Source: Prostheceraeus crozeri
Lineage: Eukaryota; Platyhelminthes; Polycladida; Euryleptidae
Length of the DNA stretch: 64,000 bases
Reading direction: 5' to 3'
Assembly: GCA_907163375.1 (NCBI GenBank)
Contig: CAJQUW010003011.1
Span: 52,166-116,165 of the forward strand
Below are positions 1-64,000 of this stretch, in pieces. A program made the translations under genes and the position numbers. The stretch's first letter is position 1. Each line of letters opens with the position of its first letter. The notes beneath the pieces were generated by a model. It ran no database searches, was not told the DNA's origin, and was given only the letters and a program-made list of their open reading frames with translations.

Positions 1-249
1 TGCAAACCTTTGATTAACCGACGTCAAATGCAGCCAATTACTAGAAAGGCAATCAAGGAAGCAATCAAGCAATGTGGTTTGTGGAATGTCGAAGATCGCA
101 TCGAAAATGTGGGAAGACCTACGGCTATACAGGGACGTTGCACAAATTGTCCCAGGAAAAGTGACAAAAAGGTTCGCTCAAAATGTTCAAATTGTGGAAA
201 TTTTGTTTGTCCATCTCATTCCACTCTTTCTTGTTCTAACTGTGTTTGA
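1..249 (+). CDS. piggyBac-like transposase, C-terminal fragment (partial at window edge)
   Basis: The frame is open from base 1, so the gene begins outside the window; the visible 82 residues are only its end. They contain a cysteine-rich cluster of the C-x2-C...C-x2-C...C-x2-H type (RCTNC, KCSNCG, FVCPSH, CSNC). This is the C-terminal zinc-binding domain of piggyBac transposases, which binds the element's end repeats. The DDD catalytic core is not in view. An AATAAA signal lies at 312-317. No piggyBac terminal repeat or TTAA target site was recognised downstream. Seen: Cys/His spacing and position. Inference: remnant or intact end of a piggyBac transposon. Confidence 0.75.
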   Translation, partial: CKPLINRRQMQPITRKAIKEAIKQCGLWNVEDRIENVGRPTAIQGRCTNCPRKSDKKVRSKCSNCGNFVCPSHSTLSCSNCV

Positions 250-770
250 ATTATCAAATATCTTGGTAAAGTGGGCGGAGACGTGTGTGTGTGTGTTCGT
301 TGTTAAGCTGGAATAAACATTTTTATTACCATTTATTGTACTTTTTAATGACTCTGAAACATAAGCTTAGGCCTAATGTTCATCAGGAAAGATTTTTTCT
401 CCACTAACTCAAAACTTCTTAGAAATATAAATATTTTTATGTAATGTATAGCCACAAATATGATAGGTTAATTACTAAAAAGATAATATAAAATGATCTA
501 AATATGTTGTAAATGGATATATTACAGATACAATATGAATAGATAGCCATAGAATATTTTTGTCTATATTAAATAACTAAAATCTAATATATATTGGCAT
601 GGGGTGTGTAAACACCCCAAACGTACTTAACACATAAAAATTTGAACATCCATTAACCGTTAATTGATCCATATTTTATTGAAGGTAGTATGAACTGTAA
701 TCAATATCTCCAAATCCTGGATAGTGAGCTCATACTAGATCTTGCGAGACGAGGCATTCGTGAAATCTCC
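250..770. other. Intergenic, no gene recognised
   Basis: AT-rich sequence between the piggyBac end and a mariner remnant. Apart from the AATAAA at 312-317, no coding or structural signal was recognised. Confidence 0.6.
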
Positions 771-1007
771 CACTTCCAGTAAGATGTCGTCCCTTCTCAC
801 ACTTCCCGAACAACTCGAGAACTTCTGAATACGCACTTCGATGAGAGATGGATGGGTAAATTCGGTCCAGTCCCATGGCTAGCAAGAAGCCCTGACCTGA
901 CTTCTTCTGACAATGCCCTTAGGGGTATGATGAAAAGAAAATTTCACCATGATAGGCCGCTAACATCGAATGACATCGAAGTGACTGTCAGACAAGCTTT
1001 CGAATAA
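771..1007 (+). pseudogene. Tc1/mariner (DDE_3) transposase remnant, C-terminal part
   Basis: A degraded reading frame resembles the end of Tc1/mariner transposases. A 'QD..PSHTSR' block corresponds to the family's second catalytic Asp region. A 'PVPWLARSPDLTSSDNALRG' block corresponds to the conserved W-P-x-x-SPDLNPLD-x-x-LWG motif, in which the third acidic residue normally lies. A stop codon follows the first Q and the N-terminal half is missing, so it cannot be functional. It sits among other transposon debris. Family assignment rests on motif order only. Confidence 0.6.
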
Positions 1008-1247
1008 ATTGATGCTGATAAAGAACTTCTCCGAAGAATCCACAATTGCACATTCCGAAGACTCTCTTTGTGCTTTGACATTAAGGGCCTGCAGGTAGAT
1101 CCATATGATACTTGAGCTTTTGAATGATACTTTAGTAATTTTGATATTATAAATGTAACAATATTTGAAACGTGGTCACTTCTGGCACACCCTGTACATT
1201 TTATGGCTATTAATATCAAAAAATAAATAAAATCGTTTTTCAAAAAG

Positions 1248-1610
1248 GGCTCGATGTAAATTTGTGTAGTGGGTCTTAAATTATTAGCATGAATATTCTT
1301 GGCATCCTAGATAGATTAAAAAATATCCGCCCCCAATTTTTGTAAATCTGCAGTACAATCGATATCGATCATTGAAGTATATATCGAATTTGAAAAATCA
1401 ATGAAGTTGATTATCTCGAAAACGGCTCGATGAAAATTTGTGTAATTGGTCTTGAAATGTTAGTATGAATATCCTTGACATCTAGCTAGATTGAAAAGTA
1501 TCCGCCCCCAATTTTTTTTAAATCTGCAGTATAATCGATATTGATTATTTTATAGTATCGATTTTGAAAAATCAATAAGTCGATTTTCTCGAAAATGGCT
1601 CAATGAAATA
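1248..1610. repeat. Imperfect tandem repeat, ~175-bp unit, just over 2 copies
   Basis: The phrase GGCTCGATG...AATTTGTGTA recurs at 1248 and 1424, and a diverged form (GGCTCAATG) at 1597. Each copy carries 'ATCCGCCCCCAATTTTT' and an ATCGAT-rich palindromic stretch. Spacing is 176 then 173 bp. No gene is seen between 1008 and 1890; this repeat explains about half of that stretch. Confidence 0.7.
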
Positions 1611-1892
1611 TTTTTTGATTTTTTTAGTTCTACTTCTGTTCCTCTTCCTTCCATCATTAGACAAACAGATTTGACCCCCAATTTTTTCGACCTTTTTCGT
1701 CTCTCAGCACCACCGTGAGGCCCTTTTGAATTCATTGAAAATCGACCAAATGTTCGATCGGTATTGAAACAAAGTAATGACCTTCTTCAAGTCAACAGAG
1801 TGCCGGATTATTGTGAAACCAGGCTTCTGAACCTATTTCTTGTCGTCTAAGCAGCATGCCATCAATTTCCCGTCATTGAAAAGCTTGTAAGA

Positions 1893-2703
1893 TTGGAGAG
1901 TGAAAGTGGCCACATGAAAGAACATCTGAAGCTAAAGGGCCTTCTCATCACCATGGATCAATTTGTCATCCATTTGAAAGCTTTGCACGATTTTACGAGG
2001 ACAACTCAATCATTGAACGGAAACGTGTATTATTTGCTTTTGATTTTGTTGGAACTGGTGTCGAAACTGCTTGTCCGCCTGGGACACAACATTCCTCTTT
2101 CAGCTAAAAGCTATTTCAAGAAGTTGTTCGAAGACGGAAAATCTTCTTCAAGTTTTGTGTAAATCACGAGATTTCAGTTATTCGAAGAACGCTTCGTCGA
2201 TTTACAAGGAGTTGTGTGAAACTGTTGAAGTGGACTTGGAGCTGACTCAAAACAACTGGGCCGGGCATTATTGAACGAATGCATTATTCGAAGCGTACTG
2301 GTATTTTATCCTTCCCTGAAACAAGAAATTGTGCGAAAATGCTAAGTTCTATTCAAGCATGTCAGGACTTCAACGATGTAACGTCGCAAGGCTTAAAATG
2401 TTGTTGACGTCAGCTGACCTTGCAGACGAATACCCTCAACTTGCTATGAAACAGGATAGCAGCCTTACTGATCTGCACAAGAACGGTCAACTGTCCACGT
2501 TTCCTCTTTTGACCAGACTTGTTGAAAAAGTTATAGTTTTATGCCCACACAACATGATGGTTGAATCGGGCTTCACCAAGATGAAGTTTTTCGAAAGCGA
2601 TCAACACTCGAACTTCAGTTTGGAAATGCACAACGCATTTCGTTTAGCATCCGATTTTTTTGACCGGGACATTTCGAGGATTTTGAACCTCCTTCATCCT
2701 TGA
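1893..2703 (+). pseudogene. hAT-like transposase remnant (left part, split by Polinton A)
   Basis: Two broken frames (1893-2162 and 2329-2703) look like the C-terminal half of a hAT-superfamily protein. The first has a helical stretch 'LKALHDFTRTTQSLNG' like the pre-dimerisation region. The second has 'CPHNMMVESGFTKMK', which resembles the hAT dimerisation signature around 'xxNAxVERxFSxxK'. Stops and frame changes separate them. Polinton A is inserted 31 bp after this remnant, and a coiled-coil coding tail at 23819-23959 probably belonged to the same gene. The family call is weak; non-functionality is clear. Confidence 0.4.
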
Positions 2704-2727
2704 TGGACAAAATCAAGCTGGCCAGTA

Positions 2728-2733
2728 AGGGAT
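2728..2733. other. Left target-site duplication of Polinton A (AGGGAT)
   Basis: The six bases directly before the first base of the left terminal repeat are AGGGAT, identical to the six bases directly after the right terminal repeat at 23774-23779. Six-bp target duplications are characteristic of Polintons. Confidence 0.97.
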
Positions 2734-3196
2734 AGTAGTAAGAAAACGGCGAACACTCGACCGGCGCCCCCCCCTCTGGAACGGCAGAAGGTCGTGGTCG
2801 GCCGCCGTGGTGCTTCGGGTCTGACTCCCCCCCCTCTGGAACGACAGAGAGTCGTGGTGGTCTTGGGCGACCGCCAGGTTTTGTCTTGAGGCTATAGTGT
2901 GTGATGTTTTTCGTGCAATCTGCTGAATGTTGGGCTGTAAAATGGGTTGTTTCGAGTGGAAGGAGTGCTCGGATGTGAAAACGGAGGCCAGATTCGGATT
3001 CAGCGTGAAATTCTGCATCGGTAGGGTGAGTTTCAAGTCAATCGGAGAGAAAAATTTTCGCTGACGTCCCCCCCCCTGACACCGACCTTCCAACTTTGCT
3101 TCTAGTGGACGGATTTTGTCGTGCAATAGCTCGTTTGAAAGCTAAGAGTGAGACAAATTCAGTGAAAGAAACGGCTTGTTCATATCTGTCTTCGTT
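2734..3196. repeat. Polinton A left terminal inverted repeat
   Basis: About 463 bp, near-identical to the reverse complement of 23310-23773. Differences are scattered substitutions and length changes in poly-C tracts. Identity stops after 'TGTCTTCGTT' on the left. Several runs of 7-9 C are embedded, usually in the context CCCCCCCTCTGGA. An open frame across the repeat (2713-3126, minus) is not considered a gene. Confidence 0.95.
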
Positions 3197-3390
3197 CAAA
3201 AGTTAGAGCTGTTACAAGATTTTAGGTCGGAGCTCACCTGAAAAAATCCTAAGTGTCAGAGTGACTTTGTATGGGTAAAATTTTGAAAATTTTCCAAAGT
3301 GTGGAATTTCGACCTGGGACCGTCACCAAAACATTTTTCATCAAATTTCACTGACCTCCCCCCCCTCTTATCGATTGCATATTCACAGGG

Positions 3391-3424
3391 TATATAAGAA
3401 CGGGATCGGGAGAGGAATTTCACT
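3391..3424 (+). promoter_or_regulatory. TATA box and initiator for the coiled-coil gene
   Basis: TATATAAG begins at 3391 and ATTTCACT at 3417, 26 bp later. The polymerase gene has the same TATA-to-ATTTCACT distance (6191 to 6217), which supports both as core promoter and start site. A consensus 5' splice site (CAG|GTAAGT) follows at 3447, and a pyrimidine-rich acceptor ends at 4070. The transcript therefore probably has a ~620-bp intron in its 5' leader. The rest of 3197-4075 shows no gene. Confidence 0.65.
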
Positions 3425-4075
3425 AAGTTGAGAAACTGACTACAGGTAAGTCGTTTCTCTTGAGGTCCGATATCGGACTTCTGACTTTACATTGCTGATA
3501 TCAGCTAAGGTGTCAGACTTATAGGTTAGTCAGTATAGCATGACTGACCATTTGATGATAGTAGGCCGAAATCTTCAAACGGCTATAACTTTGCTTCTAC
3601 AAGTCCTTTAGACTTGATTCAAAAAACATTCGACAGCGTTTGCTATGCTGAAGGTGACAGACTACTTATAAACGTTTTATGAGTAGTACTAAAATACTGA
3701 AAAATTTAAATTCATATTTAATGATAATAATTAAAGTTTTTGAATAAAAAGCAGTCGTTTATGAGTCTCTGTGACTTGGGTCGTTTCCTCTTGTAAATAA
3801 CTCCACCGGTTTTCATGTCAAAACTTGGGCCCGGATACCAACACAGTGATATGACGCACGCTCTGTCCGATCGAGGTTGGATTTGTGGGTCGAGGCCTTG
3901 GAGCTGGGATAAGATCCCCTCTGAGTAATGCCTGTAACGGATTCAAGAGCTTAACACCCAAACGGTTGCTGACTTGCTATCAAATGTTTGGTCACTTAGT
4001 CTTTCAATGCATATCAGCAAGTAGTATCCTATAAACACTTGCTATCAAATTTTACTCTATCGTTACAGAATTATC

Positions 4076-5205
4076 ATGACAAAACCGAATAACGCAAAGA
4101 TGTTGGTTGGCAAGTGTAGTTGTGGCAAGATTGCCAGAGGTAGTGAACTGAAGAAGCATTTAAAAGAAAAAGAGGGGACGATGGGCCATGAGAGGAAAGT
4201 GATGTTGAGGTTGTGTGTGTCTTGTCGGAAATCTGTGATGGGGGATGAGAAGGAATTTATGAAGGCGCATTTGCAGTGTGAGAGTGGGAACATCGGAGAG
4301 AAGGGGTTCAAGGCATGGTTTGAGGGAGAGTTGTTGGAAAGGGAAGAGGTGAGAAAGGCGGTGGCAACGATTCAGGACGTGATTGGGGAGAAAGTGGTGA
4401 GGAATGCGAGTGATGGGAGTTCGAGTGAGGAAGTTGAGTTGAGAGCGAAAATGAAGAAGAAGGATGATGTTGATTTGGATGCGGTGATGGAAGATTTGTT
4501 TGGGGATATAGCGGATTTGAAGGAAGAGTGGGATGGGGAGGAAGTGGCTAAGCCGATGGCAGCGTCATCGCCACGGCAGCAAGAGGCGTATGATACGGAG
4601 GTATTTGTGAGAATGAAGGATCGTGTGATGGCTTTGGAAAGTAATAATAGAAAAGTTTTGAAGGAGAATGAAGAGCTGATGGTGAAGGTTGAGGGGTATA
4701 GGGCAACGAGGGAAGAGTTGGAGAGCTTGAGAAAGAAGGAGAAGGAATGGATGGCGGAAAGGAGAGAGTTGATGAGGAAGGCAGGTTTGGTGGAGAGTTT
4801 GCAGGCGAGTGTGTCGAGGAAGGATGAAGAGATAGAGCGGATGCGAAGCGTGGTGAAGGAGACGGAGGAGGTGAAGGTTATTAATAAGAGGTTGACGGGT
4901 GAAGTGGAGCGACTGCATGAGCGTTTGAAGTGTCGAAAAAGGAGAGTATATGAGGTTCATCTTCCCCTCTTTGAGAATAACGTATGTGATGCCCCTACAA
5001 TCTCCAGCGACTTAAATGAAACACAGTTGTGTTATGAGGGGGATGGAGTTCGCTGCCTCCACATGAAGATGAACATCAATGGAGAGCTTGATGACTTCGT
5101 CGTCAGAAAAGTTAGAAAGAAGGTTCCCAGTAAGTCTATTCAACATAATCATTTTTGTAGCTCATCTAATCTCCTATTATTTTTCTTTCAGAGTGTTTGC
5201 AGTAG
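4076..5205 (+). CDS. Cys/His-motif coiled-coil protein of unknown function (two coding exons)
   Basis: The start ATG lies 6 bp after a predicted leader-intron acceptor. The first ~75 residues hold a Cys/His array (CSCG...H...H...CVSC...H..C) that could bind zinc. Residues ~165-300 are a long Lys/Glu-rich coiled coil, followed by a basic stretch and a short tail. A 62-bp intron (GTAAGT at 5130, TTTCTTTCAG ending at 5191) joins 5129 to 5192 and gives a stop at 5203-5205, i.e. 355 residues; unspliced reading would add an unrelated tail. The plus strand is purine-rich (GAG/AAG codons), unlike the neighbouring genes, which may mean a captured host gene. No family was recognised. It has the promoter style of the replication genes, so early expression is an inference. 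Confidence 0.7.
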
Positions 5206-5643
5206 TAGTGTCGGTGGACGGAGAACGACCCATGGGCTCTTTTAAGGGCCAACCTTCTAATGCAGCTAAAGCGGTCCCAAGCCCGCCACATATCCTCGGA
5301 TATGGAATGCAGAGGGGAAGTAAAATGATGAATGGAATGAAATGGGAGGACACTCACGCGCCACACTCAACATAACACACTTCTCTCTTCCGTAGTCTAA
5401 CAAGCTCTTTACACATGGATCGCAGTCAATTGCTATCCCTGTATCAGAAGTGTAAGCTATCTTAATTTTATTTGACACTATTTCAACTATCATCATCGTC
5501 CATATGAAATGTTTTAAGATTTACAAGTTAGACTAAGCGTGCTACTATTTCCAAATGAAAATGTATACATGGTTAAATCATCCACTGAAGCCCCATTCAA
5601 GTACGTCAGTATGAAAGCAAAGATAATATGAAATAAAAATTTA
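5206..5643. other. Intergenic between two convergent genes
   Basis: No convincing gene. AATAAA at 5632-5637 could end the coiled-coil transcript. On the minus strand AATAAA (5645-5640) overlaps the stop codon of the next gene. Short open frames here lack support. Confidence 0.55.
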
Positions 5644-6093
5644 TTATGGCATGTATTTCAAAAGGTCTTCATCGTCAATATCGTCCCAGAGTCTGGCTTC
5701 ACATAGATAACAAAAACAGTTCAGTTGCTTTAATCGTTCTTCCACTGCGAGCCTCACTTTGTCAATATACTCCCACTCCTCCATAGTTCGTGGCTGGGAG
5801 TTAGGGGTGTACCACTCCCATAATTGGTGGAGGAATTTCGTGCTGGTGATCTCCATCACATCGTCAGTATCGTACTGGAGATACTTCCACCTCACGCCTG
5901 TTAAGTCGGGACACTCCTTCTCACATACACTCTCCTCTTCCTCATCCGCTGGTAATGATAACTTTCTGATATTGTCCAGTCGGTACACCTTCTCTACCTT
6001 CCCCTTCGTTGGAGCGTTTGGTGCAACGAGCGCCTTTGGTGTTGAGCATGGAGAAGAGAATTTTGTGTTTGGTGTTGTCGGAGGGCTTGTCAT
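5644..6093 (-). CDS. Small acidic protein with a CxxC motif, unknown
   Basis: 149 residues. The first ~35 are Pro/Thr/Ser-rich and probably disordered. The centre is strongly acidic ('DEEEES'). The C-terminal half is Trp/Tyr-rich ('LHQLWEWY') and ends with a CFCYLC motif and an acidic tail. No family recognised. It diverges from the polymerase gene and shares its promoter region (paired CCAAT boxes, and TATATA readable on both strands), so co-regulation with replication is likely. Its stop codon TAA is part of an AATAAA signal, an extremely compact 3' end. Could be an accessory regulator; no evidence beyond position. Confidence 0.6.
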   Translation of the reverse strand: MTSPPTTPNTKFSSPCSTPKALVAPNAPTKGKVEKVYRLDNIRKLSLPADEEEESVCEKECPDLTGVRWKYLQYDTDDVMEITSTKFLHQLWEWYTPNSQPRTMEEWEYIDKVRLAVEERLKQLNCFCYLCEARLWDDIDDEDLLKYMP

Positions 6094-6150
6094 GTTGACT
6101 GTGAATAATGACTTTGAAATGTTTTCTAATTCTTAAGTATCAACAAGCAA

Positions 6151-6224
6151 CCAATCAGAATGAACAGCCAATGAATGATGAATATGAAAGTATATATGCA
6201 AAGTGACATCCGTATCATTTCACT
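6151..6224 (+). promoter_or_regulatory. Polymerase promoter: two CCAAT boxes, TATA, initiator
   Basis: CCAAT boxes at 6151 and 6168 (17 bp apart), TATATAT at 6191 and ATTTCACT at 6217. The ssDNA-binding gene has the mirror arrangement (CCAAT at 22680 and 22663 on the minus strand, again 17 bp apart, then TATAAATA at 22640). The motif ATGCAAAG overlaps the end of this TATA box. It may work bidirectionally for the minus-strand gene at 5644-6093. Confidence 0.65.
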
Positions 6225-6229
6225 CTGTC

Positions 6230-6330
6230 TTTGAGACGCATAAGTGAACTGTTGTCTAGCGAATTCTGTATTTGAGGCGTACAAGTGAACTGCTCTCTAG
6301 TGAATTCCAAATTTGAGTGAAGTCTCTATC
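6230..6330 (+). repeat. 41-bp tandem repeat in the polymerase 5' leader
   Basis: TTTGAG starts copies at 6230, 6271 and 6312. The first two also share AAGTGAACTG and CTAG(C/T)GAATTC, and the third is partial. It lies between the putative transcription start and the initiator ATG. Confidence 0.65.
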
Positions 6331-6367
6331 TTGTTGAAGTATCAAGCTTAAACATAATTTCGTTCAA

Positions 6368-9300
6368 ATGGTAAGTTGAAAATTTCTTCACTCATCTCCC
6401 TCAAACGTGTGGCTAATAGCATCTTCCTCAATTTCAGGCATCAACTTCATCACCAACGCCCTCCCTTCTCGAGGAAAGTTTAGAGTTATTGAGTCAAGGT
6501 AGGTTGTAACAATACACTGAGACTTGAACAGAGATGATAGAATGATTTCTCTTTCAGGTGATACCAGTCTCATCTCGAGCGAGTCGGATAACAACAGCGA
6601 CTCCATGTCAACATTGTCGCGGGAATGCAACGATCGGGAATGTGCTGACTGTGGACACATCTTCACGAGGAAGCGGGATCTCACCCGACACATCAAGCGA
6701 GGTGTTTGTCGACCTAAGCCGGCATCAAACTCCGAAGGTGGGGATGATTCTGTTAACGTCGTCTCCTTTTCTTGCGACTTGTGCGCTCAGTCTTTCGAGA
6801 CACGTTTTGAACTATCTTCGCACAGACTTCAACATACACACAGTGACGATAGTTATACTAACAGCACCTCCTCTATCCGACTCACTGAAGTGTCCATAAA
6901 TAATTTAGTGAGGAACTACCAGATGGACTCCTCAGAAACCATTGCTAACTTTGAGGAATGGTTTCATCAAAATTCATCATTGATAGAAGCGCTCTTCAAC
7001 AATTTAGACAATTTTAGGATGAAGGCGCTCAACTATCTTAAAATAAAATATGTAAAAATCGACCACCATACTGGTCAAATAGTAGAGAGGTTGGAGTTTC
7101 ACATACCCTCCTCTCCTGCAACCGAAGTTGTAGACTATGAGTCTTGGATAAATTTTCATATCCAAGGATTAAAATTAAACATAGATAAATTTAACGAGCG
7201 CGATAGCGGTCTCGTTTTTGATGGTATTGAGTCCGCCTTATTTAAAATCACTTTATTAGAAAACTACTCTGGACGAGGCTCCTTTAAACTTCCGAAAAAT
7301 TTAAGAAATAAAGCAGCAGTCATTTCTGTAGATTGCGAATCGCAATGTTTTAAGTATGCCGTCCTCTCCATTCTCCACTATAATGATGTACAGAATAGCC
7401 GATACCGTAAGAGTAAGTATCAACAGTGGGAGAATGAATTAAAGTTTGATGACTGCAATAGTGAAGATATGAAAATTAAAGATATAGAAAAATTTGAAAA
7501 ATTGAACAACATCAAAATAGTTCTCCATGTTTGGGAAAAGGGATTGAAGGGTGTCCGCTACAACTCGCGTTCGAGTTGTTATGAGCACGTTGTCAACCTT
7601 TTGTTAGTAAGACAGGATGATAGTGAGGAATGGCACTACTGCGGCATTCCCAAAATTTCTCGCTTATACCACCACTTAAGAAATTCTACCTCATCAGAGA
7701 TTTATTACTGTGACAGATGCATTCGGAACTTTAGGAGTAAAAACAAATTTGAAACTCATTATGAGTGGTGTAAGCGAGGTAAACTGCAAATGGAACGCAT
7801 GCCCAAAGATAAGGAGTTTTCATATAGAGAGAATGGCGATGAACTAAGTCCTCTTCGTGTCATCTATGCTGACATCGAATGTTATATCGATGATAACATC
7901 CATCGACCAGCAGCCATTTCCTGCTATGAAGTATGGCATGACCATTTCCAAAATAGAAAAAATAAAATGCACATCTGGCAAGGTGAGGATTGTATTTACC
8001 AATTCCTACAATTCCTCGAACAGGCTGTAAAATTTCAACAAAAGTATGATGGTGAACTCTATCGCAGATCATTGCATATGACAGCAGATGATCAAGCAAA
8101 ATTTGATAGCTGCAACGTTTGCCCCAAATGTAGGAAAACATTTGATGATGATAAGATTAAGAAAGTGCGCGACCATGATCACATCACTGGTAAATTTAGA
8201 AACGCACTATGTTCAAAATGCAATTTTTCGCTGAGGATGAAACGGCGTACATTACCCGTCATTTTCCATAATTTCAAGGGCTACGACAGCCATATGATAA
8301 TAAAAGGAGGTTTAGGTCAAATGAAAGAGTGGAAGCTTGATGTAATAGCACAAACGAGAGAGAAGTTTATGGCCATGACAGCAAAAGTGCCTGTCGATAA
8401 AACTAAAGAAAATAAGACGGTCTATTTTGATATAAAATTTTTAGATTCCTACCAATTTATGACTGCATCACTGGCCTCTCTCGTACAAAATCTGAAGTCT
8501 CTTCCACTAACACAAAATCTTAAGAAACAATATCCAAATCTAACCGATGAAGTCATCACACGGAAAGGAGTCTTTCCATATGCATATTTTGATGCAATTA
8601 GTAAACTCGGCGAGACTTCTCTTCCGCCCATAGATAAATTTAAAAATGATTTGAGCGGTGCAGAATGTAAGACCGAAGATTATGATCATGCACAAGATGC
8701 ATGGATAAAATTTGACTGCCATACATTTGGTGAATATATGATTGCCTACCTTAAGTTAGATGTATTTTTGCTGGCTGATGTATTTCAGGAGTTTCGACGA
8801 GTGGCATTAGAAGAAGATAAGTTAGATCCCGTCCACTTTGTCAGTCTACCAGCCATGTCATTTAAGTCTGCTTTTAAAATGACTGGTGAGACCATTCATC
8901 TCTTACAAGATCCAGAGATGTATAATTTATTTGAGCGAGGAATTCGCGGTGGTCTCACATTTGTAAATAAACATAGGTTAAAATCTGAAACAGTAGGTAA
9001 TGATCATACCCATCTTAAGTATTATGACCAAAATAATTTGTATGGTAGTTCATTATCCAAACCACTCCCTCACTCTGAGTTTAGCTGGTTAGATGATAGT
9101 GAAATTCAGCATCTCTCCAACCCTTCTAACATACTAGCAATTCCAGATGAAGGTGATTGGGGATATTATTTTGAGATAGATCTAATCTATCCAAATAATA
9201 TTAAACATAAAACCGTAGATTTTCCACTCGCACCCGAATCAGGTGAAGTGACCAAAGATATGTTTTCCGACTTTATGAAACAATTTCATAAAGATTTAGA

Positions 9301-10375
9301 ATCATGCGGTCAACCCGACTATAAGCCTTGTCGCAAACTTTTACTCACCCAGTATGATAAGGAAAACTATCTAGTCCACTTTAGCATCTTAAAATTTTAT
9401 TTAGAAATGGGTATGATTTTAAAAAGAGTTCACCGCATTATTAAATTTAGACAGAAAGCCTTCCTCAAACCATATATTGATAGCAACAGCCAGAAACGTG
9501 CACTAGCCCAAAATAATTTTGAAAAAGATTTTTATAAGTATAAGAATAATAGTCTATTTGGTAAGACGATGGAGGATGTTAGAAAACGTGTAAACTATAA
9601 ACTAGTCAATGATGTTACAAAATTTAAGAAATTGGTCTCATCACCTCTATTCATCGATAGAGACATTATCGATGAGGACCTTGTAGGTGTTAAAATGATA
9701 AAATCTGAAGTTGAGTTGTGCAAGCCCATCTATATTGGTCAAGCTGTACTAGATTACTCTAAGCTTGAAATGTACCAACTCTTTTATAAAATACTAAAAC
9801 CATGTCCTCTCGTAAAAGGGGTTCGTTTGTTGGGTGGTGATACAGATAGTTTCTTCTTAGGTATTACCACTCAAAAAGATTTAAATTTCAATGAAGTAGG
9901 AAAATCTTTAGAAAGATATTTTGATACATCAAATTATCCTACTGATCACCCACTCTACTCCATCAAAAATAAGGCAAAACTTGGCTGCTTTAAGGATGAG
10001 ACAGCAGGGAAGGAAATAGATGAAATGATTCTCCTCCGTCCAAAAATGTACAGTATGAAATTAAAGGATAGTGACGATAGTATTAAGCGTGCTAAAGGCA
10101 TATCAAGATCATTGGTCTCTAACATGAAACATAAAAATTTCAGGAAAGCCTATAGAAATAAAAATATAACGTTTGTCAATATGACAATCTTAAAATCTAA
10201 GTCGCATGAGATCAAAACTCATACTTTTAGGAAACGGGCGCTTTCAGCATGGGAGGATAAGAGGTGCTGGTTAGAACACAACATATCTCTTCCACATGGA
10301 CATCCTGACACAAACATACCACCACCCAAAAGAATTAAACTCACACTACCACATTCAGGAGACGTCTTAGCATAA
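6368..10375 (+). CDS. Protein-primed DNA polymerase B (three exons)
   Basis: Replicates the element's linear DNA from a protein-primed end. Exon 1 is just ATG (6368-6370), directly followed by GTAAGT. Exon 2 is 6438-6498. Exon 3 starts at 6558. The spliced frame is open throughout and gives 1293 residues. Two C2H2 zinc fingers lie near residues 44-65 and 82-103. A conserved 'DCESQCFKYAVL' pre-exonuclease region follows. Then come ExoI 'YADIEC' (~459), an endonuclease VII-like zinc site 'DHDHITG' (~560), ExoII 'NFKGYD' (~592), ExoIII 'YLKLD' (~752), PolA 'DQNNLYG' (~844), PolB 'KNNSLFGK' (~1016) and PolC 'DTDS' (~1115). All catalytic motifs look intact. It has the CCAAT/TATA promoter class. 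AATAAA at 10660-10665 may end the transcript, beyond the 3' end of the convergent neighbour. Confidence 0.95.
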
Positions 10376-10680
10376 TCATCCTTAACTTAGTATTTTGATG
10401 TTGATTTCTGTAGATAAACATTGTTGTTTTATGTATCGCATGAGATTGTTTTTTCCTTGTGAATATGTGTCCACATCTGTACATTCCCCATGTGATGACT
10501 TTTCCACTGAAAGACATTTTTCCTATCCCTGTATATTTCCACCCTTCACGAAGTAAAAAGACTTTTTGTATATAGCAATGTTTATTGAAGTGCGCTCATG
10601 TATATATTTTCAGTGGATGTTGTATAAAGTCTATTGCTTCACATTCATGTACATATTTCAATAAATGTTGTATAAAGACT
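10376..10680. other. 3' intergenic between convergent genes
   Basis: No gene. AATAAA at 10660-10665 (plus) and its complement at 10581-10586 (minus signal for the next gene) cross over, so the two transcripts probably overlap at their 3' ends. A 'CATGTA(T/C)AT(A/T)TTTCA...TGTTGTATAAAG' phrase occurs twice (10599 and 10648). Confidence 0.6.
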
Positions 10681-12231
10681 TCACTTTGTTTTCCGAAACA
10701 CTAAAGTTACGAGGGATTTAGTATCTTTCACATGGATGCACTCTTGTAAACCATTGGTAATTTTGATAGCAATAGAGGGTATAGTTTGTTTGACGACGGG
10801 ATGATAGAAAATAGATTCAAACATCTTCTCGACTATTCCATATGAAGCGTCTTTATCATGAATGAAATCACGTAAAATGTATTCTTTTTTCTCACCAACA
10901 GAAATAGGTAGAATCAAATCACTTTGAATGTAAAGGTGCTGTTCATGTTTATCAAGTGTCATTGGTGTTTCTATACCAATCGTATGCGCAGCAGCAAACA
11001 CAGTTTGTAGCATTGAAAAACCAAAGAGTTTTTTCAAATTTTTACTCAATTGACATTGAATGTCATCACCCAGTTTCAGAACAACGCGTTGATTTTCAAT
11101 TGAAAACGAAATGTGGTGTGTCTTTACATCATATTTACTTTTCATCACATGCTTCAACTTCTGTTGTATATAAGGATTTACTACATGAATGAAGCTTTCA
11201 ACTGTATGATATAGACGCGGCATTATATTGATAGCAACTTTAGATTCTTCATAAGACTGGTAAATTTTCTTGATGCGATCGCCATAGATGTCCACCCACC
11301 ATTCATCATTAACTGAATCAGCTTTAGTGTGATATTCATGAGAAGCATACACCACACCGCTTCCAATAATAGGTGTATAATGTCTTACAAAATGACGCAA
11401 GGTTGGAGAGAAATAAACTGTAAGTTTGTCATTATATTTCTGAATAACCAACTTATTTTTGTTCGCCATAATTTTCTCTCCATACTTCTTACCCACAGTC
11501 TCATTCCATCGTTTTACTAACTCAATAAGCGATAAAGGTTGAACACCACGCTTTTTCAAAATGATGCGTTCTTCGCATTCTACAACATCTTCATCAAATA
11601 TTTTAAATCTATAATGAAATTTGTTGATTCGATTTGAATAAACTTTTTTAACATTTGCAGTAGCAATTGATGTTAGATGTAGTCCATGACCAAAACCAAG
11701 ATGTGGATAGAATTCATTATCCAACCTCAGCGTAAGACCTTTAGTAAAAGAATGAAAGCGAAGGAACTGTCTCCCACTCCAATGATAGATAGTAAACTCA
11801 TAAGCTTTCTGATTTTTATTCTTCATGATGGAAGTATTACCACTATTGAATGCCTTAATAATTTTCTCATTCCCAAATGGTTCATAAGAATCTGATTTTA
11901 TCTGAATCCATTCATAGTTCCACTTTCCATCTGATGTTAAATTGTATGGGAACTGAAATGCATTATTCATCGTTATTCCATCATGGGTGCGAGGAGTCAA
12001 TATCATTTCTTCCAAATCATTCACATTCTGAATATTGCTATCATAGCAAATACTAGAAACGCCAACCTCCCATTCACCTTCTAAATGCAGTGGGCGATTT
12101 AATTCTACTCGATAGTCTGATGGTTTATTTTTGGGAAATTTATTCATAGAAGCATTACTGGGTAAGTAGATTAGAAACGAGTCCTTATTTTCACTTTCCA
12201 TATTATTCACATTGGAAAAATATATTAGCAT
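10681..12231 (-). CDS. Polinton-conserved protein with WEVGVSSIxY signature (paralogue 1)
   Basis: 516 residues from the first ATG; a second ATG at 12201 (MESEN...) is equally plausible. Near the N-terminus is the pattern 'LPSNASMNKFP...P(L)...LEGEWEVGVSSICY', shared with the next gene ('LLSNAATKRF...LNGNWEVGVTQLVY'). The two are therefore tandem paralogues with the same layout throughout. Proteins with this start are common in animal Polintons next to capsid genes. I take them as virion components (fibre/penton or scaffold-like), but the role is unproven. TGCAAA lies at 12240-12235 just upstream. Confidence 0.75.
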   Translation of the reverse strand: MLIYFSNVNNMESENKDSFLIYLPSNASMNKFPKNKPSDYRVELNRPLHLEGEWEVGVSSICYDSNIQNVNDLEEMILTPRTHDGITMNNAFQFPYNLTSDGKWNYEWIQIKSDSYEPFGNEKIIKAFNSGNTSIMKNKNQKAYEFTIYHWSGRQFLRFHSFTKGLTLRLDNEFYPHLGFGHGLHLTSIATANVKKVYSNRINKFHYRFKIFDEDVVECEERIILKKRGVQPLSLIELVKRWNETVGKKYGEKIMANKNKLVIQKYNDKLTVYFSPTLRHFVRHYTPIIGSGVVYASHEYHTKADSVNDEWWVDIYGDRIKKIYQSYEESKVAINIMPRLYHTVESFIHVVNPYIQQKLKHVMKSKYDVKTHHISFSIENQRVVLKLGDDIQCQLSKNLKKLFGFSMLQTVFAAAHTIGIETPMTLDKHEQHLYIQSDLILPISVGEKKEYILRDFIHDKDASYGIVEKMFESIFYHPVVKQTIPSIAIKITNGLQECIHVKDTKSLVTLVFRKTK

Positions 12232-12240
12232 ACGTTTGCA

Positions 12241-13638
12241 TTAACTCTTCATTCGGAAATGGAGTGTGATACTTGTCACAGCATCTTTATGAAAAGGAAT
12301 CAACGCACCAGCATCGTCATAAATGGCAATATCAATTTGTGGGATGTAGTTTGATTTCAGCTTTGTATAATGCACTTTCTTGAAAGTATGCTCAGATAAA
12401 ATACTGCAGCTTTTTGGCTGGTATGGTATCATTGCTAGCAATGGAGCTTCAACATCTCCCACACGTACATCTTCACCAATATTGGAATATATCTGAAAAT
12501 AGTTAATACGACGCGATAGCGACATGTCTGCGCTAGCTTTGGTTACAGTACCACTTTTAAAGATATTTTGATCAAAACCCAAAATGTCCATTAGAGTTTT
12601 ATCCATAATTAGTTCAATACCTTTTCCACTTATAGTGAGAGACAAAGTACCTTCTTTTTCAGAAAATGAAATATGTTGCTCATTAATCACTTCATTTAAA
12701 TAATCTACAACCAATTTAACCGAAGTAATAATGCGAGGCATCAACACTCTTGTTTCATGTAAGATACCACCTAAAGGCTCTACACACTTTCTGTATAAAG
12801 ATACGGTCCATTCTGTATCAAATTGATTTGACCTTTCACATGGTAAATGTTGCATATCAGATTTTCCATGAACAGCTGCAGAACGATGTCGTAAGAACTG
12901 ATGAAAATCTTTTGAACAAACTAATACTAGATCATCATCATTTAATTTACTTATTGCAATATGATTAGATGATTTGATATAAGTCAATGTTGCCACTTGT
13001 TTACCATCAACTCGAAGGAGATAATTAAATTTCTTCAATAATGTTTCAGGAGTCATGTTTGTCTTTCTTGGCTTAATCACAATCTTCTTCACCAACGTCT
13101 TCTCATTTCTTGGAATAAGATCTACATAATAAGCTTCCTCTCGATATATTAACTGTTTATGACCACTTATGTGGTAATTAACGTTAAAATTATCATAGCT
13201 TGTTAAGGCGCTAGCGAGGTAACCTAAATCATTTCTTAAACTTGGACTTAAACCAACAATCCAATCTTTCTCAACTACATGATGTACATAAGTATAATCA
13301 TCATTGTGCGGAGTAAATTGGACAATATGTTTACACGCTTTATTCAAGAAATCATATATAAACTTTTTACATGATAAGAGATCTTTCTTTGGCCACTGTG
13401 GAATGTATACTCGGCACCCCTTTTCACATTGATAAGCAGCTGTACGCCTCATATTAATAGTCATCACCTCATGATCAAAAGTATAGACACAGTTGCTATA
13501 AACAAGTTGAGTGACACCCACTTCCCAATTTCCATTTAGCTGTTGTGCATGATCAATGGGAGTAGAAAAGAGTGCGGCTCGATTACTAGTAAATCTCTTT
13601 GTAGCCGCATTGCTAAGCAAAATATGATAAAACGACAT
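12241..13638 (-). CDS. Polinton-conserved protein with WEVGVTQLxY signature (paralogue 2)
   Basis: 465 residues starting at the MSFYH ATG (13638); the open frame extends slightly further but from a non-ATG codon. It is similar in length and plan to the 10681-12231 product: an N-terminal Asn/Pro segment, the NWEVG motif, and a mid-protein 'V.PRI' region before the C-terminal domain. It diverges from the PC4-like gene starting at 13674, with only ~35 bp between the ATGs, so the two share one compact promoter containing TGCAAA (minus strand 13666-13661). Probable virion protein; function inferred from context. Confidence 0.75.
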   Translation of the reverse strand: MSFYHILLSNAATKRFTSNRAALFSTPIDHAQQLNGNWEVGVTQLVYSNCVYTFDHEVMTINMRRTAAYQCEKGCRVYIPQWPKKDLLSCKKFIYDFLNKACKHIVQFTPHNDDYTYVHHVVEKDWIVGLSPSLRNDLGYLASALTSYDNFNVNYHISGHKQLIYREEAYYVDLIPRNEKTLVKKIVIKPRKTNMTPETLLKKFNYLLRVDGKQVATLTYIKSSNHIAISKLNDDDLVLVCSKDFHQFLRHRSAAVHGKSDMQHLPCERSNQFDTEWTVSLYRKCVEPLGGILHETRVLMPRIITSVKLVVDYLNEVINEQHISFSEKEGTLSLTISGKGIELIMDKTLMDILGFDQNIFKSGTVTKASADMSLSRRINYFQIYSNIGEDVRVGDVEAPLLAMIPYQPKSCSILSEHTFKKVHYTKLKSNYIPQIDIAIYDDAGALIPFHKDAVTSITLHFRMKS

Positions 13639-13673
13639 TTTTATATTGCTAATCTGCAACTTTGCATAACATC

Positions 13674-14030
13674 ATGAAGACTTGGATTTTGGACTCTCTA
13701 CAATATATCAGAGTTGATCGTGATGGAAACGTACATTTCAAAAATTCTCATGGTCATACATCAAGAGGAATTACATTAACATGGCGACAATTTGTCAACC
13801 TCAATGATATCATGAGGGATTTGGAATATTTTGAAACATTAAGATTCATCTCCTTGGGTGATCAAGTTTGGCTTCAACATTACAGAAATGAAATTCAAAT
13901 CTGCCATTCTCATTCCGCAAACTGTTTCTCATTTCGCAAATACAATTGGGAGAAGTATAGAAGATACATACATCGCTCCATCATGACATTTATTCGTCGT
14001 GAGTTCATCGCCCTACTATGCAAATCTTAA
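13674..14030 (+). CDS. PC4-like small protein (copy 1)
   Basis: 118 residues. The N-terminal part reads 'LDSLQYIRVDRDGNVHFKN' followed by 'GITLTWRQFVNLNDIMRDLEYF'. This resembles the ssDNA-binding unit of the transcription coactivator PC4 ('...F.D..G....KGISL....W..L...'). A second half with 'LGDQVWLQ' and a basic helical end follows. It is clearly paralogous to the first ~110 residues of the next gene. The ATG at 13674 follows the shared TGCAAA/TTTGCA region. The PC4 relation is my motif-level inference and needs a profile or structure test. Confidence 0.6.
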   Translation: MKTWILDSLQYIRVDRDGNVHFKNSHGHTSRGITLTWRQFVNLNDIMRDLEYFETLRFISLGDQVWLQHYRNEIQICHSHSANCFSFRKYNWEKYRRYIHRSIMTFIRREFIALLCKS

Positions 14031-14052
14031 TCAGACATGACTATCACGCACC

Positions 14053-14703
14053 ATGAGTTGGAAATTAGATTCCCTACAACGTATTGAAACGGATCATGAT
14101 CGAAACGTCTATTTCAAAGATTCAACTGGAAATGTGAGAAGAGAGTTTGCTTTATCTTATCGTCATTTTCAATCTCTACATCATATCATGAAGGACTTGA
14201 AATACTTCTATATGAAAAGACATTCACGTATTGGAAATCGCATCTGGCTGCGCGTCAACAATCGGCGAATTCAACTCTATCATTCCCAACTTCATACTAA
14301 CTTCACATTTCATCAAGGTAGTTGGGAAAAGTATAAAAGGAAGGTACATCGCTCAATTTACTCATTCTTTCATCATGAAGCGTCATCGCTACACCATCGT
14401 CAACATTCTCCGTCGCTTCAGACTCTACACCAAAATCGATCTCACAACATTACACCAACACCTTCCAAACAGCAAGTATTACCCGGGCCGACCTCAAATG
14501 TTAGTGGTGAAGATGAACAATTCACGGAATCTTCAACTCTTCCCAAATGGGACTGTACAGATTCTCGGCGCCCTTTCTCATTCATCGGCGCAGTCAATGC
14601 GCTTAGAGCTACAAAGACTACTACGTCGGATATGGAAGAGGGAGAGGTGTGTGATGTCGAATCTGACTGTGGACAATATGGTGATCTCTACTCAATTGAG
14701 TGA
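14053..14703 (+). CDS. PC4-like protein (copy 2) with extension overlapping the TBP-like gene
   Basis: 216 residues. The first ~110 match copy 1 ('LDSLQRIETDHDRNVYFKD', 'FALSYRHFQSLHHIMKDLKYF', 'IGNRIWLR', 'GSWEKYKRKVHRS'). The remaining ~100 are Ser/Thr/Pro/His-rich and low in structure, and are encoded on bases that also encode the TBP-like protein in another frame. Either this is a true overlapping gene pair, or the tail is a by-product of the TBP-like frame and the real protein ends differently. ATGCAAAT (14018-14025) lies 28 bp upstream of its ATG, on the coding strand. Confidence 0.55.
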   Translation: MSWKLDSLQRIETDHDRNVYFKDSTGNVRREFALSYRHFQSLHHIMKDLKYFYMKRHSRIGNRIWLRVNNRRIQLYHSQLHTNFTFHQGSWEKYKRKVHRSIYSFFHHEASSLHHRQHSPSLQTLHQNRSHNITPTPSKQQVLPGPTSNVSGEDEQFTESSTLPKWDCTDSRRPFSFIGAVNALRATKTTTSDMEEGEVCDVESDCGQYGDLYSIE

Positions 14704-14920
14704 CAGTCTATCATTTTTGAAGATTCGTACCAGCAGTTACAGTTTGTGTTATGAACCCGAACTTTTTCCTGCAGCTCTCATTAGTTGTTGGTTACCTGTA
14801 CATGTGGCAATCTTTCATAATAGTAAAGTGATCATTACTGGACTAAAATCTCATGTACAAGCAAATGTGATCCTAGACTATCTCATTGAGTATGTACGTA
14901 CCCAGCGGATTGTAAAATAA
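14375..14920 (+). CDS. TATA-binding-protein-like protein (two TBP repeats)
   Basis: 181 residues, the length of the TBP core. Repeat 1 (~13-90): 'IDLTTLHQHLPNSKYYPGRP' then 'LQLFPNGTVQILGA', matching TBP's 'LDLKTIA...NAEYNP(K)R' and 'IFSSGKMVCTGA'. Repeat 2 (~95-180): 'YEPELFPAAL' and 'VAIFHNSKVIITGLKS', matching 'YEPELFPGLIY' and 'LIFVSGKVVLTGAK'. Of TBP's four DNA-kinking phenylalanines, three are kept (LFPNG, ELFPA, AIFHN); the one in 'RFAAVIM' is replaced. It overlaps the preceding gene's tail in another frame. Its stop codon lies inside AATAAA (14916-14921). Likely role: promoter recognition, possibly switching the cell's RNA polymerase II to late element promoters. Confidence 0.85.
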   Translation: MKRHRYTIVNILRRFRLYTKIDLTTLHQHLPNSKYYPGRPQMLVVKMNNSRNLQLFPNGTVQILGALSHSSAQSMRLELQRLLRRIWKRERCVMSNLTVDNMVISTQLSDSLSFLKIRTSSYSLCYEPELFPAALISCWLPVHVAIFHNSKVIITGLKSHVQANVILDYLIEYVRTQRIVK

Positions 14921-14946
14921 AAAACAATTTTTCCAACATGATGTTT

Positions 14947-15408
14947 TTATTTCAAATCATGATAGAACTTACAAATCATTTTTTCATTAGAGGATGGATT
15001 ACATGAAAAGTTTTGAATAATAGATGCAAATCGAGATACATGTAAACGTTTTAAGATGAAGTACAGTACAAAAGCACCACACGTTGATGAAAGTGGATGT
15101 TGTAGTATGCGTTCATTTCGCTGATATTGACGCGTATGTTTTCTCAACCACTGCTGTGTTGGTATATTTGGAGGTTGAGCAAGAGAGTCAAATAGTTCAC
15201 CACGTCGGTCTTCTCCAATAAAGATCGCTTTCCAATGCTCACCGCCTAAATTCTGCGAATGAGTGTTTAGCACAATAAAGATGGGATAGTGATTTACTGC
15301 AGGTGGTAAGGTATCGAGTGAATAGACATTATCGAAAGCTTTCAACGTCGCTTCGTCTGCATTACGCTGCACTTTAGTCTTAATATCGTCAGCAGTCAAC
15401 CAACTCAT
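14947..15408 (-). CDS. Adenain-like cysteine protease (PRO)
   Basis: 153 residues. The adenovirus-protease catalytic set is visible in order: His58 in 'GGEHWK', Asp74 in 'ELFDSL', Gln103 in 'ILQHP' (oxyanion) and Cys110 in 'SSTCGAF'. Polinton proteases of this family process capsid-associated proteins at Gly-Gly/Gly-x sites, and the products at 16689-17144 and 19792-20142 carry such GG motifs. The start overlaps the capsid gene's stop (TAATG), so translation may be coupled. The TAA stop is part of an AATAAA signal (minus strand, 14951-14946). Looks intact. Confidence 0.93.
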   Translation of the reverse strand: MSWLTADDIKTKVQRNADEATLKAFDNVYSLDTLPPAVNHYPIFIVLNTHSQNLGGEHWKAIFIGEDRRGELFDSLAQPPNIPTQQWLRKHTRQYQRNERILQHPLSSTCGAFVLYFILKRLHVSRFASIIQNFSCNPSSNEKMICKFYHDLK

Positions 15409-16686
15409 TAACGATTATACTGAAGAATCACGTCACGATACTTTGTAATTTCAATATTTGAATCGAAGACTGCATAAATTAATACATTGATCGTCTCAGG
15501 TAGTGTTCTTTTGAACGTCAAATCCAAACGAATATTATGAGGCACGTTCGCTTGACGATAGGGTGCACTAATATCGCTGTCAGCAGTCAAATCAAATGCA
15601 TAAATAGTATATCCACTCTTAAACTCTTTCATAGTCAGTCCGTTGGTGTCATCCGTATTGTAAAAGCCAAAGACATCCATAAAATCAACATAACTGCGCA
15701 TAAATTGATCCGAAGCAAAATCTGGTTTGTAGGGTGGACCAGGATGACTCACACCATTTACACGTAAAGCAATTTCACTTAACTGATTGTGTTTAAAATT
15801 GAAAGGATTCTTCTTTATATTACCATTAAATGCATCATTTTCAACCATTGCCACCATGAGGAGCTTCGGTGCTTCCGATGGAAAGAGGCCATCTTTCATG
15901 AAACTCTTTTGATCTTTCGGAATTGTAAAGGTGAGAAGCTTTGTATGCTGAACGGGGTAAATGGCATTTTGGCGGTTAAGGCCTTCAGCATGCCCTCTAA
16001 TGACACTTGGATTCGGTACTACTCGACGAATGTAAAGTGCAATATCTTCCACATGAATTCTAAAATTGTCAACTTTAGCAAATGCATTCAGCGCAAATTC
16101 AGGCTTATTCAATGTCAGCTTGAGTCGCATGCTGGTATTACACAGTAAAAACTTTGACTGTCTAAAGAAGTCTAAATTCAGCGGACCATATAGCTGACAT
16201 ACTTTACTATCTTTAATCATAGCAGATCGCTTTACAAAGCCACTGTTTGTTTCAACATCAAATTTTCCTGTTTCATCTCTATACCATCCCATGGCTTCCA
16301 TATGACTTTTTTTGTGCTGCTGGATGAAACTGTGATACATGATTGAAATATGATTTATAGGGATAATCGCTTTGACCACCTTCCACCTGCTGCTCTCCAA
16401 TCGTTAGAGAAACATCGCGAAGTAATGTAGTCAATGGTAAATTGTTCAGTCCAACTTTATGTGTATCGTCAATAGCAGTTCCATCTGCTTGCTGAATTCT
16501 AAACCTCAAATCAAGCATCGCATAACTCAAATCTATGTAGTCATCACTACCACCAGGAATAACAAATTCAATGGGACCAGCATTCTCAGCTGTTCGAGGA
16601 TGATAATCTACAATACTTGAACTAAGAATATCTGTCTGTATGGCTTGTTGATCGAACAAACAAAAACCGGAAGTTTTACACTCCAT
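15408..16686 (-). pseudogene. Major capsid protein, double jelly-roll type, broken by one frameshift
   Basis: The upstream frame (16686 to 16279) has the typical Polinton hexon start: 'FDQQAIQTDIL', 'PIEFVIPGG..DYIDLS', 'NLPLTTLLRDVSLTIG' and 'YPYKSYF'. The downstream frame (ending at 15408) continues with 'RDETGKFD' and the rest of both jelly rolls. The frames part at an A7 run (T7 on the plus strand, 16307-16313). Continuation requires a +1 shift, so one extra A in the run explains it. Everything else looks intact, so this is either a very recent mutation, a base-calling error, or slippage used by the element. ATG is 2 bp after the previous gene's stop. Confidence 0.88.
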
Positions 16687-16688
16687 GA

Positions 16689-17144
16689 TTAGAAGTTATA
16701 GCAGCGTCGTCGTTTAGCGCCTGATGAATGATTAGAGCCTCTGCGACGTTTGCGTGAATGCCTTTTGACTGAAGATCGCACCTTACCAGCTCCGCGATGT
16801 TTCCTCCTTCCTTTATTCATTCGTTTAGGTGATTTCTTTCCTTGAGTAACACCAGCAAAGGTCTGCTTCAATGTTTTTAAACCGCGTTCCTTCCCACGAT
16901 TCAACAAACTGCTCTTAAAACTTCTACCTCTGGAAAGATCACTAGCAACATCACCAGCAAAGCCAACGGCATTACTTAAAACATTTCGTTTTAAAGATCT
17001 ACCGACATTGGATATGAGAGGTGCTACAACAGATTTCAGTGCACCAAGTATGCTACCTCCACGTTGGCGGCGAGCGCCGATGTAAATTTGTCCTCCGCCA
17101 CTTACATAGGAGGGTCGTGAATAAAATGAGGCAGTTGGATTCAT
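16689..17144 (-). CDS. Basic minor virion/core protein with Gly-Gly site
   Basis: 151 residues. After a short N-terminus comes 'RRQRGGSILGALKSV', a GG site followed by an amphipathic helix, as in adenovirus pVI/pX-like precursors and Polinton minor capsid proteins. Another helical part follows, then a C-terminal third rich in Lys/Arg ('KRHSRKRRRG') suited to DNA binding. It lies directly before the capsid gene (2-bp gap). TGCAAA occurs 32 bp upstream of the ATG (17181-17176, coding strand). Role as DNA-condensing or membrane-active virion protein is inferred from family and composition. Confidence 0.8.
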   Translation of the reverse strand: MNPTASFYSRPSYVSGGGQIYIGARRQRGGSILGALKSVVAPLISNVGRSLKRNVLSNAVGFAGDVASDLSRGRSFKSSLLNRGKERGLKTLKQTFAGVTQGKKSPKRMNKGRRKHRGAGKVRSSVKRHSRKRRRGSNHSSGAKRRRCYNF

Positions 17145-17185
17145 AGCTCAAACCCTAAACATTGTTAGTTACAACTTTGCATGAA

Positions 17186-18406
17186 TCACTGTCGATCACT
17201 TAGATGAAAGATGTCGGCACGACGCATCCAAGAGTTCATACTTGAAGGATAACCAGTCCATTTAACAAGACACCATTCTTCACCTTGCCATTTTTTACAT
17301 CGAATGATTTTCTCTACCAAATATGTTTCACTTTCAGTGACTACCTCAATCTCATCGCGGTAAAAGCTACCCTCAATTTCTTCATTATCGTAATCTTTCA
17401 ACTTGTAGGTGGTCGGAGAGTCTTTTTGATTAATCCTTGATACTGTAAATACCTCCTCTGTCCAATTCGGAAGGTACCCTTTAGCAAAAACACTTTTCAC
17501 TTTTGAGATACGAACTTTATCGCCAATTTTCACATCACTTTTCACATGAGTGCGTTTACGTTGGAATGATTCGCGCACTTTATCTACATTGTCAGCATTT
17601 ACATCTACTGGTCTGAATCCAATAGAACGATGGATAGAGTGATTGTAGGCATGGAGTGTATCTTGTAGAACCTTTGTCCAATTTTGTGTCAAGTTGGCAG
17701 TAAAATGTCGCCACAAGCGATTTTTTAATGTGCGATTAAAACGTTCAACGAGTGCAGCTTTATAAGCACTCTTTACACTAAACAACTCAATGTCATGCCT
17801 CTCAAATAATCTTCGCACATGCTGATTTTCAAACTCTTTTCCTTGATCACTCTGAATTCTTTTTGGAATCCGACCTTCTCGAAAAATTGTTTGGAATGCT
17901 TTTGCTACTCCTTTCCCTTCTTTAGTTTTTAAAGGTTGAGCCCACGCATAACGCGAGAAAATATCAATGACGGTTAAAATAAAATTATTGCCCGAGTTAT
18001 GTTTTGAAATGGAGGCGACATCGCACAAATCTGCTTGCCGCTGTTCATCGATGTCATGAACAATATAATGGCGGGTGCGGTACTTCTTTTTCGCTTGTTT
18101 GTGGAGTGTATAGGTAGCCTGACCCTTTAACCATCGTTTCACTTGTGATTGTGGAAGACCACTCGCTTTTGATAATTTCTTGATAGATGCAAATCCTGCC
18201 GGATGTTTTACATCATAATAGATTGACTTCAAACGTTCAGTCGATGACGACTGACTCTTTTTCCTCCTTCTCATCTTTTTGTTTTCTTGCCTTTCTACAT
18301 TTACAACAACTACAGCATTTAGCTTTAGCGGTTTTGCGATCGTGTTCACATTGCTTAGGGGTTTCATTATGAGAGCTGGCGCAGCAAGTGCAAGTGACAA
18401 CGACAT
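17186..18406 (-). CDS. Retroviral-type integrase with C-terminal chromodomain
   Basis: Catalyses integration of the linear element. Using the 406-residue frame, homology starts around residue 57 ('LKSIYYDVKHPAGF'). The DDE triad is Asp126 ('QADLCD'), Asp187 ('SDQGKEF') and Glu221 ('VERFNR'). A small SH3-like region ('KIGDKVRISK') follows, then a chromodomain at ~361-400 with 'YLVEKI', 'CLVKWTGYP' and 'NSW', keeping aromatic residues of the methyl-lysine cage. The first ~44 residues overlap a cysteine-rich frame and look non-native; Met45 (18274) is a likelier start. A chromodomain suggests targeting to particular chromatin. Intact. Confidence 0.92.
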   Translation of the reverse strand: MSLSLALAAPALIMKPLSNVNTIAKPLKLNAVVVVNVERQENKKMRRRKKSQSSSTERLKSIYYDVKHPAGFASIKKLSKASGLPQSQVKRWLKGQATYTLHKQAKKKYRTRHYIVHDIDEQRQADLCDVASISKHNSGNNFILTVIDIFSRYAWAQPLKTKEGKGVAKAFQTIFREGRIPKRIQSDQGKEFENQHVRRLFERHDIELFSVKSAYKAALVERFNRTLKNRLWRHFTANLTQNWTKVLQDTLHAYNHSIHRSIGFRPVDVNADNVDKVRESFQRKRTHVKSDVKIGDKVRISKVKSVFAKGYLPNWTEEVFTVSRINQKDSPTTYKLKDYDNEEIEGSFYRDEIEVVTESETYLVEKIIRCKKWQGEEWCLVKWTGYPSSMNSWMRRADIFHLSDRQ

Positions 18407-18452
18407 TCACCTCTGGCGGCTCATTACATGGCAAGCAACACATCTGCTTCAT
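18237..18452 (-). CDS. Cysteine-rich small ORF overlapping integrase start
   Basis: 71 residues with about 14 cysteines, many in pairs ('CCLPC', 'CTCCAS', 'CCSCCKC'), then a charged Lys/Glu tail. The ATG is one base after the stop of the upstream gene, the same tight spacing as other genes of this strand, which argues that it is used. It overlaps the presumed integrase N-terminus in another frame. It could be a separate metal-binding protein or supply a zinc-binding N-terminus joined to integrase by an unseen event. No family recognised. Confidence 0.45.
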   Translation of the reverse strand: MKQMCCLPCNEPPEVNVVVTCTCCASSHNETPKQCEHDRKTAKAKCCSCCKCRKARKQKDEKEEKESVVID

Positions 18453-18453
18453 A

Positions 18454-19146
18454 TTAATAGTCTGAGAACATGTATTTTCTGGGAGGAGCTGTTTTACGTT
18501 TTCCTTTTACTAGTTTTAGTGGTGATGTAGATCTACGTCGAGTTCTTCCTCTTGTTTGCTTAGTGAGTGTGGGAGGGGATGTAGCAGGTGACGACTTAAA
18601 CCAATTTGTTGGCATTTTCATCGTCTGAAGCATTGGAGCAGTAGCTACTGTTGAATCAAGTTCTTTCAATGTCTCATTATTCAAAGCAAATTTTGGTACA
18701 TTATGCTTTTTCAATAGTTTAAGAAAGTATGACCAACCAGGTGGAACATAGCCCTGACGGCGCTTTCTACGTATCACATACTGAATCAAGTCTTCATAAC
18801 GTGAAGCATCATTCACTTTATTTTCATCTGTAATAATTTCTCCTCTATCATTTACATTGAGATGGGGTTCAATACTATTGAAAAGAGATATGGCATGTGC
18901 GCGAGATGCTAAAGGTGTAGCAGTCGATACAGAGTCACGCATCTTATTCTTCAAGTTTTTTAATTGCTCAACAGTTTCCGATTGTAATAATACAGCACGA
19001 TGTGGATCATTGATGTGAACATTTTGCTGATAATCTATTTCTTTCCTATACATTTGATTTGCAAGAGGTTGCTTTACTTGCTGCATGGCAGTCAATTGTA
19101 CATATTCATCCTGAGGAATAACAATCATGCGAGAATAAGAACTCAT
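18454..19146 (-). CDS. Conserved Polinton protein of unknown function (R-S/T-rich tail)
   Basis: 230 residues. Recognisable Polinton-family features: 'MSSYSRMIVIPQDEYVQL' at the start, 'NVNDRGEIITDE', then 'YEDLIQYVIRRKRR' and 'PPGWSYFLKLLKKHNVPK'. The C-terminal ~50 residues are basic and Ser/Thr-rich. It lies immediately after the packaging ATPase with an ATGA start/stop overlap. Families in this position are usually virion-associated. Role unknown. Confidence 0.75.
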   Translation of the reverse strand: MSSYSRMIVIPQDEYVQLTAMQQVKQPLANQMYRKEIDYQQNVHINDPHRAVLLQSETVEQLKNLKNKMRDSVSTATPLASRAHAISLFNSIEPHLNVNDRGEIITDENKVNDASRYEDLIQYVIRRKRRQGYVPPGWSYFLKLLKKHNVPKFALNNETLKELDSTVATAPMLQTMKMPTNWFKSSPATSPPTLTKQTRGRTRRRSTSPLKLVKGKRKTAPPRKYMFSDY

Positions 19147-19760
19147 AGTTTGTAGATAATCATGGGAGTTTTCAAAATATCACTTCGAAATCTAAATTCT
19201 TCCGGACACTCTTGCGTAAAGTCAATGAATAAGTAACCGTATGGTTTTTCAGTAGCTGCTTGAAAAATTTCAATTAAGGCTTTTGATCCTCTGGGTGCAA
19301 CTTGTCGCGCTAAAATTTCAAATTGACTTTTATCTCGCGGATTCTTGAAAATAGCATAATAGTGTGTATTCAGGTTTCGTGTACGAGCTTCTTTTCCATC
19401 AGGAAACAAATTTTGTGTGATATAGATGATAAAGCACCTTTTATGGTGTGCTGCGCGAGTGAACATATCTGTAACATCTTTTGAATTCTTACTTTCTTTT
19501 AATAAATCATCCAATACAACAACATCATTAGACTGAAGTTTATCCACTGGAATAATTCCTTCATGTCGAATAAAGTTGCGACTTTGCAATTCCTGAAACA
19601 GCGACGGTTGATAAATACCATAACACCAAATCACTCGATTGATAGGTTCCTTAAACAACTCCCTTCTTTTATCCAATAAATTCAGCGTGAAAACAGTTTT
19701 ACCTGCATGAGATGGACCTGATACAGTCAGAACTTTATCACATTGAAGTCTGAAATCCAT
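19143..19760 (-). CDS. DNA-packaging ATPase (FtsK/HerA type)
   Basis: 205 residues. Walker A 'GPSHAGKT' (15-22), Walker B 'VVVLDD' (80-85) and a sensor 'TQN' (115-117) are in the order of the A32/FtsK-HerA genome-packaging ATPases of Polintons. It would pump DNA into the capsid. Length is normal for Polintons. The stop overlaps the next gene (ATGA). TGCAAA lies 23 bp upstream of the ATG (19788-19783). Intact. Confidence 0.93.
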   Translation of the reverse strand: MDFRLQCDKVLTVSGPSHAGKTVFTLNLLDKRRELFKEPINRVIWCYGIYQPSLFQELQSRNFIRHEGIIPVDKLQSNDVVVLDDLLKESKNSKDVTDMFTRAAHHKRCFIIYITQNLFPDGKEARTRNLNTHYYAIFKNPRDKSQFEILARQVAPRGSKALIEIFQAATEKPYGYLFIDFTQECPEEFRFRSDILKTPMIIYKL

Positions 19761-19791
19761 TTTATTACTTTGAGACTCAACATTTGCATAA

Positions 19792-20142
19792 TTAACGTCT
19801 AGAGCCGAAGATATTACCCAATAGGTTGCCCACGGCAGGAGCTATCATTGGAAGTATTGCTGAAAGGAAACCGCCCTTTTGTGTTAGAGTTTCCCTCTTT
19901 CTTTGAAGGGTGACTTTAGGATTGGAGATGAAACGCAATTTCGTAGCATATCGCTTAAGTAACTTTCGTTGTTTTGGCGCTAATTTCTTCGTCCTCAACT
20001 TCCTCACATGAGAAATAATTTCACAAATGAATTTATCGTTAGCATGTCGTATAGCATTGTATCGCTGATTTGCTTTCATTCGTCGGAGAGCTTGAATGGC
20101 TGAAGAAAACTTTGAAGACTTTTGACTTTTACGTTTCGCCAT
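19792..20142 (-). CDS. Small basic virion-type protein with QKGG site and hydrophobic end
   Basis: 116 residues. The N-terminal 80 are basic and helical ('MAKRKSQKSSKF', 'LAPKQRKLLKRYATKL'). A 'QKGGFLSAILPMIAPAVGNLLGNIFG' segment follows: a putative protease site (GG) before a membrane-active helix. This plan is standard for a conserved small Polinton protein likened to adenovirus pVI. TGCAAA lies 40 bp upstream of the ATG (20187-20182). Role inferred: capsid-interior protein that disrupts membranes during entry. Confidence 0.78.
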   Translation of the reverse strand: MAKRKSQKSSKFSSAIQALRRMKANQRYNAIRHANDKFICEIISHVRKLRTKKLAPKQRKLLKRYATKLRFISNPKVTLQRKRETLTQKGGFLSAILPMIAPAVGNLLGNIFGSRR

Positions 20143-20193
20143 TTTCCGTGTTAGTCTTTGCTAAAACCTATCTTTACCACATTTGCATAGGTA

Positions 20194-20517
20194 CTAACTA
20201 TTGCGACATAAGTGACACTCGAAATGAGCAATATCACAGTGGTTACATTGGCAAAGTTGAATGCAATTACGTATGAAACAGCGTTGACAAAAAGCATGCT
20301 TACATCTCTTGAAGATGCGCTTTTCATTTCCATCCTTTCGCTTACATACATCGCAACACATAGTTTCACCGTTACTGATGTCTATAGCAAGTCTTTTTGA
20401 AGATATGAATTTGCTAGCCTTTTCTAAATAATAGACGCATGTACAGAAGGAATATACTTCGAGAGTGAGCAGACATAGCTCGAAAACCAGTTGTGCTACA
20501 ATCAAGTACCACTGCAT
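20194..20517 (-). CDS. Membrane-anchored RING-like zinc-finger protein
   Basis: 107 residues from the first ATG (20517), two bases after the stop of the upstream gene. Residues ~4-30 are hydrophobic and probably cross the membrane. The second half has a RING-like pattern, 'CCDVCKRK', 'RCKHAFCQRC', then 'CQCNHC' and 'CHLC', i.e. C-x2-C, C-x-H-x3-C-x2-C and later C-x2-C pairs. Such proteins are often E3 ubiquitin ligases, for example viral MARCH-type factors. Loop lengths differ from classic RING, so ligase activity is a hypothesis. Confidence 0.65.
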   Translation of the reverse strand: MQWYLIVAQLVFELCLLTLEVYSFCTCVYYLEKASKFISSKRLAIDISNGETMCCDVCKRKDGNEKRIFKRCKHAFCQRCFIRNCIQLCQCNHCDIAHFECHLCRNS

Positions 20518-20519
20518 TT

Positions 20520-20930
20520 TCAATTTTTCTTTATGGAAATTTGAATGTGAATATCTGAAATCGCTTCAATCACTAGACTGCTACCATGATGGTTAAATGC
20601 GTTAAGACGTTCAGCAATTTTTATTATATGTCTTTTAAAAAATTCTTCGGGGTGATCTACCACTTCCATTGAATAAGAAGCAAAATGGAAAGAGCGACTT
20701 TCCACCTCTTCCTTTCCAAAATGACTAAACTTAATTTTCGCAACTAATCGCGCCATGATAATGCTATCAGAGAATGTATTCATTAACTCTAGAAATAGAG
20801 TGCTAGCATCATCGACCACTGCTTCGATGTCGGTCTCATCTTTATGAAAATTTATCACATAATCTTGAACAGCTCCTTTTAAACTTTGCCTATGAAAATG
20901 TAATGTTCCGCAGTCGTTTGAGAAAGACAT
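20520..20930 (-). CDS. Stand-alone copy of the polymerase N-terminal domain
   Basis: 136 residues. From ~60 onward it parallels residues ~170-250 of the element's own polymerase: 'AKIKFSHFG' vs 'LKIKYVKID', 'EVVDHPEEFFKRHI' vs 'EVVDYESWINFHI', and 'SSLVIEAISDIHIQIS' vs 'SGLVFDGIESALFKIT'. This region precedes the exonuclease in Polinton polymerases. Either it was duplicated from the polymerase, or the polymerase acquired it. It might bind the polymerase or terminal protein. No catalytic residues seen. Confidence 0.65.
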   Translation of the reverse strand: MSFSNDCGTLHFHRQSLKGAVQDYVINFHKDETDIEAVVDDASTLFLELMNTFSDSIIMARLVAKIKFSHFGKEEVESRSFHFASYSMEVVDHPEEFFKRHIIKIAERLNAFNHHGSSLVIEAISDIHIQISIKKN

Positions 20931-21017
20931 GATCGCCCTTTATCTAACCCATCCATTGCATGAAAACAACAACTCTTCTCATAGTAACATTTATTGAATA
21001 ACGGTAACAAGCATGCA

Positions 21018-21548
21018 TTATAAATCAATGGTTTGAAAGAGATAAAATAGATACAGCTGGTAACTATCATACAGCGAGCAATGATAACCATACAGGACTT
21101 TGGCAGTGTTGAGGTAAGGAGGAAAGAAGCATTGGTTATGAACGTAGCTACTACAACGAATAGACAAAATAGGAACACACAAATCCTTAAAACGTTTCGT
21201 GACTTCATGATAATGTTGATTCACTCTACTATCCCAAGGTGGGAGCAAAATATCATCAATGATTAGATTGGGAAATACTTTCCTCTCCTTACCAGGATTA
21301 TTACAAAAGATGCGTATAACATTGAAAGCAGCTAACCATCGTTTAAAGTCAATAAGAAGAGCACTCTCACAAGAAAAGCCATAGTCTTGCAAATATTTCA
21401 GATTAAGTCCATGAATGTGTTTTCTCGCCCATTGATCAACATTGGGATCGCAGTTGGCATGTTGATGATAGACACTAACAATCTGATATGTCCACTTGTT
21501 CATAGCAATAGCACTGAGCTCCTGTACAGGTTCACCCTCACAATCCAT
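21018..21548 (-). CDS. Putative DEDD-type 3'-5' exonuclease
   Basis: 176 residues. Begins 'MDCEGEPVQELSAI', an acidic D-x-E pair followed by the strand typical of RNase T/DnaQ-fold exonucleases. Next come 'WARKHIHGLN', a helical part with 'DFKRWLAAFN', then 'IFCNNPGKE' and 'LIIDDILLPPW', which can supply the third acidic site. The order fits DEDD exonucleases, but the last acidic motif is not certain. It could process replication ends or RNA. The overlapping hydrophobic frame at 20879-21208 is taken as a shadow. Confidence 0.55.
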   Translation of the reverse strand: MDCEGEPVQELSAIAMNKWTYQIVSVYHQHANCDPNVDQWARKHIHGLNLKYLQDYGFSCESALLIDFKRWLAAFNVIRIFCNNPGKERKVFPNLIIDDILLPPWDSRVNQHYHEVTKRFKDLCVPILSIRCSSYVHNQCFFPPYLNTAKVLYGYHCSLYDSYQLYLFYLFQTIDL

Positions 21549-21599
21549 AAAAATGATGATAGAAGCCTAAAACGGAAATTACACATCTAAGGAAACGTT

Positions 21600-21800
21600 C
21601 TATAACATATTACAAAATGAAGAATTACATCGATGCTTTTCACGACAAAATACACAAATGATATGATGGCAACGAAGAAGTAAAATGTATCTAATAAGAC
21701 CACGTCTACGACACTCAAAGCACATAAGCGAATTGTTATAGGGTAGAGTTAGGAAAGGACTAGTAATTCTCCTTCTTTGATTTGCGTTTTGAGGCAGCAT
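21600..21800 (-). CDS. Second small RING-like Cys/His protein
   Basis: 66 residues from the first ATG (21800). Core: 'CFEC...LLRCHHIICVFC...HRCNSSFC', a C-x2-C, C-x-H-x2-C-x2-C, C-x4-C arrangement close to a RING or degenerate RING. No membrane segment. It overlaps the 3' end of the ssDNA-binding gene by 41 bases in another frame. With the membrane RING at 20194-20517, this element carries two candidate ubiquitin-pathway factors. Identity below family level unknown. Confidence 0.5.
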   Translation of the reverse strand: MLPQNANQRRRITSPFLTLPYNNSLMCFECRRRGLIRYILLLRCHHIICVFCREKHRCNSSFCNML

Positions 21801-22534
21801 TCTCCTCCGACTTGCGCTTCGTACCACTGCTGTTAAGGATTTGATCAATTATGTCGTCCACGTTGGGCGGTTTTGGAATATATAGGATGGATTCCATATG
21901 CATGGAGAGAGAGGCTATTTTATTATCCTTGTGCCGACCATAATATCGCCCATTCACTTTGAAAAGGATATCCCAAGTACCTTCTCCGAGCTCGTCGCAT
22001 GTGATGGGTATTGATTGATCTCCATCCTTTTTATAATAACTACACCAATGTGATACCGGTAGGCAAATGTGATTACCACCCCAAATCGTTCTATAGGGAG
22101 TATCCTTGGCATCTCTCGCCTTCCACTCTTGAGCAAGAGGAGTAGGAATGTCCATATTTAATGTGACGTACTCCTCAATGATATCAAGTTGGTGGCGAAT
22201 GTACGGACTCACGGGGATCAGTATGTAGTCCCCATACTGATTGTGCATTATCTTGACATCCGTGGAAGGGAGCATTCCCGTTTGGAGTACTACGCTATGA
22301 TCGTCATAACGCAAGACTTGTTTAAATTTACGCTGTAGCGGTGTACGATTATGTACCTTGGTTGTTTCTTCCACTGGCCTCAGTTGTAGATGATCTGACC
22401 GCAGCGAACCTTGTAACGTTTGACCGCCATTTTGTCCTACTAGTGCAGCAGATGGAGTAGATGCCTGAAAATGAAAAAGATTGTATTAAGTTTACGTTCA
22501 AGGGAGGAGAGGGAGGGAAGTAGCGACTTACCAT
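21760..22534 (-). CDS. Putative ssDNA-binding protein (two exons)
   Basis: Exon 1 is only the ATG (22534-22532), directly followed by GTAAGT. The intron is 22531-22465 with a TTTTTCATTTTCAG acceptor, and exon 2 runs 22464-21760. The product is 235 residues and starts MAST..., like the polymerase. Features: 'QYGDYILIPVSPYI', 'GGNHICLPVSHWCSYY', 'WDILFKVNGRYYGRHKDNK', then a Lys-rich tail ('KRKSEENAASKRKSKKE'). This resembles OB-fold-like proteins seen in Polintons, hence the replication-ssDNA role, but that is an inference. Promoter: minus-strand CCAAT at 22680 and 22663 and TATAAATA at 22640. Confidence 0.6.
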
Positions 22535-22632
22535 TTTAGTTGGATAATAGAACAGGGAACTAGAGAGAGAAAATGTGCGTCCGTCACTCGTATGATTCAA
22601 CGATGGAATGATTCTCACTGTGGAAGGCTCGC

Positions 22633-22680
22633 TATTTATAAAGAAATGCTTGATTCTCATTGGATGATGATCCTCATTGG
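22633..22680 (-). promoter_or_regulatory. Promoter of the ssDNA-binding gene: two CCAAT boxes and TATA
   Basis: On the minus strand: CCAAT at 22680-22676 and 22663-22659 (17 bp apart), then TATAAATA at 22640-22633. An ATCATT-like start lies about 26 bp further on. The box spacing equals that in front of the polymerase gene. Confidence 0.65.
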
Positions 22681-22689
22681 ACAATAACA

Positions 22690-23309
22690 TCAAGCTGATT
22701 CCAAATCTGGCCTCCGTTTACCCATCCGAGCCTTCGTTTTGGCGCTACAGCCCAAAACGTCCCAAATTCTAACTCTGTCGTTTTTCGCCAATGTCCCAAA
22801 ATCTTAAATGGCGTCTCACATCTAAACGAAGGCAGATATGAACAAGCCGATTCTTTCACTGAATTTGTCTCACTCTTAGCTTTCAAACGAGCTATGGCAC
22901 GACAAAATCCGTCCACTGGAAGTCATGATTGAAGCTAGCTGTCCAGAGGGGGGGGAGGTCAGCGAAAATTTTTCTCTCCGATGGCGTTCAAATTCACCCT
23001 ACCGATGCAGAATGTCACGCTGAATCCGAATCCGGCCTCCGTTTTCTCATCCGATGCTTCGTTTGGGCGCTACACACCAAAACGTCCCAAATTCTAACTC
23101 TGTCGTTTTTTCGAAAAATGTTGAAAATTTTTTCTCGCCGATTGCCTTGAAACTCACCATACAGATAGAGAATTTCACGCTGATTCCAAATCTGAAATCC
23201 GTTTTCCAATCCGATGCTTCGTTTTGAAGCTAGAGCCCAAAACGTCCCAAATTCTAACTCTGTCGTTTTTCGCCAATGTCCCAAAATCTTAAATGGCGTC
23301 TCACATCTC
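22690..23309. repeat. Subterminal repeats of Polinton A, right side
   Basis: A phrase containing 'AATCTGGCCTCCGTTT', 'AAAACGTCCCAAATTCTAAC', 'CACTGAATTTGTCTCACTC' and a poly-G tract after 'CCAGA' recurs two to three times, the copies partly matching the inner end of the terminal repeat. No gene is credible here; open frames in the repeat are fortuitous. Confidence 0.75.
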
Positions 23310-23773
23310 AACGAAGACAGATAGGAACAAGCCGATTCTTTCACTGAATTTGTCTCACTCTTAGCTTTCAAACGAGCTATGGCACGACTAAATCCGTCCA
23401 CTAGAAGCAAAGTTGGAAGGTCGGTGTCAGGGGGGGGGACGTCAGCGAAAATTTTTCTCTCCGATTGACTTGAAACTCACCCTACCGATGCAGAATTTCA
23501 CGCTGAATCCGAATCTGGCCTCCGTTTTCACATCCGAGCACTCCTTCCACTCGAAACAACCCATTTTACAGCCCAACATTCAGCAGATTGCACGAAAAAC
23601 ATCACACACTATAGCCTCAAGACAAAACCTGGCGGTCGCCCAAGACCACCACGACACTCTGTCGTTCCAGAGGGGGGAGAGTCAGACCCGACGCACCACG
23701 GCGGCCGATCACGACACTCTGCCGTTCCAGAGGGGGGGGGCGCCGGTCGAGTGTTCGCCGTTTTCTTACTACT
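23310..23773. repeat. Polinton A right terminal inverted repeat
   Basis: Reverse-complement partner of 2734-3196, ending CTTACTACT at 23773, followed by the target duplication. Its open frame (23413-23775) mirrors the one in the left repeat and is not a gene. Confidence 0.95.
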
Positions 23774-23779
23774 AGGGAT
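23774..23779. other. Right target-site duplication of Polinton A (AGGGAT)
   Basis: AGGGAT directly after the last base of the right terminal repeat, identical to 2728-2733. Confidence 0.97.
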
Positions 23780-23818
23780 GCAAGACATTTTGTGATGAAA
23801 ACGTAGAAATTCATTCGG

Positions 23819-23959
23819 ATGGAATTGCTGAGGGCCGAGGTGCTGAGAGAAGAAATTGGTGAGTTTAAGGAGACCAATATACATACAGAACTTCAGATGG
23901 AGATGCAAGCAGCAGAAAGGGAAATTCGTGATGCAGAGGCCATGTTAAAGGCTGCATAG
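23819..23959 (+). pseudogene. Coiled-coil tail of the hAT-like remnant (right part)
   Basis: 46 codons of Glu/Ala-rich heptad-like sequence ('LRAEVLREEIGEF', 'MQAAEREIRDAEAML') ending in TAG. It lies 40 bp beyond Polinton A, and the left flank of A holds a hAT-like remnant in the same direction. Coiled-coil tails often close such proteins. Joint origin is inferred from position. Confidence 0.4.
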
Positions 23960-25667
23960 ACAAGGAAGATCGAGCTAAATTTCCTAAGAGATCGTAGCGC
24001 TAACCGTCAGGATAGTGATAGTTTTTCTACTATCTCAAAAATGTTCAAAAAATGAGAGGTTTTTGTGTTGGCTGTGCACATAGTTTACGATTGGATGCTA
24101 TGTACGTGTATATTCGATACTTCTTTTCAGATGTGCAATTTTAGATGTATATGAGTAATTGCCTCTGTTTTTAGAGTATATGATTTTAAGTAGATTTGTT
24201 TTTATAAATCCGTCGCCTGTTTTCAAATGTGCCATTCTAGAATATTTAAGTAATTTGGCTCTGACAAAATAATATTTTTATACTCTTATATGTAGTTTTT
24301 ATCTGATTTGCATCAATTTTTTGAGAAAAATGCATCTAAAGTCGGTGCCAAGTGTTCACATTTTTTTCTTTACTTAAGTATGTGCATGTTTGTATAAGTG
24401 GGAAGATGCGTCTAAGTTCGATTTAATGAAGAGGCTCGAGGTCTTTTTAAACATGCGAAATCAGTGCACATAAGAACCTGACTTCTGTAGGTAGCGCAAT
24501 AAGATATTCTCATAAATGTTCGTATTAAGGGTGTTCAATTTTTCTTTTCAAAAACGAACCAATAATTTAAAAATTGGACCTTTTTTGCCCTGCTAGCAGT
24601 ATAGCAGGACAGCCGCCAGTTTAAAGCGTCTAAAAGAAGAATTAGCGAAACTTTGACATCATTACTACATGTACTGCAATTTCGTTAAGAAGATACTGTA
24701 TACTGACATTCGACAGAGCTTGTAGAAAGATGATTGAAGATTTTATTGATTTAATGAATCAACCACAGTTTCTGATTTGCAATAAATGAAATGATTATCA
24801 AATCATTCCCTTTATTACTCATGGACTTCGCATATTATGGGCATACACTGGTTCATATTCATCCTTTTGGCATCAAATTCGAGTTATTTATGGAGTAGCA
24901 TTCAATTTGTTCAGAGAGGGATTGTTAAGATTTTCCGCATTTTTTTGGGAATTCGACTTTTCATCCCAAGTAATGATAACTGAAAACTTTATTGATGAAT
25001 CACAGTGTACCAGGAAAAACACAAGTTCATCTAAACACTCGTAGTATCCAAGTACACCAATGCTTTTGTTGAAGCAATTATTGCGCTCATCTCATACAAC
25101 CGTGAAATTTAGTTTAAAAGCATTTCACTAGCTTAGATATACGTACAACTTGTGGGAAATAATTCATCAAAGCTAAGCATTCAAGAATGAATGCCTGTAT
25201 GTACGAATGTAATAAATTTTATCTTGCTTAACATTCGCCACAGTATCCAGTTCACAACACTTTCACATTTTTTTTTGATATGCTGTTGAATTTCCATCTT
25301 TATACATTGTTAGAGTTAGACAGCTACAACCTTGTTCGATTAAAAAAGACACAGTCGAAAGCTCTCCAGTACAATTTTAGGGCTTGTTGAAACATTCAGG
25401 AAAGTGTTTTTTTCGTTATTTTCCCTCATGATCTGTTGCTGCTTTTTTCACCGTCAACTATCAGTAACCGTTTTTTTAACAGACAGTAGTAAAGACGACC
25501 ACGGTTTCAAGTATGACATAAAAATAAAAATTTCTTATATAGACCTTATCTTAGTTTCCATTTTTTTAGTGGAATGAAAGTGAACTTTATGCAACAACAG
25601 TATCACATTAGCAAATTTACGGCAACTTAGCTTTCGAACTTGATTTATTATTTTCCTTTAATTTCAG
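23960..25667. other. Probable UBA5 intron, no gene seen
   Basis: AT-rich, no open frame with coding character. It ends in a pyrimidine-rich tract and AG at 25666-25667 before the UBA5 exon, so it reads as intron. No upstream UBA5 exon was recognised anywhere to the left, so the intron would exceed 25 kb including Polinton A. Confidence 0.6.
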
Positions 25668-26492
25668 CCTCATCAATCGGGTCAATCAAAAGTAGAAGCC
25701 GCTTCGTCCACCCTCTCTCTCATCAATCCGGATGTGACTATCGAAACACACAACTTCAACATCACGCTTGTTGACAAGTTTGAACTCTTCTTAGATCGAA
25801 TCTTACATGGATCTCTGACTGGTTCTCGAGTCGATTTGGTGCTGAGCTGTGTCGATAACTTTGAGGCGCGGATGACAATTAATGCAGCATGCAATGAACA
25901 GGATCAAGTGTGGCTAGAGTCCGGTGTTTCTGAAAATGCTGTCTCTGGACACATCCAGCACATGATACCTGGACTTACACCTTGCTTTGCCTGTGCTCCA
26001 CCCCTTGTCGTCGCCACGGGGGCCGATGAAAGGAGTTTAAAGCGCGAAGGTGTCTGTGCTGCTTCTCTACCAACTACAATGGGAGTTGTTGCAGGATTGC
26101 TTGTGCAAGCGGCTCTGAAATTGCTCCTTGGCTTTGGAAATGTCAGGCAATACGTAGGATATAATGCCTTGGAGGATTTTTTCCCTACTTTGGTGATGAA
26201 GCCAAATGCAGAATGTTCAGCTCCATTTTGTACAAAGAGACAAAAAGAAAAGGAAGGCCAACAACAAACAACTGTATTGGAGGAAGAGGAAGATGGAGAA
26301 ATTGAGCATGAAGATGACTTTGGGATTGAGGTGGTTGGAGAAGGTGGAAGTGGGGGAGGTAGTGTTGAGGTTGCCGAAGGTGTCAGATTGGCATATACGG
26401 CACCTGTAAAAGATAAGGAAGAAGCTGAGCAGAAAAGTAGTGGAAGTGGATTGTCTCTGGAAGAACTAAGGAGGCAAATGGCTAACTTGTGA
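25668..26492 (+). CDS. UBA5: UBA5, 3' terminal exon (UFM1-activating enzyme)
   Basis: E1-type enzyme that adenylates UFM1 and passes it to UFC1. The exon begins after a polypyrimidine/AG acceptor in phase 0 ('[14 protein letters not shown]...'). It contains '[16 protein letters not shown]', then '[12 protein letters not shown]' and 'FACAPPLVV', then '[19 protein letters not shown]' with the catalytic cysteine, '[10 protein letters not shown]', an acidic linker and a C-terminal '[11 protein letters not shown]' (UFC1-binding end). About 275 residues; the N-terminal ATP-binding part lies upstream, outside the window. AATAAA at 26579-26584. Intact, so a functional host gene is likely. Confidence 0.93.
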
Positions 26493-26958
26493 GTCTTAAT
26501 GACGATTTGTGTTGTTACGCTAGTATTATTTGATTATGTGGCCATGATCTGATCTTCCCATCGTTGTTAAAGGTACCAAATAAACTCGGTGACATGATGT
26601 GACTTTTTAATTTTCTGTAGGCCTATATGCTATTTAAGAAAATCCGGCGGAAGGTATCGTTTACCTTATGAGAAAGAACTGACTAGAAACCTTGTATTGT
26701 GGAATATTTTTGATGTCACATTTTTTTAGTGTGCTAGCTATAACTAAGCAGAGACTGGTTGATAACCACGTGAATTCAAAGTTGCACCAATGTCTGTTTG
26801 CGCATTTAGACTTCATTGGCCCTTTTCTTTTCGTGAAATAACTGTTAAATGGCAAAAAGAAAATGATTTTTGACACTCAAATAAGACCGCTTCAATAGAT
26901 AAATAGGGAAAACAGCAGATTTTACACATTCTGTATGCAGTTTATTTTTATGATTCTG
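26493..26958. other. UBA5 3' region
   Basis: 3' untranslated region with AATAAA at 26579-26584, then AT-rich sequence with no gene recognised. Confidence 0.6.
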
Positions 26959-27424
26959 CCCTGTGGGAACGAATCTTGCGAAAAACTGGCGAATGTAAGC
27001 TGCAGAATATCATGCTAAAGTTCAGTGATATTTGCGGGATATTCGCTGGCGAAGTTCGCCGGCGACAATTTGCGCTCTATATGTCACCTTTTACTTTTGA
27101 CTTTCTCTCTTATTTTCTTTAGTAATCCGCCTCTACAGCCGATCGGGCTGTATTCTCTCCCTCACCTCCTCACTATCCCCCACATATGACTAACCTATCT
27201 AAGAAATAAGTCGATCATTTTATGATAATGATAAGAATATAGAGAATCCGCATATATCAATTTTCATGACATCTCTTGACATTCAATAATTTACAACAAT
27301 GACAAATATTTGAATAATATCATAGTATTTACTGCGACATTTATGGAAGATAAATACTTTTTTAGTTTAAGCCTTCGTGAATTAAAAAAGATCCCTTTTT
27401 ATCAGATCAGACTGAGTATACAAT
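26959..27424. mobile_element. Left arm of a small inverted-repeat transposon interrupted by Polinton B
   Basis: Begins CCCTGTGGGAACGAATCTTG. The reverse complement occurs at the end of the right flank (…GATGCGTTCCCACAGGG, to 45471). Both arms also contain GGCGAA-type phrases. Without Polinton B the unit would be about 0.77 kb, with no coding content: a MITE-like element. Target duplication not clear. The last six bases, TACAAT (27419-27424), are Polinton B's target duplication. Confidence 0.6.
27419..27424. other. Left target-site duplication of Polinton B (TACAAT)
   Basis: Directly precedes AGTAGTTTATAG and is identical to 45161-45166, directly after the right end. Confidence 0.97.
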
Positions 27425-27970
27425 AGTAGTTTATAGTGTGACATCCGGCGCGACGCTTCGCTTCGCTTTGCTTCGCTTCGCTTGCGCCGGATGTCACACT
27501 TTTGCGGGGGTTTTCAAAATTTTCAAAAAAATCAAAATTTCAAAAATTTAGGTAGATTTCAAATTTCACGTGGCCGAAGGGCGAAAATTTAAGTTGTCTC
27601 AAAATATCACGTGGTCTAAGAATTTTGAAAATTTAGGCAGACGAAAATTTAAGTTGTCTCAAAATATCACGTAGTATCAATATACCAGAAGATTGTATTC
27701 AAAATATTTATTCAAAATATTTATTCAAAATATTTCTTTAAAAATGGAAGAAACAAAAGTGGAAGGAACTTCAGAAATGGAAGGAACCTCAAGAATATAT
27801 CCTTCGTTATCATATGAACGTAGTTCTACTTTAATGGACATTGAAAAAATGAACATTGAAAAAATGAACAAAGAAAAACACAAAGATAGAGTTAGGTATA
27901 TGAAAGATAAGGAATCTCAATTATTATTAAGATTAGAGCATTATAAAAAGTTAAGAAAGAGATGGTCTAA
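27425..27970. repeat. Polinton B left terminal inverted repeat
   Basis: About 546 bp matching the reverse complement of 44616-45160. Contains the end palindrome (27435-27500) and runs into the first ~75 codons of a gene whose full copy lies at the other end. Confidence 0.93.
27435..27500. repeat. Subterminal palindrome with TTCGC repeats (left)
   Basis: A perfect 17-bp inverted repeat, AGTGTGACATCCGGCGC (27435-27451) and its complement (27484-27500), flanks a 32-base loop of CTTCG-type repeats. The mirror copy is at 45085-45150. It sits 10 bp from the element tip in an otherwise AT-rich region and would fold into a strong hairpin. Confidence 0.9.
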
Positions 27971-28067
27971 TGCTTTAACAATTGTCATTTCATCTGGCGT
28001 TCTTACAATTCCAGTAGTTGCTACTGCTTTAACTCGATACAAAATGAAAACACATTTCCATCTTTGA
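27744..28067 (+). pseudogene. Truncated copy of the two-helix membrane protein gene
   Basis: The first ~75 residues ('MEETKVEGTSEMEGTSRIYP...') equal the product of 44113-44841. Then an internal piece is missing and the rest is diverged (many synonymous-site differences) before an early stop. The shared part is terminal repeat, so it was copied with the repeat. Probably not functional. Confidence 0.8.
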
Positions 28068-28101
28068 AATATTTTATTCACATCACAGACAAGTACTATG
28101 T

Positions 28102-28680
28102 ACAAGTAGCATGGTTTACAACGAATAAAATATGTTGACTAGAAAATGTATTATGTCATGATACAATTGTTTCTGTATGAGTAAAATAAGGTAAGGCTCA
28201 TAGAACTATAAAACCAATGAGGACAAGTAGCATGGTTTACAACGAATAAAATATGTTGACTAGAAAATGTATTATGTCATGATACAATTGTTTCTGTATG
28301 AGTAAAATAAGGTAAGGCTCATAGAACTATAAAACCAATGAGGACAAGTAGCATGGTTTACAACGAATAAAATATGTTGACTAGAAAATGTATTATGTCA
28401 TGATACAATTGTTTCTGTATGAGTAAAATAAGGTAAGGTTCATAGAACTATAAAACCAATGAGGACAAGTAGCATGGTTTACAACGAATAAAATATGTTG
28501 ACTAGAAAATGTATTATGTCATGATACAATTGTTTCTGTATGAGTAAAATAAGGTAAGGCTCATAGAACTATAAAACCAATGAGGACAAGTAGCATGGTT
28601 TACAACGAATAAAATATGTTGACTAGAAAATGTATTATGCCATGATACAATTGTTTCTCGTAAATTCAAATAAGGGAAGG
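28102..28680. repeat. 121-bp tandem repeat, five copies
   Basis: ACAAGTAGCATGG starts copies at 28102, 28223, 28344, 28465 and 28586, an exact 121-bp period; copies are nearly identical and the last diverges near its end. Each contains AAAATATGTTGACTAG and CATGATACAATTG. No coding function seen. Confidence 0.95.
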
Positions 28681-28718
28681 GTCATAGTACTATTATCTAT
28701 TGGGAGTAGCTTACCGTT

Positions 28719-29309
28719 TCAATTGATTGAGTTTAAAATTTGATCAAGGGTTGGGCGGTGTCTCCCATGGCGAAGATACGAGTCAATAATAGCGAAGTTC
28801 CTTTTGAAAAATGATATAGATTCCGTCGAGTTCTTAATAAACGGAAATCGTAAATATAGTTTATAAAATTTTCTTAAAAAGATGCTATAGCCTCTCGAAT
28901 AACCTAATTGTTTACAAACATGGCCACTTCCCCGGATTGCAGTCAAAGCTCTTCCTTTTAACAACGATAACTTCACAGTATTGTTCACCGAAATGTCTTC
29001 TTCTCTTCTTAAATGTGCTAAATAATTAGTTAGCTCTGATGCCAAGATGTCTCTTTGAATTTCTTCTTCAAAATTATCGTTTGAACTGATATTGATGGCG
29101 TTATCTTGCAATGTGTCTTCAAATCGATTTATCACTAAAAATTCTCTGAATGTTTTTGATGCGTGGATGTCTTCTTCCTCCCTTGGTTTAAGATATTTCT
29201 CCTGAAATTCTGTTAGCATCTCAATACACTTCTTCCGTTGATCTTCGTTCACAATAGTGTCTGAAATTTTTCTTTTCAAATCGGCAAAGGCGATGCTTGA
29301 ACGTGCCAT
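28719..29309 (-). CDS. Accessory helical protein of unknown function
   Basis: 196 residues from an ATG in CGAAAATGG context. Mostly charged helices ('FADLKRKISD', 'FQEKYLKPREEEDIH', 'YLAHLRREEDI'), then an aromatic/basic C-terminal part ('GYSIFLRKFYKLYLRFPF'). No domain recognised. Codon use is less AT-extreme than the rest of element B and the gene is bracketed by two tandem-repeat blocks, so it looks like recently acquired cargo. Minus-strand frames upstream at 29221-29562 are not credited. Confidence 0.55.
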   Translation of the reverse strand: MARSSIAFADLKRKISDTIVNEDQRKKCIEMLTEFQEKYLKPREEEDIHASKTFREFLVINRFEDTLQDNAINISSNDNFEEEIQRDILASELTNYLAHLRREEDISVNNTVKLSLLKGRALTAIRGSGHVCKQLGYSRGYSIFLRKFYKLYLRFPFIKNSTESISFFKRNFAIIDSYLRHGRHRPTLDQILNSIN

Positions 29310-29704
29310 TTTCGTTAAAACGTAGTGAATTAATTATGATAAAAAATAAAATTGTTGAAAGTCGCTGATGAAATTGACCAAAATAGATAAAGGTCACAGA
29401 TGATTCGTAAGCAGTCACAGTCTCGTAGAACGCTCGCAGAATGAATACACGCAGTAATACGTGGAATAATGGCAGCAGCTGTTCAAGTGAAAAGTCATGA
29501 GTTATGCGGGTCACAAAGAATTCTCTCATACTGAATAGCTTAAACTGGTAGCAGCTGTTCATGTTGAGAAATTTGGTAACAGATGTTGCTAATGTCTTAA
29601 TACAGATAAAACAATCAATATTCTCTTAACAAGAGTTCATAAGAATAAAATGGAACAATGTAACGTTTTAATTTAGATTAAATTAAATAATTTCAAAATC
29701 GAAT
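29310..29704. other. Upstream region of the accessory gene, no gene seen
   Basis: Sequence between the accessory gene start and the 62-bp repeats; presumably its promoter. No clear TATA-CCAAT arrangement recognised. Confidence 0.5.
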
Positions 29705-30062
29705 AAGTAGCAAGGAAAGTCATCATTGTGGAACAGTTTTAAATCAATACCCCCTCCCTTCTGTCTAAGTAGTAAGGAAAGGCATCATTAGAGAACAGTT
29801 TTAAATCAATACCCCCTCCCTTCTGACTAAGTAGCAAGGAAAGTCATCATTGTGGAACAGTTTTAAATCAATACCCCCTCCCTTCTGACTAAGTAGTAAA
29901 GAAAGACATCATTAGAGACCAGTTTTAAATCAATACCCCCCCCCAGTAGTAAGGAAAGTCATCATTATAAAAATGTTTTAAATCAATACCCCCTTCTGAC
30001 TAAGTAGTAAGGAAAGACATCATTAGAGAACAGTTTTAAATCAATACCCCCCTCCTGACTTC
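29705..30062. repeat. ~62-bp tandem repeat, about six copies
   Basis: Copies contain AAGTAGTAAGGAAAG(A/T)CATCATT, then CAGTTTTAAATCAATACCCC and CTTCTGACT. Starts are near 29705, 29767, 29829 and 29891, with two shorter copies to 30062. The array ends 34 bp before the protease ATG. Confidence 0.85.
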
Positions 30063-30095
30063 TAGGGGTCCCTTAAGAAATTTTTTTATTATAAA

Positions 30096-30584
30096 ATGAG
30101 CAACATAAATGAGTTTTTGAAATTATATGGAACACAGACAACAACGAATTTCGAATTAAATAAGATTGCTAATCGATTAGGAATAAAGAATTTTCACATA
30201 TTGATGAGGGATGAATTACAATTCCTAAAAAATAGGCCAACAGGAACCTTCAGTTCCCGGAATAAAGTTCCATCAATAACTGTAAATTTCATAACGAATC
30301 TTCACACTTCAGACCAAAACGGCGTACATTGGTCAGCAGGCGTTAAAAATCATCAGCAGAACTATTATTTTGACCGCCCGGAGGCTGAGAACTATTGGTT
30401 CGACTCATACGGTTTGCCCCCTACAAATGAAGTAAAAGAATTACTTGGAACGGGAACATACAATACGTTTCAAATTCAAAAACCGGGAACAACTTATTGT
30501 GGACAATTGTGTTTATACGTTTTGTACAAATTACAAAAAGGAGTATCATTTCTAGATATTATGTTAGAGTTAAACAATCTATAA
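30096..30584 (+). CDS. Adenain-like cysteine protease (PRO)
   Basis: 162 residues; ATG in TATAAAATG context. Catalytic order His78 ('NGVHWS'), Asp103 ('YWFDSYG'), a Gln at 126-128, and Cys135 ('TYCGQL'), as in adenovirus protease. It would mature the virion proteins that bear GG sites (32067-32546). It lies between a repeat array and the convergent integrase gene. Intact. Confidence 0.9.
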   Translation: MSNINEFLKLYGTQTTTNFELNKIANRLGIKNFHILMRDELQFLKNRPTGTFSSRNKVPSITVNFITNLHTSDQNGVHWSAGVKNHQQNYYFDRPEAENYWFDSYGLPPTNEVKELLGTGTYNTFQIQKPGTTYCGQLCLYVLYKLQKGVSFLDIMLELNNL

Positions 30585-30618
30585 CTCAAGCGAAGCTAGC
30601 TAAAGCGCCACCTAAAGG
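30585..30618. other. GC-rich hairpin patch between convergent genes
   Basis: Contains CAAGCGAAGCTAGC and AAAGCGCC, one of the short GC-rich inserts scattered through elements B and C. Confidence 0.5.
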
Positions 30619-31996
30619 TTAAAGCTCTGTTTTCTGTAATTCATTTTGATAAAAACGGCCTCTGATATCCTCATTATCTAAATCTTTAATTTCATAAGTA
30701 ATCGGATAACTTTGATTTATTTTGCAAACTTCAAATATTTCTTTAGTCCAATAGCCAACAAAGCCTTTTTCAAATTTATTCTTATATTTAAATATCCTAA
30801 CTCTATCTCCAATTTTAAATTTTGGCTTAAGTTTCTGCAAATTCGGATTACTCTCATTCAAATTATTATTCTCGAATATTTTCTTTCGTACTAGATCAGG
30901 GTCGTCAGAAGCATTCTTTGGAGTTTCTTCAATACCAGAATGAACTTTATTATTGTACTCTTCCACAATTCCTGGTAATATCTTCAACCATTTCTGATTT
31001 TTTTGCTCAGTAAATTTCTTGAATAATTTATTTTTTAACGTCCGATTGAATCTTTCTATCACTACGGCCTTCCCTGCATTTTCAGTGGAATAAACAGTTT
31101 CAAATAGTGGCTGAACGTTTCGGTTATAAAATTCCGACCCTTTATCAACAAACAATTTTTTTGGCTTTCTATTACTTTCTTTAAAGATTTCTTCAAACGC
31201 ATATTTAACTGATAGACCACTTTTATTTTTTAAAGGCTTTACCCAAGCGTATCGTGTATATAAATCTATAACGGTCAATGCGTATTTGTAGTCCCTTTCA
31301 TTCGGCATATGAATAAGATCAGCACTCCAAATATCATCTTTATTAAATACTTTTACTTTCAATAAATATTTAGGCCTTCTGTATTCTTTATGAATTTCAG
31401 ACGCGTAGGTTCGAGCGTTGCTCTCAGAGTTATTAGTTCGAGCGTTGCTCTCAGAGTTATTAGTTCGAGCGTTGCTCTCAGACAGCTTAGCTGTCGTTTC
31501 ATTTAAACCCTGACCGAATAATATTTTAGCTTGTAAAGCTTTCTTAACAAACATTCTTTCAATTTTTTCTCTAAATGTAGGATTTTGAATATTATCTAAT
31601 TCTTGAATCATCTTCTTATCAGCTGCATGTCGAGAACTTAGATCATGATTTCGATAAGCTAAATCATGCCTGTAAGCGGCGGCATCTACTCTATTTATTG
31701 GTTCTTCACCTGGTTTCGGATTATTAGTCTCATCTAGTCTTATATCTAATCGAGTTCCTGGACCGGTATATGAATGACCAGGAAGATGTTTTTCTTTCGA
31801 ATATTTACTCCAAATAAATCCAGGAAAGTTTTCTAATGTTTTTTTGTATATCACCACCGAAGTGGTGTGGAACTTTGTTCTCGTCACCTCCAATATGCTG
31901 ACAGATTGAGTTTTTATTTTTGTTTAATAGATAATTCAATAAATCTAAATTAGAAATTTTTAATTTAATTAAATTTTCGGAATTTGTAGAATTCAT
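30619..31996 (-). pseudogene. Phospholipase A2-like domain fused to integrase, one frame break
   Basis: The likely start is ATG 31996 (TTAAAATG context, as in sister genes). That frame passes to the main frame at an A7 run (plus 31839-31845) only with a +1 shift. The main 424-residue frame has no nearby ATG. Its first third holds a parvovirus-type PLA2 domain: Ca-loop 'YTGPGT' (42-47), 'PINRVDAA' and catalytic 'YRHDLAY' (His76-Asp77). A threefold 'SESNART' linker follows. Then comes a DDE integrase: Asp192 ('ADLIHM'), Asp250 ('VDKGSEF'), Glu280 ('VIERFNR') and an SH3-like end ('FKIGDRVRIFK'). No chromodomain, unlike element A. PLA2 could breach endosomes on entry. Confidence 0.8.
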
Positions 31997-32066
31997 TTTA
32001 AAAGATAAAAAAAAAATTAAAAGATAAAATAAATGTTTACCTTATGGACAAAAGGTCCTGAGGTTA

Positions 32067-32546
32067 TTACCGAATCATACTAGGACTTAGATATATTCCA
32101 GAACCATCTTTAGTTTCTTTAATTTCAATTAAATCATCAACATTGTGGAGAATATTTTTAAGAACTCGTTTTCCTTCATCAACTAATTTTAATTTACTAA
32201 TAAAATTATCTACTATTCCTTCACCCCTAGCAACTTTCTCTAACTCTCTGTTATGACGTTTTTGTTCTTCTAATGCTGCCTTCTCTGATTTATTTTTATT
32301 TACTGCTTGAACAATACCAGCTGTCCCGCCTGCAACACTTCCTGCAGCTGCTATGCCACCTATTATTAGTGGAATTAATGGGAGAATCCCGCCATTCTTT
32401 TCTTCTTGTAATTGAATATTCTCTATCATTGGTTTACTTATGTAATACTTTTTTTTGTTAATCGTAATAGTTTTAGGGGTATTTTTGTCAACAATATTAC
32501 GTAATTTTAATTCAACAGTTTTATTATTACTTTTCGCTTGCGACAT
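32067..32546 (-). CDS. Minor virion protein with GG site and hydrophobic hairpin
   Basis: 159 residues, ATG in TTAAAAATG context. After a basic start comes 'NGGILPLIPLIIGGIAAAGS', a Gly-Gly site followed by a membrane-active hydrophobic stretch, then a charged helix and a 'GSGIYLSP' end. This order is typical of a conserved Polinton minor capsid protein. Likely cleaved by the element protease. The role in membrane penetration is family-level inference. Confidence 0.75.
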   Translation of the reverse strand: MSQAKSNNKTVELKLRNIVDKNTPKTITINKKKYYISKPMIENIQLQEEKNGGILPLIPLIIGGIAAAGSVAGGTAGIVQAVNKNKSEKAALEEQKRHNRELEKVARGEGIVDNFISKLKLVDEGKRVLKNILHNVDDLIEIKETKDGSGIYLSPSMIR

Positions 32547-32807
32547 TTTTAATAAAAAAATTTTAAGTTATCAAAAATTTAAATCTATTCTAGTTATGAA
32601 AAAATTTCAAGTTACCAAAAAATATTAAGTTACCAAAAAATTTTAATCTATTCTAGTTATTAAAAAATTTCAAGTTACTAAAAAATTTTAAGTTACCAAA
32701 AAATTTTAATCTATTCTAGTTATGAAAAATTTTAAGTTAAGAATTTTTAATCTATTCTAGTTATGAAAAAATTTTAATTAACTTATCAGAGCGAAGCTCC
32801 TCTGGCT
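32547..32807. repeat. Short AT-rich repeats plus hairpin
   Basis: TCTATTCTAGTTA(T)GAAAAAATTT-type units of ~60 bp recur four times. GAGC-GAA-GCTC and GGCTTTAGCC hairpins lie at the end (~32790-32812), next to the capsid stop codon. Confidence 0.7.
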
Positions 32808-34142
32808 TTAGCCTATCCTTACCATCTTTCCATTAAGAATTTCAATAGAATATTTTACATCTTCTAGCAATAAACCATAAGCCATCAATGAAGTTGTGGA
32901 ATCTTTCTTTTCAATATTAATTGTTACATCACAACCATTTTTAATAATATCTTCAGATTGTGCACTTAAATCGAAACAGAAAATTGGATATAAATGTCTC
33001 CAATCTCCAGGAGTTAATTGTGGTTCAACTCCAAATTCTGTACAAAGATTTCGATAACAATCATATCCTTCCATAAATTGATTATTGGTATCATCGAATC
33101 TTAATGGATCAATTGGATATCGGGTTTGATTTAATGAAACTTGTAAACTTCGAATTGTATTAATATGAAAAATATTGTTGTTCTTATCAAAACTTGGAGA
33201 ATTATTTCTTTGAAATGTTAGTAATAAATATCTTGGAGTATTCGCAGTTCTAGTAAAATGCCAGTTAAATCTTTGTTCGGAAAAAGTTACTGAACTAGCA
33301 GTACGCTTTAGAAAATTTACTGGAATTGGTTTGTTAGTATTTAATCTTTTTGCAATAGCTGTTTCAACCTCTAAACTAGGAGTAATATGCTTAATCCACC
33401 ATTCAAGTCTATCAATTTTTAAATATGCTTTTTTCCCAGTCTTACCAAAAAAGATTAATTCATTATTTGCTGTACGATGAATTATTAATTTAAATTTTAA
33501 TTGATATGATATTTTATCATAATCTAAATATCCGAATAATGGAGACAATGACCAATTTACTGTCTGTTTACTTTTTTTGTTAAATTCACGTCTTTCTTTA
33601 TATGCATCATTATTTGTTTTATTTAAATGTTTTGCAATATTTTCTACATCTTTCGCAATTCCTGCTGCATCTGTTCCAGCGTGAGTTAAATCATCAATAA
33701 TTATACCATCATTAGTATCAGGAAACCAACCTTCGATTTCATACTTTTTATTATTTTCACCAATTGTTACAAATCTAAGCATTGTATCAATTACACCTGG
33801 AGAATCACTTATTGTTTCTATATTTTGAGTTGCAACATCTAAACGCATTTGTGTAAATAATCTTGGAAAGAAATTATTCTCTAGTGCAATATTATCGGTT
33901 TCTGGTAATGGTGTTGTAAAATTGGCATCACTATACAAAGAATATTCACAATGTAAAAACGAATCAGGTAAATATAAATAGCTCTGCTGATTATCAACTT
34001 CAAAAATTAAATCTCCTCCAGTATTTACTCTACTGGAAGATCCGGGATTCATAGCAATTCTTATATAGTCATTCTTTTTTTGATTATAACTGACGAACGG
34101 AGGATCGTCTAATCTAAATTTATTTTCGATAAGCGAAGACAT
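32808..34142 (-). CDS. Major capsid protein (double jelly-roll, second lineage)
   Basis: 444 residues, ATG in TATAAAAATG context. Contains 'GGDLIFEVDNQQSYLYLPDS' and 'LENNFFPRLFTQMRLDVATQ', blocks typical of a second Polinton/adintovirus capsid lineage. The long body ends 'MAYGLLLEDVKYSIEI'. Builds the icosahedral shell. It is not recognisably similar in sequence to the capsid gene of element A, which shows that two lineages coexist in this genome. Reading frame intact. Confidence 0.82.
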   Translation of the reverse strand: MSSLIENKFRLDDPPFVSYNQKKNDYIRIAMNPGSSSRVNTGGDLIFEVDNQQSYLYLPDSFLHCEYSLYSDANFTTPLPETDNIALENNFFPRLFTQMRLDVATQNIETISDSPGVIDTMLRFVTIGENNKKYEIEGWFPDTNDGIIIDDLTHAGTDAAGIAKDVENIAKHLNKTNNDAYKERREFNKKSKQTVNWSLSPLFGYLDYDKISYQLKFKLIIHRTANNELIFFGKTGKKAYLKIDRLEWWIKHITPSLEVETAIAKRLNTNKPIPVNFLKRTASSVTFSEQRFNWHFTRTANTPRYLLLTFQRNNSPSFDKNNNIFHINTIRSLQVSLNQTRYPIDPLRFDDTNNQFMEGYDCYRNLCTEFGVEPQLTPGDWRHLYPIFCFDLSAQSEDIIKNGCDVTINIEKKDSTTSLMAYGLLLEDVKYSIEILNGKMVRIG

Positions 34143-34293
34143 TTTTATAAAAAATAATTTGACTTTTTGTTTTTCTCCCAGATAGAAAAAAATTTTACTA
34201 AAAAAATTACTAAAAAATTTTATTAAAAAAAATTTTACTAAAAAATTTTACTAAAAAAATTTTACTAAAAAAAATTTTACTAAAAAATATATT

Positions 34294-34836
34294 TTAGAAT
34301 TTTGCTAGACCAGCTCCGCTACAGCTTTGCTGGTTAAACCGAAGGTTGCTACTCACGCCATTTCCTCTTATTTCTTCAATTGTTTTTTCATTATGTTTAC
34401 TATTAGACGGAGCTCCGCTCCTCAAGGTTTCACCCCCCACAGCTATGTTAGCAATTTTATTTTTTGTTTCATCTGAAAGTTTTTTTAAATTTTTTAGTTC
34501 TTCAGAATCATTCCTAAGTTTACGAATAGCTTCTAGTTGTTTTAATTCGTTTTGAGACTTGACAGCATTTGATATTGCACTAGCTGTACTACCTATAGCA
34601 GCTGCTCCTTTTGCAGCAGATGTAATCAAATCTTTATTATTTTTAATTAAGTTAACGATACTTCCAATACCAGAAAAGATGCCAGCCCCTTCTTTTTGAA
34701 ACGTCTTTTCTAGGAACTTTTGTGTTCCGACAGTTTCTACACTATCATAATGGTGCACAGGTTTCTGAGATGGTTCATGAGCAATTTTATTATTTGATGC
34801 AAAATGTTTAAGATTGTGTTTATAAATTATAGGCAT
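34294..34836 (-). CDS. Minor virion protein with amphipathic helix
   Basis: 180 residues, ATG after CCTAAAAA. The centre has 'EGAGIFSGIGSIVNLIKNNKD' followed by Ala/Ser-rich helix 'AAKGAAAIGSTASAI', similar in plan to pVI-like membrane-active proteins, then a coiled region. Two GC-rich hairpin patches lie in the 3' end of the frame (CAGC-TTT-GCTG near 34325 and GGAGC-TCC-GCTCC near 34415) and add Ser/Gly residues. The upstream gap 34143-34293 is AT-repeat. Role inferred. Confidence 0.65.
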   Translation of the reverse strand: MPIIYKHNLKHFASNNKIAHEPSQKPVHHYDSVETVGTQKFLEKTFQKEGAGIFSGIGSIVNLIKNNKDLITSAAKGAAAIGSTASAISNAVKSQNELKQLEAIRKLRNDSEELKNLKKLSDETKNKIANIAVGGETLRSGAPSNSKHNEKTIEEIRGNGVSSNLRFNQQSCSGAGLAKF

Positions 34837-34878
34837 TTTTTAGGATTAAATTTGACTTTTGGGAAAAATATCTACGTG

Positions 34879-35766
34879 TTAAGATTTACGTTTGTGAATG
34901 GACAACAACTTCGAGATAACTTTATTAATTGACTGTTGCACTTTATCTATTGCGTCAAGCAGCGTGTGATGTACTTTAATTTCTTTTCTATTAACTTGCA
35001 TTTTCACCTGATTCATCTTCAACGCCGTTTTAAGTGCATTTAACTTAATTTTAAGAACATCTAATTGTCTTTTAACAGAATCTAACTGTTCTTTATTTTC
35101 TTTAGAGTTTTCTTGTAAATTTTTCTTTAATTCATTTTCTAAATTGATTTTAAGAGTTTTCATTTTATCAACTTTTTCATTAAGTGAGTTTACTTCATTT
35201 ATTATTCTATTCATTTTTTTCATTTGTTGAGTAATTTTAGAACTCAATTCATCAACACTTTTTTGGAATGTAGTTTGTAACTGCTTTAAATTTTTTTTAA
35301 TTCTTTCAGGTAGTTTTTCTATTTCATCTTCTAATTGTTCTTTTAACATTTTTATCTGATGTTTATTTTTAATTACAGCAGATTTTAAATTTAAAGAAAG
35401 TAATATTAAAATTTTTGATTGTTCAGAAATCTTTTTAAAAAGTTTTGCTATATCTGCTTCTAGCTCTCTATCCTTTTTATCAAGTTTTAATAATTTTTCG
35501 TTTAATGATTTGTCATTAAGTTTAAGCAACTTTAATTCGTTCATCAGTGGAACCAAAACATCGTTTATATATTTTTCCTTTAAGTCATTGATTTGTGTAT
35601 CAACATATTGTTTATTTGTCAACTCTGTATTTTGTTGCGGAAGAATAGAAAGATGCAATGGTCCAGATAAAACGTCTCCAGTTTTCATGATATAATTTTC
35701 TATCTCTATTTCTAATTCACGATTATTCGGGATATATGCACCTCCACCAACATTTGGTAACATCAT
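34879..35766 (-). CDS. Fibre-like coiled-coil protein
   Basis: 295 residues. Begins 'MMLPNVGGGAYIPNN', then 'MKTGDVLSGPLHLSILPQQN' and 'LTNKQYVDTQI', a pattern that phage tail fibres repeat at the start of the shaft. Thereafter the protein is almost entirely heptad coiled coil rich in Leu/Lys/Glu. This suggests a trimeric fibre or spike anchored in the capsid by its N-terminus, with no globular knob visible. It lies in the capsid gene group. ATG in TTTTAAAAATG context. Confidence 0.65.
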   Translation of the reverse strand: MMLPNVGGGAYIPNNRELEIEIENYIMKTGDVLSGPLHLSILPQQNTELTNKQYVDTQINDLKEKYINDVLVPLMNELKLLKLNDKSLNEKLLKLDKKDRELEADIAKLFKKISEQSKILILLSLNLKSAVIKNKHQIKMLKEQLEDEIEKLPERIKKNLKQLQTTFQKSVDELSSKITQQMKKMNRIINEVNSLNEKVDKMKTLKINLENELKKNLQENSKENKEQLDSVKRQLDVLKIKLNALKTALKMNQVKMQVNRKEIKVHHTLLDAIDKVQQSINKVISKLLSIHKRKS

Positions 35767-35841
35767 TTTTAAAACAATAAAAAAGTAAAATTTTTTCTAA
35801 TAAAAATAAAAAATAAAATTTTTTCTAATAAAAATAAAAAA

Positions 35842-37161
35842 ATGGAAACCCCAAATTTAAAAAAATTATATTCGTCCGCATCATCCTGTTCTTCTTATTC
35901 GACGAGATCAACGGGATTTGAAAATAAATGTTTTGATAATAATAATAATAATACTATTACAAATCCATGTATAGATGTTAATATTTTATTTCAATTACAA
36001 GCCGAAATATTTAGAGAACAAACAAAAGGTTTACCTTCTATAGAAACTAATTATTGTTTGTTTCCAGGAGATCCATTTATTAAATTTATGGAGATTGTTA
36101 GTAAATATAATGATGTAGCTTATGTGGAATTAAATAAAGAAAATATGGTTATAATAGGTCATAATAATGTTTATGGATTTATTAGAGCAGTGTTACCAAT
36201 TAGTAATACTGATTGGATAGAAACTAAAATTATTAATTATATCAATATTAAAGAATTAGTTAAAAAATTAAAATCTTTTTCCAAAGAAAAAATTAGATTA
36301 TTTGTTGACGATCAAAATCAATATAACATTCACATAGAGAGTAAAAAACATAATGAAGAATTATTATGTCAAGTTTATTATAGAGACACAATTTATAAAC
36401 AAGAAACATTAGAAATGCCGCAAAGATATGATGATGATACGTATATAGGATTATATTCAAACTTAAATATTAATTTGTTAAAATCTTACATAAATGGCTT
36501 AGCTCAACAAGAAAAAATTTATATGTGGTCAACACCTTATACTATAAACAATGACCATAATCATAATAAACGAACCGAAGGTTCTAGGGCTTTGCCCGAT
36601 CATAACAATCCTCTGAATCATATTGAAGAATCTTATGATAATAATGATGATTCTGTAACATCTGAAAAAGGTGTAAATGGTAAAAAAGATTATAAAAATA
36701 TTAGTAATTATAAAAATTTATCTAAATTTTATTTTCTTACAATTGAAAATAATAATGATGGCATAGTTGAAGATACTGTTAGACAACTATGTGTCGGGTC
36801 TACAAAATTTAAATTAGGATTTACATCTAATCAATTTAAAATTTTATCATCTTTAACAAAAACTAAAAGTGATTCAGATTATGGTGGTGTTATTAAATTT
36901 TCCAAAAGAGATCAAAGACCAATATTTTTCTCTATTATATTATTAACAGATAAGAAATGTAATTTAGAATTAGATATTCCAATAAGAGAATGGTATCCTA
37001 TCATGGAAGGGCATCCTATACCAAAAAGTGTAATTTATGATGATGAAGAAACAATTTATGATGATGATGAAGAATCAATTGATGATGATGATGAAGAATC
37101 AATAGTTAGTGAAAAAAAATTTAAATTATCTTTTGATAAAACATTATATGATGAAACTTAA
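35842..37161 (+). CDS. Unidentified protein, possibly sliding-clamp-like
   Basis: 439 residues, ATG after AATAAAAAA. Two regions of strand/helix character ('GDPFIKFMEIVSKYNDVAYVEL', and 'STKFKLGFTSNQFKILSSL' with 'PIFFSIIL') are separated by a low-complexity Asn/Asp linker, with a long Asp/Glu tail. The arrangement recalls PCNA-type processivity factors, but no signature motif is present, so this is a guess. A 30-bp GC-rich double hairpin (36571-36600) sits in frame in the linker. It is transcribed opposite to its neighbours and sits next to the polymerase gene. Confidence 0.45.
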   Translation: METPNLKKLYSSASSCSSYSTRSTGFENKCFDNNNNNTITNPCIDVNILFQLQAEIFREQTKGLPSIETNYCLFPGDPFIKFMEIVSKYNDVAYVELNKENMVIIGHNNVYGFIRAVLPISNTDWIETKIINYINIKELVKKLKSFSKEKIRLFVDDQNQYNIHIESKKHNEELLCQVYYRDTIYKQETLEMPQRYDDDTYIGLYSNLNINLLKSYINGLAQQEKIYMWSTPYTINNDHNHNKRTEGSRALPDHNNPLNHIEESYDNNDDSVTSEKGVNGKKDYKNISNYKNLSKFYFLTIENNNDGIVEDTVRQLCVGSTKFKLGFTSNQFKILSSLTKTKSDSDYGGVIKFSKRDQRPIFFSIILLTDKKCNLELDIPIREWYPIMEGHPIPKSVIYDDEETIYDDDEESIDDDDEESIVSEKKFKLSFDKTLYDET

Positions 37162-37237
37162 TATGGTAAAACTTAATATGATAAAACTTAATGTGATAAA
37201 GAAAATATTCGATAAATATATTTTCATATGTAATAAA

Positions 37238-37432
37238 ATTTTTAGATGTAATAAGTTTTTAGATGTAATAAATTTTTAGATGTAATAAGTTTTTAGATGT
37301 AATAAAGTTTTTAGATGTAATAAGTTTTTAGATGTAATAAATTTTTTAGATGTTATAAATTTTTTAGATGTAATAAATTTTTTAGATGTTATAAATTTTT
37401 TAGATGTTATAAATTTTTTAGATGTAATAAAA
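37238..37432. repeat. ~18-bp minisatellite
   Basis: About eleven units of TTTTTAGATGT(A/T)ATAA. The minus-strand frame reading 'KKFITS' repeatedly is a by-product. Confidence 0.9.
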
Positions 37433-37438
37433 AAATTA

Positions 37439-40400
37439 TTATTCCCACGTGTCATCATCATCACTTAAATTACTCTCACAGATGATTGTTTGAAATATTT
37501 CAGCTTGAATATCTTCTCCGTTATAAGGTAACATAATTTCATTTTCATCTGGTGCTTGACGTTTAAGAATATTTATTTGACCAGAAAATTTTTTTTCTTC
37601 AGTATTATTATTTTTATCAGGAATACTAATTCCAGTTTCTAAAGATCTTTTCCATGGTTTATTAACTGTAGTCGATAATGTTTTCCCCGAATATAATTTT
37701 AGAAAATCTTCTACTTTTACTTTATCTTGTGAATATCCTTTGAATGTTTTCTTTTCACTAAGTCTCCCTTGTTCATCTACAGTAATACAGTATTTTACTT
37801 TAGGTGCAATAAACATTGCAAAAATAATTCCACCATTTCCATAATCATTTTTCCCTTGACACAATTCTCCTCCAACATATCCAGCAGCGTCTAATTTATT
37901 AAAGAGCTCATTGGAAATATATATTGAATCAGTATCTGTATAATGAATGTATTTTTCTTTGAAACCATTAATTTCTAAAATAAAGTTATTCATGATTCTT
38001 CTAGAGTGAGAAAGAATGAAAGAACCTAAGTGTGATGGCATGAATGACGTCTTCCCATCTTTTACAATATTAGTTTTGAGAAATTCATCATCTTCCATTT
38101 CTACTTTCGCTAAATATTGTTCATCATTTAATTTTTCATAATCTTTTACTTCTTGAGTGAAATTTTTTCTCAATGTATTCTCATTCCATAAATGATATTT
38201 AGTGGTTATATCTTTTTGCACAGTTTTGCCATATAGCGAATTCATCAATAATTTAATTAACTCATCACCTACAGTATTTCCTTCTGTTTTATATCTTTTT
38301 CTCAAATTAAAAAGTTTTTCAATATAATTTCGAAATGGTGAAACTTGATAATTTTTTTCATAAATTATACCATCAGTAATATGTAAGATTTTCCCCCCAC
38401 ATCTAACAATTTCTTGTATGTCAACAGAAGTTAATACATCATAACATATACCATTTCTAAACCTGATTACTTTTACATGAGAATTATTATTTTGATTTTT
38501 AACTTTATCTTTAATAGGAACTGGTTGGAAAAACATATCATTCGGATATTGAAACACAACAGAGAATATTCCAGTTTTAGGTCTAAATGTTTGAGTATTA
38601 AATTTATATACTATTTCCCGCTCTTCTTCTTGACGAAATTTTCTAGCTGATTCAGCTTTAGGGTATTCTGAATTTTCATCATACATAGCTGATGGATATA
38701 AAGATGTTGCATCAAAAGCCATTAGAAATTCATTTTTTTGTTCAAGTAGTTGATTTGAAATTTTCTTACAAATTTCAGTTTTATCTCCTAAATCTCGATA
38801 CTGTTTCATTAAATCTATTAAATTACTTCCCAGGACAAAGTCCCACCAGCGTAGCGACCAAGGGACAAAGTCCCCCCAGCGCAGCGACCAGGTAAATACT
38901 GTTTTAATATTGGTAACAAGATGCTACAAAATGGCGATATGTATTTTCTTATATTTGCTGAAACTCTTCCACCTTTAACAGATTTTCTAATATAATTTCT
39001 AGCCCATAAATCTATATGAGAATGAATATTTATATTGTCATTTTGTACGCTTTTCATCCAACCGTTAAATGTTAAAGCAGAGGATGTCAAATTAGTAGTT
39101 ATATCTTCACCAACTAAATCTTGCATAACATTATTATATTTGTAGATACAAAAAGCTAAAGAAAGAATATCGTTAACTAAATATGGTCTCCATTCATTTT
39201 CTTTTTCTTTATAATTTTCATGTGTTATGTCTCCAATTTCATAATTTAATTTACACACATTCGTAGGAATTTTAAAATTCTCACACCATTTAGAAAGACT
39301 TGTTTTTACATGTTGATAACTACATTTCATTATAATAGTTTGAAGTGCTAATTTACCTGAAGGTGAATCTTTTTTCATATTGTTTTTAAATCTAAAAGAT
39401 TTTTGAATGTATCTACTAACACATTCAGTTGTATAAGGATTTTGTAATGAAGCAGTCAATATTCCTCTTGAAGTTTTAAGAGGCGGTTTAGATAATTTAA
39501 AATTAGCTTTTATCGGAAAATAGGAATCAAAACCTGATGAATTGTGAGCTATTAAAGTTACTCTAGAATAATTAAATTTTCCAAGAGTTTTAAAAAATTG
39601 ATGGATCGGACATACGTCCTCTGGGTTTCCCCCGATCGAACATTCATCATCCTCAGTTCTCGTAAATATTTTCACACAATTTTGAAGTTTATTAAATTCT
39701 AATTCAGTTAAATTATTATACTCATTAATCTGTTTTTTAAGTTTTTTAATTTCATCTTCATCTTTTGATCGTTTAATTTTAATCATATCACTTAGCAAAC
39801 GTGTTTCTAATTCTTTCAATCTTTGTTTCGGTAAACAACATATAAATTTATTAAAATTAATAGCTCCTACAGCGTAAGGAATAGGATGAGCTGTTGAACA
39901 GTTAGGATCAGGAAAAGTTTCGAGATCCCAAATATATGTTGAACCATAGTCAATTTTTTTCTTTGTTATGATTTTATATGGACGCGTTGTTAGATTTTCA
40001 TCAGTAACTGTTTTATATATGGGTTTGAACTTATTTTCAATTTCTCTAATAGCTTTTAATTTATGAGATTTATTAATTAAACAATAGTGACCAATTGTTG
40101 AACCTGCGTGAAAATAATTGTAATAAACATAATTATGAAACGTTTCAATTCCTCTAGGATTTAAATGACGATTGGCAGGACTATAATATTGAACACATTC
40201 TCCAAAATATTTATTGAATTGAGAAAATTTACAGTTTGACATTACTCCTGTTCTGGATGTGGCTTTCTCTTTATATAAAAAATTATTAAACATTTCTTTC
40301 ATCATTTCTCCTTGTTCTTCATTAAAACCTCGTAAAACATTATAACATTTAATAAAACAAAAAAATCTTCAGAAGGAATATAACAATATTCACCGAAATA

Positions 40401-40967
40401 TTCTTTGATTCTATATTTCATATTAATCCCTGCCCCTCTATGCGATCTTTGTACTAACTTCATTCCAAAATCTTCATATTTAATATTACCTGTAAAAATC
40501 CATTCGTTAGCATCGGATTTCTCATCCAGATTCGAAAACCATGTTTCAAATGATTTTTTATTATAGAAGGTTACGTAAAAATTTTGAATTATATTTTCCT
40601 GATCTTTAACAACTTTTCCAAGTAAATTAATAATTTTACCATTTCCTAAAAGTTTCCGCATATCATTTACTACATTAATAAAAGATACATTTTCATATTT
40701 AATTTCATTTGGATTAAATAAATTACATAAATCATCACCAAGTTCATCCTTAATTCTATCATCAAAAAAGATATCACTAATAGGAGTTTCTAATATTTCT
40801 TTTGTTCCACGTTTCTGTTTTTTAGTATTACGTCTAATACTACGCCTAGTACGTTTCTGTTTTTTAATACGTTTACTATGTTTAATTTGCGCATCAAACT
40901 CAGCAGTTTGTTTCTTGATTAATTCATCAATCCTAGACGTTTGTCCGAGAGACATTTCACGATTCAT
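37439..40967 (-). pseudogene. Protein-primed DNA polymerase B, broken at two sites
   Basis: Three frames make one gene. 40967-40302: basic N-terminus and the pre-exonuclease region ending near 'EYCYIPS'. 40305-38818: ExoI 'WDLETF', ExoII 'HNSSGFD' and ExoIII 'YLVND'. 38809-37439: PolA 'FDATSLYPS', PolB 'LLMNSLYGK' and PolC 'TDTDS'. Break 1 is a one-base length change in a T-run (plus A7 at ~40369-40375). Break 2 is a ~60-bp GC-rich insert of two similar hairpin units at 38826-38892 that ends the exonuclease frame. All catalytic motifs survive, so loss is recent. This polymerase type differs from those of A and C. Confidence 0.9.
38826..38892. repeat. GC-rich hairpin insert in the polymerase gene
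   Basis: Two tandem ~31-bp units, each with GGGAC-AAA-GTCCC-like or related stems and an AGCG(T/C)AGCGACC phrase, in an AT-rich gene. It disrupts the frame between exonuclease and polymerase domains. Confidence 0.8.
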
Positions 40968-41016
40968 ATTTTTTAAAAGAAAGAATGAATTTTTACATAG
41001 AACCTCGGTTCCGTTT

Positions 41017-41346
41017 TTACATATACACAGGAATATGTAATTGATGTAATGTTTCTAATTCATGTGCTGTTAAATGTTCTTTCTTAACCAACCACCATAA
41101 ATTATTATACGCCAAAAATACTCGGAAACTTCTTAAACAAAGTGGAAAGTCTTTTGTTTTAACACACGGTTTAATACCATGTTTTGTTTTATAATCTGTA
41201 ACGAGCGCTACGTATTTATGATGATAATAAAATCTAGCTTCTTTCTTCGAATTTACAGGATTTGTAGGATGACGATAATCTTTTAAAACTGGTACATGCT
41301 CTATCTTATAATCATTCAACATATTTTTTTTTATTTTTATTAACAA
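41017..41346 (-). CDS. Small basic protein, unknown
   Basis: 109 residues (or ~101 from 'MLNDYKIEHVP', whose ATG has the TAAAAA...TATG context). His/Lys/Tyr-rich ('KKEARFYYHHKYVAL') with a 'LAYNNLWWLVKKEHL' end. No family recognised. It lies between polymerase and ATPase of B and is absent at the equivalent place in C. Confidence 0.5.
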   Translation of the reverse strand: MLIKIKKNMLNDYKIEHVPVLKDYRHPTNPVNSKKEARFYYHHKYVALVTDYKTKHGIKPCVKTKDFPLCLRSFRVFLAYNNLWWLVKKEHLTAHELETLHQLHIPVYM

Positions 41347-41398
41347 AAAATTTATAAGAAAAAATTATTCGGCCACTCCGTTCGGTCACTCCGTTCGA

Positions 41399-42166
41399 TC
41401 ACTCCTCGAAAATATTTTCTATAACTCTTTCATGAATTTTTTTATCAATATTAATTGTGATAAATCCATAATCTTTTGACCAAGCATTGTTACACGATTG
41501 TTTAAATTCATCTTTATTTCTTACACATAAATCTCTTAACAAATCACTTAAGTTTCTTGCATTTATTTCAAATAGTATAAATATATTTGCATTCTTTCTA
41601 ATAACACTTCCGTCTAATGAATACATACTTTGTGTTAAATAAAATACACTACAGTTATTATGTCTACCTCTTGTGAAATAATTTCTCTGAACTGACTGAT
41701 TTCTATCATTAACACAATCATCAAAAATTACACAATGTTTCATTGTTTTATCTAGTTTACTAGGATCTTGCATATTACCACTATCATCTATTAGTTGTAT
41801 CTTTATATGCTTATTTTTATTGGTTTCAACTAACTGATTATTTTTTGTTGCTTCTTCACACCACGAACTTATTTCTTCTTCATCTTCAGATTTTTCATAT
41901 TCTTTGAATAATGAAGCAATTGCTGTTTTTTTAAGATTATTTTCAAATCCATATTTTAAAAATTGATAGACGGGTTGTTCTGCCGTTGTTGTATAAATTA
42001 TAAGATTGTTATAATCCAAAAAATTTGGAGTCGTTAAAATTTTAAACAATAGATACGTTTTTCCACAACCTGATCTTCCACAAATAACTGCTAAAACTTT
42101 ATTAGATAAATTTGGATGATGATTAAATTTAAGTTTTTTTTTATTAAATGGAGGTAGTTCACTCAT
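41399..42166 (-). CDS. DNA-packaging ATPase (FtsK/HerA type)
   Basis: 255 residues. Walker A 'GRSGCGKT' (30-37), a Walker B-like 'CVIFDDCV', then 'FYLTQSM'. Nearly identical to the interrupted copy of element C (60205-61015). A GC-rich 'CGGAGTGACCGAACGGAGTG' patch follows the stop in B but not in C. ATG in ATTAAAAAATG context. Intact. Confidence 0.92.
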   Translation of the reverse strand: MSELPPFNKKKLKFNHHPNLSNKVLAVICGRSGCGKTYLLFKILTTPNFLDYNNLIIYTTTAEQPVYQFLKYGFENNLKKTAIASLFKEYEKSEDEEEISSWCEEATKNNQLVETNKNKHIKIQLIDDSGNMQDPSKLDKTMKHCVIFDDCVNDRNQSVQRNYFTRGRHNNCSVFYLTQSMYSLDGSVIRKNANIFILFEINARNLSDLLRDLCVRNKDEFKQSCNNAWSKDYGFITINIDKKIHERVIENIFEE

Positions 42167-42257
42167 TTTTTAATAAAAAAAATTTATTTTTATTTTTTTA
42201 TTTTTTGTTTCTAAAGAAGAAGAAGAAAATTAAACTTCTCTAGCTTCGCGTAGGAGT

Positions 42258-43046
42258 TTATACCTCTCGAACCAAAAGATCTATCATAATCTCTTCACCT
42301 CCAAAATTTATTTCTTGTCCTTTTTCATCAGTGATTCTAATGTTAATGTTGTTAATAGTTTTTCTTGTAATAGGAAAATATATTAATGTTTGTGGAAATA
42401 CATTTAATCTATAACCAATGGGTACAGTAAAAGCTGGAAAACTGAATATTAAATTTGATAATTTACCATTTATATATCCTCCTTCAATAATGTCACAATG
42501 TACAACAATTGAATTTATTTCAGTTATTTTTGGAATCTTCTCACCTAAATGATAACCTTGACTATAGGTTTGTTTATTAAATCCTAATAGCTTTGACAAT
42601 GATCTATCATGATTAAAATCAACTTGATGATTTTCGTCTAAAGTAAGAGAAAATTTATTAACTGCCGGTTCAACTGCAAAATGTAATTGTTTCTTATCTT
42701 TAAATGGTATACCTAAATGTCTCTTAATTTCATTTGATATTGTTTCAACTTCGTAAGAACCAGGAAGAAAAGTTAATATTTTCCATGTTTTGCCTTTATC
42801 AGTAGAATATCTAAATTGATCATTCACATCTTTTATAACATTTTGAATAGTGTTAAATGTAGAGAAACTAGTCAATGCAATTTGATAATTTTTATTTTGT
42901 TCCAAATGTAGAATGGGTTCTAAATTACAAGTGTGTGATGAAGTAGTTGTTATAATTTTTAACGTCGTACTAAATTTTGATGAACCCAAAATCTCTGTCA
43001 AATTTTCTAAATGATTATTAATTTTGTCTAAATCTGCTGAACACAT
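42258..43046 (-). CDS. Conserved Polinton structural-type protein
   Basis: 262 residues, ATG in CTAAAAAATG context. Signature 'PILHLEQNKNYQIALTSFST' followed by 'FNTIQNV' and 'FLPGSYEVETISNEIKRHLG', seen in many invertebrate Polinton proteins beside the capsid genes. It resembles in plan the 'WEVGV..I.Y' proteins of element A (10681-13638) and may be the functional counterpart. Near-identical copy in C (59329-60117). Virion role inferred. Confidence 0.72.
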   Translation of the reverse strand: MCSADLDKINNHLENLTEILGSSKFSTTLKIITTTSSHTCNLEPILHLEQNKNYQIALTSFSTFNTIQNVIKDVNDQFRYSTDKGKTWKILTFLPGSYEVETISNEIKRHLGIPFKDKKQLHFAVEPAVNKFSLTLDENHQVDFNHDRSLSKLLGFNKQTYSQGYHLGEKIPKITEINSIVVHCDIIEGGYINGKLSNLIFSFPAFTVPIGYRLNVFPQTLIYFPITRKTINNINIRITDEKGQEINFGGEEIMIDLLVREV

Positions 43047-43163
43047 TTTTTAGTTAAAATTTTAAATAAATATTATAGATAAAAATCGTAGATAAAAATC
43101 ATAGATAAAAATCATAGATAAAAATCATAAATAAAAAGCATAGATAAAAATCATAGATAAAAA

Positions 43164-43991
43164 TTAGAAACAACATATTTCAGCTACACTTTTATAATCC
43201 TCTTCATTTAGTATCTTCTTTTCTAACAGTCTTTTCAATATAGCATGAATTTCATTGAAACTAGAATTATGTCCTTCTTTTATTGCAGATATTAAAATAT
43301 TTAATCTATTTAGTAATTCTTGTGGATCATCTGGTAAAAATATAGTTGTTTCAGTTTTCTGTTTTTCAGATAAACCTTTCCCTACTTTAACTCCCGTTGA
43401 TAATAAATTTTCTAATTGTTTATAACGTCTAAGAGATTTTACTGCACCAACTCTGTCTAACATAGCTTTATATTTTATGAGATCTTCTACAGCATAATTA
43501 TTTAAATCTGCTCCTCTTAAAAGATTAACAAAATTTCTATCTAAATTAAAAGGAGATTTATCTGGTGAAAAAATTATACCTCGAAAAGGTTGTGGAAATA
43601 TTTCTTTTTGTCCGAGATAAAATCTAGGTATTGTTTTTCCATCTATAAATGAAATAGAATGTTCAAATTGCATAGATTTTGGTAATTTCTTATTAATGTT
43701 TGATTCTAGTAATCCATAGTCATCTAATACAGTTTTGTGCTCTGGATCTGTTATATCAATTTGTTTATCATTATTTGTACTTTCTTTTTCAAGAGTTTTA
43801 AATGGTTTCATAGTTTTCTCAAAATCAGTTTTTACTTGCTCGGTTTGCTGCATTTTTTCAAACATATCAGATTGAATACCAGCTTTTATCATTCTATGTT
43901 GAAGATGATTTTCTTTCATAATATTTCTTTGTTTTATTAACTCTTCTAATTGTTTTATTCTTTTATAATTATCAGCTCTAATTTTATTCAT
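43164..43991 (-). CDS. Conserved Polinton protein, coiled N-terminus, unknown role
   Basis: 275 residues from 'MNKIRADNYKR' (ATG in TTTTAAAAATG context; the frame extends further but without that context). The N-terminal 80 residues form a coiled coil. The middle has 'FIDGKTIPRFYLGQKEI'. The C-terminus has 'PDDPQELLNRLNILISAIKE' and 'NEIHAILKRLLEKKILNEEDY', a helical pattern shared with Polinton proteins next to the ATPase. Counterpart of the 18454-19146 product by position only. Copy in C is frame-broken and has an insertion near its 3' end. Confidence 0.68.
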   Translation of the reverse strand: MNKIRADNYKRIKQLEELIKQRNIMKENHLQHRMIKAGIQSDMFEKMQQTEQVKTDFEKTMKPFKTLEKESTNNDKQIDITDPEHKTVLDDYGLLESNINKKLPKSMQFEHSISFIDGKTIPRFYLGQKEIFPQPFRGIIFSPDKSPFNLDRNFVNLLRGADLNNYAVEDLIKYKAMLDRVGAVKSLRRYKQLENLLSTGVKVGKGLSEKQKTETTIFLPDDPQELLNRLNILISAIKEGHNSSFNEIHAILKRLLEKKILNEEDYKSVAEICCF

Positions 43992-44112
43992 TTTTAAAAT
44001 ATAATATTTGAATTTTGTGGTAACATTGGAATACAGCAAAAACATTTTACTGAACAAATTATTTTTTTATTGCTTTGTTGTTTGACATCTTTTCGTTTAA
44101 AGTTTTCTCGTT

Positions 44113-44841
44113 TTAAGTTTTGTTTAATAAAGTTTTGTTTAATAAAGTTTTGCTTAAATTTTCGCTTAAAGTTTTTAGCTCTTCTAAAAAAATTTTGTCA
44201 TTTTCTTCATTAGAAATTTTAGCATCACTAGAAATTTTGCCATCCTTTTTATTTTTATCATCAACTTTTTCTGTCTGTGATTGAAATGATATTTGATTTA
44301 CTTCATTAGCTATTTGATCAAATTTTTCAATCTCATCTAACGTAATAACATTATCATCACATACTCTTTGAAAGTAGTAATGTAGTTTATCATAGACTTC
44401 TTTAATATGTAAATGCTTAGTTTTTAATGATTTTCGTTTCTTAGTTATTAAAGATTTATCTAACATTGTAACAAGTGAAGTTGCAAAAACACCCGTACCT
44501 GTTAAAGCTGTAGCAACTACTGGAATTACTAAAACACCTGAAGATATAACAATTGTCAAAGCACCTAAACTTATTGTTAAGAATATGCCAATTCCTTGTG
44601 TTACATTCTTAACTTTAGACCATCTCTTTCTTAACTTTTTATAATGCTCTAATCTTAATAATAATTGAGATTCCTTATCTTTCATATACCTAACTCTATC
44701 TTTGTGTTTTTCTTTGTTCATTTTTTCAATGTTCATTTTTTCAATGTCCATTAAAGTAGAACTACGTTCATATGATAACGAAGGATATATTCTTGAGGTT
44801 CCTTCCATTTCTGAAGTTCCTTCCACTTTTGTTTCTTCCAT
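44113..44841 (-). CDS. Two-helix membrane protein with coiled flanks
   Basis: 242 residues from 'MEETKVEG' (TTTAAAAATGG context). N-terminal helix 'LEHYKKLRKRW', then hydrophobic 'GIGIFLTISLGALTIVISSG' and 'VIPVVATALTGTGVF', a helical hairpin in a membrane. A basic helix follows, then a 'DDNVITLDEIEKFDQIANE' EF-hand-like helical end. Found beside the termini of related invertebrate Polintons. Its 5' quarter is inside the terminal repeat, so a partial copy exists at the left end. Function unknown; membrane remodelling or release is a guess. Confidence 0.68.
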   Translation of the reverse strand: MEETKVEGTSEMEGTSRIYPSLSYERSSTLMDIEKMNIEKMNKEKHKDRVRYMKDKESQLLLRLEHYKKLRKRWSKVKNVTQGIGIFLTISLGALTIVISSGVLVIPVVATALTGTGVFATSLVTMLDKSLITKKRKSLKTKHLHIKEVYDKLHYYFQRVCDDNVITLDEIEKFDQIANEVNQISFQSQTEKVDDKNKKDGKISSDAKISNEENDKIFLEELKTLSENLSKTLLNKTLLNKT

Positions 44842-45160
44842 TTTTAAAGAAATATTTTGAATAAATATTTTGAATAAATATTTTGAATACAATCTTCTGG
44901 TATATTGAGACTACGTGATATTTTGAGACAACTTAAATTTTCGTCTGCCTAAATTTTCAAAATTCTTAGACCACGTGATATTTTGAGACAACTTAAATTT
45001 TCGCCCTTCGGCCACGTGAAATTTGAAATCTACCTAAATTTTTGAAATTTTGATTTTTTTGAAAATTTTGAAAACCCCCGCAAAAGTGTGACATCCGGCG
45101 CAAGCGAAGCGAAGCAAAGCGAAGCGAAGCGTCGCGCCGGATGTCACACTATAAACTACT
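44616..45160. repeat. Polinton B right terminal inverted repeat
   Basis: Partner of 27425-27970; ends ACTACT at 45160. Includes the mirror palindrome 45085-45150 and the first codons of the 44113-44841 gene. Confidence 0.93.
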
Positions 45161-45166
45161 TACAAT
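45161..45166. other. Right target-site duplication of Polinton B (TACAAT)
   Basis: Identical to 27419-27424. Confidence 0.97.
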
Positions 45167-45471
45167 ATATTTTCATGTGAAGGTAATATACGAACATTAC
45201 TACTTACCACTAATTAGTTGCTACAATATCCACGATTTCGCCGGTTGGCGAAAAATCAGCTTGCATTAGTAAACAAATATCTACCAACTAATTATAGCAA
45301 CTTTTTCGCCACCTGTCGTTTTTTAATTTTACACATGTTTTTGGATAAATTATGACCATTTTCACATGCGGAGATAGTTTTTACACGAAAATGAACCTTT
45401 AAATAATTATCCACAAAATCGCTACCTCGCCAGATAATCTGTTGATATTAGCAAGATGCGTTCCCACAGGG
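45161..45471. mobile_element. Right arm of the small inverted-repeat transposon split by Polinton B
   Basis: Ends GCAAGATGCGTTCCCACAGG(G), the complement of the left arm start at 26959. No coding content. Confidence 0.6.
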
Positions 45472-46489
45472 TGTTAGTGCAGTTTCATTTCAATGAGGTC
45501 ATCAGACACCAATAACATGAAAGTCGGCCTAAAAAGTGCAGTAGACCTTGAAAATTTCACAATGTCCTCGAGTCAAGAGTTCATGGAAAGTGCTATTCAT
45601 AGAGCAGACCTGCCAACTGTCCCGGATTTTCCGGGACAGTCCCGGATTTTGGAGCTGTCCCGGAAAAGTTAAAATGCTGTCCCGGATTTTGAATTTATTA
45701 ACCTAAGATGAATTCTAGATTGTTTAAGAACGCATATGCGCTGCTTTCAAACATTTGCGCTGCGCGCGCAATCCTAAGGGCAATTCCACGCAGTCACGAA
45801 CGAACTTTGCAGGATTTATTATTACATTTCTGATTGTCATTCCTAACCTATTGAACCGGTGATAATCATACTTTATTTGAATTGGCTGCAATATTCACTT
45901 TATGAAACACTAGCCAAACCGATGAAAAAATGTGTATTTGATGGTTTAAAATACAATAGTTTGAGTGGTCACGAACGAACACAGAACGACAAGACTTTTT
46001 CGAAAAAAATGTAGACGTTAATAACCTCCAAAGCTCTGGATTTTTCATCACGAAATTTGCTCTGATTGAATAGATTAGTATGCTATTTGATCAACTTAAA
46101 TGCTGAAAAGAAATCTAGAAACGTTTGATTACTAGCAGTTCATAAGTTTCGAGAAGTGCGGTCACGAACGAACATTTTGTCCAACTTCATCAGAAAACAT
46201 ATTCGAAAAATAAATCAGTCACAAACGCGCTCCATGCATTCCTTTGTATAAAGATAAAGTTAATAAATCATTTCGGAACATTTGCTTCGTGTCGGGCATC
46301 GAATATCTATTGGCATTCGTCGTTTTTTTTGGCATGCAAGTTCATTCACGAAAGTTAGTCATACTGGCACAAATTTACAAAGAAACGACTTAAGGCTAGG
46401 TACAATTTTGACGCACTTCAATGTCCTAGTTGCTTGTAAGTTATTCTCAAAGTTTCCAAGAGAGTGAAGTTTCTTGACTCACGAGTAAT

Positions 46490-46780
46490 TCTATTTTTAG
46501 CAGTCCAGGGATTCCCATGATATTTCAAGACTGATTTAATCGATATGGAGACAGATGTACGTGTACGTCTTAGGTGGAGAAACACACATCAACCATAATG
46601 TAAAGCTTTTTTAGTAGCCTTGGGCTTCCCATGACATGACTGATTAACGGAATGGGAGCAAATGTATGTATTGGGTAAAAGAAATAGGCTATTTTTAGTA
46701 TCCAGGATTTTCCCATGAACATGGGTATAAGTTGTGCTATTTTTAGTAGTCGTGGGCGTCCCATGAATATTTTTGACTGT
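46490..46780. repeat. Four imperfect ~80-bp repeats
   Basis: The phrase TTTTTAGTA-x-TC...GGG(C/A)(G/T)TCCCATGA(A/C)AT occurs near 46495, 46608, 46692 and 46738 within the hAT-type element. Confidence 0.5.
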
Positions 46781-46812
46781 GAAATATAAAACAATGGAAG
46801 ATATATTTCAAT

Positions 46813-47244
46813 GTGATTCATAACCAAAAAATGGGCAAGACTCGAGCTGAAATCGCGAAGAAGTATCGTTCCACAAATTCATCATATCTTTCCCGGGAAG
46901 TTGACCGGATGAGAGTGAGACGTTCAAATATGACCCAAGAAGAACTCGAACGTGATCGTGAGAAGGCTAAAGTAAGGATGAAAAATCTCCTAGAGAAGAG
47001 GAAGTTGAATGATTCCAACACGGTTTTCAAAACAAAAGCGGCCCCTCATAATCAAATTTCAGTCGAAGGTCACGGTAGCCTAGGGCATCATTTACATATG
47101 CATAAATTTGTACTAGATAAAGTTGATCTAGTAGAAGATAGAAAAATAGTAGATATCTGGTCACGAACGAACATTTATACTAATATTCAAACTCGTGTCA
47201 AAAAATCGGAAGAAATTATGTCCTTGACAAAAAATATTGTTTGA
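46813..47244 (+). CDS. Small basic protein inside the hAT-type element, unknown
   Basis: 143 residues or ~137 from 'MGKTRAEIAKKYR'. The first 80 are a highly charged helix ('VDRMRVRRSNM', 'ELERDREKAKVRMKNLLEKR'), such as occur in small DNA-binding proteins of animal transposons. The rest is unremarkable. It is the only coding-like frame of the element; expression is unproven. Confidence 0.4.
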   Translation: MIHNQKMGKTRAEIAKKYRSTNSSYLSREVDRMRVRRSNMTQEELERDREKAKVRMKNLLEKRKLNDSNTVFKTKAAPHNQISVEGHGSLGHHLHMHKFVLDKVDLVEDRKIVDIWSRTNIYTNIQTRVKKSEEIMSLTKNIV

Positions 47245-49142
47245 GCTTCGACAAAGGAGTATCAATAATAATATAACGCAGTATAGACTACTTGGAATTC
47301 CATTTCTAACACTGCCTACATTGTTTCAAAAATTCAAAGGGAATGTATTTTTAATATCTTAACAATAGCAAGATATTCCAAAATTGAATTTATTAGTAGA
47401 AGAAGTGTGTGTAAGCGATAAATTTTGTGATTCCTAATGGCTTCGGATATCCTTTCAAGAAAACACAAGTCACTGAGAGAAAATAATGCGTTTTAAAATT
47501 TGCCCTCCGTGTCGTTTTTACCGTGGAATTGCCCCTAAGATAAGGAAACATGCATAATGATGAAGTTTGTGGATTTCTTAGTGACATTGTCTTTTCACGC
47601 TGATGTCTTTTATTAATCATTATGTAGCCCGGATGTATTTCCTTCTATTGAGTTTAAAAAGGTAGTAAGTGTTTTCCAAATTTGCATTCCAGTTTTTGCG
47701 ACGAATACTGTTAACAAGGTGGGATGTATCTTATGATCTTGCTTTCAACTGATCTTTCTGTTGAAGAGACTTGAGACCATACTGTTGACTTGTAAACGTC
47801 AATTATGCATAATCATTAATTATTATAAAATAATGCATTTATGAAAAAATCAAAAATTTCCTATAAACATTTCATACTTGCAATATTTGTCAATATTTAT
47901 CAATACATCAATATTTTTGACTGACACGATGGGTGAGTCATGAATCAGCACACACTGCGATCGTAGCAATTGAATGGAGATGACTTAACTTAATGACACC
48001 GTTTCTATAAAAAATAATGGAAATTAAGGATTAAAATTAGGATGCGTCCTATACGCAGGCACACAGTCCTTCCATCGCTTTTGGGGTCAAATATCCACTG
48101 CGTCCTATACATGGTATCGTCCTATACGCGGGTAGTTACGGTAATAAAATTTGTCCCGGATTTTCATGTTTCAAGGTTGGCAGGTCAGCATAGAGTAAAT
48201 AAATAGGTAGAGTCTCGACTCAAACAAGTATCTGTATACAGTGAAAAATTTTATATCAAATAAGATTCAGTTTTCTGCGGAGATTACGTTCCATGCAGTC
48301 CAAAATATTATTTGAGCAGTTTTTAAAAAGCTAAAATTATTCCTGTATTTATGTACTACCGAGATGGCGTCGTGAAACAAGTTGGATATCAAAGGAATGA
48401 ATATTTTCTAACAGGCATCATAATTAAGCTGATGATAAGGAAATTTCATGAGCTGCATTATAATGCAAGTCTTCAATGAAGCGTTTAGATCTTATTGAAA
48501 GCTTCTTGGCTGAGATGTCATGCCTTTAATTCAATTTTCAGCGGCATGATTTTATTATTCATAAGGTGTATTTTCATCTTGAAGCTGAATAGTAATGTTG
48601 ACCCATTTACAGCTTTTATAAAGTTATTTTTCTTTGTAATGAATAATGATGCTTTTGCTCATGGCAGGACGTACAGTTCATGATATGACCACGCTTAATA
48701 GTAATGCATGATTAAAAAGCAATGCCATCGAATTGCTAATGCCAAATTTCCTCTCAATTTTGTCATGATATAGAAGATTTATAAATTACTTTTCTTTCTT
48801 CTGTATTGCTGTCATAACAGGTCAAATTCATGTACATTCCTCCAAAAGTGAAAAATTCATATAGCTACCTCGCATGTGGTACTGCAGGTTTCGTGTCAAG
48901 TTCATTTTATGAAATCGAAAGTGTATATTGGGGATTTAATGAATGCTGAGTTACCACTCTATTACTCTATGGTGCTGTCATTTTCATGTTAAAAATCGTT
49001 TTCTTTTTGCGAATTGAAGTGCGATTTAAATGACGTAAGGAAAAGGATCATGTTTTGTATCTGCTAAATATCATTATAGCATCATTAGACGAAATAACTT
49101 GCTAAGTCTTATTAAGTCTGATCAGATTCTTGCAAAGCCCAT
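47245..49142. other. No gene recognised
   Basis: Right part of the hAT-type element, then AT-rich sequence. Short open frames lack coding character. The first copy of an 82-bp direct repeat is at 48824-48905. Confidence 0.5.
48824..48905 (+). repeat. 82-bp direct repeat, copy 1
   Basis: Identical to 49170-49251, 346 bp apart. It is preceded by TTGCTGTCATAACAG, which resembles a splice acceptor, and reads as an open frame ('FMYIPPKVKNSYSYLACGTA'). Confidence 0.9.
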
Positions 49143-49610
49143 ATGACAAAACTTAAGAAATCTGTCTTGAAATTCATGTACATTCCTCCAAAAGTGAAAA
49201 ATTCATATAGCTACCTCGCATGTGGTACTGCAGGTTTCGTGTCAAGTTCATGCGGATTCACCAAAAAATCATCAGAATTGTGTAGCAATTTAGAAAATAT
49301 TTCCAATAGAAAACCAGTTCAAAATTTGCAATTAAATTTCGAAATTACATCCAGACCCTTAAGATTTCTCTTCAAGATTTTCACTGTTTTTTATTACTTT
49401 TTAAAAAATTGCTTTTTAACTTTTATGCATGTTGTTCGAAAAACATGTTTCAACTATTGCAACCAGAATTCAACAATCCATCCTAGCATGGCACGGTGCT
49501 CGATGGCATGGCGTATTGTTTTATGGCTTTTGAGTTACGATGTCATGCTGATTTCACTTATGTTGGCATGCAATGAACGTCTTAAGTATAATATGTGCAG
49601 CAATTTCTAA
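49143..49610 (+). other. Open frame including repeat copy 2 (49170-49251), uncertain
   Basis: 155 codons that contain the second 82-bp copy. Downstream composition (Phe/Cys/Leu-rich) looks non-coding. It might be a decayed exon or transposon piece; no family recognised. Confidence 0.2.
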
Positions 49611-50970
49611 TAAATTCATTGAACACACTTAATTGAAATGGTGCAACTAAAGTCCTCTTCCAATTCTGTTTCAACCACACATTGGAGACTTCTTTTTCTT
49701 CTTGCTTGGATGGAACATGCAAAGATGGGAACGTGTATCTAACGGTGTCATTGCATATTGGTGCAGTTGTCATATTGGTGCATATTGTATTACTTTATGG
49801 TGCAGACTCACGTGAAAATATTAGCATGCATATCTTGCCATAGAAAAACCGACTTAATTGTCAATGGCATCATAACCTTGAACCATGCGTAGAGTAGCAA
49901 GACAACTCATCTAAATACTGACGATGATCACAATTAGCTTAAAAGATGTAAATCGGTCCTCGAATTATTAATTATATTCAGATTTGACTGAATCAAAAAA
50001 TGCATAAAACTATACCGATGAAAATGGAATTAAAAAATTTGAAATCTCAGCTAAGAATCTTTACAAAAATCACCAAGAGATCTCAACTTTTCGATGTCGA
50101 CACTACCTACTATACTCCAAAGACATATAATTGTTTAAAAGGGCTAGATGAGATGCCTAAATTTGAACCCAATTTAGTACGGTCCTTATCGTGGCAAAAA
50201 AAGCATTACGACAATGGAGCGAAATTGCTGCTTTGTCGGCTGTGCGGTGTTCAATGCGACAAAAAGACTTGGAAATGGCAGATGATCTAAAGCATAATTC
50301 ACTGATATTATATGACAGCTTTATTATATACATATATATATTATATGACAAGAATATTCGTTCGGCAGTTTCTCTGAAAAAAATTGTTAAAGATGAGACC
50401 GGTAATACAGAAATTTAATGCGGTACTATCAAAGTGGAAGAAAAAATATTCAGAGGAAGACTGATGCGGTATAATTTGATAGACACTTAACTCTCTCCGT
50501 AGAATTCATGACCAGTGGCGTCGCGTGCTCCATGACCATAGGCCTTCACTCGGCATTGGAATACTATTTCTACACCAAACACTTTTATTTTACAACATTA
50601 ATTTTCATAAAAGCTGAATTTTTAATAACAATTTCCCGAACATTTTTTGAGGTCAAGTGAAAGTGCACGTGAGAAGTAATTGCTCATGTCGCTTAACCGC
50701 CTTATTCAAGGAGCTGAGATAACTAGATATCCCCTCTCTGTCTGGACCACATTTTCTCGAGAAAAAAGGAGGCAAGGCCAACAGTTTCTTTGTGTTTCTC
50801 GCGGCCGGTCAGCCACTCACATGTTTGAAATTTTGATGCATGTGTTGTGTATTTCTTATTTCTTTCTCTGTGAGTACTTTCAATTTTATGTCAGGTGTTG
50901 GCCTACCTTGCTTGACGACTGTCATCTTTTCAGTATATTCCCTTGGGTTGGGACGAAAGGCGTGGCTATG
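49611..50970. other. No gene recognised
   Basis: Short frames near 50000-50418 are in conflicting phases and match no family known to me. Otherwise AT-rich intergenic DNA. Confidence 0.45.
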
Positions 50971-51140
50971 ATCTCGGCTGGTATTCATAGTCGTGTCCTT
51001 GCTAAGTCGGCAACTTAAGAAAGTCGTTGTCCATGTTAAGTCACGACCTCAAAACTTAATTCATAGTGCTTGACTTTGCTTAGTCGGCGACTTAGTCATG
51101 ACTTTGGAAATCATTAACTTCATAGTCCGATTGCTATGTT

Positions 51141-51560
51141 GTGTACGACATGCAGCCGTGGGATTACCACAGTCTAAAAATAACTTCGAATAAGAACAAT
51201 GAAAATAATACTCAGGATAACACAAGTAAATCAGAGTCGGAAGAACATTTAAGTATGAGTGATCGCAAGCGCAAGTCAACCTTCTCGAAGGCTGAGGAAG
51301 CAATTATCCGAGATGGATACATCGAGTTTAAAGAAGTAATAGAAGCCCCTATATCAGCGAAGACAACGAAAAAAACGAAATGATGAGGTTTGGCAAACAT
51401 TGGCCGATCGTTGCAACGCGGTCGGCAACGACTTCAGATCAGCGGCTGAAGTAAACAAAAATTCTGGAATTTGAAATCGGTCTGTAAAAGAAAAAGTCGC
51501 GGCAGAGAGAAGAAGTGCTAAACAAACAGGTGAAGGATCTCCACTGCGAGAGGTAAGCCT
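51141..51560 (+). pseudogene. Harbinger Myb/SANT-like accessory protein, N-terminal exon
   Basis: 'KRKSTFSKAEEAIIRDGYIEF' begins a Myb/SANT-like DNA-binding domain. After a stop/frameshift near 51383 the neighbouring frame continues with 'DEVWQTLADRCNAVG'-type sequence of the same domain. Such proteins bring the transposase to DNA. A splice donor-like GAG|GTAAG follows near 51551. Confidence 0.6.
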
Positions 51561-52667
51561 ACTTCATTAAATATTTGATGTAGTTTACAGTATATAGATT
51601 CTGTGACTAATTATTTTTTTATAATTGGAGCCATGCATTTTATGCTGACTTGCACATGCATTTATAACCTTCATGAGGAAGCAAGCTATTTATCTTATAT
51701 AGCTAATGGTTTTAGAATTTTAGAATTGATACCTGGCAAATTATGTAAATAGTTAAGTTTGATTTGCGTTTTCATGATTGAAACACAAATTGGGCTAGGA
51801 ATAATCCATAACCCTGAAATGATATAAATCTTAAATGATCAACTTTCTCCAAACGATATGAAAAGTTAAAGCGATTTGTGTCGAATATAAATGGTACCAA
51901 AATGACAGTTTCAATAAACAAAAATTAGATAATTTTACGGTTCAATATACCTTCACTAAAGTCGTCAGTTGTTGCAATAGGGGCCTACTTGTAAGTGTAG
52001 GATGCGTTTGTATGTATATCCATTTCGATGTTCTATTCTGATGCCTTATTGCAGTGGTGGACAACCGCTTGAGGGTAATGACCAGAATGATTAGCCCGCG
52101 AACCCTCTCGCAGACCACTTTTGGGAGATTAAGCGGGTCACCCAAAATGCTCCAGTGGATCACCAGTGGCCTACGAGCAGCGCGCTGCCCACCGCTTCAA
52201 TAAAACTTACTGAATAGTAAAAGTAAAATAATTTACTTTTTAGCCAGAGTATGAATATTTTATACAATTCTGTGCAACATTATGGCTATTATCACATAAT
52301 CCATCAAGGTACCTGTAGCTTTAGTTCTGTAAGTTTCCTCGGCTTACCATGCAATCAAAAATATATTTTATCATGTTTATCGAATTAAGTAAACTTATTG
52401 CAAATGAAAGAATAATTCAATATTATTTTCAGAATAATCAAAAATCGAATTAATCAACACGTCTTATTAAAATTTATTCACCTCATTCCAGCAGATCATG
52501 AGATGTCTATAATTTATAGAGCATCTCTTTCAATTTAATGTAAGGTACCTTATTAACAAACTCAAATATTCCGACTTATATCACAAACTCAAAATTTCAA
52601 AATTTGCAGTTACTTCGCTTTCATTTTTGGAGGGCAGATACACGTATTAACCTAAATTGAAACTTAA
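51561..52667. other. Probable intron of the accessory gene
   Basis: AT-rich, no open frame of note, between two parts of the accessory gene. Confidence 0.4.
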
Positions 52668-53091
52668 TTGACCAAGAAATTTCAATGTGCGATCTTGTCT
52701 TTTCAGATCGCAAGCAAAGAAGATTCATTCGCAGAAGCCTTCTTCGGGAATCCTTCGATTGAAAGTCTTTCTAATTTCATGGAAAGTTCATTTTCCAGAA
52801 ACATCGGCACCAATAAAAGTTCCGGCACAGAAAAAGAAAAAAATTCAAAACAAAATACCGATCAAGCAATTGCAGCGACAGGTACTGTTGGATCAGCGAT
52901 ACAATCTTTGCCTTGAAAGGCAAAAGCTGAATATGGAAATGAGACGAGTGAGGCAAATCAAGTTTTCCAAGGGGTCTCAAACAGATTCAATAACCTCATC
53001 ATGCAAAATGACTCAAACTGGGGAGGATTCTAGAATCTTAGCTAATATAAGTGACAGCAACTTCATTTCATATAGTTATTTTCAAGACTAG
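52668..53091 (+). pseudogene. Harbinger accessory protein, C-terminal part
   Basis: Two overlapping frames (52668-52916 and 52687-53091) carry 'ALSL'-less linker sequence then a helical 'NLCLERQKLNMEMRRVRQ' end, as in Myb-like accessory proteins. The phase change implies decay. Confidence 0.35.
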
Positions 53092-53362
53092 TCTTTTCTA
53101 CATTTTGATAAAACATTTTTGTTCTAAAAATGATTGTGTAGAATAATAAGATCATATTTTTGTGTAATGGCATCTCTACTTCTATGCGTAAACATTTGAT
53201 TTGCTTGCATCTCGCTGTATTGATAAATTCCATTGTTTGAATTTGTCTTTTTCATAATTGATTTGGATCTTCAGGTTTTAAAAGATAAAACTATGCTCCC
53301 ATGTCTAAAAACATCTTTATTTTCAGTAGACTTCAGAAATTTGCAAAAATTTGCTGAAAGAA

Positions 53363-54672
53363 CTAGGAAAAGTAAGACTGAGTAATGAAATTTCTCATTT
53401 CGAAGCCATTGTCAATATGATGAGAGGAGGCTAAGTCGTCACCATTTTCCTCGGCCTTAACAGTATCAACGCCAGGTAGGTCTGGCATCATCATTTCGAT
53501 TGCAATATTATGTAAAATGATACATGCAGCAATTATCAATGGTGCTTTTTCGGGAGTGACGCGCAATTCACAATGTAGAGCGCAATTCACAACTCTTGTT
53601 AGAGACAGTGCATTATTGTACGCCTCTTGTGCTGGTAATGGCTGTGAATATGGCGTTAGAAGCCATCTGCGGCACGGGTATCCACTATCACCCAATATGA
53701 TTCCATGTTCTTCATTGCTTTCAAATGCATCTCATAGGGCAGTTTGCTTTAATATAAAACTATCATGGCAGCTACCTGGCCCAAAGTGTTTAACCTGGCC
53801 AGCGTACACTCAGATAAGTAAAGTTGCAGTTTACATCACATGCGGCACAAATATTCAATGAGGGGAAATGCTTTCTATTGATGAAGGAGTTTGGGTTCTC
53901 CTTGGATTCCTGCATCCGTATGTGAGACCCATCAATAAAACCAACCACATTTGGAAATTTGGCAATGCCGAAAAATAATTCGCTTTGTTTCGATTCATCC
54001 GAAGGCCAAGTTATAAAGGTATTCATGTGTTCTGCTAATGCTAAACAAACGCGCTCAGTTCTCTACTCGAACAACTCGGCTCAAGGCTTGGCGTTAACAA
54101 GTCTTCCAAATATTGAATTCCGTCTGAAATAAAATACGATAATTATTTAGTCTATAAATTAATATCAATTATAAATCAAATAATCAATTATTCGGGCCTA
54201 CATTAACAAAAAAGAACAAGAACAAGGGAATTGGTTTAAATTATTCTGACTGCATAAAGCTAAATGTGAGATGGAGAAAAATGTATTGAGAACACTTTCA
54301 TTAATCTAATATATTTGCGTGGTGTTACTTAATTGAAAAGAGTTTTCTATATACAATATGAGCCTGTATACATTAGGCCTATATGCTATTATCATAATAG
54401 TTACGAGTATTTCGTCGAAGGTCATCACATGGACATATTTAGCGAAGTATAGTTTTCATAATGATGATCCTGCTCTAAAAAACGATAAATTACTTGTGAT
54501 ATCAGCATTTGAGACAAATTGGTTAATGTAAGCCGATAGCTCTATAATTGTTCAAACAACTAGCCTACATTATCAATACATGGAACTTACCTCGGCTGAA
54601 TCTGTATTTTCCATAGACGTCGTCGGATAGTTTTTCATCGAGGCAATGATCAACAGGATCTTTGTAATACAT
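53363..54672 (-). pseudogene. Harbinger (HARBI1-like) transposase, intron-containing, broken
   Basis: The first exon starts at ATG 54672 and ends at 54592 with GAG|GTAAGT; it encodes 'DPVDHCLDEKLSDDVYGKYR'. The acceptor at 54124 joins in frame to 'FSRDGIQYLEDLLTPS'. Decay follows, then 'VVGFIDGSHIRM' (first catalytic Asp), 'NICAACDVNCNFTYLSVRWPG', and after a gap 'MGDSGYPCRRWLLTPYS' and 'CIILHNIAIE'. Motif order is that of PIF/Harbinger DDE transposases. Several stops and shifts make it non-functional. Confidence 0.75.
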
Positions 54673-55110
54673 TTTTCCTTTCTGGCATGTTATTGATATT
54701 CTGGCATTATCAAGTCAATGATAGTTGGTTTCATTATTTATGTCAGTGAGTATATAAGCCGCCATTACAAAAAAATGAAACTGAATAATACCGAAGACAG
54801 GTTAGCAGGTTATTACGCATGAGCGGTGAGAGTGCTAGCAAGATTGGCTGTACTACACGTTAACGAGCTCTAAGACACCTCTGTAGCTGTCTTACGAATA
54901 CAATAGATGACTAAGTCACCGTCATGGCCTGTAAAGTCGATGTCTTTGCTAAGCACCTTTAGGAATAAGAATTATTTTAATCCTGACTTATCAAAGACAA
55001 CGACTTAACGACGGCCTTGCTAAGTCATGTCTTTGAATACGAAATTAGTGAATTTGACTAAGCTGGGACGATGACTTTGTTAAGACACGACTATGAATAT
55101 CAGCCGATCT

Positions 55111-56993
55111 GCAGTACTAAACATAGCGTCACATCAATCACGTAAAAAAATTATGGAATTCTACCGAATCTGGGTGTTCGAGTCAGATGCATTACTCTGC
55201 ATTCATTGGAGAACGCTCAGTCGCAGCCTTGTCTGAACGTCAGCACAGATTTAGAGAGGAACAGATGAACTGCTTTCCGCAATTCATGCTGACGGCGTTG
55301 AAGCCCGTCGATCGGTGTTTACTTTGAAGATAATTTGACAATTCCTCTCTAAATCTGTGAACGTCAGCCATCTGCTACTGTTGACTTAGTGGCATCTCTC
55401 CCATTAACCGAAGCCGGGAACAATTGGGTTGCGCTTCCCTTACTATATTTAGGTACCGCGCCTCGATCAAGAATTGCGTAGAATTTCATTGCAAAAATTG
55501 GAGAAGGCAAAGCATTTTGGGCCCTTGTACATATGTTTTTAAAACAATAAAGGAAATTTGTCCGAAAGAAGGGAGCGACTGTTTTTTATTTAAACGCTAC
55601 AATGCACTTCCCGTACAATGGACGCTTTATTTTACAAAGCATTATGTCTATCGGGAAAGCCAAAATTGGCGCGGGCGCGTGCGCTTACTGCCTCACACGC
55701 ACACAACACTCTTTTGCTGTCTGAACATCATATTATGCTCCGTCTGAACACACGACAAGCTTGTGTGTCTAATTGTTCGAAGAAAACAGCTGTGATTCAA
55801 GCACGTGCTGCAAAACTGTTCACTCTGAGTTTGAGAGTCTGATTTTGAGACGGAAAGCTGTTCACAGCTATCACGAGAAGCTATCGAATTTAAATGAATG
55901 ATGACACTTTTCATTTTTATAATTGTTGGAAAATAATTTTTGAGGATACCCCGAAGGCCTCGCAGGTATGGAGAAGACGCCACTGTTCATGAAATAAAAA
56001 ATTTCAGTGAGAATCCGATTATCACACTAAGGAATTGGCTATTAATAGGGATCACCCATGTCAAAAACGCTCTTCGAGCTATTTACCAAGCTGAAACATA
56101 CAAAATCGATCTTTTGCAAATAATTAACAGAGGGCATTTAAGGGCCAACTGGAATCAATCATCGCATGTCTGTAGTGATGCAAATAGAAAATTTTCCGGA
56201 AAATTTTTCATTTTTTTCAAAATTTTCTGGAATATTTTCCATTGGAAAATTTTGAAATTTTTTTTTGGTGGTTGATGTTTTTTCCTCGGTTTTGGAGACT
56301 ATTATATTCGTTTGAAAAGACTATGTAATATTCAGAGTCCGAAAACTTCTCTATCATCCCTGTATGTTGACTTTTGGCACCAAATGCATCTTCTCCATGT
56401 CTATTTCAGATCTTTCCAAATGAATTTCAGACATTAGATGGATTTCAGATTTCGCTAGCTGAATTTCAGATACCTGTCCCAAGCTCAACTTTGAAAAGAT
56501 CTTTAATTCAACTGGAGATCTCCAATTAATCTGGAACATATCTGAAATCGATTTGGAACTATCTGAACCATCTGAACTAGAAATGGAGGATGTGTATTCA
56601 ACGAAGACATCGGACAATGCGCCAGAAGTTTGAAGATATCATAGATATTCTTTTACACATCACAGATATCTTTAGTTTCCAAATATCTCACGAGTTTGCA
56701 GTCTTTATATCTTCCAATATGGTCGCTCATGAATGCTGCGTGGACTGTGTGCTCATATACTTCATCACATGTTCATCAACACATAGAGAATTTGCATCAC
56801 TATGATCAACGCTTCATGATAAAGCTTAACTTTCAAGCTAACAATTAGCAAACTCCAAAATGAAGCACATTATTTTTGATCCAGATCTTTCACATTGCAT
56901 GAAATTATACCCCTATTGTAAAGCAAGAGTCACGTTATCCCAAACGGTGTCTGTGTGATAATTAAAAATGCTAACAATTTAGTACAAGCCACT
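55111..56993. other. No gene recognised
   Basis: Contains an inverted pair of a ~25-bp phrase around CAGATTTAGAGAGGAA (55247 and, complemented, 55340) and a run of related TTTCAGA(T/C)-type phrases on the plus strand at 56405-56500. Small open frames here are judged fortuitous. Confidence 0.45.
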
Positions 56994-57069
56994 AGTAGGA
57001 ATGTTCAAAAATCCGCGGACGGAAATAGTAATGGGCAAAAGACCGTTCCAGGCCACCATAAAATTCAAA

Positions 57070-57300
57070 AAAATAGTATCTTTAAAAACGACATAAATTC
57101 ATGAATTTGAACCCTTTTTCAGGTTTTTAAGACCTAAATACATGAATTTAGTCCATTCAAAAAGTACCATTTTTGAAAAAAATGGTACTTTTTAAAAACG
57201 ACATAAATTCATGAATTTGAACCCTTTTTCAGGTTATGAAGACCTAAATTCACAAATTTGGGCGTTTTTAAAAATACCCAATTTTCAAATTTTTCAAAAT
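57070..57300. repeat. Direct repeat and palindrome near the left end of Polinton C
   Basis: TTTTTAAAAACGACATAAATTC... to ...TTTTTCAGGTT occurs twice (near 57083 and 57189). Between them lies a palindrome AGTACCATTTTT-GAA-AAAAATGGTACT (about 57166-57192). Confidence 0.8.
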
Positions 57301-57399
57301 CTCAAATTTGAGAATTACAATTTTTACCTTGAAAATCATGACCGTTCTAGGACACTAAAAAATTATAAAAGTTGAGAATTTCAAAATTTGAGAATTACA

Positions 57400-57429
57400 A
57401 TCGGGCGAAGCCCTAGAACCTTCGGTTCG
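57400..57429 (-). repeat. 30-bp GC-rich double hairpin
   Basis: On the minus strand GAACC-GAA-GGTTC, TA, GGGC-TTC-GCCC. It differs by one base from 36571-36600 inside a gene of element B, and is related to 63711-63739. Confidence 0.9.
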
Positions 57430-57566
57430 ATTTTCACCCTCGCTTAAATCATGACCGTTCCAGGACACCGAAAAAATCATAAAAGTTGAGAATTTCAAAT
57501 TCATGAATTTTATCCATTTTTCAGGTTTTTAAAATATATCATGTGACTAAAAATATTTCTTTAAAA

Positions 57567-58295
57567 ATGGAAGAAACAAAAGTGGAAGGAACTTCAGAAA
57601 TGGAAGGAACCTCAAGAATATATCCTTCGTTATCATATGAACGTAGTTCTACTTTAATGGACATTGAAAAGATTAACATTGAAAAAATGAATAAAGAAAA
57701 ACACAAAGATAGAGTTAGGTATATGAAAGATAAGGAATCTCAATTATTATTAAGATTAGAGCATTATAAAAAATTAAGAAAGAGATGGACTAATGTTAAG
57801 AATGTAACACAAGGAATTGGCATATTCTTAACAATAAGTTTAGGTGCTTTAACAATTGTTATATCTTCAGGTGTTTTAGTAATTCCAGTAGTTGCTACAG
57901 CTTTAACAGGTACGGGTGTTTTTGCAACTTCACTTGTTACAATGTTAGATAAATCTTTAATAACTAAGAAACGAAAATCATTAAAAACTAAGCATTTACA
58001 TATTAAAGAAGTCTATGATAAACTACATTACTACTTTCAGAGAGTATGTGATGATAATGTTATTACGTTAGATGAGATTGAAAAATTTGATCAAATAGCT
58101 AATGAAGTAAATCAAATATCATTTCAATCACAGACAGAAAAAGTTGATGATAAAAATAAAAAGGATGGCAAAATTTCTAGTGATGCTAAAATTTCTAATG
58201 AAGAAAATGACAAATTTTTTTTAGAAGAGCTAAAAACTTTAAGCGAAAATTTAAGCAAAACTTTATTGAACAAAACTTTATTAAACAAAACTTAA
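57567..58295 (+). CDS. Two-helix membrane protein (element C copy)
   Basis: 242 residues, nearly identical to the 44113-44841 product, with the same TTTAAAAATGG start context. Homology with B begins only ~18 bp before the ATG, so here the gene is outside B's type of terminal repeat. Intact. Confidence 0.7.
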   Translation: MEETKVEGTSEMEGTSRIYPSLSYERSSTLMDIEKINIEKMNKEKHKDRVRYMKDKESQLLLRLEHYKKLRKRWTNVKNVTQGIGIFLTISLGALTIVISSGVLVIPVVATALTGTGVFATSLVTMLDKSLITKKRKSLKTKHLHIKEVYDKLHYYFQRVCDDNVITLDEIEKFDQIANEVNQISFQSQTEKVDDKNKKDGKISSDAKISNEENDKFFLEELKTLSENLSKTLLNKTLLNKT

Positions 58296-58416
58296 AACGA
58301 GAAAACTTTAAACGAAAAGATGTCAAACAACAAAGCAATAAAAAAATAATTTGTTCAGTAAAATGTTTTTGTTGTATTCCAATGTTACCACAAAATTCAA
58401 ATATTATATTTTAAAA

Positions 58417-59239
58417 ATGGATAAAATTAGAGCTGATAATTTTAAAAGAATAAAACAATTAGAAGAGTTAATAAAACAAAGAAATATTATGAAAGAAAAT
58501 CATCTTCAACATAGAATGATAAAAGCTGGTATTCAATCTGATATGTTTGAAAAAATGCAGCAAACCGAACAAGTAAAAACTGATTTTGAAAAAACTATGA
58601 AACCATTTAAAACTCTTGAAAAAGAACTTACAAATAATGATAAACAAATTGATATAACAGATCCAGAGCACAAAACTATATTAGATGACTATGGATTACT
58701 AGAATCAAACATTAATAAGAAATTACCAAAATCTATGCAATTTGAACATTCTATTTCATTTATAGATGGAAAAACAATACCTAGATTTTATCTCGGACAA
58801 AAAGAAATATTTCCACAACCTTTTCGAGGTTTAATTTTTTTCACCAGATAAATCTCCTTTTAATTTAGATAGAAATTTTGTTAATCTTTTAAGAGGAGCA
58901 GATTTAAATAATTATGCTGTAGAAGATCTCATAAAATATAAAGCTATGTTAGACAGAGTTGGTGCAGTAAAATCTCTTAGACGTTATAAACAATTAGAAA
59001 ATTTATTATCAACGGGAGTTAAAGTAGGGAAAGGTTTATCTGAAAAACAGAAAACTGAAACAACTGTATTTTTACCAGATGATCCACAAGAATTACTAAA
59101 TAGATTAAATATTTTAATATCTGCAATAAAAGAAGGACATAATTCTAGTTTCAATGAAATTCATGCTATATTGAAAAGACTGTTAGAAAAGAAGATTCTA
59201 AATGAAGAGGATTATAAAAGTATAACCGGACATCTCTGA
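58417..59239 (+). pseudogene. Coiled-coil conserved protein (element C copy), frameshifted
   Basis: Near-identical to 43164-43991 of B. A T7 run (58835-58841) replaces T6 of B, shifting the frame after 'PFRG'. The second part continues in another frame from ~58850. At the 3' end a ~39-bp hairpin-bearing insert (59222-59262), absent from B, replaces the last codons. Confidence 0.85.
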
Positions 59240-59262
59240 TGTCTTCAAGGGCTTCGCCCGTA
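59222..59262. repeat. Hairpin-bearing insert present in C, absent in B
   Basis: Between AAAAGT and TAGCTGAAATATG, where B has only a couple of bases, C has GACATC-TCT-GATGTC followed by GGGC-TTC-GCCC. This gives a direct before/after comparison. Confidence 0.9.
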
Positions 59263-59328
59263 GCTGAAATATGTTGTTGTTTTACTTTTTTCATAAAAAA
59301 ATATTTATTTAATTTTTTTAGTTTAAAA

Positions 59329-60117
59329 ATGTGTTCAGCAGATTTAGACAAAATTAATAATCATTTAGAAAATTTGACAGAGATTTTGGGTTCATCAAAA
59401 TTTAGTACGACGTTAAAAATTATAACAACTACTTCATCACACACTTGTAATTTAGAACCCATTCTACATTTGGAACAAAATAAAAATTATCAAATTGCAT
59501 TGACTAGTTTCTCTACATTTAACACTATTCAAAACGTTATCAAAGATGTGAATGATCAATTTAGATATTCTACTGATAAAGGCAAAACATGGAAAATACT
59601 AACTTTTCTTCCTGGTTCTTACGAAGTTGAAACAATATCAAATGAAATTAAGAGACACTTAGGTATATCATTTAAAGATAAGAAACAATTACATTTTGCA
59701 GTTGAACCGGCAGTTAATAAATTTTCTCTTACTTTAGACGAAAATCATCAAGTTGATTTTAATCATGATAGATCATTGTCAAAGCTATTAGGATTTAATA
59801 AACAAACCTATAGTCAAGGTTATCATTTAGGTGAGAAGATTCCAAAAATAACTGAAATAAATTCAATTGTTGTACATTGTGACATTATTGAAGGAGGATA
59901 TATAAATGGTAAATTATCAAATTTAATATTCAGTTTTCCAGCTTTTACTGTACCCATTGGTTATAGATTAAATGTAATTCCACAAACATTAATATATTTT
60001 CCTATTACAAGAAAAACTATTAACAACATTGGCATTAGAATCACTGATGAAAAAGGACAAGAAATAAATTTTGGAGGTGAAGAGATTATGATAGATCTTT
60101 TGGTTCGGGAGGTATAA
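59329..60117 (+). CDS. Conserved Polinton structural-type protein (element C copy)
   Basis: 262 residues starting 'MCSADLDKIN', nearly identical to 42258-43046 of B. The longer open frame upstream comes from the hairpin insert and is not the native start. Intact. Confidence 0.72.
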   Translation: MCSADLDKINNHLENLTEILGSSKFSTTLKIITTTSSHTCNLEPILHLEQNKNYQIALTSFSTFNTIQNVIKDVNDQFRYSTDKGKTWKILTFLPGSYEVETISNEIKRHLGISFKDKKQLHFAVEPAVNKFSLTLDENHQVDFNHDRSLSKLLGFNKQTYSQGYHLGEKIPKITEINSIVVHCDIIEGGYINGKLSNLIFSFPAFTVPIGYRLNVIPQTLIYFPITRKTINNIGIRITDEKGQEINFGGEEIMIDLLVREV

Positions 60118-60204
60118 ACTCCCACGCGAAGCTAGAGAAGTTTAATTTTCGTCTTCTTCTTTAGAAATAAAAATAAAATAAAAATAAATTTTTTTTATTA
60201 AAAA

Positions 60205-61015
60205 ATGAGTGAAGTACTACCATTAAATAAAAAAAAACTTAAATTTAATCATCATCCAAATTTATCTAATAAAGTTTTGTCAGTTATTTGTGGAAGATCA
60301 GGTTGCGGAAAAACGTATCTATTATTTAAAATTTTAACAACTCCAAATTTTTTGGATTATAACAATCTTATAATTTATACAACAACGGCAGAATCAATTT
60401 TTAATTTATCAATTTAATTTAATTTTATTTTTAATTTAATCAATTTATCAATTTTTAAAATATGGATTTGAAAATAATCTTAAAAAAACAGCAATTGCTT
60501 CATTATTCAAAGAATATGAAAAATCTGAAGATGAAGAAGAAATAAGTTCGTGGTGTGAAGAAGCAGCAAAAAATAATCAGTTAGTAGAATCTAATAAAAA
60601 TAACCATATAAAGATACAATTAATAGATGATAGTGGTAATATGCAAGATCCTAGTAAACTAGATAAAACAATGAAACATTGTGTAATTTTTGATGATTGT
60701 GTTAATGATAGAAATCAGTCAGTTCAGAGAAATTATTTCACAAGAGGTAGACATAATAACTGTAGTGTATTTTATTTAACACAAAGTATGTATTCATTAG
60801 ACGGAAGTGTTATTAGAAAGAATGCAAATATATTTATACTATTTGAAATAAATGCAAGAAACTTAAGTGATTTGTTAAGAGATTTATGCGCAAGAAATAA
60901 AGATGAATTTAAACAATCGTGTAATAATGCTTGGTCAAAAGATTATGGCTTCATTACAATTCATATTGATAAAAAAATTCATGAAAGAGTTATCGAAAAT
61001 ATTTTCGCGGAGTGA
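60205..61015 (+). pseudogene. DNA-packaging ATPase (element C copy), interrupted
   Basis: Walker A 'GRSGCGKT' is present. Compared with B's ATPase, an AT-rich stretch of TCAATTT/AATTTA repeats (about 60393-60445) replaces ~11 bases after 'TTTAE', creating a stop at 60415. The rest resumes with the same residues as B to 61015, including 'VIFDDCV' and 'FYLTQSM'. Not translatable as one protein. Confidence 0.88.
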
Positions 61016-61097
61016 TAAAAATATACAAATATAGTGTTACAATATTTTTTTTTATTTTATATATATATCAAATTTGTCTATCTTAGAAATTAGAAAA

Positions 61098-63992
61098 TTA
61101 AAAAGGTTCAGTAGTTATTCCATCAGGTAAAATTTTTCTTTTATCATCAAATGGATCTAATGCTAATTTATGTTCTTCTTTTAAATACATGTTATGTTTT
61201 TTTGAATTAAGTCTATAATTACATGCTGTTTTTATTTCATTATTAAATAATGCATTTTTATAATCTTGAAATGTTATTTGATTAGCCACTGATGCCTTTG
61301 AAATTCCTTTTAATGTTTTATGTGTTTTAATATTATTAGTTGTATCATAACAGTAACATTTAGATTTTAAAAATATAGCTTCTGTTATGAAATCTTCATT
61401 TCCTTCTAATTCATCTTTTACTTTACATAAATCAGAAGGATGAATGATAACTTTTATTTTATTAATTTCTTCATCAAGTGAAGAATTATACGGTATTGTT
61501 AATTCTAAGAAAACAGAATCGGTATCTGTAAAGTGTAATTTATAGTTTTTGCCATAAGCAGGTGCTAAATAATCATATATAAATCTATACATAAATAGTT
61601 TAGCTAATTCTAATATAGTGAATCCAATAAAATTAAACTTATCATGTTTTACGCTAATTCGACGTAAATGTACAGCACATAGTTCATCACTAAATCTAGT
61701 AGTTCTTTTATATGTAGGTTTCCTTGTTAAATTTTGAAATCTATCTCTATCATAAACTATTTCAATATTTTGTCTATTACGCACATTTTCTAAAGTCTTC
61801 CCATAAAATGCATTATTCATTAATTTGAAGAACACGTTTCCAAAATCATCTTTATTTCTTTTAGCTATTTTACGTTTTTCAATATTGAGCTCTATATAAT
61901 TTTTTAACCACCTAGATTTTCTATACTCTAGTTTTCGATGTATTTTGGTGAGAATCATTCCATGTTCTAAATACCAATCTAGCATTCTTCCTTCAACAAC
62001 ATACTTTCCTTTATTACTTTGTGTTAACATAAGTTTTTTTGTTGGTCTGTATTTCTTAGGAATTAAAGATTTTTGATAATCTGAAAAATCTTCTATATTG
62101 GGAATTTTGTTTTCGGGACAGAAAGGAAAATATTTTGTTTTATCTTTTATTTCATCAGGATATACTAAATCAACTTCATATATATAACCATGATTATAAT
62201 CTCCATCATAGGTTTTTTGATAATCAAGAATGTTACACCATGACATTTCACCTGTTGGTAATTCTTGTATCATGCAAGAAGAATATAAGCTATTAAAATC
62301 ATAATATAACAAATAGTTTTCTCTCATGATTTCATCAACTGCTGCTTGACTATCTTCATTTGGTATAAGTCCTTCTATATTTTGATTAAACAATTTTATA
62401 AACTGATCGCTTTCTTCTGGAGATAAAGGTTTCATTATTCCATAATCATCAGGATTTACTTTTTTATTGTAACACTGTATATAACGATTACCTAAAACTG
62501 ATGAAACTCCACCTCTAATTCCAGATTCAAAAAATAATAATTTATCATATGTATTTTCTTTATAATGTTTAAGTTTAACATTTGTATGTTTTAATCCTGC
62601 TAACCATGTTAAACCTGGTGTAGAATAACAATAACATGGATCTATTCCGTAATATTCTAAACACATATCACGAAAGTTTTCAAAAAGATCAGCTAGTATT
62701 AATACATCTATCTGAAGATATTTCATTGTATAATCATACATTGTTTTACAATTTAACTCTCTCCAATTCTTTTCAGCTTCTGCATAGTCTTCGTCAGATA
62801 ATTTTGATTGTTTTAATGTTGATTTAAATTTATTTATTGGAGGAAGTTGTTCTTCTTCCATAATTTTATTCACAGAATTAAAATCAGTCTTCGACTGTGA
62901 ACCACAGGTTTTATCTCCAGTTATACCAGTCTTCGACTGTGAGCCGCAGGCTATATACTCATACGGAAATATTCTTTTTAAAGGTTTTAAATTATATTTA
63001 TTTAATATTTTACATTGTTCAGATTTCAAAGTTTTTCCCATAACATCTAATGAATAAGGAGTAAAAAATCTAAATGCATCTAAAATTCTAATACAACCTA
63101 ATTGCATTGAAAAATATTCTTCTTCTGTTTTACATAGTACATTTATTTGTTGTTGTTGTAATTTTTCAGATGAAAATAAATCTTTCATTACTAGATGGAA
63201 ATCATATTTAGAACCATTATAGAAATATAAAGGAACAAAGTTATATTTAAATTTATTAGCATTAAGATTACAAGAATTATGTGCTGCACCTCTATATAAT
63301 CCATTTAGATGATCATGATCTTTTACCTTATCAAGATATCTACCTTTGCCATTTTTATAATTTTTTGTAAATTCTCTTCCACAGTAATAACATTTTGTTT
63401 CATTAATAAAATTCAATTTTTCTTTTTCTGTTAATGGCATCATCGGTATATTTGTTTCAAGCAATTGTGAAAAATAATTTTGTAATTCTTCTACTTTCTT
63501 TGTAAACATTTCTGAACTATCTTCACCATAGTATTGAAAATATTCTGACTTAAATAATTCAGGATAATTTGAATGAATGTACATTCCCCAACATAATGGT
63601 TTTTGTTCAAATAAATATTTTTCTTTACTTTGTTCAGATGCACTTTTTTCATAATTAAAAACCGAAGGTTCTAATTGGCCCGTACCATTTTCAGAATTAT
63701 CATTTTTAGAATCGGGTGAAGCCCTGGAACTTTCCGTTTGATTTTGTGTCATATTAACATTATATGCTTCAAAATCACAATAAATAGTAAAGGGTACTTT
63801 ATTTTTAAAATACCATTTATTATATTCTAAATAATCATCTTTAGGAAAGGTATTTTGAACTGCTTCGTTTTGTTGACAATTCTCCAAATGTCTATTCATT
63901 TCTTCTAAAGTTTTAAAACTTGTCATACATTGAAGACAAGGAAAATTTTTATTATCTGAAGTTTTTGTAAATATAGAAACATCTTTACACAA
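61098..63992 (-). CDS. Protein-primed DNA polymerase B (partial at window edge)
   Basis: At least 964 residues; the frame runs almost to the window end, so the N-terminus is probably outside. It has an N-terminal C2HC finger ('FPCLQCMTSFK...H'), ExoI 'YCDFEAYN', 'DHDHLNGLYRG' with C..C pairs, ExoII 'YNGSKYDF', ExoIII 'YLQIDVLILAD', PolA 'YYDFNSLYSS', PolB 'LMNNAFYGK' and PolC 'FTDTDSVF'. All are intact. Two GC-rich hairpin inserts lie in frame (about 63655-63740, and 62888-62955 with a repeated 'GSQSKT'). It is closer in architecture to A's polymerase than to B's. Convergent with the ATPase. Confidence 0.92.
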   Translation of the reverse strand: MCKDVSIFTKTSDNKNFPCLQCMTSFKTLEEMNRHLENCQQNEAVQNTFPKDDYLEYNKWYFKNKVPFTIYCDFEAYNVNMTQNQTESSRASPDSKNDNSENGTGQLEPSVFNYEKSASEQSKEKYLFEQKPLCWGMYIHSNYPELFKSEYFQYYGEDSSEMFTKKVEELQNYFSQLLETNIPMMPLTEKEKLNFINETKCYYCGREFTKNYKNGKGRYLDKVKDHDHLNGLYRGAAHNSCNLNANKFKYNFVPLYFYNGSKYDFHLVMKDLFSSEKLQQQQINVLCKTEEEYFSMQLGCIRILDAFRFFTPYSLDVMGKTLKSEQCKILNKYNLKPLKRIFPYEYIACGSQSKTGITGDKTCGSQSKTDFNSVNKIMEEEQLPPINKFKSTLKQSKLSDEDYAEAEKNWRELNCKTMYDYTMKYLQIDVLILADLFENFRDMCLEYYGIDPCYCYSTPGLTWLAGLKHTNVKLKHYKENTYDKLLFFESGIRGGVSSVLGNRYIQCYNKKVNPDDYGIMKPLSPEESDQFIKLFNQNIEGLIPNEDSQAAVDEIMRENYLLYYDFNSLYSSCMIQELPTGEMSWCNILDYQKTYDGDYNHGYIYEVDLVYPDEIKDKTKYFPFCPENKIPNIEDFSDYQKSLIPKKYRPTKKLMLTQSNKGKYVVEGRMLDWYLEHGMILTKIHRKLEYRKSRWLKNYIELNIEKRKIAKRNKDDFGNVFFKLMNNAFYGKTLENVRNRQNIEIVYDRDRFQNLTRKPTYKRTTRFSDELCAVHLRRISVKHDKFNFIGFTILELAKLFMYRFIYDYLAPAYGKNYKLHFTDTDSVFLELTIPYNSSLDEEINKIKVIIHPSDLCKVKDELEGNEDFITEAIFLKSKCYCYDTTNNIKTHKTLKGISKASVANQITFQDYKNALFNNEIKTACNYRLNSKKHNMYLKEEHKLALDPFDDKRKILPDGITTEPF

Positions 63993-64000
63993 TATAAAAT

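Follow-up and report, generated by a model that had tools for sequence, protein, structure and literature searches.

Organization of the TBP-bearing Polinton

The window analysed here, a 64,000-nucleotide stretch of Prostheceraeus crozeri DNA, contains a complete Polinton that carries a gene for a TATA-binding protein (TBP) homologue, immediately preceded by two tandem paralogous genes. The element and its genes are as follows.

2734..23773 (no strand): complete Polinton, 21,040 bp, bounded by terminal inverted repeats (TIRs) and a 6-bp repeat
2734..3196 (+): left TIR, starting with AGTAGTAAG (blastn)
6524..10375 (+): PolB, 1283 aa, assigned by likeness to a second PolB in the window
10681..12231 (-): 516-aa gene, presumably of virion type
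12241..13659 (-): 472-aa gene, presumably of the same general kind as the 516-aa gene
13674..14030 (+): PUR1, 118 aa, predicted (bbbba)x2 PUR-type fold
14053..14376 (+): PUR2, paralog of PUR1 (44% identical), from the ORF and sequence comparison
14375..14920 (+): TBP homologue, 181 aa, predicted pI 10.35 (Pfam, PDB, predicted fold)
14947..15408 (-): PRO, adenain/Ulp1-like protease (Peptidase_C48, below cut-off)
15408..16686 (-): putative major capsid protein
16689..17144 (-): 151-aa basic protein (ORF listing), presumably minor-capsid-like
17186..18406 (-): INT, retrovirus-type integrase with chromodomain (Pfam rve 1.2e-9, Chromo 1.3e-5, above cut-off)
19143..19760 (-): packaging-type ATPase (weak AAA_14 and Pox_A32 matches)
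19792..20142 (-): 116-aa protein, like adenovirus core protein X (Adeno_PX E 0.0029, below cut-off)
23310..23773 (-): right TIR (inverted-repeat and base-level comparison)

The TIRs are 97.6% identical across 465 columns (blastn), and AGGGAT flanks the element on either side as a 6-bp direct repeat (2728-2733 and 23774-23779); the ends were allowed to shift for the direct repeat, a shift of one base was required, and the termini read AGTAGTAAG. Of the features expected of Polintons/Mavericks, long TIRs, a 6-bp target duplication, a retrovirus-type integrase and PolB are present, while the adenain-like protease, A32-like ATPase and double jelly-roll capsid protein are represented by putative candidates only; the element harbouring the TBP gene is a Polinton, in agreement with the preliminary description of this DNA.

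The Pfam scan gave no direct PolB family match for the Polinton's own PolB; it is assigned through its likeness to a PolB of another element in the window (61098-63992; 29% identity, 869 columns, E 2e-87), and this second PolB matches DNA_pol_B_2 (3.4e-13). PRO is C48/C5-like with a sub-threshold match to Peptidase_C48 (E 0.0013, 19.1 bits, cut-off 20.7), and the ATPase has weak A32-like matches only (AAA_14, 0.017; Pox_A32, 0.026). The product of 15408..16686 is what we take, from gene position and general knowledge, to be the major capsid protein. Its gene is split in the Polinton copy into overlapping frames (16279-16686 and 15408-16400). A 307-residue piece has 282 relatives, the best of them 99% identical and uninterrupted, and the uninterrupted relatives are 425 aa long. 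The Polinton copy may be inactive because this frame is interrupted; intact relatives exist. One 425-aa relative (P0070) has no Pfam match, and the profile of the putative capsid family has no match at E ≤ 1 among PDB sequences. Pfam likewise returned no match for the 516-aa protein and nothing above cut-off for the 472-aa and 151-aa proteins, and PHROGs, Rfam and tRNA scans gave nothing useful.

The TBP gene encodes a predicted two-repeat saddle

The ORF at 14375-14920 is confirmed, by family profiles and a predicted model, as a true two-repeat TBP. It matches Pfam PF00352 at E 3.8e-20 (71.9 bits, cut-off 22.9) in two stretches that cover both repeats, and PDB TBPs with a best E of 2.2e-12 by sequence and 1e-24 with the family profile. 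The predicted model has a pLDDT of 95 and the saddle fold of the TBP family; Foldseek found 44 matches in the PDB at E ≤ 0.001, to TBP chains or TBP-containing entries. The preliminary description had read a 181-residue TBP-like product here and had named a predicted structure lacking the TBP saddle, or a match to non-TBP families only, as the outcomes that would speak against it; its coordinates prove exact, and neither outcome arose. The near-verbatim TBP motifs that it had pointed out ('YEPELFP', 'VIITGLK' and 'NSKYYPGRP') are all found in the ORF, and its count of three retained kinking phenylalanines out of four is also borne out, i.e., F56, F131 and F147, equivalent to yeast F116, F190 and F207. 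The fourth (yeast F99) is replaced by Pro40, which leaves the set of four, a typical though not strictly defining TBP trait, incomplete, and this loss could, judging from the sequence, reduce DNA bending. The Giardia TBP also lacks key phenylalanines, according to the text available of PMC12209930.

There are 61 homologues of the Polinton TBP, all with a TBP domain, and their aligned identity to the query ranges from 31 to 77%; the family alignment of query and homologues (n = 62) divides into one group of 48, to which the query belongs, and one of 14. E129, N101, F56 and F147 are present in 62/62 sequences, E127 (one D), F131 and T155 in 61/62 each, and N10 in 50/50 of those that have a residue there. 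The equivalents kept are thus, in yeast numbering, N69, N159, F116, F190, F207, T215, E186 and E188; they comprise the minor-groove asparagines, conserved across the family, and the two TFIIB-contact glutamates of the C-terminal stirrup (E127 and E129). Other positions are specific to the family: Q62 and H143 in 62/62, Q54 in 58/62, and Pro40 in 58 of the 59 having a residue at that site; L64 occurs in 56/62. Among the DNA-facing sites, yeast F99, L114, V122, T124, V203 and L205 are replaced by P, Q, Q, L, H and A, respectively. Compared residue by residue, the family has therefore kept its TFIIB-contacting face and altered its DNA-facing sites.

Against five cellular TBPs, the Polinton protein shows 22-27% identity and three family members 20-28%, while yeast TBP is 93% identical to that of Chaetomium and 80% to that of Encephalitozoon, which argues against a recent capture from the host. 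The family-specific signature, common to 61 relatives at the identities given above, points to long purifying selection.

PUR-like neighbours and the genomic setting of relatives

PUR1 and PUR2 lie in tandem immediately 5' of the TBP gene. Their predicted structures share the PUR/Whirly/PC4 superfamily fold and are likened to PUR-alpha, MRP, Whirly and PC4; the Foldseek matches are weak, and neither protein has a Pfam or PDB sequence match to PUR, Whirly or PC4 families. PC4, the first guess from sequence, was not upheld as the identity of the pair, as a second structural aligner ranked PURA above it. Beyond PUR2 itself its frame continues without a stop as far as 14703 (14377-14703, ~108 codons) and so overlaps the TBP gene, which is read in a different frame; this reflects either real overlapping coding or a lost stop.

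Gene neighbourhood among relatives was judged from contigs of equal size, using the best 120 of the 282 capsid relatives, and four pairings were obtained in total. One joins TBP P0002 and PUR P0065 (1771 bp), for a chance expectation of 0.08 TBP-PUR pairings, and another joins TBP P0010 and capsid P0153 (7106 bp); the latter is weak because 0.62 TBP-capsid pairings are expected by chance (0.10 for contigs >5 kb). The other two connect PUR P0064 and P0067 with capsid P0070 and P0071 (PUR-capsid chance expectation 0.08), and both P0064 and P0070 share 99% identity with their counterparts in the window. Scans of IMG/VR (with the TBP and with the putative capsid alignment) and of GTDB genomes confirmed no relative, and the sole match in the phage collection was an archaeal-virus TBP at 24% identity and E 0.02, from Haloarcula virus HJTV-2 (two records).

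Two putative-capsid relatives, P0071 and P0129, occur in NCBI records (longest contig 11,119 bp), one of which is described as a protein from a Pseudomonadota MAG. These records are probably eukaryotic mobile DNA mis-binned into a bacterial genome.

A candidate upstream box

When 7-mers were counted in gene orientation in the 60 nt 5' of 19 Polinton gene starts, ATGCAAA was the most frequent, at six of the 19; its overlapping neighbours reached 4 and 3, and others 2. The six sites are located 22-39 nt 5' of the following genes, the 516-aa gene being counted from its second Met.

12235..12241 (-): ATGCAAA, 33 nt 5' of the second Met of the 516-aa gene and only 3 nt from its first ATG
13661..13667 (-): ATGCAAA, 22 nt 5' of the 472-aa gene
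14018..14024 (+): ATGCAAA, 28 nt 5' of PUR2 (PUR2-TBP unit)
17176..17182 (-): ATGCAAA, 31 nt 5' of the 151-aa gene (unit of 151-aa protein, putative capsid and PRO)
19783..19789 (-): ATGCAAA, 22 nt 5' of the ATPase gene (unit of ATPase and 230-aa protein)
20182..20188 (-): ATGCAAA, 39 nt 5' of the 116-aa gene

Any 7-mer occurred at least six times in 1 of 2000 random placements and in 1 of 2000 random-ATG draws, and ATGCAAA itself never reached six in either set; the signal is positional, comes from one element and was picked out post hoc. The neighbouring TBP-less element has ATGCAAA at 0/14 ORF starts. Against a functional box stand the low-complexity A/T-rich 7-mers that reach 7/14 starts in the A/T-rich neighbouring element, and the whole-Polinton count of nine ATGCAAA, which is not above that of shuffles (mean 6.2, maximum 15). 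Three of these nine lie outside the six upstream positions, and 13 of the 19 starts, including PolB, INT and the first ATG of TBP, have no ATGCAAA.

A further copy of the motif, TATATGCAAAG, is found at 6196-6202 (+), between the 149-aa gene and PolB, 346 nt before the PolB gene's first ATG. An exon or leader of PolB may lie further 5'.

Proposed role of the Polinton TBP

In our judgement the TBP is probably, though far from certainly, a factor dedicated to the Polinton's own promoters that would employ host TFIIB and Pol II. Redirection of host Pol II is the best-supported interpretation of the sequence data, and is preferred since the glutamate pair contacting TFIIB is kept throughout the family and none of the Polinton's 30 ORFs of at least 100 aa matched an RNA polymerase or TFIIB family. 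The protein would sit on (T)ATGCAAA, roughly at the position of a TATA box, bend the promoter DNA and hand it over to host TFIIB and Pol II. Judged by gene order, the six genes with ATGCAAA would head the putative capsid, protease, ATPase and TBP units and may form a late class, such that the virion genes and the TBP's own unit would be switched on late in the element cycle. The PUR-like proteins are probably single-stranded-DNA binders that would act either as coactivators or as partners in replication. A promoter-switching cassette in the full sense, with two PUR/PC4-like single-stranded-DNA binders and a TBP re-tooled for the G/C-containing (T)ATGCAAA that together direct host TFIIB and Pol II to late virion genes, is a tentative proposal that we would not put as high as an even chance, and the connection between ATGCAAA and the TBP is circumstantial.

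The protein might instead read TATA-like or degenerate A/T-rich DNA, in which case ATGCAAA would be the site of something else, for instance a host POU protein or the PUR-like proteins. In the C-terminal repeat many contacts are canonical, TATAAAA occurs in 2/19 upstream regions, and ATGCAAAT is, as we assume, a POU/octamer site as well; however, the six ATGCAAA sites stand at core-promoter distance from the starts and the family's DNA-facing residues depart from those of canonical TBP, and we regard this alternative as unlikely. Retention of the TFIIB face next to altered DNA-facing sites is also what a decoy or repressor might show, one that occupies host TFIIB or promoters and damps host transcription, but the conservation of both central asparagines and three kinking phenylalanines is unexpected in a pure decoy, and the unit containing the TBP bears the common upstream ATGCAAA; we give such a function little credence. 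Finally, the interrupted putative capsid gene suggests that this Polinton copy may be decaying, and the TBP could then be a chance copy of the host gene with no role in the element, a view made scarcely credible by the low identity to all five cellular TBPs and by the long purifying selection to which the signature in 61 relatives points.

Comparison with known TBPs

Returning to the reading as a dedicated factor that works through host TFIIB and Pol II, the Polinton protein has the two-repeat saddle and the stirrup glutamates (yeast E186 and E188) of eukaryotic and archaeal TBPs, but consists of the core domain only, is borne by a mobile element and is distant in sequence. The likeness to beta- and gamma-herpesviruses noted in the preliminary description holds with respect to logic, and, in the portions available of the cited papers, the parallels are a virus-coded TBP, late genes, a variant box and a polar DNA interface. 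The herpesvirus vTBP reads TATTWAA for late genes (PMC12529657, PMC6541308), a box placed ~30 bp 5' of most known starts (PMC6541308). The route to the polymerase is different: in the passages available, KSHV ORF24 has all four phenylalanines and a polar DNA interface, is missing the TFIIB glutamates (there numbered E184 and E188), and contacts the CTD of Pol II directly via its own N-terminal domain (PMC12529657, PMC7498053). The Polinton TBP has no such N-terminal domain and keeps the glutamate pair, and would therefore act like a vTBP yet reach the polymerase in the opposite manner.

Among viral TBPs, conservation at the first glutamate site is ~40%, and viruses that encode a TBP-like sequence nearly always encode a TFIIB-like one too, according to the text available of Ravarani 2020 (PMC7221094), whereas no TFIIB match is present among the Polinton's ORFs. 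The TBP fold is common to the Polinton protein and eukaryotic DNA viruses, including giant viruses and mirusviruses, and a structure search of BFVD gave 39 matches at E ≤ 0.001, with 6-20% identity in the structural alignments. From the excerpts at hand, TBP is a core gene of mirusviruses, found in 59% of genomes (PMC10132985), the algal virus CpV-BQ1 encodes a TBP and two TFIIBs that are thought to work with host RNA polymerase (PMC12085832), and TATA-binding proteins are mentioned in elements of putative mirusvirus origin (PMC10675990).

No TBP in a Polinton, Maverick or adintovirus is among the literature matches listed. A Polinton TBP is absent from the searched portions of PMC10675990, PMC11071308, PMC11071296, PMC10120064 and PMC4642659, and in those of PMC11464507, PMC12085832, PMC7786948 and PMC6972860 TBP and Polinton terms occur unconnected. 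The text available of PMC7805220 places Polintons close to the origin of many eukaryotic DNA viruses, and the Polinton TBP bears on the origin of the giant-virus and mirusvirus proteins. Viral TBPs as such are known; what appears new within the literature searched, going by sequence, is a TBP in a Polinton, with its residue signature and PUR-like neighbours.

We know of no account of how Polintons express capsid genes inside host chromatin. Given a dedicated TBP and a candidate box, such expression becomes testable, in a smaller model of promoter switching than the herpesviruses offer. The protein also exemplifies a TBP whose DNA face has changed and whose TFIIB face is retained, and the cassette, if true, would be a self-encoded general transcription factor within a transposable element.

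Other elements in the window

A second, AT-rich Polinton-like lineage occupies 27700-45000 and 57543-63992, the copy at 57.5-64 kb being partial and inverted. Its genes encode an integrase with a phospholipase A2-like domain, PolB, an A32-type ATPase and a DJR capsid protein (PF21738, E 3.2e-19), and no TBP was found in the eight ORFs scanned. The ORF at 30619-31893 (-) combines Phospholip_A2_4 (residues 34-115) with a retroviral integrase core (186-263), possibly as a fusion or as merged genes. Just beyond the TBP-bearing Polinton, at 25734-26492 (+), lies a ThiF-family exon (PF00899, E 4.8e-22), presumably UBA5-like, which is probably part of a host gene.
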